The notes beneath the pieces were generated by a model that was not told the DNA's origin, made no database searches, and was given only the letters and a program-made list of their open reading frames with translations. From the NCBI GenBank assembly GCA_021324685.1, contig JAJPIQ010000082.1, positions 1-64,000 on the forward strand: DNA of 64,000 bases. The letters run 5' to 3'. Positions within the stretch are counted from its first letter, which is position 1. Every line of letters begins with the position of its first letter. The position numbers were made by a program, and so were the translations under genes. Shown here piece by piece: positions 1-64,000 of this stretch. This DNA is from Bacteroidota bacterium. Its GTDB lineage: Bacteria > Bacteroidota > Ignavibacteria > Palsa-1295.

Positions 1-548
1 CCGGTCGTATTCGAAAATCCTGCATCGACCCCGACGAACATGTTTCCACTTCCTGGATTGGAAACGACTGTACTGCCCGCGATCTGATAGTCCACTGCAG
101 TGTTGATATGTGTGCCAGAGTAAGAGAGCGTTGTCCCATTATCTGTCAGAAGGGAATTGCCTTGGGTCGATGAGCCGGTCCAGAGCGGAAGCGATCCGCT
201 TGTTCCAGTCCCTGTGATGGCACCTGCCGCAGCGAAGGACGTCGCATCCCATGCGCCCTGCACGCCGTCGGCGGGATTCCATGTGAGAATTTGACCGAGC
301 GCTGTACCCACATGTACAAACCCGGATGGCGGATTACCGGCCGGAGGGATTGGGATGACAAATGGAATATTTCCCGTCCATCCATTTGCAGGCGTCTTAA
401 GCGTGATCGTGTGTCCCGAGCCATCGTCGAGCACAATCGTATTTGCTCCCAACGATCGTTGTGCGAAGGCGCTTTGGATTAAAATTTTCGATGCGAGCCC
501 CATCGAAACGAGCAAAAATAAACAAGAGACCAAAATGAAATTCTTCAT
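1..548 (-). CDS. Secreted tail-fibre/adhesin-like repeat protein (C-terminus beyond left edge)
   Basis: The frame stays open from an ATG at 546-548 to the left window edge, giving about 182 visible residues. The N-terminus is a signal peptide ending near SAFAQ. A stretch follows that resembles the head of phage-tail-fibre-like or S74-chaperone surface proteins in Bacteroidota: a DDGSGHTITLKTP strand, then LPLWTGSST and NSLLTDNGTTLSYSG, then GNMFVGVDAGFSNTTG. This 'GNMFVGxxAG' style usually introduces repeated collagen-like or beta-helical units closed by an intramolecular chaperone domain, but that part is off the edge. Surface exposure is inferred from the signal peptide and repeat style. 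No enzymatic motif is visible. Confidence 0.75.
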   Translation of the reverse strand, partial: MKNFILVSCLFLLVSMGLASKILIQSAFAQRSLGANTIVLDDGSGHTITLKTPANGWTGNIPFVIPIPPAGNPPSGFVHVGTALGQILTWNPADGVQGAWDATSFAAAGAITGTGTSGSLPLWTGSSTQGNSLLTDNGTTLSYSGTHINTAVDYQIAGSTVVSNPGSGNMFVGVDAGFSNTT

Positions 549-566
549 AAAATAGATTGAATTAAA

Positions 567-580
567 CTCAACGTGTTGAG
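567..580. promoter_or_regulatory. Short palindrome upstream of the left-edge gene
   Basis: CTCAACGTGTTGAG has 6-bp arms (CTCAAC/GTTGAG) and lies about 20 bp upstream of the minus-strand start at 548. Its position would suit an operator, but nothing else supports it. The rest of 549-734 shows no gene. Confidence 0.2.
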
Positions 581-734
581 CAGGACACGAACTTACGAAT
601 ATTTTACCTACTAATTTTCAAATCGAAATTCATGAACAGTGTTCTACAGGCCTTACTGTTTTACGCTAATTTTTTCGAGGGACGTTCGTTCGGTTTCGGC
701 TTTCGTTCGGTGGATGTCGTGGTAGGGTCGGTTC

Positions 735-1601
735 CTATGCATTTGCCTTTGCAATTTCGGAGTTTACTTCCCCGCCGATAAGGATCGCGAGTCCCAGGAA
801 ATAGAGCCAGAGCAGCAAGACGATCACGCCTCCGAAGGCACCGTACAGGCTGGAGCTAAAACCCCCGGAGATGCGAAGGTAGATCGAAAGTGCGAACGAA
901 GCAATGAGAAAAAGCAGGATCCCGATGAGCGAGCCGGGCGTGAGGAAGGCGCGCCGCGCGTCGTGGACGTTCGGCCCGAAATAGTGAATAAAACCAAAGC
1001 CGGCAACCATCGCAAGAAGCCCGGAGCACACCGATAGTGCGGCCCCGGCCCAGAGCGTCCACGAATATGGAAAAACGTGTTCCAGCAGGATCCCGATTTT
1101 ATCGCTCGCTACAAGGAGCCCGGCACCGATCGTCGCGAGCACGGTGAGCCCGATCGTAAGGGCAAGCGAGATCGCGCGGCGTTTTACGAACGATCGCGAT
1201 TCCCTGACTTCATACGCAACGTTGAGGCTGTCCATGATCGAAGCGATCCCACTCGAAGCCGACCACAAGGTTCCTATAAGGCCAATCGTAATAAGCCCTC
1301 CGTTCGACTGCGCTTCGATTTTTCGTGCAGCGATGGCGATCAGACGAAAGGCGTCGGCTGGCATCATACGCCCGGCCTGGGTCAGTAACGAGTCCAGGAG
1401 CGTTGTGCCGCCTCCCGTGACGAGCGACATCAGGCTTACGACCGAAATAAGCAACGGGAATATTGCTAAGAGGAGATAATATGCGAGCGAGGCAGCCGAA
1501 TCGAAGATGCGGTCGCGGTTCATTTCGGCCCAGACGCGTTTCGATAGGCCCAATGCGCTCTCGCCGCCAAAGTTCCACAGCGATGCATGAGCTTGGTCCA
1601 C
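735..1601 (-). CDS. YihY/BrkB family inner-membrane protein
   Basis: 288 residues with six hydrophobic segments at about 37-61, 104-129, 142-165, 181-208, 219-242 and 252-281. This is the layout of the YihY/virulence factor BrkB family. The first segment contains the typical SLAYYLLLAIFPLLI stretch, and a GLWSA/GTLWSASSG-type motif lies around residue 110. The family was once annotated as ribonuclease BN, but that activity belongs to a different protein, and its true function is unknown (possibly transport or envelope integrity). The ATG at 1599-1601 is the farthest upstream start in frame. The next gene, at 1771, is divergent and separated by about 170 bp with no clear feature. Confidence 0.9.
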   Translation of the reverse strand: MDQAHASLWNFGGESALGLSKRVWAEMNRDRIFDSAASLAYYLLLAIFPLLISVVSLMSLVTGGGTTLLDSLLTQAGRMMPADAFRLIAIAARKIEAQSNGGLITIGLIGTLWSASSGIASIMDSLNVAYEVRESRSFVKRRAISLALTIGLTVLATIGAGLLVASDKIGILLEHVFPYSWTLWAGAALSVCSGLLAMVAGFGFIHYFGPNVHDARRAFLTPGSLIGILLFLIASFALSIYLRISGGFSSSLYGAFGGVIVLLLWLYFLGLAILIGGEVNSEIAKANA

Positions 1602-1770
1602 TTCCAGGATTTGCTCAATCGTAGTGCCAGCCGAACGCTTCGCCGAATCCTGGTTCAGAACGTCGCTCGATCGGCACTCTTCACAGGAGCGGCCCGTTCA
1701 GACCAGCCTTTGGCGCCGGTAGCCTGGTCATTGGTCCGCCGCCGAAATTTCCATTTTTTTTTATAGTACG

Positions 1771-2442
1771 ATGAAAAAATACGTGTACGCTTGTGCCTCA
1801 ATTTTTTTTCTGTTAGCGATTTCCGGTCCGGTTCGAGCCCAGCAGCCTTTCGAAGGGACCGTCACCTGGTCGCTCCATCTGCCATCGATTGATGACGAGA
1901 GCCATCCTTCGATCGTAAGCTTTAAAGGAGAGCGCTCGGAAATGGACATGGACATGGGCGTTCAGGGAAATATCAAAACGTATCTCGACGATGCAAAGAA
2001 AAAGGTATATATCGTCGTTGCGGCGCTTGGCCGCGGCATGACGAGCGACCTGTCGCCAAAAGATACCGGCAAAAGCAATCTGAAAGCGACCGGCAAGACG
2101 CAGACGATCGCCGGCCATACCGCGCAGGAGTTCGTACTGACGGGTCCGAAGCAGGACGTGACCATCTGGGCCAGCCCGGGGTTCCCGCCGGATCTGTGCC
2201 AGACGGTCTACCGCAATATGCGCGATCAGCCGAATAACGATTCCGGTGTGGCGAACGCCTTCCGCGAGATCAGTTCCAAAGGGATGCTCCCCATCAAGAT
2301 CGTTGTCACGCAGGCCGGGGACACGGCCCTCACGATGGAATTTGTGAAGTTCGAGCGCAAATCGCTTCCGGACTCGCTTTTCGTTCCGCCTGCGAACATC
2401 AATTACCAGCCCATTCCGGCCGGAATGCAGGGTGGGGAATAA
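1771..2442 (+). CDS. Secreted DUF4412-like protein
   Basis: 223 residues with a signal peptide (MKKYVYACASIFFLLAISG ... RAQ, cleavage about residue 24). The mature part begins QPFEGTVTW and continues with a KGERSEMDMDMG segment and a YLDDAKKKVYIV segment. This resembles the DUF4412 family, periplasmic or outer-membrane-associated beta-rich proteins of unknown function found in Bacteroidota (basis: family recall, not a search). The second half has an AGHTAQEFVL motif typical of this family and a FERKSLPDSLFVPP ending. The M16 peptidase follows 57 bp later on the same strand, so co-transcription is likely. Biochemical role unknown. Confidence 0.75.
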   Translation: MKKYVYACASIFFLLAISGPVRAQQPFEGTVTWSLHLPSIDDESHPSIVSFKGERSEMDMDMGVQGNIKTYLDDAKKKVYIVVAALGRGMTSDLSPKDTGKSNLKATGKTQTIAGHTAQEFVLTGPKQDVTIWASPGFPPDLCQTVYRNMRDQPNNDSGVANAFREISSKGMLPIKIVVTQAGDTALTMEFVKFERKSLPDSLFVPPANINYQPIPAGMQGGE

Positions 2443-2499
2443 AAAATAGCCAGGTCATGGCCACAGGGTCATCGTAGAATATCTCACGATCATTATCGA

Positions 2500-5475
2500 A
2501 TGAAGTACACTCGTTTTCTCGCCGCGTTTTTCGTTCTTTCCGTTTTCACCGCCGCGTGCGTCGATTACGCCGTTGCCCAGCCGAGCTTGCCAAAGGCGAC
2601 GCCGGGCTACGTCCTTCATGCGGCCGATGGCTATTTATATGAAGCCGCCATTCCGGTTCCCGGCGATCCGCTGAATGCGCACCTTTATAAACTGAAGAAC
2701 GGCCTCACGGTCTATCTCAGCGTCAATAAATCGGAGCCGCGCATTCAGACCATGATCGCGGTTCGCGCAGGCAGCAAATACGATCCGAACGATGCCACCG
2801 GCCTTGCCCACTATCTCGAGCACTTGCTCTTCAAAGGGACCGATAAATTCGGGACGATCGATTACGCGAAAGAGAAGCCGTATCTCGATACGATCGAAAA
2901 TTTATATGAGGTCTATCGTGCCACAACCGATACGGACTCCCGGGCTCGTATTTATCACGCGATCGATTCCGTGAGCGGCCTTGCCGCGCATTGGGCCATC
3001 GCGAACGAATACGATAAGATGGTCTCGGCACTTGGGGCGACCGGAACGAATGCGTTTACCTCCGACGAGCAGACCGTCTATCTCGATAATATCCCATCGA
3101 ACGAGATCGAGCCGTGGCTGACGATCGAGGCCGAACGCTATCGGCATCCCGTGCTCCGGCTCTTCCATACGGAGCTCGAAGCCGTCTATGAAGAGAAGAA
3201 CCGCGGTTTGGACAATGACGACGAGCAGGCATGGGAAACGCTCATGGCCGCGCTCTTTCGGGTCCATCCCTATGGCCAGCACACGACGATCGGGACGATC
3301 CACGATTTAAAAAATCCTTCCATCAAAAAGATCGAGGAGTTTTATTCGAAGTGGTATGTGCCGAACAATATGGCGATCGTGATGGCAGGCGATTTCGATC
3401 CCGATAGCGTGATCCGCGAGATCGTCGCGAAGTTTTCGGGTTGGGTACCGAAGTCACTCCCCCCATGGGACGTGCCGAAGGAAACGCCGCTGGAACAGCC
3501 GGCCGTCCGAGAGGTCTATGGCCCGGAACCTGAATCGATCCTGATGGCGTGGCGCTTTCCGGGCATTAATTCGCACGAAGCGAAGGTCCTGAAGATGATG
3601 GACTTGCTGCTTTCGAACTCCACGGCGGGGCTGATCGATCTGAATCTCAACCAACAGCAGAAAGTGCTCGAGGCCTCGACCGATCTGGAGGAGATGAACG
3701 ACTATAGCGCGGAGATCCTGGAGGGAAAACCGAAAGAAGGACAAGCGCTCGATGACGTTCGGAACCTTTTGCTTTCGCAGATCGAGCTCGTAAAGCAGGG
3801 TGCGTTCGATGCGAGCCTGCTCTCCGCGATCATCAATAATCTAACACTGCAGCGCCTTCGCTCGTACGAAAACGATTGGGGCCGCGCGGACGCGATGATG
3901 AACGCGTTTATTCACCACACGGAGTGGAGCGACGAAGCGCACGAACTCGATTCCCTTTCTCACGTGACGAAGGCAGAGATCGTGGCCTTTGCGAATCGGT
4001 ATTATGGGAACAATTATTCGGTCGTGTATAAGCGCACCGGCGAGCGGCGGAATGTCGTGAAGGTCGTGAAGCCGCCGATCACCCCAGTGGAAGTGAACCG
4101 CTCGGCGCAATCCGATTTCCTGAAATCGGTCGAAGCGATGCCGGTCCCGGCCATGCAGCCCGAGTTCCTGGATTACAAAACGGCGATCGTGCACACGAAG
4201 CTCGGAAATGGCGTTCCGGTGGAATATTTGCATAATACCGAGAACGGCCGGTTCACGCTTTCGTATGTCATCGAGCTTGGGAACCGGAATGATAAGGGAC
4301 TCACCTACGCGCTGGATTATATCGACTTTATCGGGACGGACAAGCTGACGCCGGCCCAGTTGAAGACGAAGTTGTTCTCCCTCGGAGCGGAGCTCTCGGC
4401 TTCTTCCTCGGACGATGAAGCGACGGTCTCGATGACCGGCCTCGATAAGAATTTCGAAAAGAGTGTCGCGCTCCTGGAGGAGGTCCTCGCGCATCCGACT
4501 TCCGACACGGCGACGCTCCATGAATTCATCGCGCGAACGCTGAAATCGCGTGAGGACACCAAAAAGGACCGCCGCGCGATCCTCTTTACGGCACTCCGCG
4601 ATTATGCCGAATATGGGAACATTAACCCGCAGACGAACGACCTTTCGAACGCGGAGCTCGAGCGGCTCAAGCTTTCCGATCTTTTGGGCCGGATCTCGGG
4701 TATTACGCGGTATGAGCACCACATTCTTTATTATGGCCCGAAAACGAAGCAGGCGCTGACGGCCTCGCTCGACAAGCTTCACACCGTAACAGGCCACCGG
4801 CCGGCCCCTCCCCCAATCGCCTACGTGCACCAGCCGACCGACCGGAATAAAGTTTATTTTGTCGATTACGATATGGCGCAGGCGGAGATCATCATGCTCT
4901 CGAAAGGGCTGCCGTCGTACGATCCAAAAATGGCTCCCATCCTGTCGCTCTACAACGAGTATTACGGCGGTTCGATGGCCTCGATCACGTTCCAGACGAT
5001 TCGCGAGTCCAAAGCGCTTGCCTATGCGGTCTATAGTCGGTACGCGGAAGGGCCGAAAAAAGAAGATCCCTACTATATTTTCTCGTATGTCGGCTCGCAG
5101 TCGGATAAAATGCCGGAGTCGCTCGCAAGCATGTTCTCGATCCTGGATACGATGCCGCGCGCCGATAAATTATTCGACGAATCGAAAGTTTCGCTCGAAC
5201 ATACCCTCGCGAGCGAGCGTACGACGCGGGAAGGGATCCTGTGGTCGTACGAGCACGCAAAAAAAATGGGCGTAGACTACGATGTACGCCAGGACGTCTA
5301 TCGCAACGTACCGGCGTTGACCTTCGAACAGGTGCAGGCCTTTCAACTCCAGAATATCGCGGGGCATCATTATGCGATCTGTGTGATCGGGCCTAAAAAT
5401 AAGATCGACATGCAGGCCCTCGAGAAGTACGGGGATGTCGAGCAGCTTTCGCTCGACCAAATTTTTGGCTGGTAA
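2500..5475 (+). CDS. M16 family zinc metallopeptidase (pitrilysin/insulinase-like)
   Basis: 991 residues, the size of a two-half (active plus inactive-like) M16 peptidase. The inverted zinc motif HYLEH sits at residues 104-108 inside GLAHYLEHLLFKGT, and the third ligand is expected in the EAVYEEKNRG segment near 227-235. A second peptidase-like half follows from about residue 560 and lacks HxxEH, as usual for the C-terminal half. The N-terminus is an export signal; FTAAC near residue 20 could be a lipobox, so the protein is either a periplasmic lipoprotein or is cleaved after AVAQ. It probably degrades peptides in the periplasm or at the outer membrane. cysS follows 56 bp downstream. Confidence 0.93.
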   Translation: MKYTRFLAAFFVLSVFTAACVDYAVAQPSLPKATPGYVLHAADGYLYEAAIPVPGDPLNAHLYKLKNGLTVYLSVNKSEPRIQTMIAVRAGSKYDPNDATGLAHYLEHLLFKGTDKFGTIDYAKEKPYLDTIENLYEVYRATTDTDSRARIYHAIDSVSGLAAHWAIANEYDKMVSALGATGTNAFTSDEQTVYLDNIPSNEIEPWLTIEAERYRHPVLRLFHTELEAVYEEKNRGLDNDDEQAWETLMAALFRVHPYGQHTTIGTIHDLKNPSIKKIEEFYSKWYVPNNMAIVMAGDFDPDSVIREIVAKFSGWVPKSLPPWDVPKETPLEQPAVREVYGPEPESILMAWRFPGINSHEAKVLKMMDLLLSNSTAGLIDLNLNQQQKVLEASTDLEEMNDYSAEILEGKPKEGQALDDVRNLLLSQIELVKQGAFDASLLSAIINNLTLQRLRSYENDWGRADAMMNAFIHHTEWSDEAHELDSLSHVTKAEIVAFANRYYGNNYSVVYKRTGERRNVVKVVKPPITPVEVNRSAQSDFLKSVEAMPVPAMQPEFLDYKTAIVHTKLGNGVPVEYLHNTENGRFTLSYVIELGNRNDKGLTYALDYIDFIGTDKLTPAQLKTKLFSLGAELSASSSDDEATVSMTGLDKNFEKSVALLEEVLAHPTSDTATLHEFIARTLKSREDTKKDRRAILFTALRDYAEYGNINPQTNDLSNAELERLKLSDLLGRISGITRYEHHILYYGPKTKQALTASLDKLHTVTGHRPAPPPIAYVHQPTDRNKVYFVDYDMAQAEIIMLSKGLPSYDPKMAPILSLYNEYYGGSMASITFQTIRESKALAYAVYSRYAEGPKKEDPYYIFSYVGSQSDKMPESLASMFSILDTMPRADKLFDESKVSLEHTLASERTTREGILWSYEHAKKMGVDYDVRQDVYRNVPALTFEQVQAFQLQNIAGHHYAICVIGPKNKIDMQALEKYGDVEQLSLDQIFGW

Positions 5476-5531
5476 TGAATTCGAAGAGTTAGGGACGGTC
5501 GGTGGTATGGGCCGATCCGTCACATTCACGA

Positions 5532-6974
5532 ATGGCGCTTCACATCTACAATACACTTACGCGGCGTAAGGAACCGTTTGAATCCGTTCATCCCGATCGG
5601 ATCGGCGTCTATTTTTGCGGGCCGACCGTCTATGGCGATGCTCACGTCGGCCATGCGAAGGCGTATATCACGGCGGACATCGTCAACCGCTACCTTCGCT
5701 TCCGCTTTCCGGACAAAAAAGTTACGTATGTCCAGAACATCACCGATGTCGGCCACATGACCGATAACGACGATGTATCCGGAGAAGATAAGCTCGAGGT
5801 TCAATCGCGAAAAGAACGCAAGCATCCGATGGAAGTGGCGGAGTATTACACGCGCCGCTACTTCGAGGACATGGACGCCCTGAATATCACTCGTCCCGAT
5901 ATTTCCCCGCGAGCGACCGGCCACATCATCGAGCAGATCGAGATCATCAAAGAGCTTCTTACCAAAGGTTATGCGTATGAAGTGAACGGGAATGTTTATT
6001 TCGATGTCGCACAGGACAAGGATTACGGCAAGCTTTCCGGGCGGAAGGCGGAAGAACAGGAGTCGAGCGGGAGAGTAGAGGAACGGTCCGATAAACGCTC
6101 GCCACAGGACTTCGCACTTTGGAAGCGAGCGGAAAAAGGGCATCTTCTGCAATGGCCTTCGCCCTGGGGTATGGGGTTCCCGGGCTGGCATATCGAGTGC
6201 TCGGCCATGTCGATGAAGTATCTCGGTGAGTCGTTCGATATTCACGGCGCCGGACTCGAAAATTCATTTCCTCATAACGAATGCGAGATCGCACAGTCCG
6301 AATGCGCCACCGGGAAAAAGCCGTTCGTGAAATACTGGATGCATAACAATATGGTCACGACCGGCGGCGTGAAGATGGGAAAATCGCTTGGGAACTCGGC
6401 CTATTTGCGCGACCTCTACCAGCAATACGATCCCCTTTCGCTTCGTTTTACGATATTGCAATCGCATTATCGCAGCACGACCGAGTTTACCGAAGAGGCG
6501 ATCGCCGCCGCCGACGCGGGATATCAGAAATTATTATCCTCTTATCACCGCCTTCTGCAGGCAAGCATGGGATTACCCGTAACCGGCCTCGAAGAAAGTA
6601 ATTCGCTCGTTCGGGAATTCATTGCTTCGATGGACGACGATTTCAACACGGCAAAAGCGATTGCCACACTTTACGACCTTTCGACCGAAACAAATTCTGC
6701 GTTAACGCAGCAGGACAAAGGACGATATGCGACGTTACGGTCCACGTGGAACGTTCTTGCGGGCAACATTCTCGGTATCTTGCCCCGCGCGGCATCGACG
6801 CAGAGCGATCTCACCGAAAAAATGGATAGCGCGATGCATCTCCTGATCCGCCAGCGCAAAGCGGCGCGCGACCGGCGCGATTTCGCCGCCAGCGATGCCA
6901 TCCGCAATGAGCTGGACGCGGCGGGAATCGTTCTCGAAGATACCAAAGAGGGCACGACATGGCGGCTGAAATAG
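5532..6974 (+). CDS. cysS: Cysteinyl-tRNA synthetase
   Basis: Charges tRNA-Cys with cysteine in the cytoplasm. 480 residues from the ATG at 5532. An in-frame extension back to 5502 adds ten residues not expected in the family, so I chose the start giving MALHIYNTLTRR. Class I signatures are visible: zinc ligand Cys29 in YFCGPTVY, the HIGH-equivalent HVGH at 38-41, the WHIECSAM segment with further zinc ligands, and the KMSKS-equivalent KMGKS at about 281-285. The C-terminal DALR-type and tail region is complete. The stop overlaps the start of the downstream acetyltransferase by 16 bp, indicating a shared transcript. Confidence 0.97.
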   Translation: MALHIYNTLTRRKEPFESVHPDRIGVYFCGPTVYGDAHVGHAKAYITADIVNRYLRFRFPDKKVTYVQNITDVGHMTDNDDVSGEDKLEVQSRKERKHPMEVAEYYTRRYFEDMDALNITRPDISPRATGHIIEQIEIIKELLTKGYAYEVNGNVYFDVAQDKDYGKLSGRKAEEQESSGRVEERSDKRSPQDFALWKRAEKGHLLQWPSPWGMGFPGWHIECSAMSMKYLGESFDIHGAGLENSFPHNECEIAQSECATGKKPFVKYWMHNNMVTTGGVKMGKSLGNSAYLRDLYQQYDPLSLRFTILQSHYRSTTEFTEEAIAAADAGYQKLLSSYHRLLQASMGLPVTGLEESNSLVREFIASMDDDFNTAKAIATLYDLSTETNSALTQQDKGRYATLRSTWNVLAGNILGILPRAASTQSDLTEKMDSAMHLLIRQRKAARDRRDFAASDAIRNELDAAGIVLEDTKEGTTWRLK

Positions 6975-7537
6975 CTCCGCTCGATCTGTCCCGGTTTTTT
7001 GAAACGCATCCGCTGCTTGAAACGGCCCGGCTACGCTTACGAGAGCTCAGGATAGAGGACAAGGAAGGAGTATATGCGTATGCCAGTGATCCGGAGGTCA
7101 CGCGCTATATGATCTTCCCGACACATACTTCAATTGAAGATTCGATCGCGTATTTAGAAACATGCCCAAAGAATTTTGCTGCTCGCGAGCGAATACCATT
7201 TGCGATCGAGTTGAAGGATCCACGCGAGTTTATCGGCGCGTGCGATTTCCATCATATCTCTCCTCAGCATCATTCGATTGAGCTGGGTTACACGCTTACT
7301 CGTAAGTACTGGGGATTTGGTTACATGACGGAAGCTGTCCGTGAAATGATCCGATTTGCGTTCGAGGAGATGGGCATGCACCGGGTCGCCGCTACGTGCG
7401 ATCTGGAAAACGTGCGCTCCGCCCGTGTCCTGGAACGCTCCGGGATGCAGCACGAGGGAACGTTCCACGATTACGAGTTACGGCATGGGCGATTCGTAAC
7501 CGTGAAATGTTATGCGACCCTGAAGACCGGCGATTAA
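6959..7537 (+). CDS. GNAT family N-acetyltransferase (RimJ/RimL-like)
   Basis: 192 residues. The N-terminal LETARLRLRELRIED is the characteristic start of RimJ/RimL-type N-acetyltransferases, and the acetyl-CoA-binding region appears as YWGFGYMTEAVREM, followed by NVRSARVLERSGMQHEG. The family moves an acetyl group from acetyl-CoA to N-terminal or other primary amines; the substrate here is unknown. The ATG lies inside the cysS 3' end (16-bp overlap), so expression probably depends on cysS translation. At the other end, its TAA stop interlocks with the stop of the convergent beta-barrel gene (shared TTAA at 7534-7537). Confidence 0.9.
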   Translation: MAAEIAPLDLSRFFETHPLLETARLRLRELRIEDKEGVYAYASDPEVTRYMIFPTHTSIEDSIAYLETCPKNFAARERIPFAIELKDPREFIGACDFHHISPQHHSIELGYTLTRKYWGFGYMTEAVREMIRFAFEEMGMHRVAATCDLENVRSARVLERSGMQHEGTFHDYELRHGRFVTVKCYATLKTGD

Positions 7538-8025
7538 AAGAACCAATCGGCGCCTACGCGCACGACGCTCCAGCCGAACGTCGTCACCGAAGGACTGAAA
7601 AAGATATTCAGCAGGTCGATCCCCGCATTTACGCCGATCGTTTGATTGATATAATAGGCGACGCCCCCTCCTAAAAAGATCCCGAAATTGGAACCGCCGC
7701 CACCCGACAGAATTTGCATTCCTCCCTGTACGAACGGGCTTACCGTCGAAGGGAATTGATAGCGGAAAAACGGAGAAAGAAGAAAAAGAGTGGAGCTTGC
7801 ACCCCCTGCGCTTACGACAGCAAGAGAAGTTTGTGCTCCAGCCTGCATATTCTCGTTAATGGCATACGTTCCCTCCACTCCGCTGGGAAGATTGCTCGTA
7901 ATGGCATAGACACCCAGGCCGAACTGGCCAGAGGGTGGCGCGTTCTTCTGCCCATACGCAAGCGAGGCACTGAGGACGAACAAAAAACAAAGGGTCGCAG
8001 TCCGAAGTTGGAAGTATGAGATCAT
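7534..8025 (-). CDS. Small secreted outer-membrane beta-barrel-like protein
   Basis: 163 residues from the ATG at 8023-8025. A longer frame reaching 8148 adds a hydrophilic lead that would hide the signal peptide, so I prefer the internal start. The signal peptide (TATLCFLFVLSASLAYGQ) is followed by alternating aromatic/glycine strands, e.g. FGLGVYAI, VSPFVQGGMQIL, GIFLGGGVAYYI, and an ending VVRVGADWFF. A terminal aromatic residue after amphipathic strands is typical of outer-membrane barrels. No specific family recognised. It runs convergent to the GNAT gene with interlocked stop codons. Confidence 0.75.
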   Translation of the reverse strand: MISYFQLRTATLCFLFVLSASLAYGQKNAPPSGQFGLGVYAITSNLPSGVEGTYAINENMQAGAQTSLAVVSAGGASSTLFLLSPFFRYQFPSTVSPFVQGGMQILSGGGGSNFGIFLGGGVAYYINQTIGVNAGIDLLNIFFSPSVTTFGWSVVRVGADWFF

Positions 8026-8171
8026 ACGGGGAATGAAAATAAATAAGTGAGAAGAGAACACGCTGCTTCCGAACATTCCCATCGTGCGAGACGATTCCAG
8101 AAAACTTTCCCTTTCTTCGCCCATGCGATTGCACCGGGGACTTTGCACCGCCTCGCGTGTGTTACACGAGC

Positions 8172-9086
8172 ATGACTCATTCCTTCCAGCGATATACGGC
8201 CGCGGGCAATACGTTCGTGGTCATGAATACCTGGGAGGATCCCCTTTCGCTCTCGCGTGAGTCGATGCGCGCGTTCGTTCGCGTGGCCTGCGATTATAAG
8301 GCGGGGATTGGTTCCGATGGCGTCGTGCTCGTGAACCATAGTGGCACGGGCGCGCACTTCCGCATGGACTTCTACAATCCCGATGGCTCGACCGGGATGC
8401 TGTGCGGCAACGGCGCGCGGTGTGCGGTGCAGGCCGCGAGCGATTTCGGATATCTTGCCGAAGGAGCGAGGAACCATATTCCATTCGAAGTGCTGGGCGC
8501 GAAAAACCGGGCGGACATCCTTGCCAATGGGGACGTGCGTGTGTTTTTTCAGGACCCCAGTGTGGTTCGGCTCGACTTTTTACTGCCGCTCGAAAATAGT
8601 GTGAGCGTTCCAGCGAGCTATGTCGATCTGGGTTCTCAGCATGCTGTTATCTTTTTCGATGCGCTCGCCCGCTCGGCAGCCGTCGATGGGAGCCTCGACG
8701 ACCTCGATGTTGCCTATTACGGTCCGCTCGTGCGCTGGCATTCCGAGTTCGCGCCGCTCGGGGCGAACGCCAATTTCATTGAGGTGCGGGAGGACGGCGA
8801 TGAAAAATTCCTGCGTATCCGCACGTTCGAACGCGGAGTCGAGGGAGAAACGTTAGCCTGTGGGACCGGATGCATGAGTGCGGCGATCGTCGCACGTGCG
8901 TTGGGACGCATCCCCCGCGTGCCGGTTCGCCTGCTCACCCAAAGTGGAGAATTTGTGACGGTCGCGTTTACGCTGGAACAGGACAAGGTCCGGAACCTTT
9001 CGCTCTCCGGCAGTGTGGTACGCGGCGAAGGAGGAACCTTAACATTCGATGAGGAGAAACGAACGCTCGATGTGGTATATTGGTAA
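8172..9086 (+). CDS. dapF: Diaminopimelate epimerase
   Basis: Converts LL- to meso-diaminopimelate for lysine and peptidoglycan synthesis, in the cytoplasm. 304 residues from the ATG at 8172, which gives MTHSFQRYTAAGNTFVV; the frame could open at 8157, but the family begins near the TAAGN/TGxGNDF segment. Both catalytic cysteines are present: Cys78 in CGNGARC and Cys230 in ACGTGCMSAA. NFIEV and ERGVEGETLACG motifs also fit. The following beta-barrel gene overlaps its 3' end, so the two are likely transcribed together. Confidence 0.96.
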   Translation: MTHSFQRYTAAGNTFVVMNTWEDPLSLSRESMRAFVRVACDYKAGIGSDGVVLVNHSGTGAHFRMDFYNPDGSTGMLCGNGARCAVQAASDFGYLAEGARNHIPFEVLGAKNRADILANGDVRVFFQDPSVVRLDFLLPLENSVSVPASYVDLGSQHAVIFFDALARSAAVDGSLDDLDVAYYGPLVRWHSEFAPLGANANFIEVREDGDEKFLRIRTFERGVEGETLACGTGCMSAAIVARALGRIPRVPVRLLTQSGEFVTVAFTLEQDKVRNLSLSGSVVRGEGGTLTFDEEKRTLDVVYW

Positions 9087-9855
9087 GGAACGATCGTTCC
9101 GGCCTGGGATCGTTCTACTGTTTGCCCTGCTATTCCCGACAGTGCTCCGTGCACAGCCGGTGAAGCCCTATCATTTGCCGGTGGTCCCGAAGGACACATC
9201 GACATTCCTGTTTTTCAAGGAAGTGACCGGCGGCCCGTATTTCACGGGCGGCATTTCGCGCCAGAACGAAAATCTTCCCAATGCGTCCACGAGCCTTCCG
9301 TGGCACTCCTCGCCACGGTTCGCGTTCACCATTGGGGCGACCGTCGATTTTGCCGTCAACTGGCTGTTCGGGATCGATTTCTCCGCGCTCTACGATTCGC
9401 GCGACGCGTACCTGGCCGATCTTTCCGGCAGCGATAATATCGACGTGAATATTGGCTATCTTTCGTTCCAACCTTCCATTCGGATCGCGTGGCTGTTAGT
9501 CGGCCTCGCCTTCGACCTTCCGATGGAGGGCAGCGCGACGGAGATCATCGGGTCCTATGAGCATGCGGACCAGCCGACCCAGCCCTATAATCAGAACCTG
9601 AATATTCCCACGAGCGATCTTGCCCCGATGACCGAGTTGCACGCCGCCCTTTCGGTTCCTATCCTCGAAAGCGATAATGCCGAGTTGCACTTTATTGTCA
9701 GCGGCAGCTATCCCTTGTCCAAATTTTTACATTCGGCAACGCCCTCGTTCGATACGACCGGGATGTTCTCGAACCAGAAAGCTCCCGGTCAGGGACCGCT
9801 GCCTACGGTCGAAGCCGGGCTATCGTACCAGTTCGATCTTTTGCATGGCCTCTGA
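9070..9855 (+). CDS. Outer-membrane beta-barrel protein, paralog A
   Basis: About 261 residues from the ATG at 9070; an ATG at 9049 would add seven residues. Signal peptide RPGIVLLFALLFPTVLRAQ. The mature protein has alternating strands such as FAFTIGATVDFAVNW, ALYDSRDAYL and SFQPSIRIAWLLVGLAF and ends YQFDLLHGL. It shares the order 'xDF...YDSR...YxSFxP..RI..LLVGLxxxxP' with the gene at 9912, so the two are probably tandem paralogs. The start lies inside dapF (17-bp overlap). Barrel type and cargo unknown; structural or transport role inferred only. Confidence 0.8.
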   Translation: MWYIGKERSFRPGIVLLFALLFPTVLRAQPVKPYHLPVVPKDTSTFLFFKEVTGGPYFTGGISRQNENLPNASTSLPWHSSPRFAFTIGATVDFAVNWLFGIDFSALYDSRDAYLADLSGSDNIDVNIGYLSFQPSIRIAWLLVGLAFDLPMEGSATEIIGSYEHADQPTQPYNQNLNIPTSDLAPMTELHAALSVPILESDNAELHFIVSGSYPLSKFLHSATPSFDTTGMFSNQKAPGQGPLPTVEAGLSYQFDLLHGL

Positions 9856-9865
9856 TTCCATCGAG

Positions 9866-9873
9866 TATATTTG
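9866..9873 (+). promoter_or_regulatory. Bacteroidota-type -7 element
   Basis: TATATTTG matches the TAnnTTTG -7 consensus of Bacteroidota housekeeping promoters. A TTTTG stretch lies about 22 bp upstream (ending 9843) and may serve as the -33 element. The start of the next gene is 39 bp downstream of the motif. Confidence 0.5.
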
Positions 9874-9911
9874 CAGAAGCGTTTGCTGTCACGCCACCTA
9901 TTTATACGACT

Positions 9912-10583
9912 ATGAAGTTATTTCTTGCCATCACCCTTCTTAGTGTTTCTTTTCGTTCACCTGCGATCGCACAAGGCCTCGACCCGGCTGCCAATGACGC
10001 CTGGAAAAGTGTCAGGCTCGGGCCTATGTTCCTTCCCGGCATGTCCTCCGACGCGGGCACGGTTGCAAACGGCGCCAAGACGGACGTCGTCGATTTCTCG
10101 TGGGCGCTCGGGGCTATGGCCGATTTTCCGTTTACTCCAAATTTTGGCCTTCGAGTTTCTGTCTGTTATGATTCCCGGGCGGTCGGCTTTTACGACCAAC
10201 GTAATTCGAATAGTTACGACGATTATACGTTCAGCTATTTTTCGCTCCGGCCGGAACTGCGCATCGGCGATTTCTTAGTCGGCCTTGGGGTCGGCATTCC
10301 GGTGGGGGCCAGCGTCACGGCCCAAAACGAAATCAGCCCGCATATTGGCGCCAGTAGTATGAATGTGCTTGTCGAAGGGCGGATCGGCGCTGCGGTCCCG
10401 GTGTTCGTCTCCAGCAATGGGAACTCCCTGGAGTTCATTGCCGATGCGTCCTATGGATTTACGGAAATCACGTCGGGCCCGTTGCCACCCAATTTTACCT
10501 CGAGCGATAAGACCCGGAACAATGGCCCGATCGCAGGACTACAGCTTGGCTTTGCCTATCTCTTTAACCTGAACGCGCACTAA
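9912..10583 (+). CDS. Outer-membrane beta-barrel protein, paralog B
   Basis: 223 residues; signal peptide MKLFLAITLLSVSFRSPAIAQ. The mature chain alternates hydrophobic and polar residues (ALGAMADFPF, SVCYDSRAVGFYDQ, YFSLRPELRIGDFLVGLGVG) and closes with GLQLGFAYLFNLNAH, a barrel-like end. It appears homologous to the preceding gene (same YDSR, F/YFSLRP..RI and LVGL landmarks). It has its own TATATTTG promoter element. Its TAA stop interlocks with the stop of the convergent propeller gene at 10580-10583. Function unknown. Confidence 0.8.
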   Translation: MKLFLAITLLSVSFRSPAIAQGLDPAANDAWKSVRLGPMFLPGMSSDAGTVANGAKTDVVDFSWALGAMADFPFTPNFGLRVSVCYDSRAVGFYDQRNSNSYDDYTFSYFSLRPELRIGDFLVGLGVGIPVGASVTAQNEISPHIGASSMNVLVEGRIGAAVPVFVSSNGNSLEFIADASYGFTEITSGPLPPNFTSSDKTRNNGPIAGLQLGFAYLFNLNAH

Positions 10584-12655
10584 TTAACCCGTTCCAACGC
10601 AAGCGTTCGCGTTCCGTCAGGCGTCACGATCACGCATTGGTATGTTCCGGCCGGTGTATGGGTGCCGTCCCAGACGGCTTGATGGGATCCGGAGGAAAAG
10701 TTACCGTTTGCGACCGCCGCAACTTCATGCCCGAGCACATCATAAATCGTTACGGTTGCATGACCAGCCGTCGATAGCGAAAACGGGATGGTCGTTTCGC
10801 GCGTAAACGGATTCGGATAATTACCATCGATTACGGTATGATCGGCAAGCCGCGAAACGCCAGAAAGGTCGACCATTTCCGAAAGCGGCCGCGACCAGAC
10901 GCCGCTGCCTCCCGTTCCGGCATACAGCGTCGTTCCTTGTATGGCAAGCGCTTCCACGCTTGTTCCGTCGGTGAGTCCGTCGTTCGCGGTATTCCATGTT
11001 CTCCCAAGATCTTGAGAGACATACACTCCAGCGTCCGTTGCTGCGAATATATCGGGACCGATGGTCAGCAGGCCATAGATCGCATTGCTCGCTAACGCGC
11101 CGGTTTTCCAGGTCGCGCCATCATTCGTCGAGATTAAGATCCCGTTCGATTCGGTCCCCAAAAATAGCACCCCATCCGTGCCTGCAACCTCGGAGAAGTA
11201 ATTATTATAAGCCGCGCCGGACGGAGGACTGATATTGTTCCATGTCATTCCAGAATCGTTTGACGAATAGACCAGACCGGTTGCCGAGCTGCAATACATC
11301 GTATTACCGCTCGTAGCAAATGACGTAACGACGAGGTCGATCGCGAGAAGACCGCTGCTTTCATCGACCCACGTAGAGCCATCGTCCGACGAGACGAAGA
11401 TCCCGGCGCCGGTCCCTGCAAAGAGAAGGCCGTTTTGTTCATACAGGGCCGAAATGGTCGTCGAGCTATAACTCGTCGTGGGGTTGATCCATGTCACGCC
11501 GCTGTCCGGAGAAACCAGGATCTCCCCATACAAGCTTGCGGCGAAGACCGATCCGTCGTCGGGATTCGCTGCGATGGCCTGAAGGGAATTATTGTAATTG
11601 GAAGGCATTGCACTGCTTACGTCGGTCCATGTCGCGCCGCTGTCCTCGGTTACAAAAAGGTCGCTGTTGACACAATTCGCAAACAGACGCGGACCGAGCA
11701 CGGCAAAACCACTCACAGAGCTGATGGAAAGGCCGGTGTTACTTCCGGTCCAGGTGAAGCCCGCATCGCTCGAAAGAAAGATTCCTGCGCTTCGCGTCCC
11801 GGCAATAATGCTGGTTCCGACTGCGGTCATCGCCGTCACCGTTAAAGAACCGAGCGTTGCGTTCGGTCCGCTCCAGCTTTGGCCCGAATTCGTTGTGAAA
11901 TAAAGCCCGGAATAGGCACTGGAGTAGAGCGCAGAACCCGTTGAAAACAATGTTTGTACCGACATGCCTTCGAGCCCGGAACTCTCAGGTTCCCATGACG
12001 CCCCCGAGTCGGACGAGCGGTAAATGCCATCCTGGGCGGCCGCGAATATCGAAGCTCCCTGGACGGCCAGAGCATACACAGAGCCCAGTGGAGCATCCGT
12101 AAGAAGTGTCCATGTCGAGCCGCTATCTGCGGAGCGAAACAGGCCCCACTCGGAGCCTGCAAAAAATGTGGTGCCGATCGAAGAAAAACAATAGATCGTC
12201 GTATCGACCGGAAGGGTCGTCACGGGGGACCAGTTGACTCCTCGGTTCGTCGAGCGATAGACCCCACCGTAAAATCCGTCGGAAATAAAAAGCTGACGCC
12301 CCAGCGTGGCGATGACCGTAATATCCGAGGCGTTCGAAAGTCCGGTCCCGATCTGCCGCCAGCTTCGGCCTTTGTCCGTGGAGCGATAGACGCCGTTTGC
12401 TTTGGTGGCAAAGACGGCAGTATCGAGTACGGTGATCGACGTAATAGGAATTGTTCCCACCGCGGCCATGCTCGACGTCCAGGTTGCACCGCTATCCGTC
12501 GAGCGATAGACGCCGGCCGGCGTTCCGGCAAAAACGTCTCCGGCAAACGTGGCCAGGGAGGTAATCTGCCCGCCATACGGTCCGGCCGCCTGCTTCCATT
12601 GCGCCGAGGTGGAACTCGCGATCACGAGAGCGATAACACAAACGAGATATTTCAT
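10580..12655 (-). CDS. T9SS-secreted beta-propeller (YCF48/sialidase-like repeat) protein
   Basis: 691 residues with a signal peptide (LVCVIALVIASSTSA). About a dozen repeats carry the YRSTDSGATW / SSDxGxTW (Asp-box, BNR/YCF48-like) motif, e.g. VYRSTDSGATWTSS, VYRSTDKGRSWRQ, FVSSDDGSTWVDE, predicting one or two beta-propellers across residues 20-600. The last about 85 residues are a type A T9SS sorting domain: GNYPNPFTRETTIPFSLS, then VTIYDVLGHEVAAV and WDGTHTPAGTYQCVI. The protein is therefore expected to cross the outer membrane by T9SS and be attached or released. Asp-box repeats alone do not prove an enzyme; no sialidase active-site set was identified. Confidence 0.9.
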   Translation of the reverse strand: MKYLVCVIALVIASSTSAQWKQAAGPYGGQITSLATFAGDVFAGTPAGVYRSTDSGATWTSSMAAVGTIPITSITVLDTAVFATKANGVYRSTDKGRSWRQIGTGLSNASDITVIATLGRQLFISDGFYGGVYRSTNRGVNWSPVTTLPVDTTIYCFSSIGTTFFAGSEWGLFRSADSGSTWTLLTDAPLGSVYALAVQGASIFAAAQDGIYRSSDSGASWEPESSGLEGMSVQTLFSTGSALYSSAYSGLYFTTNSGQSWSGPNATLGSLTVTAMTAVGTSIIAGTRSAGIFLSSDAGFTWTGSNTGLSISSVSGFAVLGPRLFANCVNSDLFVTEDSGATWTDVSSAMPSNYNNSLQAIAANPDDGSVFAASLYGEILVSPDSGVTWINPTTSYSSTTISALYEQNGLLFAGTGAGIFVSSDDGSTWVDESSGLLAIDLVVTSFATSGNTMYCSSATGLVYSSNDSGMTWNNISPPSGAAYNNYFSEVAGTDGVLFLGTESNGILISTNDGATWKTGALASNAIYGLLTIGPDIFAATDAGVYVSQDLGRTWNTANDGLTDGTSVEALAIQGTTLYAGTGGSGVWSRPLSEMVDLSGVSRLADHTVIDGNYPNPFTRETTIPFSLSTAGHATVTIYDVLGHEVAAVANGNFSSGSHQAVWDGTHTPAGTYQCVIVTPDGTRTLALERVN

Positions 12656-12713
12656 ACGCGGATCGAAAAATTAGAGACACAGGAGAATGCAGCAACGCAC
12701 GGAGCGTGTGTTT

Positions 12714-13859
12714 TCAATCCCGGCTGCCTGGAAACTTTTTCTTTCGGTTTCGAACGTAATCGACGAAAACAAATTGGCCCAGATCGTTGAGTCCCGAATA
12801 ATAGGCGCGGCCTTTATTCGATTTCGTCAACTCTTCGACGAAGTTGATGAGGTACGGATCGCGCGCGACCATGAAGGTCGAAATGGTCACTTTTTCGCGC
12901 CGGCAGGCCACGGCTTCATCGAGCGTTTTATTGACGATCTTCGGGTCCAGACCAAAAGAATTTTTGTACAGGCGGCCGTTCTCCTCGAATATGGCGGAAG
13001 GCTTGCCGTCCGTGACCATAAAAATCTGTTTGTTCACGTTCCCGGAACGTTTGAGGAGCTGTCGGGCAAGGCGAAGTCCGGCGCGGGTATTCGTATGGTA
13101 CGGCCCGACCTCGAGGAATGGAAGCTCGCTGACGGTGATCAGCTTTGCGTCGTCGCCGAACGTCACGACGTAGAGCTGGTCTTTTGGGAACTTCGTTTTG
13201 ATAAGTTCCGAAAGCGCAAGCGCCACTTTTTTGGCCGGTGTAATTCGGTCCTCACCGTAGAGGATCATCGAATGCGAAAGATCGATCATTAGCACCGTCG
13301 CGCAGCTCGTGACGTGCTCCGTCTCGTAAATTTCGATGTCGTCTTCGTGGATATCGAGGGCGTCCGGCGGCCGATCGACCACGTCGGGTGTCAGGTCCTT
13401 CAATATGCGTTTCTGGGCATTGAGAAATGTTTGAGTAAAGTCGATATTCGAAGACGAATCGCCAAAGTGATACGGCTTTGTATTTTGTGTTCGTTCGACA
13501 CCCTGGCCGGTATGCGGCGTATCGTGGGCACCATGAGGGGCTTTGCGGAGCGAACGAAACATTTCGAGCAGTGCGTCCCGCCGAATATTCTGGATGGCTT
13601 TGTTGGTCGGTTTGAGCAGAGCGTTCTCGTCCTCTTCGATCAGTCCCATTTCTTTCAACGAATCGACGAACATATCGAGCGTCATGTCGGGACCGAAGAT
13701 ATGGTACTGCTCATCGAGATATCGCATCCATTCGAGCGCTTCGTTCACATCGCCCGAAGTCGAAAGCAGCAGTTGATGGAACAGGCCGAGAAGTTCCTTA
13801 AGACGGTCCTCTGTCGTCTGGCTGACATTCGGAATCCACTCGGCATACCGGATCTTCAT
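12714..13859 (-). CDS. VWA-domain protein with MIDAS motif
   Basis: 381 residues from the ATG at 13857-13859 ([11 protein letters not shown]); an in-frame extension to 13943 looks non-native. The first half is helical and acidic. The second half is a von Willebrand A domain with a metal-ion-dependent adhesion site: DLSHS (DxSxS) starting at Asp193 and VTDGKPS further on, plus a threonine in the [12 protein letters not shown] segment. Such VWA proteins often work beside a MoxR-type AAA+ ATPase, but none is adjacent here. No signal peptide, so it is probably cytoplasmic. It is divergent from the mannose-1-phosphate guanylyltransferase gene. Role unknown. Confidence 0.88.
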
Positions 13860-13931
13860 AAAAGGATGAACCAGATTTCTGGAAAATGAATGCGATGAAT
13901 TGCCAAAAATGTAGGCGCATGGTTTCCGCCG

Positions 13932-13939
13932 TATTTTTG
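13932..13939 (+). promoter_or_regulatory. Bacteroidota-type -7 element before the guanylyltransferase gene
   Basis: TATTTTTG matches TAnnTTTG and would give a leader of about 80 nt. The leader contains the direct repeat TCAGCGGAATC at 13971-13981 and 13989-13999, whose role is unknown. Confidence 0.4.
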
Positions 13940-14027
13940 TCAAAGAAGCTTCGAAGGTATCGAAACCCCCTCAGCGGAATCAGTATAATCAGCGGAATCC
14001 CGGTTCGAAATCCAAATCTAAAATAGC

Positions 14028-15146
14028 GTGCGAATTAGTGTATTAATCATGGCGGGCGGAGTCGGTTCTCGATTCTGGCCGGAAAGCCGCGCGAGGCGGC
14101 CAAAGCAATTGCTCGATGTCGTCACTCCTGGCGTTTCGCTTATTCAGGCGACGCTCCGGCGAACACTCCTCTTTTCAGACATTGCCGATACCCTTATCGT
14201 AACGAACGAAGTTCAGCGCGAAGAACTCGAGCGGCAACTTCCCGACCTTCCGAAAACGAATATCATCTCGGAACCGATGGGAAGGAATACGGCGCCGTGC
14301 ATCGCGTTGGGAGCGAAGCTCATCGAAGAGAAAAATGGTGGCGATACGATCATGATCGTGCTGCCGGCAGACCATGTGATTCGAAACGAATCGGAATTCG
14401 CGCGGCTGATGAAGCTCGCCGCACGACTCGCGTATGACACGCGCTCGCTCATCACGGTCGGCGTTCATCCCACGCGACCAGAGACCGGTTTTGGGTATAT
14501 TCAACTCGATGATGAGCACCTTCCATCGCATGAAGAACTTCCCCAATTTTCCGAATTCGAACTACGCGACGTTTTTTCGGTAAAGCGCTTTGCCGAAAAG
14601 CCGGATGTCGATACGGCGCGTCGGTTTGTCGAAAGTGGAGACTTTCTTTGGAATTCCGGTATGTTCGCATGGCGCGTCGATGCCATCGAGCAGGCCATGC
14701 GCGAGTTCACGCCGGAGATCATGGAGGAGATCGGAACGCTTCCGAAACGGACGTCTTCGCAGTTTGCGGACAAACTCAAGGAAGTCTATAGTACGATCCG
14801 CGGCGTCTCGATTGACTATGCGGTAATGGAAAAAGCTCCTAACGTGTACGTTCTTAGGGCCGGTGCCCTGGGGTGGAGCGACGTCGGAAGCTGGGACGAG
14901 GTCTATCGATTGAGCGAAAAAGACCTCGAAAACAATGTGCTCATCGGTAGCCATGTCATCGCCCGGAACTCCCGCGGCTGCCTGCTTATCTCCCGCAACG
15001 ATCAACTTGTGATTACCTATGGCATGACCGACACGATAGTGATCAATACCGGCGATGCCATCCTTGTCACTAAACGTGACCAGGCGCAGAACGTCCGGGA
15101 CGTCGTCGATTACCTCAAACGCCGACAAATGGACGAGTATTTATAA
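14028..15146 (+). CDS. Mannose-1-phosphate guanylyltransferase
   Basis: 372 residues; the start is GTG at 14028, directly followed by the nucleotide-binding core VLIMAGGVGSRFWPESR. Downstream motifs fit the ManC/GMP family: RPKQLLD, SEPMGRNTAPCIALG, LPADHVI, TGFGYIQ, FAEKP and NSGMFAWR. The enzyme makes GDP-mannose from mannose-1-phosphate and GTP for surface polysaccharides. It lacks the C-terminal phosphomannose-isomerase cupin of bifunctional ManC/AlgA (total length too short), so it is monofunctional. No polysaccharide cluster is adjacent. Confidence 0.93.
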   Translation: MRISVLIMAGGVGSRFWPESRARRPKQLLDVVTPGVSLIQATLRRTLLFSDIADTLIVTNEVQREELERQLPDLPKTNIISEPMGRNTAPCIALGAKLIEEKNGGDTIMIVLPADHVIRNESEFARLMKLAARLAYDTRSLITVGVHPTRPETGFGYIQLDDEHLPSHEELPQFSEFELRDVFSVKRFAEKPDVDTARRFVESGDFLWNSGMFAWRVDAIEQAMREFTPEIMEEIGTLPKRTSSQFADKLKEVYSTIRGVSIDYAVMEKAPNVYVLRAGALGWSDVGSWDEVYRLSEKDLENNVLIGSHVIARNSRGCLLISRNDQLVITYGMTDTIVINTGDAILVTKRDQAQNVRDVVDYLKRRQMDEYL

Positions 15147-15270
15147 TGGTCCGTTGCCCCTAATCTTAAAATTTCAAATTAAAATAGTTTTCTAATAGGA
15201 TTTTTTCTTTTGAAACTGTGTCAAATAGTGGCGAAAAATGGTTAAGCAATAAAATACTTTAAGTCTTTGC

Positions 15271-15301
15271 TTGACAAAGCCCATTTTACATTGTATATTT
15301 G
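15271..15301 (+). promoter_or_regulatory. Promoter of rlpA
   Basis: TTGACA at 15271-15276 and TATATTTG at 15294-15301 with a 17-bp spacer: a sigma70-like -35 joined to a Bacteroidota -7. The expected start site is about 15308, only some 15 nt before the TTG start codon of rlpA. The surrounding sequence (15150-15300) is AT-rich compared with the window. Confidence 0.7.
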
Positions 15302-15322
15302 CAAGAGAACATAATGTAAAAC

Positions 15323-15751
15323 TTGAAGTCACGCGCCTCTTCGCCATGCCGCAAGGCGACCTTAACCAGTTTCTGGGTTCTGTTTTTTTGCGGCAGTGCA
15401 GTGCTGTCCGGTTGCTCGGTTAGGCCGATCATGACGGCTTTAGGTACGCAGGAGGGAATCGCTTCCTATTACTCGAATGACTTTCAGGGGCGAAAAACTT
15501 CAAGCGGAGAGATCTTTGACAATTCGAAATTTACTGCAGCTCACCGTACCCTGCCCTTCGGGACCGTCGTTCGGGTGACAAACGTGACCAATGGCCGAGA
15601 GGTCGAAGTCCGCATTAACGACCGCGGGCCGGTCAAGACCGAGCGGATTATCGATCTGACGCTGGCGGCAGCTCGTGCGATCGGGATCGATCGAGAGGGC
15701 CTGGGCCGTGTACGCATCGAAGTGGTCGAATGGGGGAAGAAAAAAGCGTGA
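15323..15751 (+). CDS. rlpA: RlpA-like septal-ring lipoprotein
   Basis: 142 residues; the only suitable start is TTG at 15323. A type II signal peptide ends in the lipobox LSGC with Cys31 as lipid anchor. The remainder is a double-psi beta-barrel domain with the RlpA signature: GIASYYSNDFQGRKTSSGE, FTAAHRTLPFGT, VRINDRGP and RIIDLTLAAARAIG. RlpA enzymes are lytic transglycosylases acting on naked glycan strands; the catalytic Asp of the NDRGP motif is present. The SPOR domain found in some homologs is missing. A strong promoter lies immediately upstream, and an inverted-repeat element begins at the stop codon. Confidence 0.9.
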   Translation: MKSRASSPCRKATLTSFWVLFFCGSAVLSGCSVRPIMTALGTQEGIASYYSNDFQGRKTSSGEIFDNSKFTAAHRTLPFGTVVRVTNVTNGREVEVRINDRGPVKTERIIDLTLAAARAIGIDREGLGRVRIEVVEWGKKKA

Positions 15752-15863
15752 GCTATCAAGTATGAATTATGGGCCGGTCATTCAGCTCTAATTACTGCCA
15801 CGGGCTCAGGGAGAGTCTTAGTTTTAATGCCGGGCCGAGACTCATAATTCATACTTGATAGTT
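15751..15863. repeat. MITE-like inverted-repeat element
   Basis: Perfect 19-bp terminal inverted repeats, CTATCAAGTATGAATTATG at 15753-15771 and its complement at 15843-15861, enclose about 70 bp; outer bases extend the pairing weakly. Near-identical 12-mers GAAAAAAG(C/A)GTG flank it at 15739-15750 and 15868-15879 (11 of 12 match), resembling a target-site duplication. It has no coding capacity. It could also act as a very stable 3' hairpin of the rlpA transcript. Confidence 0.6.
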
Positions 15864-15892
15864 CGATGAAAAAAGAGTGGGCATGCGGATGT

Positions 15893-16030
15893 CGAACGAA
15901 GAGGGATCGAGGTTACCGTAGGGGCAAGCCTCGTAGAGGTGGGTAATAGTCGTGATCTCTTCGTTCGCTCCGCTCCGGGTTTCCGAAGGCGGCGGTTGCA
16001 GCCTTCGGTGATCCGGAGCGGAGTTTTTGT
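15893..16030 (+). ncRNA. Candidate structured RNA of two stacked hairpins
   Basis: Hairpin 1 closes with a perfect 11-bp stem (CGAACGAAGAG at 15893-15903 with 15957-15967) and contains inner helices, e.g. TTACC 15913-15917 with GGTAA 15942-15946, making a rod of about 75 nt. Hairpin 2 is the terminator described next. The region has no credible ORF. It does not match tmRNA, RNase P, SRP or 6S landmarks I can recognise. It may be an independent sRNA or simply the rlpA 3' UTR. The rest of 16031-16412 shows only the 11-mer GGTGTAACAAA at 16230-16240 and the tRNA promoter. Confidence 0.4.
15968..16030 (+). terminator. Intrinsic terminator
   Basis: A perfect 11-bp stem CTCCGCTCCGG/CCGGAGCGGAG (15968-15978 with 16013-16023) contains a second 8-bp helix CCGAAGGC/GCCTTCGG (15983-15990 with 16001-16008). 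TTTTT follows at 16024-16028. Orientation fits termination of rightward transcription from rlpA or the RNA candidate. Confidence 0.8.
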
Positions 16031-16345
16031 CCACGGGTGGCCCCCAGCGTAAAAGCTGTTTTGGGCTGCCGGACGGCTTTGCATGCTACGGATCGGCCGG
16101 GTTCATCGGCCACGGCATGATTATTTGTTTATGCGCGGAGCCGTCGAAGCGTGGGGAATGCCCGAGAATGGCCGAGAAACAGCATTTTTAGGTAACGGTC
16201 GAAAATAATTTTTAAAAAAGATTCAGCAAGGTGTAACAAAACAGAAATTCGGAGGTTATTTGGGGGCTTCTTCACAGAGGCTCCGGCCTTTGGGGGATAC
16301 TATGCCGTAAAGAGCGAAATTCACTCTTCACGCAAGTTTGCACCG

Positions 16346-16353
16346 TATATTTG
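16346..16353 (+). promoter_or_regulatory. -7 element of the tRNA-Arg promoter
   Basis: TATATTTG, identical to the -7 motif before rlpA and the 9912 gene, lies about 60 bp upstream of tRNA-Arg. No clear -33 element was identified. Confidence 0.5.
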
Positions 16354-16412
16354 TAGCGGAAACATCGCCGCAAGTCACCGGGGCCTCCCCAAAAACATCG
16401 GCGAAGGACGAA

Positions 16413-16486
16413 GCGCCCGTAGTTCAACTGGATAGAACGTTGGATTCCGGTTCCAAAGGCTGAGGGTTCAAGTCCTTCCGGGCGCG
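16413..16486 (+). tRNA. tRNA-Arg (anticodon CCG)
   Basis: A full cloverleaf can be drawn. Acceptor stem GCGCCCG (16413-16419) pairs with CGGGCGC (16479-16485). D arm GTTC/GAAC. Anticodon stem TTGGA/TCCAA carries loop TTCCGGT, with anticodon CCG at 16447-16449 reading CGG. T arm GAGGG/CCTTC has loop TTCAAGT. The discriminator is G16486. The 3' CCA is not encoded. Confidence 0.95.
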
Positions 16487-16594
16487 CAGATTACGCCCTG
16501 ACCGCCGCGAAGCTCTAAAGCGTAGGAATGCTTTAAGTCGCAACGGAAGACGCTGTAGGTACGAAGAAAAACAGTTTAGTTGAACGATTTTTAG

Positions 16595-17326
16595 ATGATC
16601 CGATCACAACGGGAACTCGCCGAAGTCAGTCGGCCTGGCGCAGAACGGCTCTCGCAGACCGAGAAGCTGCTGCTGCGTTATGAGACCAGCCGCGACTGGG
16701 TGATGAACAACCAGCGCGCGATGGCCGTGATCGCGGTCGTTCTTATCGCTATTGTTGGAGCCCTGTGGTGGTGGGCCGGCCAGCGACAGACCAATGCCGA
16801 ACACGCTTCGACGTATCTGTCCCGGACGATGGGATTTTATTTCAGCGACGATTACCGGCATGCCATCGATGGCGATCGCACCGAGCGTATGGCCGGCGAG
16901 CCGATTTACGGTCTCCGCTATATTGTGGACCAATATGGCTCCACTCCCGCCGGGAACCAGGCGGCGCTCATGCTCGGCAATTGTTACTATGCGCTCGGCA
17001 AATACGACAGTGCCGAGACCGCTTTCGAAAAAGCATCGAGCGATTATCCGATCGTGAAAGCTTCGATCGAAGCGGGACGTGCTGCTATTTTCGAGCATCG
17101 AGGTAACAAAATCGAAGCAGCGAAGTTGTTTGAAACAGCGGCAGGACGAGATAAGCAAAATCCGCTCGATGCGGACTATCTCCTAAGTGCCGCTCGCGAT
17201 TACGAAGGAGCAAAACAAAAGGACGACGCCGTCCGGCTTCTACGTGAGATCGCCGGAGACTATCCGAATACGCAGTTCGATGATGCCGCCAAGCGCGAAC
17301 TGCTGAAGATGGACGTAGAGCTTTGA
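16595..17326 (+). CDS. Single-pass membrane protein with TPR-like repeats (YfgM-like)
   Basis: 243 residues. A cytoplasmic N-terminus of about 40 residues precedes one hydrophobic segment (MAVIAVVLIAIVGALWWWAG, about 46-65). The remainder is helical, with tetratricopeptide-like pairs such as NQAALMLGNCYYALGKYDSAETAFEKA and DADYLLSAARDYEGAKQKDDAVRLLREI. The layout matches YfgM-type or Tol-Pal-associated tetratricopeptide proteins that sit at the inner membrane and hold periplasmic partners. The partner here is unknown. It stands between tRNA-Arg and the T9SS cargo block, so it could assist secretion, but that is inference from position only. Confidence 0.85.
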   Translation: MIRSQRELAEVSRPGAERLSQTEKLLLRYETSRDWVMNNQRAMAVIAVVLIAIVGALWWWAGQRQTNAEHASTYLSRTMGFYFSDDYRHAIDGDRTERMAGEPIYGLRYIVDQYGSTPAGNQAALMLGNCYYALGKYDSAETAFEKASSDYPIVKASIEAGRAAIFEHRGNKIEAAKLFETAAGRDKQNPLDADYLLSAARDYEGAKQKDDAVRLLREIAGDYPNTQFDDAAKRELLKMDVEL

Positions 17327-17499
17327 CGGCAAGAGTGTTTTAATGCGCCGAATGCTTGCGCCAGCGAGTATTCGGCGAAATCGCAAATCGAAACTTTGTG
17401 GCAGATAACTGGAAAATGAGACTCGACCAGGAAAATTTTTTTAAGTCGGACGCGCCGGCGAATCGCTCGCGGTCCTCGTTCCTCACTAATGGAGGTAGT

Positions 17500-20400
17500 A
17501 TGTACCGTTACTTGACTGCTTTTATTGTGTTCATTGGCCTTGCGACGTTCGCGGGCCAGCTCCAGGCACAACGCCTGATTCCGATTTCGGGGTATCTCCC
17601 GGCGGGTCAGACGAAAGTGTTTCCTCCCCGCACTCCGCAGAACTCTGCGACCGATACGATCTTTGAGATCTCGGGCGATTACCATGTCGCCGGAACGCTC
17701 ATCGTTCAGGAGGGCGCCGAAGTTTGGTTTCTGCCGAACAGCCGTATTATCGATACGGCCGGCGGCAAGATCATCGCCAATGGTTGCGCCGGCTTAAACC
17801 GTCGGATCCTTTTTCGGGGAGCGGGCATCAATGCCAACTCGGTCGAATGGGGCCATTTTATCATTCTTCCAAATTCGGACTCGGCGTACTTCTCGAACGT
17901 CCGATTCACCAATTTCCGTAAACGCAATACGGTCGACGTAACGCTGCTCTACAGCCCGACGGCCGATCCGACGCACGCCGCCTTCAATGCCGCGATTAAT
18001 AATGCGATCAACGGTAATGGCGGTGTGATTTCGACGTTTTCTCAGAAGACATTCATCTATAATGCGATCGTCGACAGCTCGCAGACTTCGTTCCGCGGCG
18101 GCGCGTTCGCATTCCTCCAGGCGCCGGTCGGCTGGCCAGTGCCGGACGATGGCCGTCTCGCGCTCGCGAATCGGCAGGTCGCCAATCTTACAATCCGCGA
18201 CGTTCGCTGCTTCAATCAGGAAACGACCGGAGCGACAGATGTTCTGGCGCTCGGTGGCGCGATCTACATGGCCTCGAACTCCGCGACCTATAATTCGGCC
18301 GATTATGTAGTCGGTTACCTCGGCGGCAGCAACTTCCCCTGCGGTTCACCGGCTCTCGATGTCAACCTCTTCGAGCGTTGCACCGCCAACAATACGTTCG
18401 GCAACCTCGCGACTAATTTTGCCAAAGGCGGCGCGATCTATGTCGGTACGAACACCGGTCTCGTCCTCACGCAGAGCACGTTCAATAACGACTCGGCCAT
18501 CGAGACCGTCACGGCCCCGAACGGCGGGACGCCTGACGTCAACTCCTGGGGTGGTGCAATCGATGTGAGCGCATTCTCCGGAAGCCCGACCGAAGTTCCG
18601 ATCGGTTCCGGCAACTCACAGGTGCCGTATCCCCCGGGACCGTCCGATCGTCTGCCAGGCCTTACTATCTTAAAGACCGCTTTGTTCAACACCTGCGTTG
18701 CAGGCCGCGGCGGTGCGATCGCGCTCGAGTGGAATAACGCGAGCATTCCGGCTCCTCGTCTTAATATCGATGCCGAGCATTTCGCGGCTCCGAGTGGCGG
18801 TGGTGCCCTCGTGCGCGACTCTGGCCTTATCCAGTTCGTCAATAACGTCGCCTATCTTTATGGCGGCGCAATCTATTCGCCGAACCCGGTATTCATCAAA
18901 GGGTATCTTGCTCCGCAAAACTTCCCGTGGCCGGGCGGTGCGGACTCGGTTGAACTCCGCGTCCACTTTGCCAATAACCTTGCGGGTGTTGGCGGCGGCG
19001 GACTCTATCTCGATGGCAATGCCGGCGGCCAGCCGGATTTGATCGAGCGCCGTTCGGTCCATTTCCATGAAATGGTCAATCCGTTCGATACCCGTATTAA
19101 CCCGGCGGGCGGTGTCAACCGCGGTGCACTTTATGGTGCTGGCGTTATCGGAGGCGGTGCCGAGTATATTGGCATGCGCGATTCCGTCTTCGCCGTCGAA
19201 TACAACAGCGATACCGTCGTTGGCGGTAACGGCGGTGCCGTCGAAATTCGCGATGCGATCGCGGCCGGTAATGCGGTACCGAACAACCGATATTTTGTCG
19301 AAAACGAGTATAACCCCCAGAACGTGAGAGTTCCTCGCGATACGTTCGCGAGCGCGAGCATCTTCCCGTTCGACCCACGCGAACTGACCCGCTTCCTTAA
19401 TAACGCGGTTCTCCTCGGACCCGATTCGGCCGCTCTCTTTAATTACAATCCGGCGAATACCGGCTCGGCCCACGGCCGCGGCGGTGCGCTCTATGTAGAA
19501 ATTACGAGCGACCCCAATCAATTGATCGAACCGCTCGATTCTACCTTCTTAAGCCACGTGCGCATGGAAGGTAACTCGGCCTATTCTGGCTCCGCGGTGT
19601 GGTGCGACCGTTACGATTTCAAGTTCATGTCGAACCTGTGCCTGATCGCGAACAATCACGCGACCTCGCCCTCTTCCGCGAACATTGATCTCGATACGGC
19701 GGGCGCTGGTAAGGGTATTTCGAACCCCGGCGATCCGAATGCCGGCGCAACGATCTGGGCTGACTTCGAAGGTCCGCTCCCGTCGTATGAGTCTAACTCG
19801 CGCGGCGATGCGATCTATGATAACACGGCCCGTTACATCCTTCGTCTGCCGGTCTCGACGATCGTTGGCCGAAGCGGTGTCGACACGCTCCGCGGCGACT
19901 TCTGGGGCGAAACCGGACCGCAGATCATCACCCAGATCAATCCCCCGGTCGGCGTCGAACAAGCGACGTTCTTCATCGACTTTTACAAAGGCTGCTTCAC
20001 GAATATTTACGAGCCGAATAGCAATCCGCCGGTGCAATACCATCCGAACGCGATTGGAACGGTTCCCGATACCCTCCTCATGGAAGGCCGCGTCTACGAT
20101 CTCTTCGATCGCGGAACGGATATGAAAGTGGCCGATTACGAACTTCCGCGCCTCGCGCCGGCAGAAGCGTTCTCGCTTGGTCTTCCGAGCGATGTGGCCG
20201 CGCTCCATCGGTTCACGCGTAATTTCTACGATACGAATGCGACCTATGTGAACAAGATCGATCTTATGCAGACCGATTTCGTTGGACCGCACCCGATCGG
20301 ATACCCGCTCTTCCTGCAGGCCGACGTCGCTCTCGCGGATTCCAATCGCGATCCGTATGCGAAGAACTACACGGTCTTCATGGTCTTCAATCAGACCACG

Positions 20401-23400
20401 AACGAATTCGTCCGCGTGAACTTAAAAGAGATCAAGCAGGATGAAGGCGCGGGCGATGTTCAGCAGACCTATCGTGGCCGCCTCGACTTCGTGCCAGATT
20501 CTTCGGTGGCCGAGCGTCATCCGAACCTCCGCCAGCGCGCGCTCTATACCCTTTCGCTTCTTCGTCCCTCGACAATGACGTTCGACGAAGTCCAGCGCGC
20601 CTCCATGCTTGAGGATTCCGCCGCTCTCAACGGTCGTGAATATTCACTTGCGGCTGCGGATCTAGTTGCGGCTGGTGACTCGGTCTTTATGAATTGCGAG
20701 TCGACCGGTGTTCCGGCTAACTCGACCTGGTATGCTGGTGAAAAATACCATACGCTTCCCGTTCGTCCGGGCGATCGCATTCTTGTGATTAGCCGTACGC
20801 AGCTTTGGAAATACGGCGCGGCGTATGCCATCACGCATGGACTACAGTTCACGATCGGCGACGTATTGCCTCCGGCATTCGTGGCCGACATTCCGAACCT
20901 CCAGTCCGACACGTATAATCCGAATGTGCGGTTCGTCCATGAGGATGTGAACTATAACGCCAGCGATGCTGCGCACACGCTCTTCCGCGTGGCGGGATTC
21001 GATGCGAATAACTTCTACGATCCGCGATTCCTCTTTAATGCTGCGAACTATACGCAGCTTGCGTTCACCGTAACGCCGGATCTTCTGACGGGCGATGTCG
21101 TTCCAACCGGTTCTAGTTATGTGGCGAAAAATGCCGCTGACTCGGTCCGTGCGCATGTCCGCCTCAATCACTGGCTGCATGACAGCGTCATCTACAATCA
21201 GAACATCACCGGCTCGAATGGCTATGTGCTGCTCTATGGCCAGCCACACAATCCGGATGTCGTTCCGGGTGGCGAAGGTGTAACGGCAACGGTTACCAAT
21301 TTCCCGCCGAACTTTGCTTCTGAGAGTGGGCTGAGGGGCTCGTTCCCAGGAGTGCTTGGGGCCGACAGCCTTGGACTTAGCATGTGGGTCTACCCGCCGT
21401 TTATGAACTGCGCGCGGATCCCGGATTCGACCACGGCAATTCCGGATACGATCTGCATCCGCTCGACAAGCTCGACCTATCACTTCAAGATCGTCGTCAT
21501 GGATAGCCTTCCGCGATTCCTGCAGACGTCGCTTCCGAAGTGCGGTGCGATCCTGACGGACTCGCTACGCTATACGGTCGACCTGAATACCGACGACGAG
21601 CTCGAGGATTCGGTCGCTGCGGCAGAGACCCTGCCTGGCGCACGGGTCGCCGATTCTGGCAGCCGGTTCCCAGCATGGGACTTCCGTTATGGCCGTACGG
21701 CATATGACTTCCAGACACATCCTTCCTGGATGCTCGAGCCGCAGGGCGGCAATTATGTTCCGATCGACAGCACGGATCCGAACTTCAAGCTTCGTGGCAT
21801 TATCAACGTTCGCGTCGATTCTGCCTACGCGGTGAATAATCTTCTGACTCCGATTCCGCAGGTCAACGGCGAGCTCAACCTCGACACGATCGCGGCGGTC
21901 GAAGCGAACGACGGACATACCGGTAAGGCGCTCCAAAAGTGGGCGGTGCCGATCCTGTTCGTACCGACGATCCTGAACGACACGCTCCCGCGCGCTCGCG
22001 AAGGCGTTGAGTACAGCATGAACTTCCAGTTCCCGGATCGCATCAATCGGATCCTGATCCAGAACCTGAACCCGTCGCAGTACTTTACCTATAAGCTGCT
22101 CTATAAGGGCGATGTCGAATATCTCTATCGCGATATTCCGAATAAAGTAAATGGCGATGTGCCGCCGAAGATCGGTACTCCCGATACCGTTGTAGGCCAT
22201 ACGCCGGCATGGTTGCATATCGATCCGTATTCTGGTGTGCTTACCGGCGTACCGGGCGATACCGATGCTCCGCACGTCGATGGCATGGCTTGCGGTCCGG
22301 ACAGCGTAACGGTTGTTGTTACCGATGGACAGTGCGTTGCGACGTGGAAGACGTTCGCGCTCGATGTCGATTCGGTCAACCACATGCCGATGCTCTCCCG
22401 TGGACCGGCTGAGCCGTGCGTAACCAACGGTACTCAGTACTGCGACAGCGCATATGTTGTCGATCGCGATCTCATGCGTGACTCGTGCGGTAAAGAGACC
22501 CTTACGCTCAGTCTTATCAATATGGATCCGAGCTTCACGGTCACACCAAGTACGGTGAGCGGTCAGCTTTCGAACGATACCGTGCATGTCATGATCTGCG
22601 GTACGTTCAATGAGCCACAGACCTTCTTCCAGAACCCTGGACCGTATGCCGATACCGTTCGCCTCCAGGCGACGGATGCGGCCGGCAACAGCGATACGCT
22701 CGTCTATCCGGTCCACATCGGCGACAAGCCGCGTTTTGAGTGTGCGATCTACGTAATGAACGCGATCACACAGCTTCATCCGCTCCAGGATATCCAGAAA
22801 CTCTGCTTCGGTGCAGGTCAGTATGGGCACGATTCGCTCGACGTTCGCTACTGCGAATATGAAGTCGCGCCGCCGCCGCCCACGAGCGCCTTCGATGCAC
22901 GCTGGATCCTGCCGATCGGCGGAGCACTGGAAGGTACTACCGTCGATGTCCGTAGCGATGTCGTGACGTCGAACCAGTTCGTAACGTGGCAGGTGAAGTT
23001 CCAGCCCGGTAACGAATCCGGTGGCGCTGGCAGTTTGTATCCGATCGAAATTTGCTGGAACCGTTCCTGCCTGAACAGCTCGGCGCTTTCCGGTGTGTTC
23101 GCGACGGGTAACTTCTACCTGCGTAACTCGCAGAACCCGAACGAGTTCGACATCAACATGGCAAGCGGCCAGGCGCAGATCGATAATAGTCTATATACGC
23201 TGACGGCGATCGGTTCGGATTCGGAGTGCCTCCAGATCCGTGACCAGAGCGTTTCGAATGCGCTGATCGTCTTCGTGCCGGCTGGTTCGGGCGTCGGCGA
23301 AGGTGCGCCGAAACCGGAGTTCGCATTGCAGCCGAACTATCCGAACCCGTTTGCGGGTGCGACCACGCTCAACTTCTCGGTTGCTGAAGCTTCCAACGTT

Positions 23401-23604
23401 CGCATCGATATCTACGATGTGAAAGGAACGCTGGTGCGTACACTCGTCAACGAGAAACTCGATGCCGGTTCCTATCCGGTAACGTGGGATGGCACGGACA
23501 ACACCGGTGCGCAGGTCGCTTCCGGAACGTATGTAGCGCACATGACCGCGGGTAGCTTCCAGGCGTCAGTAAAAATGTCAGTCCAGCCGCAGGGAGCACA
23601 GTAA
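17500..23604 (+). CDS. Giant T9SS-secreted beta-helix (Pmp-like) surface protein
   Basis: 2034 residues from the ATG at 17500, chosen for the GGAGG at 17491-17495 and the signal peptide LTAFIVFIGLATFAGQLQAQ; the frame itself opens at 17356. Residues about 30-800 carry repeated GGAIY/GGALY and FxNN motifs (GGAIYMASNSAT, GGAIYVGTNTGL, GGGLYLDGNAGG), like the polymorphic-membrane-protein beta-helix. Around 1492-1600 is a putative Ig/cadherin-like (He_PIG-type) domain, WLHIDPYSGVLTGVPGD. Residues about 1747-1927 hold a Cys-containing module also found in the 27001 gene. The C-terminus from about 1941 is a T9SS sorting domain (LQPNYPNPF, IDIYDVKGTLVRTL). Likely a large surface or matrix protein. 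Confidence 0.92.
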   Translation: MYRYLTAFIVFIGLATFAGQLQAQRLIPISGYLPAGQTKVFPPRTPQNSATDTIFEISGDYHVAGTLIVQEGAEVWFLPNSRIIDTAGGKIIANGCAGLNRRILFRGAGINANSVEWGHFIILPNSDSAYFSNVRFTNFRKRNTVDVTLLYSPTADPTHAAFNAAINNAINGNGGVISTFSQKTFIYNAIVDSSQTSFRGGAFAFLQAPVGWPVPDDGRLALANRQVANLTIRDVRCFNQETTGATDVLALGGAIYMASNSATYNSADYVVGYLGGSNFPCGSPALDVNLFERCTANNTFGNLATNFAKGGAIYVGTNTGLVLTQSTFNNDSAIETVTAPNGGTPDVNSWGGAIDVSAFSGSPTEVPIGSGNSQVPYPPGPSDRLPGLTILKTALFNTCVAGRGGAIALEWNNASIPAPRLNIDAEHFAAPSGGGALVRDSGLIQFVNNVAYLYGGAIYSPNPVFIKGYLAPQNFPWPGGADSVELRVHFANNLAGVGGGGLYLDGNAGGQPDLIERRSVHFHEMVNPFDTRINPAGGVNRGALYGAGVIGGGAEYIGMRDSVFAVEYNSDTVVGGNGGAVEIRDAIAAGNAVPNNRYFVENEYNPQNVRVPRDTFASASIFPFDPRELTRFLNNAVLLGPDSAALFNYNPANTGSAHGRGGALYVEITSDPNQLIEPLDSTFLSHVRMEGNSAYSGSAVWCDRYDFKFMSNLCLIANNHATSPSSANIDLDTAGAGKGISNPGDPNAGATIWADFEGPLPSYESNSRGDAIYDNTARYILRLPVSTIVGRSGVDTLRGDFWGETGPQIITQINPPVGVEQATFFIDFYKGCFTNIYEPNSNPPVQYHPNAIGTVPDTLLMEGRVYDLFDRGTDMKVADYELPRLAPAEAFSLGLPSDVAALHRFTRNFYDTNATYVNKIDLMQTDFVGPHPIGYPLFLQADVALADSNRDPYAKNYTVFMVFNQTTNEFVRVNLKEIKQDEGAGDVQQTYRGRLDFVPDSSVAERHPNLRQRALYTLSLLRPSTMTFDEVQRASMLEDSAALNGREYSLAAADLVAAGDSVFMNCESTGVPANSTWYAGEKYHTLPVRPGDRILVISRTQLWKYGAAYAITHGLQFTIGDVLPPAFVADIPNLQSDTYNPNVRFVHEDVNYNASDAAHTLFRVAGFDANNFYDPRFLFNAANYTQLAFTVTPDLLTGDVVPTGSSYVAKNAADSVRAHVRLNHWLHDSVIYNQNITGSNGYVLLYGQPHNPDVVPGGEGVTATVTNFPPNFASESGLRGSFPGVLGADSLGLSMWVYPPFMNCARIPDSTTAIPDTICIRSTSSTYHFKIVVMDSLPRFLQTSLPKCGAILTDSLRYTVDLNTDDELEDSVAAAETLPGARVADSGSRFPAWDFRYGRTAYDFQTHPSWMLEPQGGNYVPIDSTDPNFKLRGIINVRVDSAYAVNNLLTPIPQVNGELNLDTIAAVEANDGHTGKALQKWAVPILFVPTILNDTLPRAREGVEYSMNFQFPDRINRILIQNLNPSQYFTYKLLYKGDVEYLYRDIPNKVNGDVPPKIGTPDTVVGHTPAWLHIDPYSGVLTGVPGDTDAPHVDGMACGPDSVTVVVTDGQCVATWKTFALDVDSVNHMPMLSRGPAEPCVTNGTQYCDSAYVVDRDLMRDSCGKETLTLSLINMDPSFTVTPSTVSGQLSNDTVHVMICGTFNEPQTFFQNPGPYADTVRLQATDAAGNSDTLVYPVHIGDKPRFECAIYVMNAITQLHPLQDIQKLCFGAGQYGHDSLDVRYCEYEVAPPPPTSAFDARWILPIGGALEGTTVDVRSDVVTSNQFVTWQVKFQPGNESGGAGSLYPIEICWNRSCLNSSALSGVFATGNFYLRNSQNPNEFDINMASGQAQIDNSLYTLTAIGSDSECLQIRDQSVSNALIVFVPAGSGVGEGAPKPEFALQPNYPNPFAGATTLNFSVAEASNVRIDIYDVKGTLVRTLVNEKLDAGSYPVTWDGTDNTGAQVASGTYVAHMTAGSFQASVKMSVQPQGAQ

Positions 23605-23621
23605 TTAGGTGTAACTTTTTG

Positions 23622-23651
23622 GAGCCGCGGAGATTATTTCCTCCGCGGCTC
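23622..23651 (+). other. Perfect 11-bp hairpin between surface-protein genes
   Basis: GAGCCGCGGAG (23622-23632) and CTCCGCGGCTC (23641-23651) form a perfect stem with an 8-nt loop. No T-run follows, so it is not a textbook intrinsic terminator. It could be a weak terminator, an mRNA-end stabiliser or a processing site in a shared transcript. Confidence 0.7.
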
Positions 23652-23718
23652 TGGAAAGAACCTTCGGACACCGCGAATACGAAACAAGTTTAAAACACTT
23701 TCAAGGAGTATCAGACCC

Positions 23719-25632
23719 ATGAAACTTTATCGACGGTTCTTTATTGCGATGGCGGTCGTTGCGATCGGTGCGATGGGCCTCGCAACGAACGCGCACGCAC
23801 AGGCCTCGGGCGTTCAGCCGCTTTGGGCAAACTATGCGGTCTCGTACGTCAACGAGTTCTATAACCCGTTGGCTGGCGGGACGCTGCTTTCGGCCGACCA
23901 ATTCTTCAACTCTTCGGGCACCATCGATCACGACGATGGCACCGCGGCAAATATTCCGACCGGCTTTACGTTCGATTACAACGGCAATGCATCGAACTCG
24001 GTCAATATTAATATCAATGGATGGGTGTCGATTCGCTCGCTCAACCCATCGGCCAATTTCAATCAGATCCCGGTCGTAACCTGGAATAACAACTTCCTCT
24101 TTTCGTCCGAATTGCCGAATAATACGGTAGCACCATATTGGGGCGACCATTATTATCGGTTCCTCGAGCCGGGATATCATCCTTCACGCATTTCGTATTC
24201 GACGACCACGGTGCCCGATCCGAACCCGAACGCAAAGCCGTTCTCGTTCATCCACACCTTCACGGTCGAGTGGCGCGACCTGAATGTTAACGACAAGACG
24301 AATCCGAATTCCATCGCTTCGTTCCAGCTTATCATCCGCGAAAATCCGATGGCGAACGATCAGTCCGCCCCGGACGATCGCGCGACCATCGAATACGCAT
24401 ACGGCCCGATCGGCAGTGGTAATGTCCAAACGGCCGGCGATGCAGTCGGTGCCGAAGATTCTGTCGGATTCACGCACATCAATGCGATGTACACGACCGC
24501 ACAGTTCAATGGTGATTCCACTCGGTTGAACACTTCGACCCGCACGACCATATGGCCGCCTTCGGGTCTGCCGGGCCGTGCAATCTATCTCATCCCGCAG
24601 GGCCGCGCGTTCCTTTCGCAGTGGGGCGATGGCGATGCCGATCTTTCCCAGATTTATAGCTCGGACGTTAATGTCCGCACGCATCAGAACCGCTTTGTCA
24701 CGCTTAACGATGCGGAACTTGTTCTTACCGCCGCGGCGACGGACGTTCCACTCGATTCGGTCGAAGGCAGAAATGCGTTCCACGGTGATGCTAACCATAA
24801 CGGCCGGGTTTATAACCCAACCTATGGCGCCTACTTCTACTATACAACGCCATACGATGCCGCGTACATCCTGATGTACTTAGCGGGCAAACTCGCGGTG
24901 CTTCCGTGGCCACTTCCGCTTCCGGTTCCCGGATACAAGGCGGCCGATATTCATACGACCGACGTCTCGGGTATCGTTGCGGACGCTTCGAACGTTCAGG
25001 TAACGGGTAATACGGTTCTCGTGCCGATCACGGTACGCGGTACGGTCAATGGCGCACTTTCGATCCAGATGGATCTTAAGGGCCTCGAGAATTCCGGTCT
25101 CCAGTTCGTTGGAACCCGTTCCCCGCAGGGAACGCTCATGGCCTCGAACGGCTCTACCGGGCGCGTCGTGCTTGCCACGAGCGGCAACTACTCCGATGGT
25201 GCGACCGTCGGCTACATCGAACTGCGCCAGACCTCCGGAACGAATGCGGAGTTCGATCTTGCGAATGTAAAAGTGAACGATGCCGATCTTCCCTCCTCGC
25301 ATGTCGCGCTCAAGCTTACGAGTGCGGATGGTAGCAGCGCGGGAAGTTCGCTCGAACAAAATATGCCGAATCCGTTTGTCGTTAACGCCGGTGGCGAAAC
25401 GACGATCGGCTTTAATCTGGCCGCGCCGGAGGATGTGACGCTTCGCGTTTATGACATGCTCGGCCATGAAGTTCGTACCCTGGTCAGTGGCGAAGGTCGC
25501 GCCGCCGGACATAACACCACCGAGTGGGATGGCCGCGATGCGAGTGGCAACGTTGTTGCCAGCGGACTTTATTACTATCAGCTTGTGACCCCAGACTTCA
25601 CGCAGACCGTGAAGATGCAGGTCATTCGCTGA
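23719..25632 (+). CDS. T9SS-secreted protein with dockerin-like and cohesin-like modules
   Basis: 637 residues; AAGGAG at 23703-23708 supports the ATG at 23719. The signal peptide ends NAHAQ. The N-terminal 270 residues include a beta-rich domain with DDGTAANIPTGFTFDYNG. At about 303-400 are two degenerate dockerin-type repeats: a FVTLNDAELVL helix, then the calcium-loop-like GDANHNGRV followed by YDAAYILMYLAGKL. Residues about 411-535 resemble a cohesin-like beta-sandwich (VLVPITVRGTVNGALSIQMD). The C-terminus is a T9SS domain (LEQNMPNPF, LRVYDMLGHEVRTLVSGEG). Having both module types suggests non-covalent assembly with neighbours such as the 25688 product; this is untested inference. Confidence 0.9.
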   Translation: MKLYRRFFIAMAVVAIGAMGLATNAHAQASGVQPLWANYAVSYVNEFYNPLAGGTLLSADQFFNSSGTIDHDDGTAANIPTGFTFDYNGNASNSVNININGWVSIRSLNPSANFNQIPVVTWNNNFLFSSELPNNTVAPYWGDHYYRFLEPGYHPSRISYSTTTVPDPNPNAKPFSFIHTFTVEWRDLNVNDKTNPNSIASFQLIIRENPMANDQSAPDDRATIEYAYGPIGSGNVQTAGDAVGAEDSVGFTHINAMYTTAQFNGDSTRLNTSTRTTIWPPSGLPGRAIYLIPQGRAFLSQWGDGDADLSQIYSSDVNVRTHQNRFVTLNDAELVLTAAATDVPLDSVEGRNAFHGDANHNGRVYNPTYGAYFYYTTPYDAAYILMYLAGKLAVLPWPLPLPVPGYKAADIHTTDVSGIVADASNVQVTGNTVLVPITVRGTVNGALSIQMDLKGLENSGLQFVGTRSPQGTLMASNGSTGRVVLATSGNYSDGATVGYIELRQTSGTNAEFDLANVKVNDADLPSSHVALKLTSADGSSAGSSLEQNMPNPFVVNAGGETTIGFNLAAPEDVTLRVYDMLGHEVRTLVSGEGRAAGHNTTEWDGRDASGNVVASGLYYYQLVTPDFTQTVKMQVIR

Positions 25633-25644
25633 TCCTGGGTATTT

Positions 25645-25670
25645 CGCGCCTCGCGTTCGAGCGGGGCGCG
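25645..25670 (+). other. GC-rich hairpin between surface-protein genes
   Basis: CGCGCCTCGC (25645-25654) pairs with GCGGGGCGCG (25661-25670), ten pairs with one G.T wobble and a 6-nt loop. No T-run follows. Position and type match the hairpin at 23622. Confidence 0.6.
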
Positions 25671-25687
25671 TCGTTCATTGAAAAAGT

Positions 25688-26887
25688 ATGGCTATGAAAA
25701 AGCTGCTTCTCTTAGTGGCTTTCCAGTTCGTCGCGTGTTTGGCGGCACAAGCGCAAAGCCTGTTCGAGGTTCGCTTCGATACGGTCACGGCTAAAGCCGG
25801 AGATACCGTTACAGTTTATGCGCGGTACCGTTTTACACCTTCCGGACCACACGACATCATGTCCTACACGGCGCAATTCGACTTCGATACGACCGAAGTC
25901 CATCTGCTCGCGTATGTATTCGATGGAACGGCGACTCCGGCTGCAGATACGAACCTTGCTGGCACCAGCCACCGCGGTATCAGCGCTTTCGGAACATCCG
26001 AGATCGACTTAAGCGATTCGCTTTTATTTGGGATCCGTTTTCGAGTCGATCGGGCGCTCGCCGATACGGCCTTTGTGCGATGGGATACAACCGTTCCCAT
26101 GTTCGCATCGGGAACCGGCGTCGATTCGGTCCATTTCCAGAATGGATGGGTCCGAACGATTTCGACCTCGGGACATGTGGTGCTTGGCACTCCGGCCGTG
26201 GTCGTGCGAGGGTTTACACTCGGCTACAGCCCTGATTCTGTCGCGTTCGAGCTGCCGGTACTTGCTTCGGGCCTTGATAGCGCGAATATTCGCACGGCAG
26301 TCATAAGCTTTGTTTACGACAGCACGGCACTTTCGATCCAGGGCTTTAATGCGACTCCGGTGAAGGACGTAAATGTCGTTGGGTTTTCGAGCGTAGCGCT
26401 TCCCGGCGGCCTTCGACGCGAGAGCGTTTCGATCGCTTCTTCCGGAAGCGGACCGATTCCCGGTAACGACACGCTCCTGCGAATTTCTTTCGTCGGACTC
26501 GTGGGGCTCGATACGAACTGCACCGCGCTCGAGGAAGTCTCGCTTCGGCCGTCGAATCCTGGCGGGCTTATCGGCAATACTGATTACACGGCGAATCCGA
26601 TCTGCCTCGAAGGAGAACGACCGAGCCGCGTTTCGAATGCGAAGCAGGGAAATCCGATTTCACTTTTTCCGAACCCGGCCGTAAGCGAAGTAACATTCGT
26701 TTTTCCGGCTGGTACCGAAGGACAAAAAATGCTGGAAGTTTACGATGCGCTTGGACGTATGGTCTGGAGCGGCGCGATAGCAGGAGCGAGGTGGACGATT
26801 CCCGTCGGAATACCGGCTGGTTCGTATACCGCAGAAGTGAACGCGAGTGGAACGATCTTCAGAACGAATCTTACGATCGCTCCATAG
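25688..26887 (+). CDS. T9SS-secreted protein with two cohesin-like domains
   Basis: 399 residues (ATG at 25688, or 25694 two codons later). Signal peptide KKLLLLVAFQFVACLAAQAQ. Two beta-sandwich segments follow, about 22-150 (FDTVTAKAGDTVTVYARYRF ...) and 165-300 (GYSPDSVAFELPV ...), each with the pattern of cohesin-like domains: a V/A-G-D-T-V start and an AQFDFDTTEVHLL or ISFVYDSTALSIQG strand. The end is a T9SS sorting domain (ISLFPNPAVSEVTF, LEVYDALGRMVW). It is a candidate partner for the dockerin-like module of the preceding gene. The last 97 bp overlap a non-native N-terminal extension of the next frame. Confidence 0.85.
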   Translation: MAMKKLLLLVAFQFVACLAAQAQSLFEVRFDTVTAKAGDTVTVYARYRFTPSGPHDIMSYTAQFDFDTTEVHLLAYVFDGTATPAADTNLAGTSHRGISAFGTSEIDLSDSLLFGIRFRVDRALADTAFVRWDTTVPMFASGTGVDSVHFQNGWVRTISTSGHVVLGTPAVVVRGFTLGYSPDSVAFELPVLASGLDSANIRTAVISFVYDSTALSIQGFNATPVKDVNVVGFSSVALPGGLRRESVSIASSGSGPIPGNDTLLRISFVGLVGLDTNCTALEEVSLRPSNPGGLIGNTDYTANPICLEGERPSRVSNAKQGNPISLFPNPAVSEVTFVFPAGTEGQKMLEVYDALGRMVWSGAIAGARWTIPVGIPAGSYTAEVNASGTIFRTNLTIAP

Positions 26888-27000
26888 CCATACAAAAAAG
26901 TTTTTTTATCATCCATCGAGGGTGTAACAAAGTGTTTGAAAACGAATTATTGTCAGGTATGATGACCCCTTACAATTTTATAACTAAGGAGAACAAGGCC

Positions 27001-29937
27001 ATGCGCAAGCTATACGGCTCATGGGCGGCGGTTCTCGCCGTTCTGGTGCTCGTGTGCGGAATCACGCCAGTCCGCAGTCAGACGTTGAAGGCGTATCCCA
27101 CTCTCTCGCTCCGGAATTTCAAATGTCCGGGTCTGCAGGGTGACACGATCGAGCGTGTCCCGGCTCCGGGTCCGGGTGGAGATCGGTACTTTCTGGTACC
27201 GGTGTATTGCTATAATGAAGTCGATACGAACTTCAACCCGAACAACAATGGCACCATCCAGGGCCAGCACCTCGAGCCGATCCGGAGCTTTAATTTCCAG
27301 TTCTGGTACGTGACGCAGGCGATGGTGCTCGATACGGGCCACGGTTCGCCGATCGTCCTTGCTACGCCAACCGATACGGCGATGGCGAAGACGTTCTTCG
27401 TCCAGTTCAGCGATCAATCGGCAAACAATCCGAATAATCCGTTCCAGCACGTGATCCGGATTTCGGGCGCCGGCTCGGTCCCGCTTCCGATCAACTCCTC
27501 GACCTATTGCCTATGCAAGAACGCGGTCCTTATGTGGCTCCGCTTCAAGGTCGTTCCGAGCAACGTAACGAGCGGTTTGCTGCACCTGGACTCCGCGACC
27601 TTTAACGATCATAGCGGCGATTTCTTTGTACAATCTCCAACCGGTATTCCCTCCTACACCGAAGGTAACTTTGGTGGCGGCTTGCCGAGCCCGAGTGGCG
27701 GCGGCGATGTCGGTTGCCCGTACAACGGACCGTTCGATCGCGGTTATGGCGAAGTCGATGTCACGGCTCAGCCGACCTTCCTCCTGCGCCCATTCTCTCA
27801 GATCTATGAGATCAATGGCCCAGGCAGTGCAAACGACTCGCTCTTAGTCGATCTCGTGTACGATCCGACGGTCTCGTCCGGTTCGGTCTCGCGTAATCTT
27901 CAGTTGAGTGACGCCGTCGGCAATACCGTGATCCAGAATATTACGATCTCTTCCGACCAACAGTGGCTGCAGATCAGTGCGACGGGCCCATCCGGTGGCT
28001 CCGACTCGATTACTTCGCCCAGCGGGTTCCCTGATATTAACTACGCCACGAGCTTCGGTTCTTCGGTGCAGAATGTTTTCTTAAACGTTCCTAATCCGTC
28101 CAGCCTTGCGCCGGGTGTTTACTATGCAACGGTAACGTTCACCAGCTACGGCACTTCGAACAGCCCGCTTACGCTGCATGTACGCTTCGTTCGCCTTGCA
28201 TCGCCGAACGAACCGCAGCCCGGTGGGTCCGGAACAGGTATTCGCCTGAACATCACGAATAGCTGCGTACCGACCTGCACCAATATCGTGACCTTTGGAA
28301 CAGGCCCCGGAGCGACGTCCGGTATTGACGTCCTCTATGGCGAACAACGCGTGACCGTCGAGGACACGCTCGGCGCCGATACGAACGGTACGTGTATCGC
28401 TTATTTCGTTCCGCTCGATAACACCGTCGATACGGCGTTCCAAAACCCCGATTTCATCGGTATGACCCGCGATATTCGTTCCGATAAAACGGATACGACG
28501 CTTATCTACCAGGTTGATTTCAATCCGGGTAACGTGAACTGCTATCCGGTGAAAGTCTGCGTCGATCCGCACGACTTCCCGAATGGCGCTCGTATCGTCA
28601 TGAAGTTTACACTCAACGGTTCCGAGCAAGGCATTGACTTGCGTAATGCAACAGTTGACGTCAACGGTATGGAGTGCGTCACGATCACGGACCACCGGAT
28701 CAACCACTTCTATATCGAGTATACGCCGGCTACGATCGCGAATCTTGGGACGTTCCTGAAGCTCAATAGCTGGACTCTCATTTCGCTCCCGGTTGTTCCG
28801 CCGAATCCGAATGCGACTGTTATTTTCCCTCATGCGGCAACGCCTCCGTTCCAGTACACGTCGCAGAGCGGTTGGGTGCAGCCGCCGGGCAATAACCTTG
28901 AGTTCGGCCGCGGCTATATGATCCGCTATGGCGACTTTATCGGACCCGATATCACGGTTGCCGGGATTAAGTCTTATTCGATCACCAATGTTGCGGTCTC
29001 GCAAGGTTGGAACTCTATTGGCGGCACGAGCGGCACCGGTACATTCAATGGTTCGGATGGTACGGTCATGCTCTTCACGCCTCCTGCGAATGGCGCTCCA
29101 GTGCCGATCGCTCAGACGGACGCACTCTGGGAGTTCACGCCGCAACGCGGGTACGATCAGACCAATTTCTTCACACCGGGCGAAGGATATTTCATCAAAG
29201 TCAGTGCAACTGGGTTTTATAACCTGAATACACCGGCACCAAAAGTGGGAGTAACGCATGCCTCGCAGAACCCGGCCGGTAAGATCGCCGAGATCGGAAA
29301 TTTGCAAGGCCAGCTTGCGCACGTCCTCGTCCGCGATGCTGCGGATAACGGCCAGACGCTTTACTTCGGCCATGCGACGACGTCGATGCCGGAAGCCAGC
29401 TTCGAAATGCCGGTGCTCTTCCACGATTTCGATGCTCGCTTTGAAGCCAACAGCGGCATGATGAGCTATAATCACTCGTCGTATACCGTCGATCTCCATG
29501 CGGCGAACTTCCCGCTCACGATGACCTTCACGAACCTTTCGGGTACCGTCGAAGTCACCGATATGAACGGTAAAGTTCTCGGCACGGCGACGAATAACGG
29601 CATCGTGACGATCTCGGATGCGACCGTTAAGCAGGTCCGCATTGCCGAGAAAGAAGACAATGTCGGTGCGAATGTACTCGGCTACGCGATTACCGCTACC
29701 GAGAACCCATTCCACGAGACTTCGACGATCCAGTACACGGTTCCGCAGGAATCGGTCGTTACGCTCGTCGTCTATAATGCGCTCGGCCAGGTCGTCTCGA
29801 CGCTCGTGAGCGGCACGGTCGGAGCAGGACAGCATGAGGCGCTCTTCGATGGCACGAACCTGCCGTCAGGCACTTACTACTGCACGATGAAGGCTGGCAA
29901 TTTTGTCCAGACCCAGTCGCTCAGCCTCGAACGGTAA
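27001..29937 (+). CDS. T9SS-secreted multidomain surface protein
   Basis: 978 residues. I chose the ATG at 27001 because AAGGAG precedes it by about 10 bp and a signal peptide follows (AAVLAVLVLVCGITPVRSQ); the frame opens 70 codons earlier inside the previous gene. Residues about 300-400 look BACON-like (SSDQQWLQIS ... PGVYYATVTFTS). About 413-579 is a Cys-containing module shared with the 17500 protein (FGTGPGATSGIDVLYGE, RDIRSDKTD, VDFNPGN, YPVKVC, MECVTITD). Next comes a region common in T9SS cargo (NSWTLISLPVVPP, FGRGYMIRYG). A T9SS domain ends it (ATENPFHETSTIQY, LVVYNALGQVVSTLVSG). Possible promoter upstream: TTTG at 26935-26938 and TA at 26959. Confidence 0.9.
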   Translation: MRKLYGSWAAVLAVLVLVCGITPVRSQTLKAYPTLSLRNFKCPGLQGDTIERVPAPGPGGDRYFLVPVYCYNEVDTNFNPNNNGTIQGQHLEPIRSFNFQFWYVTQAMVLDTGHGSPIVLATPTDTAMAKTFFVQFSDQSANNPNNPFQHVIRISGAGSVPLPINSSTYCLCKNAVLMWLRFKVVPSNVTSGLLHLDSATFNDHSGDFFVQSPTGIPSYTEGNFGGGLPSPSGGGDVGCPYNGPFDRGYGEVDVTAQPTFLLRPFSQIYEINGPGSANDSLLVDLVYDPTVSSGSVSRNLQLSDAVGNTVIQNITISSDQQWLQISATGPSGGSDSITSPSGFPDINYATSFGSSVQNVFLNVPNPSSLAPGVYYATVTFTSYGTSNSPLTLHVRFVRLASPNEPQPGGSGTGIRLNITNSCVPTCTNIVTFGTGPGATSGIDVLYGEQRVTVEDTLGADTNGTCIAYFVPLDNTVDTAFQNPDFIGMTRDIRSDKTDTTLIYQVDFNPGNVNCYPVKVCVDPHDFPNGARIVMKFTLNGSEQGIDLRNATVDVNGMECVTITDHRINHFYIEYTPATIANLGTFLKLNSWTLISLPVVPPNPNATVIFPHAATPPFQYTSQSGWVQPPGNNLEFGRGYMIRYGDFIGPDITVAGIKSYSITNVAVSQGWNSIGGTSGTGTFNGSDGTVMLFTPPANGAPVPIAQTDALWEFTPQRGYDQTNFFTPGEGYFIKVSATGFYNLNTPAPKVGVTHASQNPAGKIAEIGNLQGQLAHVLVRDAADNGQTLYFGHATTSMPEASFEMPVLFHDFDARFEANSGMMSYNHSSYTVDLHAANFPLTMTFTNLSGTVEVTDMNGKVLGTATNNGIVTISDATVKQVRIAEKEDNVGANVLGYAITATENPFHETSTIQYTVPQESVVTLVVYNALGQVVSTLVSGTVGAGQHEALFDGTNLPSGTYYCTMKAGNFVQTQSLSLER

Positions 29938-29949
29938 ACCTTTTCCAAT

Positions 29950-29973
29950 CCCCTCCTTGATCATAAGGAGGGG
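29950..29973 (+). other. 9-bp hairpin downstream of the 27001 gene
   Basis: CCCCTCCTT (29950-29958) pairs perfectly with AAGGAGGGG (29965-29973) over a 6-nt loop. No T-run follows; a stronger terminator lies 64 bp further on. Confidence 0.6.
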
Positions 29974-30036
29974 GCCGGAAGCATGAGCGATCATGCGAGT
30001 GGTCTTGTAACAAACGGCCACGACAGGAGTTATTCG

Positions 30037-30080
30037 GAGCGGGAGTTGCTTATACCAAGCAGCTCCCGCTCTTTGGTTTT
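30037..30080 (+). terminator. Intrinsic terminator closing the 27001 transcript
   Basis: A 15-bp stem with one wobble pairs 30037-30051 with 30057-30071 (GAGCGGGAG on one side, CTCCCGCTC on the other) over a 5-nt loop. TTTGGTTTTT follows. The strong stem and T-rich tail make it the clearest terminator in the surface-protein block. Confidence 0.85.
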
Positions 30081-30105
30081 TAACTCAACAATTTTTTGTG
30101 AAGCG

Positions 30106-30978
30106 ATGAAGCTTTTTAATGCAATGAAGCGGTATCCGATCCTTGGTGTAGTGGTTGTGTGCGGTGTCGCGGTTTTTGTGCCTCGGACGCGAGCACAGTC
30201 GCTGATACCGGAGTTCCGGTTGGACCTGCACTACCACGACGCCGGAAACGGCGGGAACGGTTACCCTGTCGCGTTCGGCTACGATGCCCGAGCGACCGAT
30301 GGGATCGATACAGCCTTCGGCGAAGCGTATTATCCGCCCGTAGTGGGACCGGGGGGCTTTTATCTGGCGTTCCAAATATCGGACACGGAAGCATCGCTCA
30401 TCGATATCATGTACAAGCCGGGGACCGACACCTTTACGATCCAATACCCACTCGTCCTTTCAGCATTCGAATACCCTGCTACGCTCTCCTGGGACCGATA
30501 CCAAATTCCTTCCCAGATCAAGGCGATTACGATCGCACCGCCCGGCAATCATACAAGATTGATGGCGGATATGACCAAGCAGGACTCCGTTGTCATTACG
30601 ACCGACCTCAGCAGTCCCGATTATGCGTTGAACTGGATGCCCGCGATCATCACGGTGTATTATAATTTTGCCCCGGCAGCGGTGGAGAACGATTTTACGG
30701 CCGACGCAGGATTAATCTCGAAGGCATCGGTCTATCCAAATCCAATGGTCTCGAACAGCGTGCTCGATCTTACAATGAACGATGCAGCGCTCGTTACGAT
30801 AGAGGCGTATGATGTCACGGGCCGCGAGCTAATGTATATCTCGAGGAATGTCGGTCCCGGAGATGCGGTGATGGGCTTAAACACGCTTCCTAAGTCGAGT
30901 GGCGCAGTGCTCTTACGAATCGATGCCAGTTCCTCGTCCCGGCATGAGACGCGTACCGTCATGGCCATGCGGGAATAA
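30106..30978 (+). CDS. Secreted protein with T9SS sorting domain
   Basis: 290 residues from the ATG at 30106 (the frame opens at 29983 inside the terminator region, so the internal start is preferred; 30124 is an alternative). Signal peptide YPILGVVVVCGVAVFVPRTRAQ. The first about 190 residues form a beta-rich region with no recognised family. The C-terminus is a T9SS-like sorting domain (KASVYPNPMVSNSVLDL, VTIEAYDVTGRELMYIS). Its start follows the terminator by only about 25 bp, leaving little room for a separate promoter. Its stop (TAA 30976-30978) abuts the stop of the convergent next gene with no gap. Confidence 0.82.
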   Translation: MKLFNAMKRYPILGVVVVCGVAVFVPRTRAQSLIPEFRLDLHYHDAGNGGNGYPVAFGYDARATDGIDTAFGEAYYPPVVGPGGFYLAFQISDTEASLIDIMYKPGTDTFTIQYPLVLSAFEYPATLSWDRYQIPSQIKAITIAPPGNHTRLMADMTKQDSVVITTDLSSPDYALNWMPAIITVYYNFAPAAVENDFTADAGLISKASVYPNPMVSNSVLDLTMNDAALVTIEAYDVTGRELMYISRNVGPGDAVMGLNTLPKSSGAVLLRIDASSSSRHETRTVMAMRE

Positions 30979-33315
30979 TTACTCGCCGATCACGATCTTT
31001 CCGGACCAGACCTGATCGCCGCTTACGAGGTGATAAAAATATATATCTCTCGCAAGAAGCGAGGTCGGAATAACCTGATTATTTCCATTGACGAAAGCAT
31101 GGAGGACCGGCGCACCTAAAATATTCAGGAGGGTGAAGCGGGCAGTGGGATTCAAGTCGGAGTGGAGAGCAATGCGAATACCGTCCGATTCGGGCAAAAT
31201 ACTTAAAGTGTTGTTCTTCAATGCCATCACACCATCCGTAGCATATCCCTTTCCCTGAAGCTGTACCGTTCGGGTTCCCGCGGAAGTCGAACGGACATGA
31301 AACGTCCCGGAATACGTCATGCTTGCTACGGGCGAGAACGTAATATGGAGCGTGTCCGACGTGAATGAGTTAAGCGTGATGGGTAGCGCATCCATGCCGT
31401 CTCTAAACGCAGGATTATCGCTCCAGATGGAGTCGAACGTGATGGGCCAGGCCGAGGAAGTGTCGTTCAGAACGATCGAGGCAATAGTTTTACTGGTGCC
31501 CACCTGAACGGTATCAAAGTTCGTTGCGGACATTGTAAAACCCGGTTTCAGTGTGGTGCTGGGAACAGAATAGGAAATTTCTCCCACACTTCGATTCCCC
31601 GTCATGTCGTACGCCGTAAAACGCGCGAATGCAGCTTTGCTGGCATCTGCCAGGCAGGCCGTGAGCGTCGTCGAACTCGTGCTATCGCCAGGAATGAAAG
31701 TGGGGTCACCGGAAATCGTGAGGTTCACAAGGGAGTCGATCTCGATATAGGAAATCCCCGAGCCAGCGTCCGAAATCGTAACTTTGTCGCAGCCATTTGT
31801 TTCATTCCAGGAAAGGACCGGCGGGATTTGGTCGTTTCCGGCGGCTGCGAGAAGTCCCGGTGAAGCAGGATACGTAATGCTCTGGCCGGTATGCGTTGCA
31901 TACGCGTAGGCATAAGCGCCGACCGGCAGATCGGATTCGATTCGGTGACTGCCGGGCTGGACGGCACCTATAGGATTGCGATAGACCGTGTATTCTCCGG
32001 AGATCGGTTTCTTTGTCCAGTTCCCAATGCTTGCACCGTCGAAGGTGACCGACTTCGCATTCGCATTCACGATAATGTTTACGTACGGAGCGAATTGGGT
32101 AGTGAACGATGCATTATACAGTGGGACTTGAATGGTCGCTGAGTTCCCAAAGAGTTCTGCCGGTGTAAGTACCGCCATGGCCGGCGAGCCCGACGTCCCC
32201 GTCTCCTGCGATGGATAATCGGCCCCGTTCATATATTGCGTAAGCAGGAAGGGTGCCGAGCTGTACCACTTTGCCGGACCCGAAATGTCGGAAGCGGAGC
32301 TTAAATCGAATGCATGGTCCAGCGTGCAGAACGCATGATCGCCGGTTTGATCGACGATATTGATCGTCTGCCCCGCCTGACTGCCGATGACGACGAATGT
32401 GCTCGCATCGTGATCGGTAATGCCTGGTGCCTGAAAAAATGGCACTGAATAATAGGTTCTTCCCCAGGAGCGGATCGGGGGGACCATATCGGCGACAAAA
32501 TCGTATTTCGCGTAGGTCGCAGGGATTTGTGCGCGCTGGCAGCCGCCGATCACCGCGATCGGGTAATTCGAGTGCAGGACCGTCCCGGTCACATCGTAAT
32601 CGGTGGGATTTTGCGGGATGACCGTCTTATATTGCACAGACTGGCCCTTATTCAGCGATTCGGTAAATGTTTGTCCTTTGGGATGCGCGACGGCGCTCGG
32701 GTTCGGCGCACTTTCAGTTTCTTCGCGAAGGTCGGCGCTCGGTGTGATCGTCACGAGGGTACTGTCGTGCTCCGCCACGATCGTAAACAGGGAGGGATAA
32801 TCGAATTCGTCCGAGCTTGAGCCATAAAAATAGGCTTCGTACCCGGCCACGATATAATCCCTGCCAAGCTGAAAATCGGGCAGTAAATGGATTCCATCTC
32901 CGGCGCTATCGGCGGTCTGGATTTCTGTGAGCATCAGGTCGAGATCCGCGGAGTCGGACCATACATGATAACCTTTGTCCTCCACAATGCCACTTGTTTT
33001 GATGACCTGCGTAAGCGGCAGTGCATAGGCTGCCGTTTTGCCGGCCTGTACCGAAACCGACGCATCGAAGTTCGCGACATGAATATGGGCAATCGTGTTT
33101 TTGGGGGACGTAATATTTAGCTCGTAATAGGTCGCTGCCGTGCTCTGGCCGAAGAGTTCGGGTGGCGCAAACCAAACGCTGCGGCCCATGACCGCTGAAG
33201 AATCGTGCGGAAAGTAAAAAGCCGTGTCATGGAATAATGACTGAGCGGCTGCACCAGATGTAAACATAGCAAGGAAGGTGAGCACCACGAGAGAACGGGC
33301 ACGCTGTGGGATCAT
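30979..33315 (-). CDS. T9SS-secreted protein with IgGFc-binding-type domain
   Basis: 778 residues; signal peptide LVVLTFLAMFTSGAAAQ. Residues about 25-490 match the layout of the IgGFc-binding N-terminal domain family found in mucin-like and bacterial surface proteins: VWFAPPELFG, FVADMVPPIRSWGRTYYSVP, DASTFVVIGSQAGQTI, PVGAYAYAYATHTG. A beta-sandwich with DSIWSDNPAF and TLHITFSPVASMTYSGTF follows, resembling an ASPM/SPD-2/Hydin-type (choice-of-anchor D) repeat. The final about 75 residues are a divergent T9SS sorting domain (ARFTLLNILGAPVLHAF, ARDIYFYHLVSGDQVWSGK). Bacterial members are adhesion-associated; Fc binding is not implied. Confidence 0.85.
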   Translation of the reverse strand: MIPQRARSLVVLTFLAMFTSGAAAQSLFHDTAFYFPHDSSAVMGRSVWFAPPELFGQSTAATYYELNITSPKNTIAHIHVANFDASVSVQAGKTAAYALPLTQVIKTSGIVEDKGYHVWSDSADLDLMLTEIQTADSAGDGIHLLPDFQLGRDYIVAGYEAYFYGSSSDEFDYPSLFTIVAEHDSTLVTITPSADLREETESAPNPSAVAHPKGQTFTESLNKGQSVQYKTVIPQNPTDYDVTGTVLHSNYPIAVIGGCQRAQIPATYAKYDFVADMVPPIRSWGRTYYSVPFFQAPGITDHDASTFVVIGSQAGQTINIVDQTGDHAFCTLDHAFDLSSASDISGPAKWYSSAPFLLTQYMNGADYPSQETGTSGSPAMAVLTPAELFGNSATIQVPLYNASFTTQFAPYVNIIVNANAKSVTFDGASIGNWTKKPISGEYTVYRNPIGAVQPGSHRIESDLPVGAYAYAYATHTGQSITYPASPGLLAAAGNDQIPPVLSWNETNGCDKVTISDAGSGISYIEIDSLVNLTISGDPTFIPGDSTSSTTLTACLADASKAAFARFTAYDMTGNRSVGEISYSVPSTTLKPGFTMSATNFDTVQVGTSKTIASIVLNDTSSAWPITFDSIWSDNPAFRDGMDALPITLNSFTSDTLHITFSPVASMTYSGTFHVRSTSAGTRTVQLQGKGYATDGVMALKNNTLSILPESDGIRIALHSDLNPTARFTLLNILGAPVLHAFVNGNNQVIPTSLLARDIYFYHLVSGDQVWSGKIVIGE

Positions 33316-33416
33316 AAATTTTTTTGTTTTGGCCCTATGGCCAGACCGAGAAATACCGCCCTTAGAACCCCAAAAGGAGTCAAAGGTTACAGTTGCATCT
33401 TAATTTTCGGTCACGG

Positions 33417-33505
33417 CTAAACGACCAGCCGGCCGGTTTGAAGCTCTCCATCGACCTCGAAACGATAGATATAGACGCCTGACGATTTATTTGTGTAGGA
33501 CAAGA
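33417..33505 (-). pseudogene. Relic of a T9SS type A sorting domain
   Basis: The minus strand reads NKSSGVYIYRFEVDGELQTG then RLVV and a TAG at 33417-33419. This is the end of a type A sorting domain (compare LPSGTYYCTMKAGNFVQTQ in a neighbour). The frame is open only from 33527 (TAA upstream) and has no start or upstream domains, so it is the 3' remnant of a deleted cargo gene. It lies between two genes, in the 259 bp of 33316-33574, which hold nothing else recognisable. Confidence 0.7.
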
Positions 33506-33574
33506 ACGCCCTGAAGCCGCAGGGTTACAGTATTTATCAATGGAAATGAACTTTCGGCTTTGCAAGACCTTTTA

Positions 33575-34861
33575 ATGGGCATGCCTGATAAAGCGGTTTT
33601 GGAGGGTACGATTTCTCGTTCTTCGAGTCAGCCCGTGATGCTGGAACCGGAACATGCTGTGACGGTCGGTGCCCTTACGAAGAACATTCGTGGGTTGCTC
33701 GAAAGCACCTTCGTGGACGTGACCGTCGAAGGCGAGATCTCGAACTTCATCGATCACCGCTCCGGCCACCGGTATTGGACGCTCAAAGATGCGGACGCGC
33801 AGATCTCCTGCGTGTTCTGGAAGAGCCGCTTCCTTACGTTCGACCTGAAAGACGGAATGAAGGTCGTCTGTCGTGGAAGGATCACCGTCTATCCGCCGCG
33901 GGGGAATTATCAGTTGGACGTCTTCCAGGTCCGGGCGAGCGGGATCGGGGAACTTCAGCGGGCGTACGAAGAACGATATGCGCGGCTGCTCGCGGAAGGT
34001 TTTTTCGACGAACGCCGAAAGCGTCCCATTCCGAAGTTCCCGAAGACGATCGGCATTGTAACGAGCGAAAGCGGAGCGGCACTACAGGACATTCTTACTG
34101 TGCTTCGCCGCCGGTTTCCGGTCGCGAACGTGATCGTGCGGCCGTGTGCGGTGCAAGGGGTGGGTGCTGAACTTGAAATTGCACGAGCGATCCAGGAATT
34201 TAATCTTTATACCGTTGGCACTCGACTTCCGGATAAAAAGAGCGGAGTCGATGTCCTCATCGTAGGACGCGGCGGAGGTTCCCTGGAAGACCTGTGGTGC
34301 TTTAACGAAGAGGCGGTGGTGCGGGCGATCTTCGCTTCGAAGATCCCCGTGATCAGCGCGGTCGGGCATGAGATCGATTTTACACTTGCAGACTTTGTCG
34401 CCGATCTTCGGGCGCCCACTCCGACGGCGGCCGCGGAACTTGCAACACCGGACCGCGAGGAACTTCTTTCGATGATCGATGCCGTGCGCGAAGGGCTCGT
34501 CCGCCATACTCGTTCTGAGGTCGCCCGTCACCGCCGAGAACTCGAAATGGCGTCCAACGCTCGTTCATTGCTGCTTTCGCTTTCTAATGCCGTCGAGCAG
34601 CGGCGAGGTCGATTGAATTCCGAAATTCTGGACGCGACACGTTCTGTCGTTCATTCGCTCGAACGGTTGCGACTGCGGCTCGAACGCGATAGCGCGAAGC
34701 TCGCCGCGATGAACCCAGACCGGGTACTCGATCGCGGCTTTACCGCACTCGAAACGGCCGACGGAGCAATCATTCCCAGGCTTTCACAGCTCCTGGAGCG
34801 CGAAGAAAAGAACGGTATTCTGGTCTTTGCCGATGGCAGAATTTCGGTCCGGTTCGATTGA
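33575..34861 (+). CDS. xseA: Exodeoxyribonuclease VII large subunit
   Basis: 428 residues from the ATG at 33575 (the frame opens with TTG at 33560; an ATG at 33581 is also possible). Single-strand-specific exonuclease with XseB. The N-terminal OB-fold carries VTVEGEISNF and HRYWTLKDADAQISCVFWK. The catalytic core shows GIVTSESGAALQDIL, VGRGGGSLEDLWCFNEE and SAVGHEIDFTLADFVADLRA. The helical C-terminal half and the final DRGFTAL segment are complete. xseB follows 39 bp later, so the two subunits are co-transcribed. Confidence 0.96.
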   Translation: MGMPDKAVLEGTISRSSSQPVMLEPEHAVTVGALTKNIRGLLESTFVDVTVEGEISNFIDHRSGHRYWTLKDADAQISCVFWKSRFLTFDLKDGMKVVCRGRITVYPPRGNYQLDVFQVRASGIGELQRAYEERYARLLAEGFFDERRKRPIPKFPKTIGIVTSESGAALQDILTVLRRRFPVANVIVRPCAVQGVGAELEIARAIQEFNLYTVGTRLPDKKSGVDVLIVGRGGGSLEDLWCFNEEAVVRAIFASKIPVISAVGHEIDFTLADFVADLRAPTPTAAAELATPDREELLSMIDAVREGLVRHTRSEVARHRRELEMASNARSLLLSLSNAVEQRRGRLNSEILDATRSVVHSLERLRLRLERDSAKLAAMNPDRVLDRGFTALETADGAIIPRLSQLLEREEKNGILVFADGRISVRFD

Positions 34862-34900
34862 GGAAACCTTGTCGCGCAGTGAAAGCTTTGTGATACCTCT

Positions 34901-35170
34901 ATGCCTCGCAAGAACCCTGCAGAAACTTCGCGAACCTCGTTCGAATCCGAATTCGAGCGGCTTGCTACGATCGTCGATCGCCTGGAAGCCGGCAACGTCC
35001 CGCTGGCCGAAATGCTGACGCTCTATGAAGAAGCCATGGCACTTTCCGAAAAATTGAAAGCGGTGCTTGCCGAGGCTGAACTCCGTGTCGAAAAACTGGC
35101 CATGGTTCACGAAGAAATGCCACCCGCCTCCGAAGAAAATAGCATGGACGACGACGATAGCTTATTTTAA
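34901..35170 (+). CDS. xseB: Exodeoxyribonuclease VII small subunit
   Basis: 89 residues; small helical partner of XseA. The core FESEFERLATIVDRLEAGNV, then PLAEMLTLYEEAMALSEK, is the XseB signature. An acidic C-terminal tail (MDDDDSLF) is longer than needed for the helix pair. Located directly after xseA. Confidence 0.93.
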   Translation: MPRKNPAETSRTSFESEFERLATIVDRLEAGNVPLAEMLTLYEEAMALSEKLKAVLAEAELRVEKLAMVHEEMPPASEENSMDDDDSLF

Positions 35171-35202
35171 GTTTGTCGCCTTTAGCGCAGCCCTAAATTT
35201 CG

Positions 35203-35210
35203 TAATTTTG
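35203..35210 (+). promoter_or_regulatory. -7 element before sdhA
   Basis: TAATTTTG matches TAnnTTTG; a TTTG at 35172-35175 is rather far upstream (27 bp) to be its -33 partner. A start about 7 bp downstream would give a leader of roughly 38 nt before the sdhA ATG at 35255. Confidence 0.45.
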
Positions 35211-35254
35211 TACGCACCACTACATTCTCCCGACTGTTTGAAGGCGCGACTCAC

Positions 35255-37015
35255 ATGACACACCAGTTTGACGTTATTATCGTAGGAGCCGGAGGCGCAG
35301 GCCTTCGCGCGGCAGCCGAAATTCCCCACGGTTATACTTGCGCCGTACTCACCAAAGTCCACCCACTTCGTTCTCATACCGGCGCCGCACAGGGTGGCGT
35401 TTGTGCAGCCCTGGGAAACCTTGAGGAGGATAGCCCGGAGTGGCATGCTTACGATACCGTCAAAGGATCGGATTATCTGGGCGATCAGGACGCGATCGAG
35501 ACGATGTGCCAGGACGCGCCACGTGCCGTGATCGAGCTCGAGCACATGGGTATGCCATTCTCCCGTACGCCCGAAGGCAAGATTGCCCAACGCCGTTTCG
35601 GAGGCCATACACGGCCGACGGATCCCAACGATCCCGATTCGAAACGCGTGGCGGTTATGCGTTCCTGCTATTCGGCGGACCGCACCGGGCACGTGATGCT
35701 GCACACGCTCTACGAAAATTGCATTAAGAATAACGTCCGTTTTTTCAGCGAGTTTTTTGTGACCGAACTCCTCTCTGAGAACGGCGAAGTGAGCGGTGTC
35801 GTCGCGATCGAAATTTTAACGGGCGAAATACATGTCTTCCATTCGAAAGTGGTCATGTTTGCGACCGGCGGCAATGGGAGGATCTGGCGTATCACGTCGA
35901 ACGCGCATGTGGGGACGGGTGACGGCTTTATGCTTGCCTACCATGCCGGCCTTCCGCTCGAAGACATGGAATTCATGCAGTTCCATCCGACGGGACTGTG
36001 GAAGTTGGGAATTCTGGTCAGCGAAGCGGCCCGGGGCGAAGGCGGGATCCTGCGCAATAAGGACGGGGAGCGGTTTATGGAACGATATGCTCCGACCGTA
36101 AAGGACCTCGCGCCGCGCGATATGGTCTCTCGCGCGATCATTACAGAAATTCGCGAAGGCCGCGGCATCATGGGTTCCGATGGAACGCAGTACGTCAATC
36201 TCGACCTCACGCACCTTCCGGCCTCCGTCATCAACGAAAAACTTCCCGAGATCACGGGCTTTGCCCGGACGTATCTCGGGGTCGAACCGACGCGCGAAGG
36301 AGTTCCCATCCAGCCGACGGCCCATTACGTAATGGGCGGTATTCCGACCGACGTCGATGGCCGCGTCCGGCTCGATCATAAGGACGGGATCGTGCGTGGA
36401 TTCTATGCCGCCGGCGAATGTGCCTGCGTGAGCGTCCATGGGGCCAACCGCCTAGGAACGAATTCCCTGCTCGATCTTATCGTCTTCGGACGCCGCGGTG
36501 GAAAAGCCATTGTCCAATTTCTCAAGTCTGGCGCTGAGTTCCCGAAGCTGCCGGCACAGGCCGGCGAACGAACGCGCGAAATGATCGCTACCATAAAATC
36601 GCGCGAAAAAGGAAATCGCCCCGCGCCGCTCCGGACGGAACTCCAGCAGGTCATGATGGACGATTGCGGTATTTTCCGCGATGCGAAAGGCCTGCAAGGT
36701 GCGCTCACGAAGATCGAAGCTCTTCGTGAGAAGTATAAGTCGGTCACGATCGATGACAAAGGCATGCAGTTCAATACCGACCTTTTAGAGGCCATCGAGC
36801 TTGGGAACTTGCTCGATACCGCAGAACTGGTGGTGACCTGCGCGCTCAATCGTACCGAGTCGCGAGGCGGGCATGCTCGAGAAGATTTCCCCGAGCGCGA
36901 CGACCAAAACTGGATGAAGCATACCTTTGCATACCAGAATGGTACGTCCAGACCGCGTATCGAATATCGTCCGGTTTCCGTTACAAAATACAAGCCCAAA
37001 AAACGCGTCTATTGA
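35255..37015 (+). CDS. sdhA: Succinate dehydrogenase/fumarate reductase flavoprotein subunit
   Basis: 586 residues. Oxidises succinate to fumarate in the membrane-bound complex II; FAD is covalently bound. The N-terminal dinucleotide-binding fold is DVIIVGAGGAGLRAA. The flavinylated histidine lies in LRSHTGAAQGG. Substrate-site motifs include FHPTGL, SEAARGEGG and HYVMGGIPTDVDGRV, and NRLGTNSLLDLIVFGRRGG is typical. The C-terminus (SRGGHAREDFPERDD, KKRVY) matches the SdhA type rather than NadB. The sdhB and sdhC/D genes are not next to it, which is unusual: upstream is xseB and downstream a beta-barrel protein. Confidence 0.96.
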   Translation: MTHQFDVIIVGAGGAGLRAAAEIPHGYTCAVLTKVHPLRSHTGAAQGGVCAALGNLEEDSPEWHAYDTVKGSDYLGDQDAIETMCQDAPRAVIELEHMGMPFSRTPEGKIAQRRFGGHTRPTDPNDPDSKRVAVMRSCYSADRTGHVMLHTLYENCIKNNVRFFSEFFVTELLSENGEVSGVVAIEILTGEIHVFHSKVVMFATGGNGRIWRITSNAHVGTGDGFMLAYHAGLPLEDMEFMQFHPTGLWKLGILVSEAARGEGGILRNKDGERFMERYAPTVKDLAPRDMVSRAIITEIREGRGIMGSDGTQYVNLDLTHLPASVINEKLPEITGFARTYLGVEPTREGVPIQPTAHYVMGGIPTDVDGRVRLDHKDGIVRGFYAAGECACVSVHGANRLGTNSLLDLIVFGRRGGKAIVQFLKSGAEFPKLPAQAGERTREMIATIKSREKGNRPAPLRTELQQVMMDDCGIFRDAKGLQGALTKIEALREKYKSVTIDDKGMQFNTDLLEAIELGNLLDTAELVVTCALNRTESRGGHAREDFPERDDQNWMKHTFAYQNGTSRPRIEYRPVSVTKYKPKKRVY

Positions 37016-37764
37016 TCGGATCTGAGGTTTCCGGTTCCGGGTATTGTCGAAGAGGGAACGCTCCTTCTTCGATCCATGATATTCGAATTTTGTTCTGCAT
37101 CTTCGTTTTTTATCCTTCCGCTTTCCTTTTTGCCCAGAACATGCCGCATGAAGTCGGCTTCTGGTTTGTGGAGAACGGCCAAAAGCCGCTGATAGCCCCG
37201 AATGAAACGAACCGTGGATTTTTTACGAATCCGACCATTGAGCATCTTTATTACAACGTCGCGACGAATGGCGTCCAATCGCTCGCCATCTTCGCCGAGC
37301 ATATCGATGAGACGCGCTCCTGGAAAGGGGTTTGGACAAACTATCTTTTTAACGGGCGCTACCAGAATTTTTCGGCTTCGGTCGATGAGTCCCTTTCAAT
37401 GACGACGCTGGGCCTGGAGACCGTTTTAAATTTTGTCAGCGAGTCGGGATTTCGCCTTGGAGCGGGACTGGGGGTGGGGTATGGGCTGGGAACGGCCGGC
37501 GCGAACGTCCGCGATTCGCTGGGAACTCAAACGCACTATGACGCCGCAACGCTTTGGAACGACCTTCTCTTTACGATCATGATCCGCGCGCGATATTCGC
37601 TGATCGTAACATCGTCGTATGATATAGGAATTATGTTGCAAGGGCGCTATTGGTCCTTTCCGGCGCTGGGGCCCGTTTCACCGGGCGGAGAAGCGTATAA
37701 TGGGCCGGGACTACGGGGCGTAAGCGAAATGGGTTATCTGCTGGGCGTTTCCGTCGGCTTTTGA
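37012..37764 (+). CDS. Outer-membrane beta-barrel-like protein
   Basis: About 250 residues if TTG at 37012 is the start; this codon overlaps the sdhA TGA and no ATG in frame precedes the signal peptide, so the true start is uncertain. The signal peptide is IRILFCIFVFYPSAFLFAQ. The mature part shows alternating strands (ALNFVSESGFRLGAG-like, GVGYGLGTAG, DIGIMLQGRYWSF) and ends YLLGVSVGF with terminal Phe. The last 54 bp overlap the 3' end of the convergent helicase gene. Function unknown; sdhA linkage may be only transcriptional. Confidence 0.65.
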   Translation: MIGSEVSGSGYCRRGNAPSSIHDIRILFCIFVFYPSAFLFAQNMPHEVGFWFVENGQKPLIAPNETNRGFFTNPTIEHLYYNVATNGVQSLAIFAEHIDETRSWKGVWTNYLFNGRYQNFSASVDESLSMTTLGLETVLNFVSESGFRLGAGLGVGYGLGTAGANVRDSLGTQTHYDAATLWNDLLFTIMIRARYSLIVTSSYDIGIMLQGRYWSFPALGPVSPGGEAYNGPGLRGVSEMGYLLGVSVGF

Positions 37765-40700
37765 AGCTGTAAGCACGATGCACTGCATGTCCTGTTTCTC
37801 GAAATAGCGGCATTCCGGACAGTGTTCTGTATTTCTCGTGAGGAGGTCGAGCCTGGGAACGAGTTCGTCGCTACGGATCTGTTCGATCTGCGCTTTGCAT
37901 TCCTGTTCGAACGTCTCAAAGTCATTCGTTGAAAATTCGAAAAAAACGCTTTCGCCGGTCGCAGTATAGAAGAGAACGGCATTCACCTGCGCGGCCGTCG
38001 GATCGAACAAATGGACGAGATAGGCATAAAAACGGAGTTGGGACGTATAGCGGCCGAGGCTCTTTTCTTTTCGTTCCGATGCTTCCGTCTTGTAATCGAG
38101 CACCGTCCAGATGCCTTCCGCATTACGATACAGCCGATCGATAATGCCGTAGAGAATATCGCCGTCCGCGAGCGTTGCCTGCAGGGCGTATTCGGTGTGC
38201 GCATCTCCCGACCGAAGGACTTCCTTCCCAACTTCGGAAGCTAAAAATCGCGAAATATGAGCGTTGACTTCATTCGAATAATGAGTTTGTTCCTTCTTCT
38301 CCCGAATGCCATGGTTCGGAAGCAGGGATCCGACGGTGCGATCGAACCGGTCGCGATCGAGTTCCCCCAGGGGCGCGAGCGTATCGATCCGGTCCATCGT
38401 TGCATGCACCAGTCGGCCCAGCACCGTTCCGGACGTCCGATCGGAACGATATTCTTCGTCATGCTCGAATGGAAGCATGGCATCCTCCGGCATGCCAAGA
38501 GAATAGGAAAGAAAATATTTGGTCGGGCATTCGGCATGCCGGAGCAATTGCGTTGCGCTATATCGGCCGATGGGGTGAAGTACCGGGAGGGCTTCGAGAT
38601 GAAACGCGATCGTTCTCTTTTCCTGGACTTTGGTATTCTGCGGTTTGTCGTTCGGGATTTGCGAAGCGGACCGAATGAGAGGAATCCGAAGCGTGAATGT
38701 TTCACTGTGGCGCTGCTCGGAATCGCCGTCATAAATTTCGATCCGTTCTTCGAACAAGTATTCTTCGCCCTCTCGAGGCAGGCCGAACACGTCCGAGACC
38801 CACGCAAGCCAGGAGTTGTCCTGCGGTCGCTCCGGAAGCGCGGAGGATAGCACGAGATGGTCCCGGGCGCGCGTCATGGCCACATAGAGAATTCGCTTCT
38901 CCTCCTGAATCACGTTCGCTCGCGAGCGTTCGCGAATAAGCGCTGAGATCAGAGGCTGCCGCTCCCGGCCTTCGAACTGTAGTTGCAGCCCGAGCTGCTT
39001 GTCGAGGAGGTTCCGATGATCGAACTTGAATTTCTTTTGAAGAAAGGGAACGATCACGATTGGGAACTCCAGTCCCTTGGCGGCATGCACCGTCATGATC
39101 TGTACCGCGTTCGAAGTATCGTCCGGAAGATCGGCTTGCGACTCCTGCTCTTCGGAATCGGTAAGGTATTGAATCCGATCGATAAAATCGAAGAGGCTCG
39201 AAAAGCCGGTCATGTCCGAAGTTCGGGCCCGGGAAAGGAATTTTTCCAGATTCGCGATCTTTTGCTGGCCCTGCGGCGCCCTCAAAAGGGTCGCAAAAAT
39301 CGCCGATTCCGCATAGATCTTCTCTACAAGGAACGCGGTGGACGTTCGCCCGGCGAGCGCGAGGTTCTCACGGAGTTCCCGAATGGCGCGTCGAAGGAGT
39401 GGGGCATCGTGAGCAGTTGCGTAGTGCTGCAACTGGTCCCAGAACGTCCATGCACGCTCTGCCGAGGGACCCTGCGCCCGGTTATAGTGTGATACCTGAA
39501 ACAGTTGGTCGTCTGAAATCGAAAAGAACGGGGAGCGAAGGATCGCGGCGAGTGCAATATCGTCGGCCGGCCGTGTCAGGAAAGTGAGGTAGCTCGCTAT
39601 GTCCTGGATCTCGGGCTGTTTATAGAATCCCGCGCCTTTGGAAACAGAATATGGAATGTTGGCTTCCCGGAGTGCGCGTTCCAACTCCGGAAGGCCGTTG
39701 CGAGAACGAACGACAATCGCAATGTTGCTATACTGGGCTTGCCGAACGTCGCCGTCCCGCTCGACGGAATAGGAATCATTCCCCACCATCTCCCTGATTT
39801 TCCGCGCGATAAGCTCGGACTCGATCGAATCGCTTATTTCGTCGCCGGAATTCTCGCTGTCTTCGGGAGCGCTCGCCTTCGTCTTCGAGGGTGCTGGCGG
39901 ACACAGCCACTCGACCGTTCCAGGGAGCGTTGTGGTTCGGCCATGGACGAGATCGGAATATTCTACCACCGTATTGGAAACCGCTCCGGCAGCGGCGGGC
40001 AGGACCGTACGAAATAATCGGTTGATCGCCGAGATCGGCGCCCGCGTCATTCGGAACGTTTCCCCTAAAAGGATCGAACCGCGTTCTTCCTCCGCGGAAA
40101 GGCCGAGCCGGATCGATTCTTCGCCGGCTCGGACCGAGAACGCCTGGCTGCGAATCGCTTCGGTCGTGGCGGCGAAGACTTCCGCGTCCGCATTGCGGAA
40201 GGTATAGATCGCCTGCTTGGGATCGCCCACGACGGCAAGGTTATTCTCGCTGCCAAAGGCCTGCGTCAGGGCGTGGGCCAGTGTAAACTGGCTCTCATCG
40301 GTGTCCTGATATTCGTCGATCATCAGGAACCGCAATTCTTTTGAAAGTTCCGCGCGAATCTCCGAATTCTCAAGAAGGATCATAAGGCGGTCGATAAGAT
40401 CGTCGAAGTCGAGAAGCGCCTCGTTCGTTTTGAACGAGTTGTACTCCGAGAGAACGTCATCGAAGAGCGCAAAAACCGTCCGAAGATACGTAAGGTATTC
40501 GCGGTGCTCTGCGTAAAAGTCCGTTTGCGACCGCGGGCAGCATGCGAGCAATGAATTCGTGCGTTTGAACCACGCGACGAGGTCGGATAGCGCGAAGGAA
40601 ATTCCCGCCGGTAGTTCGTCCACCTTCACACGGTGGGAATTTATGGTTCCCTGACCGGTCACGAGCGCATTCATCGCAGCGAAAAAAGCGCTCGCGCGTT

Positions 40701-41505
40701 CGAAAAATCCTGTGGCACTCGAATACGGAGCGAGCAGGGAGACCATTTCCTGACCGCGAACTCCCGGCTTGAAATATGGCGTAAGTTCGGCAAGCAACGC
40801 GGCCGTGCGGTCCGATACGGCCCGTGCAAGGACGCGTTCGAGTTCTCCTTGCCACACTTCGAGCACGGCCTCATCGCTCTTTGCCAGCAGATCCTTTTGC
40901 ACGCGGCGCGAACGAGCGCGATTTTGCAGCAATGTTCGAACGAGCTCGGTCACGACCTGCCGGCCAAACGTCCGAAAAAGCCGCAGCATAGCCGTCGTCT
41001 GCGAGTTACGATCGGCGGGAGCGGTCGGTTCGGCCTCCGCAAGACGATAGGCATTCTCGAGCGTCTTATAAAAAATTCGACCGATCGCATCTTCGAGCAT
41101 GAGCCGCTGGTCGGCGCCGGTCGTAATTGTAAAGTTCGCATCGATATTGGCTTCGACCGGATAAGCCCGAAGGATCCGCGCCGCGAAACCGTGGATCGTG
41201 GCAATGAAGGCATTGGGCAGCGAATCGCGAAGACGAAGAAGAGCGCCGCGACGTCCACGTTCCGTGAGTGGCAGCGCGGAAAGCCGTTCCTGAACTTCGT
41301 CCGCGATCCGCTTGCGAAGTTCGGCGGCGGCATTTTCGGTGAACGTGATCGCCACCACGTTCCGAGTGCTCAGGTCGTCGTACCGTTCGAAAAGATCGAC
41401 ATATCGCTTGACAAGCACGCGAGTTTTTCCGGAACCTGCATTGGCTATTACGGCAAGGTGCCGTTCGACGGAGAGTGCTTTTTTCTGCGAAGGAGTCAGT
41501 TGCAT
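37711..41505 (-). CDS. AddA/RecB-like UvrD-family helicase-nuclease
   Basis: 1264 residues. Superfamily 1 helicase motifs: Walker A IANAGSGKTRVLVKRY near the N-terminus, Walker B DEYQDTDESQF, motif V IMTVHAAKGLEFP and motif VI RILYVAMTRARDHLVLS. A C-terminal PD-(D/E)xK nuclease follows (GIIDRLYRNAEG, VLDYKTEAS). Cysteines in RHAECPTKYFLSYSLG and near the end in HCPECRYFEKQDMQC could bind an Fe-S cluster of the AddB/Dna2 type, though the last spacing (C-x2-C-x9-C) differs from the usual C-x2-C-x5-C. Likely double-strand-break end resection. No AddB/RecC-like partner is adjacent. The 3' end overlaps the convergent barrel gene by 54 bp. Confidence 0.93.
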   Translation of the reverse strand: MQLTPSQKKALSVERHLAVIANAGSGKTRVLVKRYVDLFERYDDLSTRNVVAITFTENAAAELRKRIADEVQERLSALPLTERGRRGALLRLRDSLPNAFIATIHGFAARILRAYPVEANIDANFTITTGADQRLMLEDAIGRIFYKTLENAYRLAEAEPTAPADRNSQTTAMLRLFRTFGRQVVTELVRTLLQNRARSRRVQKDLLAKSDEAVLEVWQGELERVLARAVSDRTAALLAELTPYFKPGVRGQEMVSLLAPYSSATGFFERASAFFAAMNALVTGQGTINSHRVKVDELPAGISFALSDLVAWFKRTNSLLACCPRSQTDFYAEHREYLTYLRTVFALFDDVLSEYNSFKTNEALLDFDDLIDRLMILLENSEIRAELSKELRFLMIDEYQDTDESQFTLAHALTQAFGSENNLAVVGDPKQAIYTFRNADAEVFAATTEAIRSQAFSVRAGEESIRLGLSAEEERGSILLGETFRMTRAPISAINRLFRTVLPAAAGAVSNTVVEYSDLVHGRTTTLPGTVEWLCPPAPSKTKASAPEDSENSGDEISDSIESELIARKIREMVGNDSYSVERDGDVRQAQYSNIAIVVRSRNGLPELERALREANIPYSVSKGAGFYKQPEIQDIASYLTFLTRPADDIALAAILRSPFFSISDDQLFQVSHYNRAQGPSAERAWTFWDQLQHYATAHDAPLLRRAIRELRENLALAGRTSTAFLVEKIYAESAIFATLLRAPQGQQKIANLEKFLSRARTSDMTGFSSLFDFIDRIQYLTDSEEQESQADLPDDTSNAVQIMTVHAAKGLEFPIVIVPFLQKKFKFDHRNLLDKQLGLQLQFEGRERQPLISALIRERSRANVIQEEKRILYVAMTRARDHLVLSSALPERPQDNSWLAWVSDVFGLPREGEEYLFEERIEIYDGDSEQRHSETFTLRIPLIRSASQIPNDKPQNTKVQEKRTIAFHLEALPVLHPIGRYSATQLLRHAECPTKYFLSYSLGMPEDAMLPFEHDEEYRSDRTSGTVLGRLVHATMDRIDTLAPLGELDRDRFDRTVGSLLPNHGIREKKEQTHYSNEVNAHISRFLASEVGKEVLRSGDAHTEYALQATLADGDILYGIIDRLYRNAEGIWTVLDYKTEASERKEKSLGRYTSQLRFYAYLVHLFDPTAAQVNAVLFYTATGESVFFEFSTNDFETFEQECKAQIEQIRSDELVPRLDLLTRNTEHCPECRYFEKQDMQCIVLTASKADGNAQQITHFAYAP

Positions 41506-41604
41506 ATCGCGAAGCTCCTAACCTCCGCAGGGGACGCAAAAGCTCCGTTCGTGCGCTTCCTACGGGACTAATCGCGAATCTGCAACTGTTAACCGTTCTT
41601 CGTC

Positions 41605-43149
41605 ATGATATCTCCGAGCGATAGCGCAACCGAAAAGATCGGCCAATGCCTGATGCCGAGGCTCGAGATCGAGCGCTTTTCTGACGACCGTGAGTACCGC
41701 GATCGCATCGTTCGGCTGGTCCGGCAATATCGCGTCGGTGGATTTTGCCTCTTTGGCGGGTCCACAAAAGAAGTCGAGCGTGCCGTGCTCGACCTTCAGG
41801 CAGAGGCAAATGGATCGCTGCTCTTTTCGGCCGATTGCGAATTCGGGCTTCCCATGCGTTTTCGTTCTATGGCCTCGAACGATTCGGGAACGGAGTTTCC
41901 GGACCCCATGGCCATTGCAAAGACGGGGGACCCTTCGTTAGCCTTCGAAACCGGCCGAGCGATCGCCCGGGAAATGCGGGCCGTTGGAATTCACTGGAAT
42001 TTTGCGCCCGTGATGGACGTGAACTCGAATCCAGAGAACCCGATCATCAATACGCGCGCCTTTGGCGACGATCCCGAAACGGTGTCGTCCTATGGAACGG
42101 AATTCCTGCGCGGCGTCCAGGCGGAGTCCGTGGCCGCGACCGCAAAACATTTTCCCGGGCATGGCGATACGGCCGTCGATTCCCATCGCGAGCTACCGGT
42201 CCTCGAGAGGAATTGGGAAGAGTTCCAAAAGATCGAACTCCCGCCGTTCGAGCGGGCGATCGAAGCGGGCGTTCAGGCGATCATGACCGGGCACCTTGCA
42301 GCGCCGCTCCTTGCCGCGTATCTCGGGGCGTCTTCACAGGAAGCGGCGCTCCCGGCTACGCTGTCGCGCGTGCTCACGGAAACGTTATTGCGCGAGCGCA
42401 TGCACTTTGACGGCGTCATCGTAACCGACGCGCTTGAGATGCAGGCGATCACCAAGCATCTCGGCAGGGAAGAGGCGCTCGTCCTCGCATTCGAAGCCGG
42501 CGCCGATATACTCCTCATGCCTCCGGAAGCCGAAGAGGCGTGTGGAGCACTCCGGTCGGCATTTACGAACGGAAGAATTTCAGAACATGAACTCGATCGA
42601 AAGCTCGCGCGGATCCGGAAATTAAAATCGTTCTCTGCGATCGATCCCGGTTCGGTCGATGTCCGGAAGCTTGAAGCACTCGCCGGGCCGCACTCCGAAC
42701 TTGCGGAAGAGATCGCAAAGCAGGCGATGGAGATCGCGGGTCATCCCTCTGCGGCGGGCGCCAATATGGTGGTCCTCTGCGAGGACCGGCCGGAACCAAA
42801 AAGAAAAGCGGCCTCCTTTGCCGAGCGGATGTTCCCCTCCGTGCCGGTCACGACGCTCTCGACGTCCGAGTGGCCCGCGCAACGGATCGAACTCGATCCC
42901 CAGACGATCGTCGTTATCTTTCATCGCGTTCGTGGCTATGTTTCTACGCCGACGACCGAGACCACCATTCCGGATATCGCACGGGCACTCGCAGAACAGA
43001 GCGCGGGATCGGGAATTATTTTAAAAGGGCTCGTCCTCTTTGGAAATCCTTATCTCGACCGGGAATTCGAATCCCTGCCGGGATTTGTTGTAAAGACCTT
43101 CAGCGAGTCGGTCCCTTCGATGGACGCCGTTCTCGATTTACTGCAATAG
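41605..43149 (+). CDS. nagZ: Glycoside hydrolase family 3, NagZ-like beta-N-acetylhexosaminidase
   Basis: 514 residues. The TIM-barrel part has the NagZ hallmark KHFPGHGDTAVDSHRELP (Lys181-His182; the His of GHGDTAVDSH acts as acid/base in NagZ enzymes) and the nucleophile Asp275 in DGVIVTDALEM. NFAPVMDVNSNPENPI and RAFGDDPETV are also family motifs. NagZ-type enzymes cut beta-1,4 GlcNAc from muropeptides during peptidoglycan recycling. No signal peptide, consistent with the cytoplasm. The roughly 180-residue C-terminal extension after the barrel resembles the second domain of longer GH3 enzymes. Divergent from the helicase gene; a small lipoprotein gene begins 1 bp after its stop. Confidence 0.9.
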   Translation: MISPSDSATEKIGQCLMPRLEIERFSDDREYRDRIVRLVRQYRVGGFCLFGGSTKEVERAVLDLQAEANGSLLFSADCEFGLPMRFRSMASNDSGTEFPDPMAIAKTGDPSLAFETGRAIAREMRAVGIHWNFAPVMDVNSNPENPIINTRAFGDDPETVSSYGTEFLRGVQAESVAATAKHFPGHGDTAVDSHRELPVLERNWEEFQKIELPPFERAIEAGVQAIMTGHLAAPLLAAYLGASSQEAALPATLSRVLTETLLRERMHFDGVIVTDALEMQAITKHLGREEALVLAFEAGADILLMPPEAEEACGALRSAFTNGRISEHELDRKLARIRKLKSFSAIDPGSVDVRKLEALAGPHSELAEEIAKQAMEIAGHPSAAGANMVVLCEDRPEPKRKAASFAERMFPSVPVTTLSTSEWPAQRIELDPQTIVVIFHRVRGYVSTPTTETTIPDIARALAEQSAGSGIILKGLVLFGNPYLDREFESLPGFVVKTFSESVPSMDAVLDLLQ

Positions 43150-43150
43150 C

Positions 43151-43699
43151 ATGCAAAAATCTTTTTTCAGAGTATTTTTTCTTCTGTTATTCGTTTCGTG
43201 CGCGGCGCCGAAAGAGGGTGGGAACGTTTCAAAACCCGTGGCCCCACCGCCGCAGAATGGGCTGCCGCCCCATTTCAAGTTTAGTTTTTTTATCAGTGCC
43301 ACCGGGCTTCCCGATAAACCGGCCGATTCCTGGACGATGGACACCACCGGGATGATCGATATTCGCACGGCCGTGCGGGACTCCAGGCAGAATTATCAAA
43401 ACCTGAATGCCATGGCGGCACTCGATCCACCCGATATGGATACACTCCGTATGCTGATCCGTGAGGGAAAGCTCTATGCTATTGACTCCCTGGACGTAAC
43501 ACAACAATGTGCCGGCGACGAGCACTATTTCGTCAAGATTGTCCCGCTCACGGCGCGACTATCGGCCGCGAACCTATCGTTCGATGCCTGCGCGGGCGAT
43601 TATAATTTATTGCTACAGCCCCAGCGGCTCTATTTCCGCGATTTCCTCGATTGGTGGGAACGAATGAGGGTCAAATACCGGCCCGTCATGCCGCATTAA
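43151..43699 (+). CDS. Small hypothetical lipoprotein
   Basis: 182 residues. A lipoprotein signal, SFFRVFFLLLFVSC, places the lipidated Cys near residue 17, followed by a Pro-rich linker (VAPPPQNG-like). The body has no recognised family. It contains two cysteines (VTQQC, FDACAGDY) that could form a disulfide in the periplasm. It begins 1 bp after the NagZ stop, suggesting a shared transcript. Its TAA interlocks with the stop of the convergent 71-residue gene (TTAA at 43696-43699). Confidence 0.7.
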   Translation: MQKSFFRVFFLLLFVSCAAPKEGGNVSKPVAPPPQNGLPPHFKFSFFISATGLPDKPADSWTMDTTGMIDIRTAVRDSRQNYQNLNAMAALDPPDMDTLRMLIREGKLYAIDSLDVTQQCAGDEHYFVKIVPLTARLSAANLSFDACAGDYNLLLQPQRLYFRDFLDWWERMRVKYRPVMPH

Positions 43700-43911
43700 T
43701 TCTTTTGGAATTCTCCGAGCGGTGTTCCGGCCGGATATTCGAGGCCCAGTTCGCGGTACAGTTCAGCCAGATTGCGGGTATTGTAGTCTTTGCGAGAGAT
43801 CTGCTTGCCGGTGACGGAGAGGCGATTGAGTTCACGGACCTTGTCATCCTGTGCGCGTTCGAACCCGTTGGCAAGCGCCAGTTCCATTTTTTCTTTCAGT
43901 GATTCACCCAT
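43696..43911 (-). CDS. Small 71-residue hypothetical protein
   Basis: 71 residues, hydrophilic, mostly helical, no signal peptide: it starts MGESLKEKMELALANGFERA and ends AGTPLGEFQKN. Support comes from the interlocked stop with the convergent lipoprotein gene, a pattern repeated at four other convergent pairs in this window, and from well-formed codon composition. No family recognised. Three TTTGTAACG repeats lie immediately upstream of the start. It may be transcribed with the downstream-facing NtrC-type gene, which ends 188 bp before its start. Confidence 0.5.
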   Translation of the reverse strand: MGESLKEKMELALANGFERAQDDKVRELNRLSVTGKQISRKDYNTRNLAELYRELGLEYPAGTPLGEFQKN

Positions 43912-43924
43912 ACTCTTCTTACTA

Positions 43925-43968
43925 CGTTACAAATCCTCTTATACGTTACAAATGCTCTGCGTTACAAA
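43925..43968 (-). repeat. Three TTTGTAACG repeats upstream of the 71-residue gene
   Basis: On the minus strand TTTGTAACG occurs three times (plus-strand CGTTACAAA at 43925-43933, 43944-43952 and 43960-43968), spaced 19 and 16 bp apart and followed in two copies by similar AGAG/AGGAT-type bases. The array ends 14 bp upstream of the start codon. It may be a set of regulator sites. Confidence 0.5.
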
Positions 43969-44099
43969 CAGAGATACTACAAAAAGGAGGATCGAAAATT
44001 CGCGTGTTCAAACGACTATTTTCGCGCGTTGGTTCGAAACAGCCGCCGAAAACGCATTCATCCACCACTCATGGTTTAAGATTCACGGACCGATCTTCG

Positions 44100-45728
44100 T
44101 TACAGGACATCGTCATCCAGATCGAGATCGACCGCGCCTGGATCGACCTCGTTCTTATCCTCTTCCGGAATGCCTTCCCGTCCGTCCTTCATAAGATTGA
44201 ACTTTCGCATCTTTGTATATAAGTGCGAGCGCTGAATATCGAGCGCTTCGGCCGTGCGGCTAATGTTCCAGTTTTGCTCTCGTAACTTCTCTTCGATGTA
44301 GGCTTTTTCCGCACGGTCCTTGAATTCCTGGAACGTCGGCGCCTGCATCGCCTCATCGAGCGGATGTGAATTTACGAGCGAGTACCGCTCGTGCGTTTCG
44401 TGAACGTTTTCCATACGCCTGCGGTCGGCCGAAGTAAGGATAACGCTCCGGGCAAGGTCGTCATTTTGCGCCAGCGGTTTTGTCTCTTCGCCGTTCGGAG
44501 CGGGGCCGCTTGATGGGTGGCCGTTCGAAGCAGATGGCACGGCATCGCTCACGGAGAACGCAAGGCCAAGACGTTCGACGTCTTCGACGCGAACGATGTC
44601 CCCCGGCACGAGGATTACAATGCGCTCGATCACGTTGCGCAGTTCGCGAATATTGCCCGTAAACGGCAGCGACGTGAGCAACTTCATCGCCGCATCGTCG
44701 AAGCGGACCGGCTTCCGGTTCATCTCGGTCGCAAACTCTTCGCCAAAGGCGCGTACTAACATCGGGATATCCTCGCGCCGCTCGCGGAGCGGCGGAACGT
44801 AGACGGGGATCACGTTCAACCGATGATACAAATCTTCGCGGAAGCGGCCGTGGCGAATTTCTTCCGATAAATTCTTATTCGTCGCGGCCAGGATGCGCAC
44901 GTTGACCGGTATAGGACGCCCCGTCGAACTTCCGACCCGCTCCAAACGGCCCTCCTCGATCACACGCAGCATTTTCGCCTGCGCTTCGAGCGACATGTCG
45001 CCGACCTCGTCCAAAAAAAGCGTTCCCATATCGGCCTGTTCGAATTTGCCGATCCGCTGGGTGACGGCGCCTGTAAACGATCCCTTTTCGTGGCCGAACA
45101 GCTCGCTTTCGATCAGGTCTTTCGGGATCGCCGCGCAATTCACTTCCACAAACGGTTTGTCCGCCCGCTTGGACGCCCGGTGCACGGCGCGCGCCACGAG
45201 TTCTTTGCCGGTCCCATTTTCGCCGGTGATCAGGATGCGCGCTTCGGTCGGGGCGACGCGCTCGATAATGGCGCGGATATTCCGCATCGCGGCGGAAGTT
45301 CCCAGCATCCGTTCCTTGCCCCGCAGCCGCTCCCGCATCACGCGGTTCTCGCTTACGAGCTGCTTTTTTTCGGTCGCATTCCGTACCAAAAGCAGCAGCC
45401 GCTGGCGGTCCGGCGGTTTCTCGACGAAATCGAATGCCCCGCGCTTCGTCGCTTCGACCGCGGTTTCGATCGTGCCATGGCCCGAGATCATGATGACCGG
45501 CACTTCCGGGCGCACTTCCTTCAGCTTTTCGAGCGTCTCGATGCCGTCCATCCCTGGCATTTTGACATCGAGCAGGATGCAGTCGATCGGCCCTTCGGAG
45601 TCCTGCGCGAGCCGAAGCCCTTCGATGCCGCTCTCGGCCGTCGTCACCTGATGCTGCTCGTACTCGAAGATCATCGCGAGCGTATCGCGGATCCCGGCTT
45701 CGTCGTCGATAATGAGAATATGGGCCAT
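44100..45728 (-). CDS. NtrC-type sigma54-dependent response regulator
   Basis: 542 residues. Receiver domain with phospho-acceptor Asp54 in CILLDVKMPGMDG, acidic pair IIDDE, and KPP near residue 105. The AAA+ domain has Walker A TGENGTGKELVARAV, the sigma54-contact loop as GSFTGA (variant of GAFTGA), and a DMSLEAQAKMLR region. The C-terminal Fis-type helix-turn-helix is NWNISRTAEALDIQRSHLY. It would activate sigma54 promoters when phosphorylated. No histidine kinase is adjacent, so the kinase is elsewhere. A roughly 60-residue linker between AAA+ and HTH is longer than in NtrC. 45729-46049 upstream contains repeats but no kinase. Confidence 0.95.
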   Translation of the reverse strand: MAHILIIDDEAGIRDTLAMIFEYEQHQVTTAESGIEGLRLAQDSEGPIDCILLDVKMPGMDGIETLEKLKEVRPEVPVIMISGHGTIETAVEATKRGAFDFVEKPPDRQRLLLLVRNATEKKQLVSENRVMRERLRGKERMLGTSAAMRNIRAIIERVAPTEARILITGENGTGKELVARAVHRASKRADKPFVEVNCAAIPKDLIESELFGHEKGSFTGAVTQRIGKFEQADMGTLFLDEVGDMSLEAQAKMLRVIEEGRLERVGSSTGRPIPVNVRILAATNKNLSEEIRHGRFREDLYHRLNVIPVYVPPLRERREDIPMLVRAFGEEFATEMNRKPVRFDDAAMKLLTSLPFTGNIRELRNVIERIVILVPGDIVRVEDVERLGLAFSVSDAVPSASNGHPSSGPAPNGEETKPLAQNDDLARSVILTSADRRRMENVHETHERYSLVNSHPLDEAMQAPTFQEFKDRAEKAYIEEKLREQNWNISRTAEALDIQRSHLYTKMRKFNLMKDGREGIPEEDKNEVDPGAVDLDLDDDVL

Positions 45729-45819
45729 AGATCGCAGTCCCTACTGTACTAATTCCTGAACACTAAGGATGGTTCTCTAACTTTCATTCATCGTCCAGGA
45801 CCCATAAAAAACCAGCTTT

Positions 45820-45912
45820 GTCATACCCGCGGATGCTGGTATCCAGTGCTCGAATGACCGGGTAGCGTGAGATTTCAAATACCGCCTGGATTCCCGCCTT
45901 CGCGGGAATGAC
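45820..45912. repeat. Pair of inverted REP-like repeats
   Basis: Copy 1 (45820-45846, beginning GTCATACCCGCGG) and copy 2 (45886-45912, ending CGCGGGAATGAC) are inverted relatives: copy 1 read backwards differs from copy 2 at 5 of 27 positions. Copy 2 contains an 8-bp hairpin, ATTCCCGC/GCGGGAAT with loop CTTC. The sequence matches the widespread 'GTCATTCCCGCGAAGGCGGG' style of intergenic repeat. A weak third copy lies at about 45951-45972. Confidence 0.65.
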
Positions 45913-45996
45913 ATTACGGGCCGGATTTCCGTCCCCGATCAGGTCGAGGACCGGCTATTCGCGGGAGTGACCTTTAAAATTCACGAATTTCACGGA

Positions 45997-46045
45997 TTGC
46001 TTCCCCAACTTCTCGGGGACCGCGCTTCGGGTTCCTCGCAATGAC
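45997..46045. repeat. Degenerate 'TTGC...CTCGCAATGAC' repeat
   Basis: A TTGC...GCAA bracket encloses CTTCTCGGGGACCGCGC and ends CTCGCAATGACG, resembling the common intergenic repeat of the type ATTGCTTCG...TCCTCGCAATGACG. It is adjacent to the REP-like pair. It overlaps nothing coding; the hom gene ends at 46050. Confidence 0.45.
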
Positions 46046-46049
46046 GTTA

Positions 46050-47105
46050 TTAAAAGTTCCTCGACGGGGAGGTGTTAAAATCGTTATCGGCTTTGATCAG
46101 GGAGACAAGATCGCTGACGACGGCGCTGGCGGTCGGGAGGCTTCCGGCGCCTTTGCCATAGAGCACCTGCGGTCCCGCATGGACCGCTGCAATTTCGAGG
46201 GCATTGAACTCGTCCCGAGTATGAGCAAAAAGGTGCGAAACGGGAATCCGCTCCGGACGGACGCGGGCTTCGACCGCTCCGGTCTCCGGATGTTTCGAAG
46301 CGCCGGCGATCAGTTTGATCGTCTCTCCGTGCTCGCGCGCAAGCGCGATGTCCTCCGCCGTGATGCGCTCGATGCCTTCGGTAATAATATCCATGGGTGG
46401 AATATGTTCGCGGAACGCGTGATACGCGAGGACCGAAAGTTTTTGCGCGGCATCGGCACCGGAGACATCGAGCGTCGGGTCCGCTTCCAAGAATCCGCGC
46501 GCGCGGGCTTCGGCACAGGCCGATTCATAGCTCGTGCCTGGTTCGGCCATGCGCGTGAGGATAAAGTTCGTCGAACCGTTGACGATCCCGCGAATGGAAC
46601 GAATGTTATCGCGCTCCCGGAGTTCGTCCAGCGCGGCAAGGACGGGAACGCTTCCGCAGACCGAAGCGGAGTAGAGAAGTTCCACGCCGTGCCGTTCGGC
46701 GACGGTCGCAAGGCGCGGAAGTTCGTGCGCGAGCACGAGCTTGTTCGCCGTGATCACGTGTTTGCGGCCTTCGAGCGCGCGTTCGATAAACGAAGCGGCT
46801 TCGTACCGGCCGCCCATGAGTTCGAGGACGACGTCGATGGAACCATCTTCCAGCAATTGTTCGGGACGGTCCGTAAAGAGCGTGGCCGGAGCTTCGGCGT
46901 CCCGTGGTTTTTCGAGGTCGCGGACGGCGATGCCGGCAATTTCGATTTCCGTCGAAAATTGCCGGCGGAATTCCTGCCGTTTTGCGGTGAGCACCTGCCA
47001 GACTCCGGTTCCCACGACGCCAAAACCGGCGAGGGCGATTCGAAGCCTCCGAATGTGCTTTTGCGGTCGCGCGAAAAGCGAGTGAGGTCTGATTTCTGTC
47101 GTCAT
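46050..47105 (-). CDS. hom: Homoserine dehydrogenase (ACT-less)
   Basis: Reduces aspartate semialdehyde to homoserine, the branch to methionine and threonine. 351 residues. NAD(P)-binding segment LRIALAGFGVVGTGVW; catalytic-domain motifs HVITANKLVLA, GIVNGSTNFIL and the long GFLEADPTLDVSGADAAQKL. The usual C-terminal ACT regulatory domain is missing (about 80 residues shorter than common forms), so feedback by threonine is unlikely. The stop of upstream metX overlaps its start (ATGA at 47102-47105). As the third gene of a SAM-riboswitch operon it probably serves methionine synthesis. Confidence 0.96.
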   Translation of the reverse strand: MTTEIRPHSLFARPQKHIRRLRIALAGFGVVGTGVWQVLTAKRQEFRRQFSTEIEIAGIAVRDLEKPRDAEAPATLFTDRPEQLLEDGSIDVVLELMGGRYEAASFIERALEGRKHVITANKLVLAHELPRLATVAERHGVELLYSASVCGSVPVLAALDELRERDNIRSIRGIVNGSTNFILTRMAEPGTSYESACAEARARGFLEADPTLDVSGADAAQKLSVLAYHAFREHIPPMDIITEGIERITAEDIALAREHGETIKLIAGASKHPETGAVEARVRPERIPVSHLFAHTRDEFNALEIAAVHAGPQVLYGKGAGSLPTASAVVSDLVSLIKADNDFNTSPSRNF

Positions 47106-48193
47106 GCTGCTACGGCCTCCTCGGAAATGTTGTGCTCGGAAAGGATAGGGTGGATGCGGACCGGCCTTGACGGCGTGTTTGTCCTCGACTCTAAAAATGG
47201 CCGGAGGAGCGTGGCGAGTGCCCCCGTGTCGACAAGGAACGAATCATGGCCATGGACGGCCTCGAGCGTGCGGTACTCCGCGTTGGGGACCAGGGAAGCA
47301 ACGTGCTCGATCTCCTGCGGAGGATATAACAGGTCCGAAGAGATTCCGACAAAGAGTGCACGGCCGTGCAGGCTTCGGGCGGCGCGTTCCACGCTCTGGC
47401 CTTGTGCCAGATCGTAAAGTTCCATAGCACGCGTCATGGTAAGATACGAATAGGGGGAGAACCGGGCCGCGATCTTTTCACCCTGGTGTTCGAGATACGA
47501 TTCGACTTCGAAGAGCGGCCCGTTCCGGCGGCGCGCGAACCGAGCGTCGAACTCTTCGGCGGAGCGATAGGTCGCCATGGCGATCTGACGCGCAAGCTTC
47601 ATTCCACGGACCAGTTGCTCGCGATTTTGGAGCGAGGGGTCGAACGCCAGGATCGTCTTACGGACCGTAGAACTAAAAGCGAGCCTCCACGCCGAATGCG
47701 CCGCGGAGACGGCGATCGGGGCAATGCGCTCGAAACGTTCCCCCGCGAGCAAGGCCAGCTCGAGCACGACCATGCCGCCCAGCGACCCGCCGATCGCAAG
47801 ATGGACCGTTTCAATGTGGAGGGCGTCTAACAATCGAAGTACGACACGGGCCATGTCCCGAGGAGTGATTTCCGGAAATGAGGCGAGGTATGGCCGGCCG
47901 GTCCGCGGATTCAGGCTCTCGGGTCCGGTCGTGCCATAACAGCTTCCGAGGAGGTTCGGGGCAACGATAAAGTAGCGTTCCGGATCGAGTAATGCTCCGC
48001 TGCCGATCAGGCCGCTCCACCATTCGTGCGCGGCGCTGGAGCCGGTAAGCGCATGGAGCACGAGGACCGTATTGGTTCCGGCTTCATTTTTCGTTCCATA
48101 GGAATGATAGGCGATCTCTATTTCCGACAGTGCCGCTCCCGAGTCGAGCGGAAACGGACCCGGGATCCGAAAAAAGTTCTTTTGAGTATTCAT
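47102..48193 (-). CDS. metX: Homoserine O-acetyltransferase
   Basis: Acetylates homoserine with acetyl-CoA. 363 residues, alpha/beta hydrolase fold. The catalytic Ser137 sits in IGGSLGGMVVLE. VLHALTGSSAAHEWW near residue 45, FIVAPNLLGSCYGTTGPES and a C-terminal HGHDSFLVD (catalytic His) complete the MetX pattern. Start ATG 48191-48193 lies inside a 20-bp tandem repeat (separate entry). Downstream hom overlaps by four bases (ATGA). The family is often annotated as acetyltransferase or succinyltransferase; the acyl donor is not certain from sequence alone. Confidence 0.95.
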   Translation of the reverse strand: MNTQKNFFRIPGPFPLDSGAALSEIEIAYHSYGTKNEAGTNTVLVLHALTGSSAAHEWWSGLIGSGALLDPERYFIVAPNLLGSCYGTTGPESLNPRTGRPYLASFPEITPRDMARVVLRLLDALHIETVHLAIGGSLGGMVVLELALLAGERFERIAPIAVSAAHSAWRLAFSSTVRKTILAFDPSLQNREQLVRGMKLARQIAMATYRSAEEFDARFARRRNGPLFEVESYLEHQGEKIAARFSPYSYLTMTRAMELYDLAQGQSVERAARSLHGRALFVGISSDLLYPPQEIEHVASLVPNAEYRTLEAVHGHDSFLVDTGALATLLRPFLESRTNTPSRPVRIHPILSEHNISEEAVAA

Positions 48194-48250
48194 TTCGCGT
48201 TTCCGATATTTATTTCGCAGTTTAGATATTTACTTCGCGTTTCCGGTATT
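48191..48250 (-). repeat. Three 20-bp tandem repeats at the metB/metX junction
   Basis: Plus-strand units begin at 48191, 48211 and 48231 and follow the pattern CATTTCGCGTTTCCGATATT with a few changes; 48251-48260 is the start of a fourth. The metX start codon is in the first unit. The metB stop TGA (48250-48252) overlaps an ATG (48251-48253) in an ATGA that would start a frame ending seven codons later at TAA (48230-48232). Tandem duplication has therefore separated two genes that probably once overlapped by four bases. Confidence 0.8.
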
Positions 48251-49431
48251 CATTCTGCGCGAAACGAGAATGCGTTCTGGGAATGAAGTTTAGGCGTTGC
48301 CTGACCCAGCGCACTCGAAAGGTCCTGGATGAGATCGTCCGCGTGTTCGATCCCGATAGAGATTCGGATCAGATCGTTCGTGATACCGGCGCGTTCGCGT
48401 AATTCGGGCGCCATCGAGGCGTGGCTCATCGTTGCAGGATGCTCGATGAGCGATTCTACGCCTCCGAGCGATTCGGCAAGCGAAAATATTTTGGTCCCGG
48501 CAAGGACCTCGTTGATCGTTCCATTCGCAATTCGGAAACTGATCACGCCTCCAAATCCCGAGAATTGTTCTTTGGCGAGCGCGTGCGTCGCATGCGTCGG
48601 AAGGCCGGGATAATAGACTTCGCTCACGGCAGGATGTTGAGACAAAAATTCCGCGACCTGCTGAGCGTTGGCTTCGTGTTGTTTCATGCGGACGGCCAGC
48701 GTCTTGATCCCGCGGAGCACGAGCCACGAATCGAACGAGCCGGTCGTCGTCCCGAGGGCATTCGCCAGATAATAGAACCGCCCCCCGAGTTCACGGGTCC
48801 GTGCGACGATCGCCCCTCCGACGACATCCGAATGGCCGTTCAGCCATTTTGTCGTGGAATGGACAACGACATCCGCTCCGAGTTCCAGCGGTCGAAAGAA
48901 GAACGGGGACAGGAACGTATTATCGACGGCGACCAGCAGTCCATATACTTTTGCGAGCGCGACGAGCGCACGAACGTCCACGACCTGCAGGAGCGGGTTG
49001 CTCGGCGTTTCGATCCAGAGGCAGGCGGTCTCAGGGCGAATTTCGTTCCGGACGGCCACAGGATCGCCCAGATCGACGAAGGAAACTTCGAGTTTGCCCT
49101 GCGTTTCCAGCAGTCTAAGCAAACGCGCCGTGCCTCCGTAGCAATCGTGCGTGGCAATTATATGGGCGCCGCGGTCGAAGTGCGAAAGGACGGTCGCAAT
49201 AGCCGCCATGCCGGTGGCGATGGCAACGGCTTTCGCCCCACCTTCTAAGTCGGCAAGGACGTCTTCCAGCGTGGCTCGCGTAGGGTTCCCGCTCCGGGTG
49301 TAATCGAAACCGGTGGATTCCCCCGGTTTCTTAAAACGAAAATTCGAGGTCTGGTAAATTGGGGTCCCGATCGACCCATAGGCCGGATCGGTGTGCGTGG
49401 TCGCTACAATCGTTCGTGTTTCTTGTCGCAT
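48250..49431 (-). CDS. metB: Cystathionine gamma-synthase / O-acetylhomoserine sulfhydrylase-type PLP enzyme
   Basis: 393 residues from the ATG at 49429-49431 (RQETRTIVATTHTDP); an upstream GTG at 49452 in frame is a possible alternative. PLP is bound to the lysine of VVVHSTTKWLNGHSDVVGG. Other family motifs: YTRSGNPTR, IATGMAAIATVLSHF, DNTFLSPFF, QHEANAQQVAEFL, FSLAESLGGVESLIEHPATMSHAS. It acts after MetX. Whether it uses cysteine (cystathionine) or sulfide (homocysteine) is not decided by these motifs. First gene after the SAM riboswitch leader. Confidence 0.93.
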   Translation of the reverse strand: MRQETRTIVATTHTDPAYGSIGTPIYQTSNFRFKKPGESTGFDYTRSGNPTRATLEDVLADLEGGAKAVAIATGMAAIATVLSHFDRGAHIIATHDCYGGTARLLRLLETQGKLEVSFVDLGDPVAVRNEIRPETACLWIETPSNPLLQVVDVRALVALAKVYGLLVAVDNTFLSPFFFRPLELGADVVVHSTTKWLNGHSDVVGGAIVARTRELGGRFYYLANALGTTTGSFDSWLVLRGIKTLAVRMKQHEANAQQVAEFLSQHPAVSEVYYPGLPTHATHALAKEQFSGFGGVISFRIANGTINEVLAGTKIFSLAESLGGVESLIEHPATMSHASMAPELRERAGITNDLIRISIGIEHADDLIQDLSSALGQATPKLHSQNAFSFRAE

Positions 49432-49457
49432 GAGTGAAATGATTTGGGACACTCATG
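49429..49457 (-). promoter_or_regulatory. Hairpin enclosing the metB start codon
   Basis: On the transcript CATGAGTG (49450-49457) pairs perfectly with CACTCATG (49429-49436), eight pairs with a 13-nt loop. The metB ATG is inside the 3' arm. No Shine-Dalgarno is visible between the arms, so the helix could control start-codon access. Confidence 0.55.
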
Positions 49458-49470
49458 AGACAGTCCAGGG

Positions 49471-49501
49471 CGTGGTCGTGACCGGTTACGTCGCGACCAC
49501 G
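49471..49501 (-). other. Hairpin in the metB leader
   Basis: The transcript reads CGTGGTCGCGAC, a short loop around GTAACCG, then GTCACGACCACG: about 11 of 12 paired with one C.A mismatch. It lies between the coupled mini-ORFs and the metB start hairpin. Confidence 0.45.
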
Positions 49502-49512
49502 GATGAGGCAAT

Positions 49513-49554
49513 TTCCGGATACAGGGCTTTAAAAACAAAAAGCCCTATCCGGAA
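49513..49554 (-). other. 16-bp hairpin in the metB leader
   Basis: Two stacked helices, TTCCGGATA/TATCCGGAA (9 bp) and GGGCTTT/AAAGCCC (7 bp), with a 2-nt bulge and an 8-nt loop. The second mini-ORF ends inside it (stop at 49529-49531), so translation of that ORF would open the stem. A T-rich loop is present but no terminal T-run. Confidence 0.5.
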
Positions 49555-49606
49555 AGAGGAGCGCGTTACGCTGAGTGCACCATGGGTGCGCGAAGCAGGC
49601 GCTCAT
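49529..49606 (-). CDS. Mini-ORF 2 of the metB leader (25 residues)
   Basis: Reads MSACFAHPWCTQRNALLFPD then RAFCF, with three cysteines in 25 residues. Its ATG overlaps the TGA of mini-ORF 1 (ATGA at 49603-49606), and its stop lies in the loop of the hairpin at 49513-49554. A leader peptide sensing cysteine or sulfur state is one speculative reading; no Shine-Dalgarno is visible and expression is unproven. Confidence 0.3.
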   Translation of the reverse strand: MSACFAHPWCTQRNALLFPDRAFCF

Positions 49607-49710
49607 GCCGAATAGGTCTTTATGACGCTCCGCGGATGATCTACCATCCCTCCGGAGGACCTGCGTCTTTCAGCAGGTCTATGTCTTTTCTGGATATTTT
49701 TGTTATCCAT
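49603..49710 (-). CDS. Mini-ORF 1 of the metB leader (35 residues)
   Basis: Begins ATG at 49708-49710 directly after the hairpin that follows the SAM aptamer; the peptide is very basic (MDNKNIQKRHRPAERRRSSG and on to a YSA end). Its TGA overlaps the start of mini-ORF 2. No Shine-Dalgarno, and the sequence resembles no known leader peptide. It may be chance, but ATGA coupling of two ORFs in a regulatory leader is unusual. Confidence 0.3.
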   Translation of the reverse strand: MDNKNIQKRHRPAERRRSSGGMVDHPRSVIKTYSA

Positions 49711-49712
49711 TT

Positions 49713-49735
49713 GGCGGCTATTAACATAGCGCGCC
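49713..49735 (-). other. Hairpin just downstream of the SAM aptamer
   Basis: GGCG plus GCTAT pairs with ATAGC plus CGCC around loop GTTA, nine pairs with one bulged C. It begins eight bases after the aptamer's closing helix and ends two bases before mini-ORF 1. It may be part of the expression platform. No T-run follows it. Confidence 0.5.
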
Positions 49736-49743
49736 ACCTTCGG

Positions 49744-49882
49744 CTCATCTTTCCGACATCGTCCGATGTCAGCAGGAGTTAGCACCTCGACTTAAGAATT
49801 TGCCTAAAAAGGCTGGGTAAAACCCATTCTCAACGGTTGCTACAGCGTCAGCGGGCCTGATCCCTCGGCTGTTCTCGATGAG
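49744..49882 (-). promoter_or_regulatory. SAM-I (S-box) riboswitch aptamer
   Basis: Read on the minus strand from 49882: P1 CTCATC pairs with GATGAG at 49744-49749. Conserved blocks follow in order: GAGAACAGC, GAGGGATCAGGCCC, GCTGACGCTGTAGCAACC, a long P3 arm, GAGGTGCTAACTCCTGC and P4 GACATCG/CGATGTC, then GAAAGATGAG. These are the S-box landmarks that bind S-adenosylmethionine. The P3 arm (about 40 nt) is longer than average. The downstream genes metB-metX-hom make it a methionine-feedback switch. Upstream 49883-49987 shows no ORF and only weak promoter-like sequence. Confidence 0.93.
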
Positions 49883-49987
49883 TGTCAAGCTCTCTAACGC
49901 CAACGGGGGTCAATAGTTTCCTTTGGACGGATTACGAAACCGTGAATTTCAAGGCAATAAACCGGAGCGCCCCCAACGAACAGGTTG

Positions 49988-51001
49988 CTACAGGGTCAAA
50001 AAACGTTCGACTTCTTCGACGTTCTTCGGGCTTCCGACGATGAGTGGGGTACGCTGGTGTAGTTGTTCTGGAATGATTTCGAGGACGCGCTGGCCGCCAT
50101 CGCGGGCTCTGCCGCCGGCCTGCTCGACCACGAAGGACATCGGGTTGGCTTCGTATAATAATCGCAGTTTGCCCTTGTAACTTTTTATATCTGCCGGATA
50201 GAGAAAAACGCCTCCGTAGAGCAGCGTGCGGTGAATGTCGGCGACCATGGAGCCAATATAGCGAAGGCTGTACGCTTTTTTGTTGTGCGCCGGGTCGTCC
50301 GATTTTGCCCAATCGATATAGCGTTGCACGCGCTCGTCCCATTTGTGATAATTCCCTTCATTGACGCTATAGATCGTTCCATGCTCCGGGATTCGAATCT
50401 CGTCATGCGAAAGGATAAATTCGCCGACCGAGGGATCGTACGTAAATCCATAGACCCCGCGCCCGGCCGTATAGACCAGCATCGTGGAAGGGCCGTAGAT
50501 CGTATATCCGGCGGCAACCTGTTTGAACCCCGGCTGTAAAAAGTCCTGGAGGGTTCCCGGCCCGTCGCCGGGAGTGACGCGTCGCAGGATCGAAAATATC
50601 GTTCCAATCGAAACGTTGACATCGATATTCGAGGACCCGTCCAACGGATCGAAGAGAAGGACGTACTTTCCACGTTTGTAGTGCGGCGGAATTTCGAGGA
50701 TACCCTCGTCCTCTTCGCTGGCCATTCCGCAGAGGTGCCCGCCGTGGTCCATCGCGCGATAGATCACGGTGTTGGCGAAGGCGTCGAGTTTCTGGACGAT
50801 CTCGCCCTGAATATTAACGTTCCCCGTCGCGCCGAGCGCATCGACGAGCCCCGCCTGCCCGACCTCGCGATTGATAATTTTAAACGCCAGCGTCAGGTCG
50901 CGTAACAGGGCCGAAAAATCGCCGGTGGCGCCATTCGAGCGTTCCTGCTGCTCGATGATGTGGCGCTCGATCGTGGTAACTTTATTCGAAACTAATGGCA
51001 A
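49988..51001 (-). CDS. fbp: Class I fructose-1,6-bisphosphatase
   Basis: 337 residues; gluconeogenic hydrolysis of fructose-1,6-bisphosphate. The start is probably TTG at 50999-51001 (MPLVSNKVTTIERHII). Metal/substrate motifs: ASEEDEGI, LFDPLDGSSNIDVNVSIGTIFSI, the GYTIYGPSTMLVYT segment, GVFLYPADIKSYKGKLRLLYEANPM in part, and an ending SPKNVEEVERFLTL. All match class I (FBPase I) rather than GlpX. It is separated from the SAM leader of metB by about 100 bp on the same strand. Confidence 0.97.
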   Translation of the reverse strand: MPLVSNKVTTIERHIIEQQERSNGATGDFSALLRDLTLAFKIINREVGQAGLVDALGATGNVNIQGEIVQKLDAFANTVIYRAMDHGGHLCGMASEEDEGILEIPPHYKRGKYVLLFDPLDGSSNIDVNVSIGTIFSILRRVTPGDGPGTLQDFLQPGFKQVAAGYTIYGPSTMLVYTAGRGVYGFTYDPSVGEFILSHDEIRIPEHGTIYSVNEGNYHKWDERVQRYIDWAKSDDPAHNKKAYSLRYIGSMVADIHRTLLYGGVFLYPADIKSYKGKLRLLYEANPMSFVVEQAGGRARDGGQRVLEIIPEQLHQRTPLIVGSPKNVEEVERFLTL

Positions 51002-51053
51002 CGGAGCGAAAAATAAAAAAGATCAGAAAAATAAAAATGACGAATCCATACGG

Positions 51054-51497
51054 TTAATGCGTTCCGGTATGCCCGAAGCCGCCTTCGGCTCGGACCGATT
51101 CCTGCAATTCCTCGACTTCGAGCACGGAGACTTTCTGATACTTGCTGATCACCAGTTGGGCAATGCGGGTCCCACGCTCGAAGCGAACGGGCTCCTTGCC
51201 ATGATTGATGAGGATCACTTTGAGCTCTCCGCGATAATCGGCATCGATCGTCCCGGGCGTATTCAGGCACGTGATGCCATGCTTTGCCGCAAGTCCGCTT
51301 CGTGGCCGTACCTGGCCTTCGTATCCTTCCGGAATTTCCATCGCAATGCCGGTCGGTGCCATCAGGATTTCCCCGGGTGCAATTTCGATCGTGCGATTTA
51401 TCCTCAAATCCATGCCTGCGGCATGATCCGTTGCGTATTGGGGAAGCGCAATATCGTTATCGTTCTGGTCAAGGCGTTTGATTCGTAGTTCAAGCAT
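51054..51497 (-). CDS. dut: Deoxyuridine triphosphatase
   Basis: 147 residues; hydrolyses dUTP to dUMP and pyrophosphate, keeping uracil out of DNA. The five trimeric-dUTPase motifs are visible in order: HAAGMDLRI, RPRSGLAAKHGI, NTPGTIDADYRGELKV, RFERGTRIAQLV and, at the C-terminus, RAEGGFGHTG. Length is normal. It lies 52 bp upstream of fbp on the same strand, so the two may be co-transcribed. The hemerythrin-like gene is divergent. Confidence 0.96.
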   Translation of the reverse strand: MLELRIKRLDQNDNDIALPQYATDHAAGMDLRINRTIEIAPGEILMAPTGIAMEIPEGYEGQVRPRSGLAAKHGITCLNTPGTIDADYRGELKVILINHGKEPVRFERGTRIAQLVISKYQKVSVLEVEELQESVRAEGGFGHTGTH

Positions 51498-51545
51498 GAA
51501 AAGATGTTCGAAAGATGGGATGATTTATAAGTTCTAAACCGTTTT

Positions 51546-52271
51546 ATGATCATGACTCTCCCCGATCCCCAGAATTATTCGAATGGGGTCCGTTTCTTTC
51601 ACGATTCCCATAAAGTGGTCCTTCAGGCGTGCGCCCTGCTCGACGAATTGCTTTCCGATGCCGAAAAGCAGGGGGTCTTTCAAAGCTTCGGGTTACGCCC
51701 TGAATGGAAAGAAGTCTTCGATTTTTTTGAGAAGTCCGCACCGCGCCACGAGCGGGACGAGGACGAATTTCTTTTCCCGGTCGTCGCGAGCCGCGTACCT
51801 CACATGGGATTCCAACAACCGGACTCGACTATTCGCTTCCTCATGGAAGGCCATGAGGTCATGATGCGAAAAATTGAACCCCTGGTCCGGGACTGGCAGC
51901 AGTTCCTTTCACGGTCACCGGATGCGCCCGCACTCGCATCGGCGCATGCCGCCCACGCCGTCGAAGATGCACAGTTCATCGCGAACGGCAAGGAACTTAT
52001 AAAATTATATCGGGAGCACGTCGAGATCGAGGAGACGCGTGTCTATGCGGTGGCAGAAAAAGTCCTGTCCGGCGAAGAGAAGCTCGCTATGATCGATCGG
52101 ATCCGAGAAGCCTACGACAACGAAGAAATAACAGGGTTTTTCACGTTTGACACTCCGCAGTTCACCGACCCGAGGTATAATGCCATTATTTCTACCGATG
52201 CGATATCCGAAAAAGGCGTCGATGCCGAAGATGAGAGCGAGGATGAAGAAGAAGAAGGTTACCTTCTTTGA
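51546..52271 (+). CDS. Hemerythrin (HHE)-like domain protein
   Basis: 241 residues, helical. Candidate metal ligands: His in FFHDSHKVV, HERDEDEFLFP, the EGHEVMMRK helix and REHVEIEETRVY. This H/HxxxE, H, HxxxE pattern is characteristic of HHE cation-binding four-helix bundles that bind di-iron for oxygen, NO or redox sensing. An acidic tail (DAEDESEDEEEEGYLL) is appended. No signal peptide, so cytoplasmic. Exact sensing role unknown. Divergent from dut. Confidence 0.8.
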   Translation: MIMTLPDPQNYSNGVRFFHDSHKVVLQACALLDELLSDAEKQGVFQSFGLRPEWKEVFDFFEKSAPRHERDEDEFLFPVVASRVPHMGFQQPDSTIRFLMEGHEVMMRKIEPLVRDWQQFLSRSPDAPALASAHAAHAVEDAQFIANGKELIKLYREHVEIEETRVYAVAEKVLSGEEKLAMIDRIREAYDNEEITGFFTFDTPQFTDPRYNAIISTDAISEKGVDAEDESEDEEEEGYLL

Positions 52272-52298
52272 ACGCTCACGCGAACGTTCTTGAATGAC

Positions 52299-52847
52299 CT
52301 ACAATGAAAGTTCCTGCTGCGATGCTGGATAGATGATACGACCGTCCTCCTGGGGGATGGCATTATCGTTCATCTCTGCTTCCTGCGTTTTTCCGGGAGC
52401 CATAATGTGCCGGACCGTCCAGCCTCGGGAAAGAAGATAATCGGTAATAATTCTGCGGTGGCAGCGCCACCAGACCACCTCCGCGCACATATAGGCGGTC
52501 CGTTTATTACGGGCTAAGGCCATCAGTTCCTCGAGCCCTGATTGGAAGGGCTCCGTTTCCGCATAATCGGCATAGTTTCGGAAGCTCGAATGCTCCCACG
52601 CTGTATTATGGGAGTTCTTATTGGAACGCCCTCGCCGGCCGCCTAACGCCAGGAGTTGAGTGTATTCGATCTCGTGATGCCGAAGTGAAGTCCGTAACGC
52701 CTCTTTATTGAATTGCGGATTATGGCGGGACATCGGGATCGTACGAACATCGACCAGCAATTCGATCTTGTTTTCCAGAAGGAGATCGATAAATGCCTCG
52801 ATCGTCCGGTTAGAATGCCCGATGGAGAAAATGATTTTATGGCCCAT
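52299..52847 (-). CDS. DUF488 family protein
   Basis: 182 residues from the ATG at 52845-52847 (MGHKIIFSIGHSNRT), preferred over an ATG 13 codons upstream. Core motifs IFSIGHSNRTIEAF, LLVDVRTIPMSRHNPQFN, LALGGRRG and CAEVVWWRCHRRIITDYL match DUF488, an uncharacterised family with conserved Cys/His residues and a nuclease-like or metal-binding fold. The CxxxxxxxCHR pattern suggests a metal site. Function unknown. Divergent from the PolB-like exonuclease gene. Confidence 0.88.
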   Translation of the reverse strand: MGHKIIFSIGHSNRTIEAFIDLLLENKIELLVDVRTIPMSRHNPQFNKEALRTSLRHHEIEYTQLLALGGRRGRSNKNSHNTAWEHSSFRNYADYAETEPFQSGLEELMALARNKRTAYMCAEVVWWRCHRRIITDYLLSRGWTVRHIMAPGKTQEAEMNDNAIPQEDGRIIYPASQQELSL

Positions 52848-52963
52848 ATGAGCGGTCGAATTCGAGATCCCTCGTGTGCGTTGCACCTGTTAAAAACAAG
52901 ATTTCGGCCTAACAGAATCTCCGTGAACCATTTTTATCTCCGTTCCGTACTCATCCACTCGGC

Positions 52964-53704
52964 ATGAATACCTTGATTTTCGATATTGAGACCGTTCCTC
53001 TGGAGTTCGAAACCGCGTTTGACGACGTCCAAAAGGAATATCTGCTCCGCGGGGCCGCGTCCGACGAAGAAAAAGAGCTTCGGAAAAGCTGGGGCGGGCT
53101 GAATCCGTTGACGGGCCAGGTCGTCTGCATCGGGACGTTTATCCATGAAACCCGCAAGGGCAGCGCGCTCTACCTTGCGAAGTCCGAGTCCGAAGACGTC
53201 GTGGAAGAAAACGGAATAACTGTTCGATACAAAGCATTTTCGGACGAACGTGATCTCCTACAGCATTTCTGGAACGGAATTGTCGATAAATTTCAAGCCG
53301 TCGTGACGTTCAATGGACGCAATTTCGACTGTCCATTCTTAATGCTCCGCAGTGCCGTGCTTGGAATTCGTCCGTCGGTGAATATGATGCACGGCACACG
53401 CTGGGAATTCCGGATCGGCGGGAATTCGAAGGACCGTTACAGTGGGATCGACCACATCGATCTCCAGGACAAGCTCTGTTTTAGCGGCGGATTCGAAAAG
53501 GCAGGCGCTACGCGAAAATTCAATCTCGATTTCTATACAAAGTCGTTCGGTATTGCTTCACCGAAATCCGAGACGATCGCCGGCGATAAAGTCCCTTATT
53601 TTTTCGCGCAGGGGCGCGTCCGGGAAATCGCCGAATACTGCATGCGGGACGTCCGCGCCACGAGCGAACTTTATGAAAAATGGGTTACGCTGCTAAAATT
53701 TTAA
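52964..53704 (+). CDS. Predicted 3'-5' exonuclease, PolB-like family
   Basis: 246 residues; RNase H-like (DEDD) nuclease fold. Exo I motif LIFDIETVPLEF, exo II TFNGRNFDCPFL, exo III EYCMRDVRATSELY. These define the prokaryotic 'DNA polymerase B exonuclease-like' family. A long insertion holds GGFEKAGATRKFNLD. Probably acts in DNA repair or RNA processing; no polymerase domain is attached. It starts about 75 bp from the divergent DUF488 gene. Confidence 0.88.
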   Translation: MNTLIFDIETVPLEFETAFDDVQKEYLLRGAASDEEKELRKSWGGLNPLTGQVVCIGTFIHETRKGSALYLAKSESEDVVEENGITVRYKAFSDERDLLQHFWNGIVDKFQAVVTFNGRNFDCPFLMLRSAVLGIRPSVNMMHGTRWEFRIGGNSKDRYSGIDHIDLQDKLCFSGGFEKAGATRKFNLDFYTKSFGIASPKSETIAGDKVPYFFAQGRVREIAEYCMRDVRATSELYEKWVTLLKF

Positions 53705-53831
53705 CGGGCGATCGTACGGGGATTAAGTTTAAAAACCTAATTTCTGCTTGAATCAAATGATTTCCCATCCCCGTTGCTTTCGGCACTCAACTTGTCCTAT
53801 TTTTCTCATCACTAACTGAATTCCTATTATT

Positions 53832-54140
53832 ATGGGCGAAAAAACAAGAATCAATAACGATCAGGAAGACGAATTGAACCAATCACGCTTTCTGGTGGAA
53901 CGCGGGGCAGAAGTCGTCGACACGGAAGAACCCGGTGAAGAGGGTCCGGTTGTCGAAGAAGAAGATATTTTGGATTCCAAGAGTCGTTTTCGGGAGGAAC
54001 CGGCCGGAGTAGACGAAGAGAGTGAAATTGCGGACCAAAGTCCATTTTACGGACAGGGCTTCGGAAACGGCGATGACGACGGCATTCGACGCGAAGCCGA
54101 GCCCGAAAAACCGGAGGACCGGTCTTCGCTCGGATCGTAA
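53832..54140 (+). CDS. Small acidic hypothetical protein
   Basis: 102 residues, about a third Asp/Glu, with no hydrophobic core (NNDQEDELNQSRFLVERG ... EPEKPEDRSSLGS), so probably intrinsically disordered. No family or Shine-Dalgarno seen. It has no antisense gene and occupies the gap between the exonuclease and the convergent YidB-like gene (27 bp to the latter), which favours a real gene but does not prove it. Confidence 0.45.
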   Translation: MGEKTRINNDQEDELNQSRFLVERGAEVVDTEEPGEEGPVVEEEDILDSKSRFREEPAGVDEESEIADQSPFYGQGFGNGDDDGIRREAEPEKPEDRSSLGS

Positions 54141-54166
54141 AAATTTCGAAAGCTCTCCTTTCGACT

Positions 54167-54604
54167 CTAAATTTTAGATTTTAAAAGGCTTGCAGCTTCC
54201 GAAATTGTAATATTCTCGGGCAGCCGGCCTTCAGGACTAAACTGATCGACCATTTTTGGCAGAAGTTCTGCCAGTTCGATAGATACTTCATTCGCAGGAA
54301 TTCCGGCTTCACTCGAAATTCGCTCGAGGTCCTTTGGTCCCAGAACTTGCTCGACTTCATGGGCTGCAAGCGCTTCGTTCTCTCCATTTTTTACCCAGCT
54401 TTGCGCTTTTTGGGCAAGTCCGCTCGAATGAAACCGAGTCAGTAACGTGCGCAAATCGAGTTCACCTGACTCGATCTTGTGCAATAAGATCGTCATCAGG
54501 ACCGATTGCGCCGAGGACGTTTCGCTTCCTTTTGTCGGACTGCCCACCGACTCCGACACCGCTTCCGTAATTTGCGCCGTTTGCGCCTTTCCATTCTCTT
54601 TCAT
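54167..54604 (-). CDS. YidB-family (DUF937) protein
   Basis: 145 residues. The second half carries the YidB pattern: SSGLAQKAQSWVKNGENEAL, VEQVLGPKDLERISSEAGI and IELAELLPKMVDQFSPEGRL. These helices form the YidB-like fold, widespread but of unknown function. The N-terminal 35 residues are Ser/Thr-rich and probably flexible. No signal peptide. Its start is about 80 bp from the 3' end of the peptidase gene. Confidence 0.85.
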   Translation of the reverse strand: MKENGKAQTAQITEAVSESVGSPTKGSETSSAQSVLMTILLHKIESGELDLRTLLTRFHSSGLAQKAQSWVKNGENEALAAHEVEQVLGPKDLERISSEAGIPANEVSIELAELLPKMVDQFSPEGRLPENITISEAASLLKSKI

Positions 54605-54683
54605 GCCGAATGGAAAGGCAATTCACGCGCCGATAAAGAAGCGTTGCCGCAAATACGATATCGAATGTCAGATTAAGGCTGCA

Positions 54684-55454
54684 TTACGCCAGATTGATAT
54701 GCACACAGCCGGGTTCGCGGACGATTGCGGTGATATGCAAAGGTGCATTGCGCGCAAATTTCGAGCGTGAAAAATCGGCGAGCATGCCGCGCAGGTGATC
54801 GAGATTGTCGGAGATAAGGTCCATCGCTCGGCCCTCGAGGTGCATCGAAGTTCGAACATCCGCGCCCGGCACGGCGGCGGGCGCATTCACAGGCACATGT
54901 CGGCGTCTCAGCCACTGCCATGCTTTGAGCCACGTCTTCCAGTCGGCGACCGAAGCGTCCTCGAGGTTCGGGAACTTAGCTTCGGCTCCGCGTTCGACGA
55001 TCCGCTCTTTGATAATATCGAGTTGTCCCTCGCTCGTCCGTTTACCGCTCGTAATGACGGCCCAGGCATCGTGCGCTTCTAAATACTTCCCAAACGCTTT
55101 TCCTACCGCAGCGAGCTGATCGGTGAGCGTCACTTCGGAGTTCACGGAAATCCCGATCTCCTGGTTCGGAGCATCGCGCCGGGTGGTGATAGCAATTCCG
55201 TCCTTCGTTTGTGGAACGGAATCGGCCATGGAAACCGCACTGGCGACGAACGGCGCGTAGGTTTCCGGCGCGGTCCGCTCGGCGTCACCCGCGGTAGAAT
55301 TATTTATGAGAGAAGTATTCAGGACCTCAGGAGTGGAATTTATTTCCAGGGCCAGAGTTGCGGTCACGATAAGAATCGGGAGGGCCGCAAAGAAAAATCT
55401 TTTCTTTAAGAATAAATTTTGATAGAAGGTTTTTTTGTGTTGTGTGGTATCCAT
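54684..55454 (-). CDS. Membrane-anchored M15-like peptidase
   Basis: 256 residues from the ATG at 55452-55454 (preceded by AAGGA); an upstream ATG in frame at 55490 is less likely. A hydrophobic segment (FFAALPILIVTATLALEI, about 22-40) anchors or exports the protein. The C-terminal domain has the D-alanyl-D-alanine carboxypeptidase/VanY-type zinc pattern: VITSGKRTSEGQLD, then SMHLEGRAMDLI (SxHxxGxAxD) and the last ligand in CVHINLA. Such enzymes trim peptidoglycan side chains in the periplasm. Its substrate is unproven and homology is remote. Confidence 0.78.
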   Translation of the reverse strand: MDTTQHKKTFYQNLFLKKRFFFAALPILIVTATLALEINSTPEVLNTSLINNSTAGDAERTAPETYAPFVASAVSMADSVPQTKDGIAITTRRDAPNQEIGISVNSEVTLTDQLAAVGKAFGKYLEAHDAWAVITSGKRTSEGQLDIIKERIVERGAEAKFPNLEDASVADWKTWLKAWQWLRRRHVPVNAPAAVPGADVRTSMHLEGRAMDLISDNLDHLRGMLADFSRSKFARNAPLHITAIVREPGCVHINLA

Positions 55455-55597
55455 AATTTCCTTGCCGCGTTCGAGCGACAGAGAATACAACGCAGTCCGC
55501 CAAGCGGTGTTCGTGAAATACCACTCACGTGAAAATAAGAAAAGTATTGAGGAAACAGACGGGCCCCACAGAAATACGTTTCAGGAGCCGGTGCTAC

Positions 55598-56560
55598 CTA
55601 ATGCGCTCGCAGCTTTTTCACTTCGTCCGTAAGCGCCGGAAGGATTTCGAAGGCATCGCCGACCACACCGTAATCGACGACTGAAAAGATCGGCGCGTTT
55701 TCGTCCTTATTAATGGCGACGATCGTTTTGGAACTCGACATACCGGCCAGATGCTGGACCGCGCCGGAAATTCCGACAGCAACATAGAGCGTGGGAGAGA
55801 CCGTTTTCCCGGTCTGGCCGACTTGTTCGGCATGCGGCCGCCACCCGGCATCGACCACTGCACGCGAGGCCCCTGTCGCGCCGCCAAAGGCTTGAGCGAG
55901 ATTTTCGATGAGCGCCCAGTTCTCGGGTCCGCGCAGCCCCCGACCGCCGGAAACGATAATTTCTGCTTCCGCGACATCGAGCTTGCCCTGCGAAAGAGTG
56001 AGATCTTTTGTCTTTTCTCTAAAGTCGGTCTCCTCGAATGCAACGTTAATCGTTTGCACGGCCGGCGAGCTTGCCGGCGCTTCGTTCGAGGCCTTCCAGA
56101 GATTCGGTCGCGTGGAATATACTTTTATGGGCGTCGTCACGCGCAGCGTCATCTGCGCTTTGCCGGCATAGACGGGGTGCGTGGCAAGAAGTTCCCCTGC
56201 GTTCGAAAAGGCCGTGACATCGGGGACGTAACCGGCTTCGAGCCTCACCGCCACCCGCGGAGCAAGGTCCTTGCCGCGTCCGGTGCCGCCGATGAGGATA
56301 ACGTCCGCCTTCGCCTGCCTTGCGATCTCGGCGAGCGCACGGGCCGTCGCACGGGAAGAATAATGTGCGAGTCGGGCATCGCTCGCAGTGTAAACGGTGC
56401 TCACCGCGAGCGATTTCGCGCGTTCGGCGAGTGAGGCGGGATCGGCCGCAACGATCGCGGCCGATACGTTCCCGCCTAACTGGTTCGCCGCCGTGATCGC
56501 TTCGAGCGAGGGTTTACGGATTTGTCCGTTCCGTTCTTCGAGAAATACCAGGATGTTCAT
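55598..56560 (-). CDS. etfA: Electron transfer flavoprotein, alpha subunit
   Basis: 320 residues; carries FAD and passes electrons from acyl-CoA dehydrogenases to a quinone oxidoreductase. The C-terminal FAD-binding motif is [20 protein letters not shown], followed by [20 protein letters not shown] and [24 protein letters not shown] is also a hallmark. The partner etfB lies upstream on the same strand, 78 bp away. The full N-terminal domain is present. Confidence 0.97.
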
Positions 56561-56638
56561 AGATTCGTAGATTTTGCCTCGAGTCCCATGTTTTTCGCCA
56601 GTAAAATTCTGAGGACTCCGGCTTTAAAAAAGCAGGAT

Positions 56639-57391
56639 TTATATCACTTTTGCTTCTTCGTGGAGGAGCCGGGCAAGTTCGTGCGCGGCGTTAACGGCAT
56701 TGCCATCGGACTTGATGATCTTATTCGCCCGTTTTTTATCGGGCTTGGTCATGTTCACGACTTCCGTCCGTACCGCGCCCGGAGTTCCCACGATCTCCTG
56801 GATCGGCTTCTGCTTGGCCTTCATGATGTTCGGCAGTGAAGGATACCGTGGATCGTTCAACCCTTTCTGCGCGGCCACGATCGCCGGCAATTCGAGTTCG
56901 ATCGTTTCGCGGCCGCCTTCGACTTCCTTTTCGACCGTAGCTTTCGTTCCGTCGATCGTGAGTCCCACGGCGACGGTCGCGCACGGAAGGTCCAGGAGTT
57001 CCGAAAGCATCGGGCCGAGCTCCATGCCGTCGAAGTCGATCGACTGCTTGCCGAGGAGCACCAGGTCGGGTTTCAGCGGCTGGATCGCGGCGGCGAGCAT
57101 CTGCGCGACCTGCCAGGAATCTTTTTTGTCGCCTTTGATTAAAATTCCCTTATCGGCGCCCATGGCCAGCGCCTGCCGGATCGCTTCTTTGGAGGCATCC
57201 GGGCCGACGGAGATCGCAGTCGCTTCGCCTTTATGTTTATCGCGAAGTCGGAGCGCCTCTTCCACGGCGAATTCGTCGTAGGGATTTAAGATAAATTTAA
57301 CGCCGGCGGCGTCGATCGATACACCGTCACCGGCAACATTGATGCGGGTGGTCGTGTCCGGAACGTGGCTGACGCAAACGAGAATGTTCAT
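56639..57391 (-). CDS. etfB: Electron transfer flavoprotein, beta subunit
   Basis: 250 residues; binds AMP and pairs with EtfA. Motifs KFILNPYDEFAVEEALRLRD, DLVLLGKQSIDFDGMELGPM and LPAIVAAQKGLNDPRYPSL are typical, and the start MNILVCVSHVPDTTTRI is the family's usual beginning. It is the first gene of the etfBA unit. Confidence 0.97.
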   Translation of the reverse strand: MNILVCVSHVPDTTTRINVAGDGVSIDAAGVKFILNPYDEFAVEEALRLRDKHKGEATAISVGPDASKEAIRQALAMGADKGILIKGDKKDSWQVAQMLAAAIQPLKPDLVLLGKQSIDFDGMELGPMLSELLDLPCATVAVGLTIDGTKATVEKEVEGGRETIELELPAIVAAQKGLNDPRYPSLPNIMKAKQKPIQEIVGTPGAVRTEVVNMTKPDKKRANKIIKSDGNAVNAAHELARLLHEEAKVI

Positions 57392-57512
57392 GGATCGGTT
57401 ACGAAATGCAAGGCCTCATGCATGTCCTGCCTTAGTGACGCTTGCGGGTAAAAGATACTGTTTCGAGTATCACTCATTCGAATATCGCTCAGGACTTAGG
57501 GTTATGGACTCC

Positions 57513-57827
57513 TTAAGCACTGATGATAAACGATAGCGGCTCATTCAGGTCGTCGCCCATCACCTCGACTTCGAGATTGCCGTACGGGGTAATAAAATGG
57601 GGAGGTCCCTTATGTGCGGCGGTCTTAAACACGAGCCGTCGGTTCAAAATTTCATAGAGGTCCTTCGAAAGCAGGAGTTTCGAGAGCGGCTCATGCTTTT
57701 CGAATAAATACCGCGACTGCGCGTAGATCGCGGACTTGATGGCGTCGTACGTCATGTCCGTTTCCAGGAGTTTTACGCGGACAAGCTCTGCCGGGGCCTC
57801 GGGAAAATTCTCACTCTCCATGTACAT
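57513..57827 (-). CDS. Hypothetical 104-residue protein
   Basis: 104 residues, no signal peptide or obvious metal motif. The sequence is a compact mixed alpha/beta pattern (LVRVKLLETDMTYDAIKSAI, LVFKTAAHKGPPHFITPYG, LEVEVMGDDLNEPLSF) with ordinary codon composition. Starts at 57827 or two codons later at 57821. No family recognised. It lies between etfB and a methyltransferase, all on the minus strand. Confidence 0.55.
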   Translation of the reverse strand: MYMESENFPEAPAELVRVKLLETDMTYDAIKSAIYAQSRYLFEKHEPLSKLLLSKDLYEILNRRLVFKTAAHKGPPHFITPYGNLEVEVMGDDLNEPLSFIISA

Positions 57828-57886
57828 TAAACAAGGATTTGGCGCAGGATGTCCCGCCTAAAAAAATGATCGGCGCAGGGTCTCGC

Positions 57887-58687
57887 TTAAAGTTGGCCAG
57901 CGTATAGGAGCGTGGTATAGCGCATTTCGACGTTGCCACGATCGGCGTGACGGTCAAAAATTTCTTTCAACCGTGCCAGCATGGCATCGTGGTTCGGATC
58001 GCTAGCGTCAGGTACGTAGGAAGAAGAGAGAAGCCTTCCTTTGACCCCTTCATAATCGAAACATTGGATATTCTCAAAATGAAATTCATGGATCTTGCTG
58101 CCGTGGAAAAAATCTTGCGTGCGGCGGGCATTCGAGTTGGTAATGTTCGAGTCCGGCGAGGACCGCAATTCAAAATTGCGATGATTGACGAGCACATAAT
58201 CGGTGCCGAAGTCGAGCAACAGCTTCTCGTACTCCTTTAAGAACGGTGTGGAATCCGTTTGGCGATCGTTCCACAGGATGATCATCCATCCTCGAGGTCG
58301 TAAGATCCGCTTGAACTCCCGGTGCGCTTCATCCAGGTTAAACCAATGGAACGCCTGGCCCGCAACGACATAATCGACGGAGCGATCGGCGAGTGTCGTT
58401 GCTTCGGCGGTGCCGTCGATACTGCGGAAATTTTTCCAGGTGGCAAGATAGCGTTCGCCGGCCTGCCGCATGGGAGCGTTCGGCTCGACACCGTAAACGA
58501 GGTTCCCGTTCGCTAAAAAGAGTTCCGCCGAAAACCCGGTCCCCGACCCGATATCGGCGACGATATGGTTGGAAGCGAGGCCGGTGGCTTCGCGGAGCGT
58601 TTCGATGACCGCGCTCGGATAGTGCGGGCGGTATTTTAGGTACGCCTCGACACGCGAAGAGAATCGTTCGGTGGAACGCGCGGACAT
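57887..58687 (-). CDS. Class I SAM-dependent methyltransferase
   Basis: 266 residues. SAM-binding motif I VADIGSGTGFSAELF, then VYGVEPNAPMR and FRSIDGTAEATTLADRSVDYVVAGQAFHWFN in part, which is the Methyltransf_11/UbiE-like 'smart' pattern. The start VEAYLKYRPHYPSAVIETL is shared by many proteins of this type. The methyl acceptor is unknown. The 5' end is divergent from the DUF47 gene. Confidence 0.9.
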   Translation of the reverse strand: MSARSTERFSSRVEAYLKYRPHYPSAVIETLREATGLASNHIVADIGSGTGFSAELFLANGNLVYGVEPNAPMRQAGERYLATWKNFRSIDGTAEATTLADRSVDYVVAGQAFHWFNLDEAHREFKRILRPRGWMIILWNDRQTDSTPFLKEYEKLLLDFGTDYVLVNHRNFELRSSPDSNITNSNARRTQDFFHGSKIHEFHFENIQCFDYEGVKGRLLSSSYVPDASDPNHDAMLARLKEIFDRHADRGNVEMRYTTLLYAGQL

Positions 58688-58775
58688 GCGAGATTATACG
58701 CTGTCCCGGGATCGCAGTTTCGAACGGCTCGGCGCGTGTCCGCGTTTATACCATCTGAAGACTCCTTCCAATTGC

Positions 58776-59423
58776 ATGGGATTTTCCTCTTTCGTTCGCC
58801 GGCTGCTTCCGCGAGAGAACCAATACTTTCAGCTGTTCACCGGCAACATCGCGAATATTCAGGAAGCGGCGCGAAACTTACGCGCCCTGCTGGACGCGCG
58901 TTCCACCGCCGAGCGAAAAATCCTTATTACTCGGATCGAGGATGCCGAACATCGAGGCGATGAGATCACCCACAATATTTTTGCAGGGCTCTCTCGACAA
59001 TTCGTTCCATCGATCAATCGAGAGGATATTTATACGCTGACGAGCGAAATCGACGATGTCCTGGACCTTATCGAAGATGTGGCGCTCCGCACTAGCCTCT
59101 ATAATGTAACCGAGTTCCCACCCGAATTTCGCGACCTGACCGATACGCTCGTCCGCGCGGTCGAACAGTTAGCGGCCGCCGTTCCGAAATTACGCGATAT
59201 GAGGGATACGAAGGAATTGCTCCGCGTGTGCGAGGACGTGCACACGATCGAAAATGCCGGCGATGACATTTATCATAATGCGGTCGCCCGGCTGTTCCAG
59301 GACTGCTCCGACCCCATCGAACTGATCAAACTGAAAGAAATTTTGTCCGACATCGAAGAGGCGATCGACAAATGCGAAAATGTCGCCAACTCGATCCAGC
59401 GGATCGTCCTGAAATACTCGTAA
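58776..59423 (+). CDS. DUF47/PhoU-like protein
   Basis: 215 residues from the ATG at 58776, giving the family-like start MGFSSFVRRLLPRENQYF; the frame extends back to 58671 without a plausible domain. Helical, with repeated acidic motifs (EDAEHRGDEITHNI and CEDVHTIENAGDDIYHN), the metal-binding pattern of the PhoU/DUF47 fold. Such proteins usually accompany a PitA-type phosphate transporter and regulate it; none is adjacent. Short spacing (10 bp) to the Nudix gene suggests a shared transcript. Confidence 0.9.
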   Translation: MGFSSFVRRLLPRENQYFQLFTGNIANIQEAARNLRALLDARSTAERKILITRIEDAEHRGDEITHNIFAGLSRQFVPSINREDIYTLTSEIDDVLDLIEDVALRTSLYNVTEFPPEFRDLTDTLVRAVEQLAAAVPKLRDMRDTKELLRVCEDVHTIENAGDDIYHNAVARLFQDCSDPIELIKLKEILSDIEEAIDKCENVANSIQRIVLKYS

Positions 59424-59433
59424 GTTATTGTAC

Positions 59434-59985
59434 ATGAACGTCCCACTCTGGAAAACGCTTGCGACCAAAGTTCTCGTTAAGAACAAGTTCCTGACGGTTG
59501 AAGAACACGACCGCGAGGAAGAAGGCACGGGCAAGCGGGCGCCCTTTTATATTTTGCACCCCCCGGACTGGGTGAACGTCATTGCCATCACGAGTGCGGG
59601 CGAGATCGTGCTGACGGAAGAGTTTCGGCATGGCACCGAACGAGTGGAACTTGAAATCCCGAGCGGCATCATCGAATCGGGTGAGCCGCCGCGCGACGCC
59701 GCGGTCCGTGAACTGCGGGAAGAGACCGGCTACGAACCCACGAGCGCAACCGAGATTCGAGAGCTTGGCACCGTCTCGCCGAATACGGCGCTGATGTCCA
59801 ACACTTCCTATACGTTCCTTATTACGAACGTGCGGCGTTCGGCCACGCCGAGCTTCGACGAGATGGAAAATATTGCGGTCCGATTGGTTCCACGCTCCGA
59901 GGTCGAGACATTGATCCGTTCCGGCGCGATCCGCCATGCGCTCATCCTGGCGGCGTTTTATTGGTTACGGCTGGTCGGAGGTTGA
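59434..59985 (+). CDS. Nudix hydrolase (ADP-ribose pyrophosphatase-like)
   Basis: 183 residues from the ATG at 59434 (a TTG two codons upstream is less likely). The Nudix box is complete: GIIESGEPPRDAAVRELREE then TGYE, matching GxxxxxExxxxxxxREUxEExGU. EFRHGTERVELEIPSG precedes it, as in ADP-sugar pyrophosphatases. Likely clears ADP-ribose or related nucleotide sugars; exact substrate unknown. Confidence 0.92.
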   Translation: MNVPLWKTLATKVLVKNKFLTVEEHDREEEGTGKRAPFYILHPPDWVNVIAITSAGEIVLTEEFRHGTERVELEIPSGIIESGEPPRDAAVRELREETGYEPTSATEIRELGTVSPNTALMSNTSYTFLITNVRRSATPSFDEMENIAVRLVPRSEVETLIRSGAIRHALILAAFYWLRLVGG

Positions 59986-60000
59986 TGGACGCGCGTGGCG

Positions 60001-60675
60001 ATGACGAAACGATTCAAAGGACGCCTGGAACGGCTCGAAGGAAACCTGGGATGGCGCGTGGTGGACGTTCCCTTCGACGTGAAAAAAGCGTTCGGGAACG
60101 GAGCGACGGCGCCGGTAAAGGGAACCGTAAACGGGTTTGCTTTTCGAACGTCCCTGTTTCCGCGAAAGAACGGACCCCACTATTTGCTGATGAATAAGGC
60201 TATGCAGCGCGGCGCGGGAGCAACGGAACTGGGCGCACCGGTCGAGATTGTGCTCGAACTCGATACGGCGGAACGACGGGTCTCGATCCCCCCGGCATTA
60301 AAAAAAGTTCTCGCCGGTGAAGCGGGCCTTCTGGCGTATTATAACAGCTTCACGTACTCCATGAAGAAATATTTTTCGGACTTCATCGCGCAGGCGAAGA
60401 CCGAGCCGACCCGAAAAAAAAGAGTCGAGGAATTAGCGCTGATCCTGATGGAGATGCGGGACGGAGAAACAACGCCACCTCCGATCTTAGAAGCCGAGTT
60501 CGCCCGGAACCCAAAAGCGCGGCGCGGATGGGAGCGAATGTCCCGCTCTGGGCGGCGCGGGCACTTGTGGGGCATGGCCTATTATAAAAACCCGGAGTCG
60601 CGCGCGCGCCGCGTTCGCAAAGCGCTCGATGCGATGGTCGCACTCGAGGAGCGATCTTCAAAACGTTCAAAATAG
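60001..60675 (+). CDS. YdeI/DUF1905-type protein
   Basis: 224 residues from the ATG at 60001 (GTG at 59995 is an alternative). The N-terminal about 90 residues fit a DUF1905 domain (GWRVVDVPFDVKKAFG, VKGTVNGFAFRTSLFP, HYLLMNKAMQRGAG). The C-terminal half has RRGWERMSRSGRRGHLWGMA, resembling the YdeI/OmpD-associated (bacteriocin-protection) domain. Function in this family is unclear. It is tightly packed between the Nudix and CmcI-like genes. Confidence 0.83.
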   Translation: MTKRFKGRLERLEGNLGWRVVDVPFDVKKAFGNGATAPVKGTVNGFAFRTSLFPRKNGPHYLLMNKAMQRGAGATELGAPVEIVLELDTAERRVSIPPALKKVLAGEAGLLAYYNSFTYSMKKYFSDFIAQAKTEPTRKKRVEELALILMEMRDGETTPPPILEAEFARNPKARRGWERMSRSGRRGHLWGMAYYKNPESRARRVRKALDAMVALEERSSKRSK

Positions 60676-60676
60676 C

Positions 60677-61393
60677 ATGGGGATCCTACATTTCCTGCGG
60701 GATAAGGTCGTGTTGGCGCAGCGGCAGATCCTGCACCGCCTCTATATTGGCCCGAAACGGGAACGGGACGTTATCCGTGAGTTCCACAAGCTCTATTATT
60801 ATTCCAGTGTGGCCGGAAGGACCTGGAGCGATACCTGGTGGATGGGAGTCCGGGTGCTGAAATGCCCGCTCGACCTCTGGCTCTATCAGGAACTTATTTT
60901 TTCGCGAAAACCCGAGTTGATCGTCGAGACAGGAACGTATCAGGGCGGCACGGCGCACTTTCTCGCGTCGATGTGCGAACTGGTGGGGACCGGCGAAGTC
61001 CTCACGATCGATATCGAAGAACACACCGGCCGGCCGGCGCATCCTCGCATTACGTATTTGCACGGTTCCTCGACGGACGACTCTATCCTTGCCCGTGTTC
61101 GGGAGCGTGCGAAGGGGAAACAATCAGTGCTTGTCATCCTGGATTCGGACCACCGCCGAGACCATGTCCGCAGGGAAATGGAATACTACGGACCGCTCGT
61201 GACCGAAGGAAACTATCTGATCGTCGAAGATACGAACATTAACGGGAACCCGGTGTTACCCGAGTCGGGCCCCGGGCCGATGGAAGCGATCCAGGACTTC
61301 CTTCAGACGCACTCCGAATTTTCCATCGATCGCTCGATGGAGAAATTACTGATGACGTTCAATCCCGGAGGGTATTTAAAGAAAATCGGTTAG
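60677..61393 (+). CDS. CmcI-like (cephalosporin hydroxylase family) protein
   Basis: 238 residues from the ATG at 60677, 1 bp after the preceding stop. It has a Rossmann-type methyltransferase fold: LIVETGTYQGGTAHFLASMC (SAM site), VLTIDIEEHTG, LVILDSDHRRDHVRREMEYY and YLIVEDTNINGNPV. The family is called cephalosporin hydroxylase after CmcI, but most members are probable methyltransferases of unknown substrate. The stop interlocks with the convergent ABC transporter stop (TTAG at 61390-61393). Confidence 0.88.
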   Translation: MGILHFLRDKVVLAQRQILHRLYIGPKRERDVIREFHKLYYYSSVAGRTWSDTWWMGVRVLKCPLDLWLYQELIFSRKPELIVETGTYQGGTAHFLASMCELVGTGEVLTIDIEEHTGRPAHPRITYLHGSSTDDSILARVRERAKGKQSVLVILDSDHRRDHVRREMEYYGPLVTEGNYLIVEDTNINGNPVLPESGPGPMEAIQDFLQTHSEFSIDRSMEKLLMTFNPGGYLKKIG

Positions 61394-63213
61394 GCCCGGT
61401 CGAGCGATTCTTCGAGGAGTTGTCTGCGATAGAGATCGTAGTAAGACCCTTCGGCCGCAAGCAATTCCTGATGCGTCCCGCGTTCGACGATGCGGCCGCG
61501 ATCGAGTACGATGATGAGGTCCGCTTCCCGAGCGGTCGATGTGCGATGGCTGATCAGGATCGTCGTGCGAGGGGAAGGGTCCTTCCGGAGGTTGGAAAGA
61601 ATTCGTTCCTCGGTCGCGGTGTCGACGGCGGACATGGCATCGTCAAAGACGAGGATCCGTGGGTTTCGCGCGATCGCGCGAGCGATAGCCGTGCGTTGCT
61701 TTTGCCCGCCGGAAAGGGTGATGCCGCGCTCGCCGATCATAGTCTCGAACCGTTCCGGGAACTCCATAACATTGTCGTAAATATCGGCGGACCGAGCCGC
61801 ATCTTCGATGCCGACCGGCATCAGCGGTGCCACGTGAGCGGCGCCGTTCGTGCCCGGGGTTGCACCGAGGAGGCGCTCTTCCCGTTCCAGTCGCGCAGCG
61901 GCGCGCGTGCCAAAGGCGATGTTCTCGTTGATCGTCTCGGAGAAGAGGAACGGTTCCTGCGTCACGAACCCGATGTTCGAACGTAACACTTCGAGCGGGA
62001 TGGTCCGCAGGTCGTGTCTGTCGATCGTGATCGAGCCTTCGGTGACATCGTAGAGCCGGGCGATCAGGTTCACGAAGGAGGTCTTTCCGGAACCGGTGCG
62101 GCCAATAATGGCGAGCGTCGCCCCTTCTTCGATGCGGAGCGAGATATTCCGGAGCACCGGTTCCAACTCCGGCCGATAGCGGAAGGAAACGTTGTGGAAC
62201 TCGATCTCGCCGCGGATCGAAGTGATCTGCCAGTTTGTCCGCTCGGAATTTTTTATTTCGGGTTCGGTCTCGAACAGTTTAATCAGCCGCGCCATGCTGG
62301 CCGCGCCGCGCTGGACCATATTCGTTACCCACCCCAGCGCGATGAAGGGCCAGGTCAGCATCCCGAGGTACACGATGAACATCGAGAGATCGCCGATCGT
62401 AAGACGATGGTCGATAATCAGTTTGCCTCCGAAGAGGAGCAGGATGACGGTCGAGAGTCCCATGAAGGCGAAAATCACCGGCTGCATAAGTCCCTGTGTT
62501 TTCGCGAGCCGCATGTTCTTGTCGAAATATCCTTTCGCAAGGGAATTAAAGATCGACGTCTCGTAAGCTTCGCGAACGTAGGCGCGAATGACGCGAATGC
62601 CGGAGATGCTTTCGGTCGTGCGGCCAGTCATCGTCGCAAAGTGCGCCTGCACGGCATCGAAGAGAGGATGGACTTTTTTACCGATGAAATAAACCGCCAG
62701 CGACATGAGCGGAAGCGGAAGGACCGTGGCCAGCGCAAGCGTGGGCGAGATCGCGAGCATCACGCCGAAGGCGGCCAGGAACGTCGTAACGGTGTCGGCC
62801 GAATACATGACGGAAGGACCGATGAAGTAGCGGACCGCGTCGATATCGTTGGTCGCATACGCCATGAGTTCCCCCTGCGGCGTCGTCTGGAAGAACCGCG
62901 TGGAAAGCCGTTCGACGTGCGCAAGGAGATCGTTCCGAAGATCGTACTCGATGAGCCGGCTTGCAACAATGATGTTTTGCCGGACGAGGTAATAGAGGAA
63001 TCCGCTCACGAACGAAAGGAACACGATGGCAACCGCATCGAGCAGGAGCGAGCCGGCGGTTGCCGTGCCGTTCTTGATCGAGTCGATCGCGCTGCCCAGG
63101 AAATGGGGCCAGAAGACCTGCGCCGCCGAAGAAAAAACGACGAGGACCGATCCGCGCACGAACATTTTTTTATAGCGCGCGAAATAGGGAAGTAAACGTA
63201 GCAGCGATTTCAT
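61390..63213 (-). CDS. ABC exporter (fused membrane and ATPase domains)
   Basis: 607 residues, half-transporter layout of the MsbA/multidrug-exporter type. Residues about 1-310 hold six hydrophobic helices. The nucleotide-binding domain shows Walker A IIGRTGSGKTS, Q-loop GFVTQEPFLFSE, signature LSGGQKQRTAIARAI and Walker B ILVFDDAMSAVD, plus the H-loop SHRTSTAREAD. Substrate unknown; lipids or drugs are possible. Its ATG overlaps the stop of the M61-type peptidase gene (ATGA at 63210-63213). Confidence 0.94.
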   Translation of the reverse strand: MKSLLRLLPYFARYKKMFVRGSVLVVFSSAAQVFWPHFLGSAIDSIKNGTATAGSLLLDAVAIVFLSFVSGFLYYLVRQNIIVASRLIEYDLRNDLLAHVERLSTRFFQTTPQGELMAYATNDIDAVRYFIGPSVMYSADTVTTFLAAFGVMLAISPTLALATVLPLPLMSLAVYFIGKKVHPLFDAVQAHFATMTGRTTESISGIRVIRAYVREAYETSIFNSLAKGYFDKNMRLAKTQGLMQPVIFAFMGLSTVILLLFGGKLIIDHRLTIGDLSMFIVYLGMLTWPFIALGWVTNMVQRGAASMARLIKLFETEPEIKNSERTNWQITSIRGEIEFHNVSFRYRPELEPVLRNISLRIEEGATLAIIGRTGSGKTSFVNLIARLYDVTEGSITIDRHDLRTIPLEVLRSNIGFVTQEPFLFSETINENIAFGTRAAARLEREERLLGATPGTNGAAHVAPLMPVGIEDAARSADIYDNVMEFPERFETMIGERGITLSGGQKQRTAIARAIARNPRILVFDDAMSAVDTATEERILSNLRKDPSPRTTILISHRTSTAREADLIIVLDRGRIVERGTHQELLAAEGSYYDLYRRQLLEESLDRA

Positions 63214-64000
63214 TCTGAGCCGACAATTCCTTTCCGAATTGCAGCCGCAAGCGGCGACGCGTTGGGATCGATCGTTACAGGACCCGACTCCGAGTGCATC
63301 GAAGTTATTAGCGGACGCGGTTTCACGACGACTTCTGACGTCCGGCCATCTCTATCGATCGTGAGGTGGATCGTATCCTGGTTGAAGAGAACGTCCATGA
63401 CATTTTCTTTCGTTATTTTTTCACCATTGACTTTATTCAGCCGATCGCCAATCTTTAGTCCGGATGTGGCAAAAGTACTGGTACTATCGAGTGAAGTAAT
63501 AACCCACGTACTATCGCTCGCCGAATGTATCATCATGGGCGGATGCGGTTCCGGCACTGGGACATTGTTTGCAAGAATTCCCATTTTCGCTAAATAATCG
63601 TCCAGTGGCAGCGAGTCGGTGCCGTGAATATATTTATTATAAAAATCAGTAAGATCGATCCCGGCATATGCTTCGACTTTTTTGATCAGGTCTTCTTCGC
63701 GGAAGGTCTTTCCATGTTTTGCATCGTTGTTGAGAGCGAGCATCACGTCATCGAGCGATTTCTTGTTACCCGTGCGGGTACGGATCTCGATATCGAGCAT
63801 CATTGCAACGAGCGGCCCGCGCGAATAAAAAAGGGTGGCTTCTCCCATATCGAAGATACTCTCGTCGATCGAAAGCTCTTCGAGCGATTTTGCATTTGCC
63901 GATGGGGGGGCCATTTCCATCTCCCGTCTCCACTCCTCGACGTCCGAATAAAAGCGGGCCGGGGAAATGATCCCATAGCGTGATAAGAGCGTGTGGGCGT
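63210..64000 (-). CDS. M61-type peptidase C-terminal part with PDZ domain (5' end off the window)
   Basis: The frame is open to the right edge, giving about 262 residues of the C-terminal half. Visible parts: ISPARFYSDVEEWRREMEM, DMGEATLFYSRGPLVAMMLD, YAGIDLTDFYNKYIHGTD (the segment before PDZ in glycyl aminopeptidase-like proteins), then a PDZ domain around SGLKIGDRLNKVNGEKIT. The zinc motif HExxH expected upstream is outside the window, so activity cannot be judged. The layout matches M61 family peptidases; no signal peptide can be seen. Confidence 0.8.
   Translation of the reverse strand, partial: AHTLLSRYGIISPARFYSDVEEWRREMEMAPPSANAKSLEELSIDESIFDMGEATLFYSRGPLVAMMLDIEIRTRTGNKKSLDDVMLALNNDAKHGKTFREEDLIKKVEAYAGIDLTDFYNKYIHGTDSLPLDDYLAKMGILANNVPVPEPHPPMMIHSASDSTWVITSLDSTSTFATSGLKIGDRLNKVNGEKITKENVMDVLFNQDTIHLTIDRDGRTSEVVVKPRPLITSMHSESGPVTIDPNASPLAAAIRKGIVGSE

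What the first reader, a model, noticed from the sequence alone, without database searches (positions are those of the whole stretch)
17500..33315. Sixteen-kilobase block of T9SS cargo
Six consecutive genes carry T9SS sorting domains: five rightward (17500 to 30978) and one convergent. They include a 2034-residue Pmp-like beta-helix, a dockerin-like plus cohesin-like protein, a two-cohesin-like protein and an IgGFc-binding-type protein. Adjacent cohesin-like and dockerin-like modules suggest an extracellular complex assembled on the cell surface.
Basis: partly seen in the sequence, partly recalled or inferred. Interest (0 to 1): 0.55.

Follow-up and report, generated by a model that had tools for sequence, protein, structure and literature searches.

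The report
Conserved five-gene surface-protein secretion cassette
Five neighbouring genes for proteins exported to the cell surface stay together in the same order across at least eleven families of a little-studied bacterial class, which suggests that their products build one undescribed surface structure.

Summary
In this genome the sorting domain is common (150 loci), so the clustering alone is only mildly unusual. The stronger result is evolutionary. The five rightward genes (P1 to P5, 17500-30978) keep one order in 36 of 40 genomes examined locus by locus; 3 of the other 4 are contig breaks. A single-pass TPR gene lies upstream wherever upstream sequence exists (34 of 34 loci). Full-length P1 and P4 cores occur only in 11 families of one class. 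They are adjacent in 85 of 95 genomes, on separate contigs in the other 10. The convergent IgGFc gene is a genus-level neighbour, not part of the unit. The P1 and P4 cores give no structural relative and almost nothing in Pfam. The dockerin reading of P2 holds by profile comparison, but dockerin-cohesin-CTD is a common one-chain tail of T9SS cargo in this class, so it does not show that P2 and P3 pair. Most likely: a lineage-specific, T9SS-exported five-protein surface assembly. Physical complex formation is inferred, not shown.

The parts
16595..17326 (+). TPR: single-pass membrane TPR protein, 243 aa, conserved upstream partner
   Evidence: TPR families and weak TPR_21 (YfgM-like) match; upstream of P1 in 34 of 34 loci that have sequence there
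17500..23604 (+). P1 (P0001): giant secreted protein, 2034 aa from ATG 17500; GG-motif beta-helix-like N-terminal part, orphan conserved core, T9SS CTD
19777..23289 (+). P1 conserved core (residues 760-1930 of the 2034)
   Evidence: alignment A9; full-length hits only in 11 families of the class; no Pfam family except weak He_PIG, no solved relative
22804..23271 (+). module shared by P1, P4 and P5, approximate limits
   Evidence: hhalign P1-P4 98.7%, P1-P5 95.2%
23338..23586 (+). P1 T9SS C-terminal sorting domain
   Evidence: TIGR04183 33.9 bits; 26.4 for the whole protein
23719..25632 (+). P2 (P0002): NIDO-like, divergent dockerin, cohesin-like, CTD; 637 aa
23896..24603 (+). P2 NIDO-like region
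   Evidence: Pfam NIDO in 6 of 19 orthologs; below cut-off in P0002 itself
24604..24918 (+). P2 divergent dockerin with insertions in both loops
   Evidence: hhalign 95.2% to 25 class dockerins; D306, D331, D357, D380 in 40 of 40; Pfam Dockerin_1 0 of 19
24916..25353 (+). P2 cohesin-like beta domain
   Evidence: hhalign 91.1% to the mid domain of class dockerin-cohesin tails; Pfam Cohesin 0 of 19
25366..25617 (+). P2 T9SS C-terminal sorting domain
   Evidence: TIGR04183 30.8 bits
25688..26887 (+). P3 (P0003): cohesin-like protein, 399 aa, CTD at 26663-26866
   Evidence: Pfam Cohesin 4.4e-7, 8 of 20 orthologs; second domain 91.9% to class tail mid domain, first domain 7.8%
27001..29937 (+). P4 (P0004): secreted protein, orphan conserved core 27085-29637, CTD 29704-29916
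   Evidence: no Pfam family in 19 orthologs, no solved relative
28237..28764 (+). module shared with P1 and P5, approximate limits in P4
   Evidence: hhalign P4-P5 96.7%, P1-P4 98.7%
30036..30072 (+). terminator-like hairpin between P4 and the likely start of P5
   Evidence: 16-pair stem, longest of 18 sites found; number found equals shuffle mean 17.6
30124..30978 (+). P5 (P0005): the shared module plus a weak T9SS CTD
   Evidence: orthologs start at the matching Met; TIGR04183 21.8 bits, just below cut-off 23

Best explanation
The five rightward genes are one inherited unit: a lineage-specific set of five proteins that leave the cell through Sec and the type IX secretion system and are attached at the cell surface by their C-terminal sorting domains. 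There they most likely build a single surface assembly: P1, a long beta-helix-like arm on a conserved 1,200-residue core, is the main body; P4 and P5 share a module with the P1 base and are probably co-structural parts; P2 and P3 are smaller accessory proteins with dockerin- and cohesin-like beta domains that could serve as contacts. The upstream TPR membrane protein may help these proteins through the inner membrane or periplasm. Shown: sorting domains, leaders, a T9SS component in the genome, gene order, co-occurrence, vertical inheritance, shared module. Inferred: a physical complex, its shape, the roles of single proteins, the chaperone role of the TPR protein.
For: Order P1-P2-P3-P4-P5 in 36 of 40 genomes read locus by locus, with contig breaks in 3 of the other 4. 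In the 20 loci that did not help build the P3 and P5 profiles, P3 is found in 20 of 20 and P5 in 18 of 20. P1 and P4 cores adjacent, same strand, 3.5-6.2 kb apart in 85 of 95 genomes, on different contigs in 10. Restricted to the same 11 families. In one order, 101 of 123 genomes have P1, 89 of 101 good-quality ones; the listed misses include 10 genomes of one family, f22. Downstream neighbours change between families: IgGFc gene, xseA, AhpC/TSA, V/A-type ATPase subunit, glycosyltransferase, oxidoreductase. Families are monophyletic in trees of P1, P2, P4 and TPR, and distances correlate (P1-P4 r=0.968, P1-P2 0.922). SprA_N is present in the genome (3.5e-24). P1, P4 and P5 share a module.
Against: No interaction, expression or structure data. 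Both structure models failed. Distance correlations also arise from shared ancestry alone. A strong terminator-like hairpin separates P4 from P5, and gaps of 55-190 bp between genes allow internal promoters, so a single transcript is not established. P3 and P5 are poorly conserved (13-17% and 15-22% identity in the more distant families), which is unusual for tight interface partners. One family of the same order (f22) lacks P1, and one genome (G209) shows P1-P4 without a detected P5.
Confidence: 0.5

Rival explanations
1. Five separately acting surface proteins kept together only for co-regulated expression and export; no physical complex.
For: All five have their own leader and sorting domain. 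P3 and P5 diverge fast. A hairpin separates P4 and P5. T9SS cargo is abundant in this genome.
Against: The gene order, not only the gene content, is kept over 11 families while flanks change. P1, P4 and P5 share a module. P1, P2 and P4 co-occur with few exceptions.
Confidence: 0.27
2. One reading: a cohesin-dockerin scaffold in which the dockerin of P2 binds the cohesin-like domains of P3, cellulosome fashion.
For: P2 has a divergent dockerin with conserved loop acids. P3 matches Pfam Cohesin in 8 of 20 orthologs. Their genes are adjacent.
Against: P2's dockerin-cohesin-CTD tail is homologous to one-chain tails of unrelated T9SS cargo of the class, so its likely partner is its own neighbour domain or none. 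No other dockerin in the genome. No enzyme domain in any of the five. Long insertions interrupt both loops.
Confidence: 0.1
3. Gene order is kept by generally slow rearrangement, and the cluster has no special coherence.
For: Trees show vertical inheritance. Within family f1, genes upstream of the TPR gene are kept too.
Against: Downstream flanks differ between families while the five genes stay together down to about 26-30% identity.
Confidence: 0.08

Closest known systems
T9SS type A cargo (TIGR04183 / Por_Secre_tail / FlgD_ig C-terminal domains)
   Same: Sec leader plus C-terminal sorting domain; SprA_N in the genome
   Different: Usually known as single enzymes or adhesins; here five cargo genes form a fixed cassette whose main bodies are orphan families
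Dockerin-cohesin modules (cellulosome type)
   Same: P2 has a divergent dockerin pair; P3 matches Pfam Cohesin
   Different: Dockerin and cohesin-like domain lie in one chain before a sorting domain; loops carry insertions; no enzymes and no further dockerins
Chlamydial polymorphic membrane proteins (Pmp) and other beta-helix adhesins
   Same: GGAI-type repeats in the N-terminal third of P1
   Different: Pfam Chlam_PMP below cut-off; P1 ends in a T9SS sorting domain, not in an autotransporter barrel; a 1,200-residue orphan core lies between
YfgM-type TPR_21 proteins (for the upstream gene)
   Same: N-terminal membrane segment followed by TPRs; weak TPR_21 match (20.3 bits against 25.5)
   Different: Below cut-off; the link to Sec is recalled from E. 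coli and untested here

Membership tests
T9SS type A cargo | C-terminal sorting domain over the curated cut-off | tested here: met
   TIGR04183 over cut-off in 5 of 6; P0005 21.8 against 23
T9SS type A cargo | N-terminal Sec leader | tested here: met
   hydrophobic leader ending A/S before Q in all six, by eye; no signal-peptide predictor was run
T9SS type A cargo | T9SS machinery in the genome | tested here: met
   SprA_N 3.5e-24 in G000; other components not searched
T9SS type A cargo | export and cleavage of the sorting domain | not testable with these tools
   needs proteomics
Dockerin type I (P2) | match to the Pfam model | tested here: not met
   0 of 19 members even at E up to 10; no match in the whole genome
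Dockerin type I (P2) | duplicated EF-hand-like repeat with loop acids | tested here: met
   both repeats aligned to 25 class dockerins, 95.2%; D306, D331, D357, D380 in 40 of 40
Cohesin (P3) | match to the Pfam model over cut-off | tested here: met
   P0003 30.6 bits against 24.1; only 8 of 20 orthologs match at 0.01
Cohesin (P2 400-545) | match to the Pfam model | tested here: not met
   0 of 19; profile link 91.1% to tails of which 9 of 10 match Cohesin
Cellulosome-like scaffold | several dockerin-bearing enzymes in the genome | tested here: not met
   0 Dockerin_1 matches in G000; no enzyme domains in the cluster
Cellulosome-like scaffold | cohesin-dockerin binding | not testable with these tools
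   structure models failed
Chlamydial Pmp | Pmp repeats over cut-off and C-terminal autotransporter barrel | tested here: not met
   Chlam_PMP 11.6 bits against 20.6; no barrel family, sorting domain instead

The most novel reading that the evidence does not exclude
The five proteins are the parts of an undescribed extracellular organelle or coat (for example a surface layer or fibre with P1 as its repeating arm) that marks this lineage, exported as a set by T9SS with help of a dedicated TPR membrane protein and locked by dockerin- and cohesin-like contacts.
Probability: 0.3. Interest if true: 0.78.

Novelty: new variant of a known kind. Interest (0 to 1): 0.5.

Why it matters
A set of large orphan secreted proteins kept in one order across at least two orders, also in genomes of about 1.8-2.0 Mb (family f64), marks a core envelope function in a class with few cultured members. 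It gives a ready list of five proteins to localise, image and delete. It also shows that dockerin and cohesin labels in T9SS cargo of this class usually belong to one common C-terminal tail, which warns against reading cellulosome-like networks into such genomes. If the five do form one structure, T9SS would be shown to build multi-protein surface assemblies as well as to export single enzymes and adhesins.

Tried and rejected
Clustering of sorting domains as the evidence: rejected as weak (uniform null P 0.058, 0.46 and 0.078 in three settings; the null ignores gene lengths and contig ends, and only 150 of 199 first-look candidates were scored).

Structure prediction: P0002 and P0003 were folded as single sequences and gave pLDDT 33 and 36, so no fold search was made.

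P0006 as part of the unit: rejected; homologs at that place only in the same genus.

Relation of the two P3 domains to each other: not detectable (1.7%); P3 domains to the P2 cohesin-like domain 0.1% each. An intermediate result that I do not interpret: P4 core against the class tail mid domain 45.5%.

First look at gene order with a longest-ORF rule wrongly showed P4 and P5 missing in G148 because a long ORF on the other strand hid them; corrected by six-frame profile search. In one search the line for L040 is flagged out of order because the P4 profile hit the shared module inside P1; P4 of that genome lies on another contig.

First dockerin extraction used only plus-strand loci and 5 sequences; redone with all 25.

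Profiles of P2 segments, P1 core and P4 core against solved structures: no convincing relative. The search for related loci with P0003 gave one irrelevant CTD match.

Literature: nine searches. Only search listings were seen, plus passages of PMC3534657 and PMC10408702; no listed title or abstract start describes this cluster. The library is open-access only.
Full report
WHAT WAS CLAIMED AND WHAT IS THERE. The six genes exist as described. Sorting domains are confirmed by TIGR04183 in five of six; P0005 falls just short (21.8 against 23 bits). Pfam's two models are over their cut-offs in only three of six. P0006 is an IgGFc_binding protein (5e-48). P0001 has 12 GG-type motifs before residue 670 but does not pass the Pmp model. 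P0003 passes Pfam Cohesin. The start codons of P0004 and P0005 are probably 27001 and 30124, judged from where orthologs begin.

HOW UNUSUAL IS THE BLOCK IN ITS OWN GENOME. The genome (3.47 Mb, 89 contigs) has 150 TIGR04183 hits, itself a lower bound (150 of 199 candidates scored). The block is the densest stretch in that list, but a uniform null reaches 5 hits in 8 kb in 5.8% of trials and 6 in 16 kb in 7.8%. So the co-location alone would not carry the claim.

GENE ORDER IN RELATIVES. Searching P0002 and P0003 in 60 relatives showed that their best matches are neighbours there too. Fetching 40 loci from 39 other genomes and scanning all six frames with profiles of the CTD-free parts gave P1-P2-P3-P4-P5 in this order, on one strand and one contig, in 36 of 40 genomes, the window included. 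The four others: G012 (contig ends in P4), G002 (contig break in P2), G271 (contig ends in P3), G209 (no P5 found). Loci were chosen for strong P2 matches, so presence of P2 is by selection; order and the presence of the other genes are not. The profiles of P1 to P5 were built from the window and the first 20 loci, which match by construction; in the 20 later loci P3 was found in 20 (E 1e-36 to 3e-4) and P5 in 18. A TPR membrane protein stands upstream of P1 in 34 of 34 loci that have sequence there.

DISTRIBUTION. The NIDO-plus-dockerin part of P2 was searched in 395 genomes across the phylum; near-full-length matches occurred only within the same class. In 391 genomes of the class, strong matches of the P1 core were found in 97 genomes and of the P4 core in 100, both in 95 (counted), all in families f1, f4, f7, f14, f15, f18, f23, f25, f63, f64 and f65. 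In 85 of the 95 the two cores are on one contig and strand with 3,483-6,218 bp between them; in 10 they are on different contigs. Other families match only the shared C-terminal modules. In the order that holds most of these families, 101 of 123 genomes have P1, and 89 of 101 of those at least 90% complete and at most 5% contaminated. Of the 22 without, 20 are listed: ten belong to family f22; five (G656, G178, G624, G677, G683) have P4, so P1 is probably in an assembly gap; five (G692, G700, G701, G705, G706) are fragmented genomes of 82-92% completeness. Families f1 and f4 are not in that order, so the cluster spans at least two orders.

INHERITANCE. In trees of P1, P2, P4 (37-40 sequences) and TPR (30), every family with two or more members is monophyletic and f1 groups with f4; pairwise distances correlate (P1-P4 0.968, P1-P2 0.922, P2-P4 0.915, TPR with the others 0.78-0.86). 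This is the pattern of vertical inheritance. It does not by itself prove interaction.

FLANKS. Downstream of P5 lies an IgGFc gene in the same genus, xseA in f1 genera g2 and g3, an AhpC/TSA protein in f4 (L044), a V/A-type ATPase subunit in f15 (L043), a glycosyltransferase in f14 and f18 (L077, L061, L066) and an oxidoreductase in f7 (L078). The five genes therefore stay together while their surroundings change. No genome-wide control for synteny was run.

WHAT THE PROTEINS ARE. P1: variable N-terminal beta-helix-like part and a core of about 1,200 residues with many invariant positions; the only recurring Pfam match in the core is He_PIG, 12 of 19. P4: core of about 850 residues with no Pfam match in 19 members. 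Neither finds a solved structure. P1, P4 and P5 share a module (98.7, 95.2 and 96.7% by hhalign); P5 is little more than this module and a weak sorting domain. P2: NIDO-like part (6 of 19 match Pfam NIDO), divergent dockerin, cohesin-like domain, CTD. P3: cohesin-like; its first domain passes Pfam but does not match the class tails by hhalign (7.8%), its second does the reverse (91.9%), so each rests on one method.

DOCKERIN AND COHESIN. Pfam Dockerin_1 finds nothing in P2 (0 of 19 at E up to 10) nor in the whole genome. Yet against 25 dockerins from the same class the P2 segment aligns over both repeats with 95.2% (E 2.8e-8), while four unrelated alignments score at most 0.3%. The loop acids D306, D331, D357 and D380 are present in 40 of 40 P2 sequences, with insertions between loop positions. 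P2 296-637 as a whole aligns to the tails that follow these dockerins (E 1.3e-38, much of it from the CTD; the cohesin-like part alone 91.1%, E 1e-6), and 9 of 10 such tails match Pfam Cohesin. So dockerin-cohesin-CTD is a common one-chain tail of T9SS cargo in this class, and P2 is a divergent example.

MECHANISM. Most likely the five proteins are exported by Sec and T9SS, anchored by their sorting domains and form one surface assembly with P1 as the main body. Export signals and machinery (SprA_N) are shown by sequence; everything about the assembly is inferred. The TPR protein resembles YfgM-type proteins (TPR_21 below cut-off); a role in export is a guess from recalled E. coli work. Against a single transcript stands a 16-pair terminator-like hairpin at 30036-30072.

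IDENTITY OF THE ORGANISM. A Bacteroidota-type lineage near Kapaibacteriia or Ignavibacteria is my impression from gene content and T9SS; no call establishes it. The Q after the leader fits the Bacteroidetes Q-rule (PMC5837995, abstract start seen).

VERDICT. The finding is a conserved, undescribed surface-protein cassette. No description of it appeared in nine literature searches, of which only listings and passages of two papers were seen.

Noticed in passing
L080-L104 (dockerin loci): A dockerin-cohesin-CTD tail in one chain is common in T9SS cargo of the class; 9 of 10 tails scanned match Dockerin_1, Cohesin and a sorting domain together.
   Followed up: partly
window 30979-33315 and L032 1-4877: IgGFc_binding-type T9SS cargo next to the cluster only in the same genus; G005 has two tandem copies.
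   Followed up: partly
G668 C1:2079764-2089780 and 2125076-2135030: Two copies of the P1/P4 cluster in opposite orientation about 36 kb apart in one genome.
   Followed up: no
family f22: At least ten genomes of one family inside the order lack P1: a natural contrast group.
   Followed up: no
L050, L068, L075, L078 (family f7): P2 is about 920 aa with the NIDO-like part in two tandem copies.
   Followed up: no
G007 C2:320721-321599: A separate paralog of the P2 NIDO-like part outside the cluster.
   Followed up: no
window 10580-12655 (-): Another T9SS cargo protein with sortilin/Vps10 and BNR repeats, next to a VWA protein at 12714-13943.
   Followed up: no
window 30036-30072: Strong terminator-like hairpin between P4 and P5.
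   Followed up: no
window 43917-43958 and 48187-48254: Two short tandem repeat arrays of about 20-base units.
   Followed up: no

Follow-up and report, generated by a model that had tools for sequence, protein, structure and literature searches.

Three neighbouring genes of a Bacteroidota genome share a domain, here termed M, that is well supported as an undescribed, predicted all-beta domain of T9SS-exported proteins. The genes lie in a 64,000-nucleotide stretch of DNA, referred to as the window (positions 1 to 64,000 of contig JAJPIQ010000082.1, assembly GCA_021324685.1; its genome is termed G000). Copy A of M is located in the 17500 gene, copy B in the 27001 gene and copy C in the 29983 gene (Table 1). 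M very probably represents a new domain family. Accessory C-terminal beta domains of T9SS cargo are a known kind of domain, and the M family is absent from the libraries and literature searched. The fold of M is possibly new too, as judged from predicted models compared with BFVD and with the best 50 matches in the PDB.

The original prediction described a segment shared by two genes, at 22741–23281 (residues about 1748–1927 of the 17500 gene) and at 28240–28737 inside the 27001 gene, and both locations are correct. All of its ordered landmarks are found; these are, in copies A and B respectively, FGAG/FGTG, VRSD/DIRSD, FQPGN/FNPGN, YPIEIC/YPVKVC, IDNSLYT/IDLRNAT, ECLQIRD/ECVTITD and FVPA/YTPA. 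The placement agrees as well, with copy A ending ∼40 bases before the sorting-domain match and copy B located mid-protein. Pairwise BLASTP aligns the two segments over 174 columns with 21% identity and an E value of 5e-7. The Smith–Waterman score is 84, and none of 500 shuffles scored as high (mean 29.8, sd 4.5, maximum 49). Separate profiles, built from 22 orthologues of the giant gene and 28 of the middle gene, align with 99.6% probability and an E value of 4e-24, the latter being for one comparison. BLASTP, shuffles and independent profiles together indicate that copies A and B are of common descent rather than similar by chance. Both of the copies first noticed are real, but the count of two was too low: copy C and a shortened fourth copy, mini-M, had been missed.

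Table 1. Genes of the conserved block and domains within them (window coordinates).
Feature	Coordinates	Strand	Evidence
TPR protein, first gene of block	16595..17326	+	Pfam TPR matches
Giant gene A, 2034 aa: putative signal peptide, beta-helix-looking repeats, Ig-like part, M, sorting domain	17500..23604	+	
M module copy A	22708..23298	+	BLASTP, AF2 model, family profile, profile-profile match
Gene A T9SS sorting domain	23338..23574	+	PF18962 E 1.5e-6
Gene D, 637 aa, T9SS cargo, weak Nidogen-like match, no M found	23719..25632	+	
Gene E, 399 aa, T9SS cargo, cohesin-like domain, no M found	25688..26887	+	
Gene B, 978 aa, T9SS cargo; C-terminal part M - GWN pair - mini-M - sorting domain	27001..29937	+	
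M module copy B	28219..28740	+	BLASTP, family profile, AF2 model, profile-profile match
GWN pair, two units GWN/SWT...GYxIK	28741..29253	+	Common to protease-carrier tails
Mini-M, shortened fourth copy, directly before gene B sorting domain	29299..29661	+	hhalign to M
Gene B T9SS sorting domain	29704..29913	+	PF18962 E 8.5e-6
Gene C, 331 aa: putative signal peptide, M, sorting domain	29983..30978	+	
M module copy C	30181..30672	+	Own-genome E 4.7e-38 (family profile with copy C itself among its rows); clade support 99/96

Copy C was found by an iterated profile over loci of relatives. A C-class profile built without A and B matches 14 of 22 A proteins and 6 of 21 B proteins at E<1e-3; the reverse searches, with the A profile or the B profile, each detect only 1 of 18 C proteins at the same threshold. 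All three full window copies match the M profile with the landmarks G35, D45, E50, FDxR/DIR and YPxxxxW. M is ∼140–190 residues in length and mini-M ∼115. By hhalign, mini-M aligns to M at 98.8% with an E value of 1.1e-16, and in the own genome the sole match of the mini-M profile is the window copy (E 8.4e-37). At the level of single sequences, Smith–Waterman comparison against shuffles is not significant for the pairs A–C, A–mini and C–mini, is weak for B–mini (42/500) and is near the edge for B–C (2/500). Thus, the homologies of copy C and mini-M depend on profiles. The GWN pair is a further widespread segment, for which no Pfam name was noticed. A GWN-pair profile made from carriers outside the block matches B proteins with E values of 1e-12 to 1e-35, and the reverse search matches too.

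None of the 92 M copies has a convincing match in Pfam or NCBIfam, and a PDB profile search gave no convincing match to M, be it with single copies or with profiles as queries; the matches seen were scattered and to single copies, with best E values of 0.043 (Pfam) and 0.11 (PDB). The model of copy A, made with 92 sequences, has a pLDDT of 94 and a pTM of 0.90 and displays 12 strands and little helix. That of copy B, made with the 28 B-type rows only, has a pLDDT of 80. Secondary structure compared along the alignment, with coordinates not superposed, gives 56 strand positions shared by the A and B models vs 29.7 expected. Foldseek searches of the PDB with both models gave nothing at E<=0.001 among the best 50 matches by E-value, and TM-scores among the matches listed are at most 0.32 for copy A and 0.33 for copy B. 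Nothing at E<=0.001 was found in BFVD with the copy A model. A weak viral fold match of copy A in this database, the unnamed entry I1ZBD4, has an E value of 0.07, a probability of 0.72 and a TM-score of 0.42 by query. No description of the M module was found in the open-access literature, to which the search was confined. The earlier statement that the segment matches no known family is therefore borne out across 92 copies in Pfam and NCBIfam, and in the PDB by both profile and fold. Two findings had been named that would speak against a new module, i.e., unrelated folds of the two segments or a match to an Ig-like family. The predicted order of strands is the same in copies A and B, and no match to a known Ig-like family was obtained.

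Several known domains invite comparison. In the gingipain RgpB, an Ig-like domain precedes the sorting domain. Compared by description, it resembles M in being the last domain before the sorting domain, whereas M is longer, has a conserved D..E..PP..FDxR loop and has no convincing Ig-like match in Pfam or the PDB. The T9SS sorting domain (PF18962, TIGR04183, CHU_C), like M, is a beta domain of the C-terminal end, is present in the same proteins and follows the same export route. CTDs are described as a compact 7-strand Ig-like sandwich (PMC11285876). Relative to CTDs so described, M differs in being a separate domain in front of them and in its larger size (140–190 residues, 12 predicted strands), and no profile match to PF18962, TIGR04183 or CHU_C was found among the 92 copies. 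FlgD_ig (PF13860) matches the same proteins, but over the sorting-domain region (residues 1958–2017 of gene A) and not over M. Toastrack (DUF4097, PF13349) has weak matches in 3 of 31 mini-M copies, the best with an E value of 1e-4; the window mini-M scores 14.8 bits, below the cut-off of 22.9, and full-length M copies have no match. Cohesin (PF00963) matches a domain of the neighbouring gene E and does not match M.

With the two-sequence profile of the first search, M was found in 32 of 100 relatives. Of 296 genomes sampled from the phylum, the 92-row profile finds it in 69, some with at least 12 copies; 24 matches are found in the Ignavibacteriales genome to which locus L032 belongs. Of 24 M carriers outside the block, 22 have the sorting domain PF18962. 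Among the other domains in these proteins are peptidases (gingipain-type C25, subtilase S8, trypsin-like and M43), fibronectin type III and a lectin-like domain. M is one homologous family that is mobile between cargo types and is almost always found with a T9SS sorting domain. The C-terminal cassette of gene B, M - GWN pair - mini-M - sorting domain, also occurs in several of the protease carriers. One genome, G078, has at least 12 M copies (loci L033–L039, L045, L046, L051, L071 and L072), and second copies of several of its proteins are near-identical, which suggests a recent spread of the tail cassette. The original description of a structural module common to T9SS surface proteins of the phylum is supported; that these form surface polymers would be conjecture.

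In A, B and C the sorting domain follows an M-type domain, and one might ask if M is part of the export signal, i.e., a second recognition domain for the T9SS machine. This seems most improbable. The PorU model matches all 100 of the relatives, vs the 32 with M in the first search, and most cargo of the own genome is without M. PorU of the own genome itself scores 677 bits, compared with a cut-off of 420. Since the PorU model matches every relative and M was found in about a third, the reading of M as core secretion machinery was rejected.

The three M genes of the window belong to a conserved block. Among loci with covered flanks, its gene order, TPR - giant A - D - E - B - C, recurs in at least six family groups within the class (f1, f4, f7, f14, f15 and f19; the stretch of L061, in f7, begins after the TPR place). 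Immediately before the giant gene, TPR orthologues are present in nearly all of the loci that cover this flank, 20 in all. Distant loci always have an open frame of 366–506 codons at the place of gene E, and homology to E is clear in some only. In a tree of 92 copies, B copies form a single group (100/100), C copies form another (99/96), and A adjoins B. The separate orthologous groups of A, B and C copies, together with the conservation of the block, show them to be old paralogues that have been inherited together. TIGR04183 (cut-off 23) gives 26.4 bits for A, 38.4 for B and 21.8, just under the cut-off, for C. The N-termini of A, B and C, read by eye from the translations, are hydrophobic and end in ...A/S-Q. 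In each of the three proteins, no other domain stands between the sorting domain and an M-type domain, which in B is mini-M. Gene E matches PF00963 with an E value of 4.4e-7 and 30.6 bits vs a cut-off of 24.1, and TIGR04183 with 31.6 bits. A cohesin–dockerin reading of the block was considered and rejected, as no dockerin was found anywhere in the own genome.

The chances appear about even that M acts as an anchor-proximal stalk or docking module of T9SS cargo. P. gingivalis cleaves the sorting domain of type A cargo and attaches anionic LPS (for example PMC8545088). If this genus cleaves the sorting domain as P. gingivalis does, M would be anchor-proximal in the mature protein; after export and removal of the sorting domain it would form the part nearest the cell-surface anchor. 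M might then serve as a stable stalk and docking domain presenting the N-terminal part, which would be a beta-helix, a cohesin-like domain or, in other genomes, a protease. It would probably also keep the A, B and C proteins attached to one another at the cell surface. Docking is argued for mainly by the own genome, where searches with the M and mini-M profiles find M only in the three neighbouring window genes, although this 3.5 Mb genome has more than 110 stretches above the T9SS sorting-domain cut-off in a search limited to 150 scored stretches. Such restriction to linked genes suggests that the A, B and C proteins act jointly. The co-location could, however, stem from in-place duplication and not from a joint complex. 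A stalk or docking role is also weakened by the position of M, which does not always adjoin the sorting domain: in G078, several full copies stop 190 residues short of the C-terminus and another domain intervenes, and copy B is mid-protein, mini-M being the domain before the sorting domain there.

By weighted conservation, the most conserved positions of M are G35, D45, E50, the DIR and FDxR motifs, W117 and M151. D45 (91%) and E50 (97%) are the most conserved acidic residues; both belong to a loop of 25 residues, for which the prediction is of high confidence. To place a metal or ligand site in this loop would be a guess. The loop bears on whether M acts as a passive spacer, serving as Ig-like filler to hold the working part off the surface. 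The predicted all-beta nature of M, its modularity and its repetition in tandem cassettes would suit a spacer; its loop polar residues are among the most conserved of the family, beyond what a spacer needs, and the own genome has M in just three adjacent proteins among many cargo. A passive spacer is thus unlikely. Cysteines do not characterize the family. The several cysteines first noted are present in the window copies, but 30 copies outside the cluster have 0–2, mostly none, which rules out a family-wide trait. Several of the landmarks first described, the cysteines and PGN among them, are confined to this lineage and do not define the family.

The main alternative to a stalk or docking module is a carbohydrate-binding module (CBM) that ties exported proteins to a polysaccharide, either of the substrate or of the cell's own surface. 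Fusion of M to exported enzymes, in beta-rich tails, fits carbohydrate binding about as well as it fits a stalk or docking role, and the acidic loop of D45 and E50 could bind sugar or metal. Melioribacter enzymes with a CBM usually have a Por sorting domain too (PMC3534657), a pairing that also favours this reading. On the other hand, M has no Pfam CBM match, none of the fold matches listed links it significantly to a solved CBM, the enzymes named in M carriers are mostly proteases, and the copy C protein is almost only M. Carbohydrate binding is possible, but less likely than a stalk or docking role.

A more far-reaching version of the docking proposal is that M is a new, self-recognising beta fold, by which A, B and C would dock into one conserved surface complex of the six-gene block, and that the docking tail has spread to secreted proteases. 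This is doubtful and quite speculative. If correct, the phylum would have a scaffold system that works like cohesin–dockerin and yet is distinct from it. T9SS cargo determines surface activities, and most of the protein outside the enzyme and sorting domains is unannotated. About a quarter of the sampled genomes contain M, whose profile is sharp and whose model is confident, and no library has an entry for it. An M family would annotate in one step the tails of numerous exported proteases and giant proteins. The six-gene surface block is conserved, and its products are open to assembly tests.

Two further T9SS genes of the window are notable, both on the minus strand. One, at 30979–33315, adjoins the block and encodes cargo with an IgGFc-binding domain (PF17517, E 5e-48); relatives of this gene are present beside the block in several close relatives. 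The other, at 10580–12655, encodes a T9SS protein with sortilin/BNR-type beta-propeller repeats.
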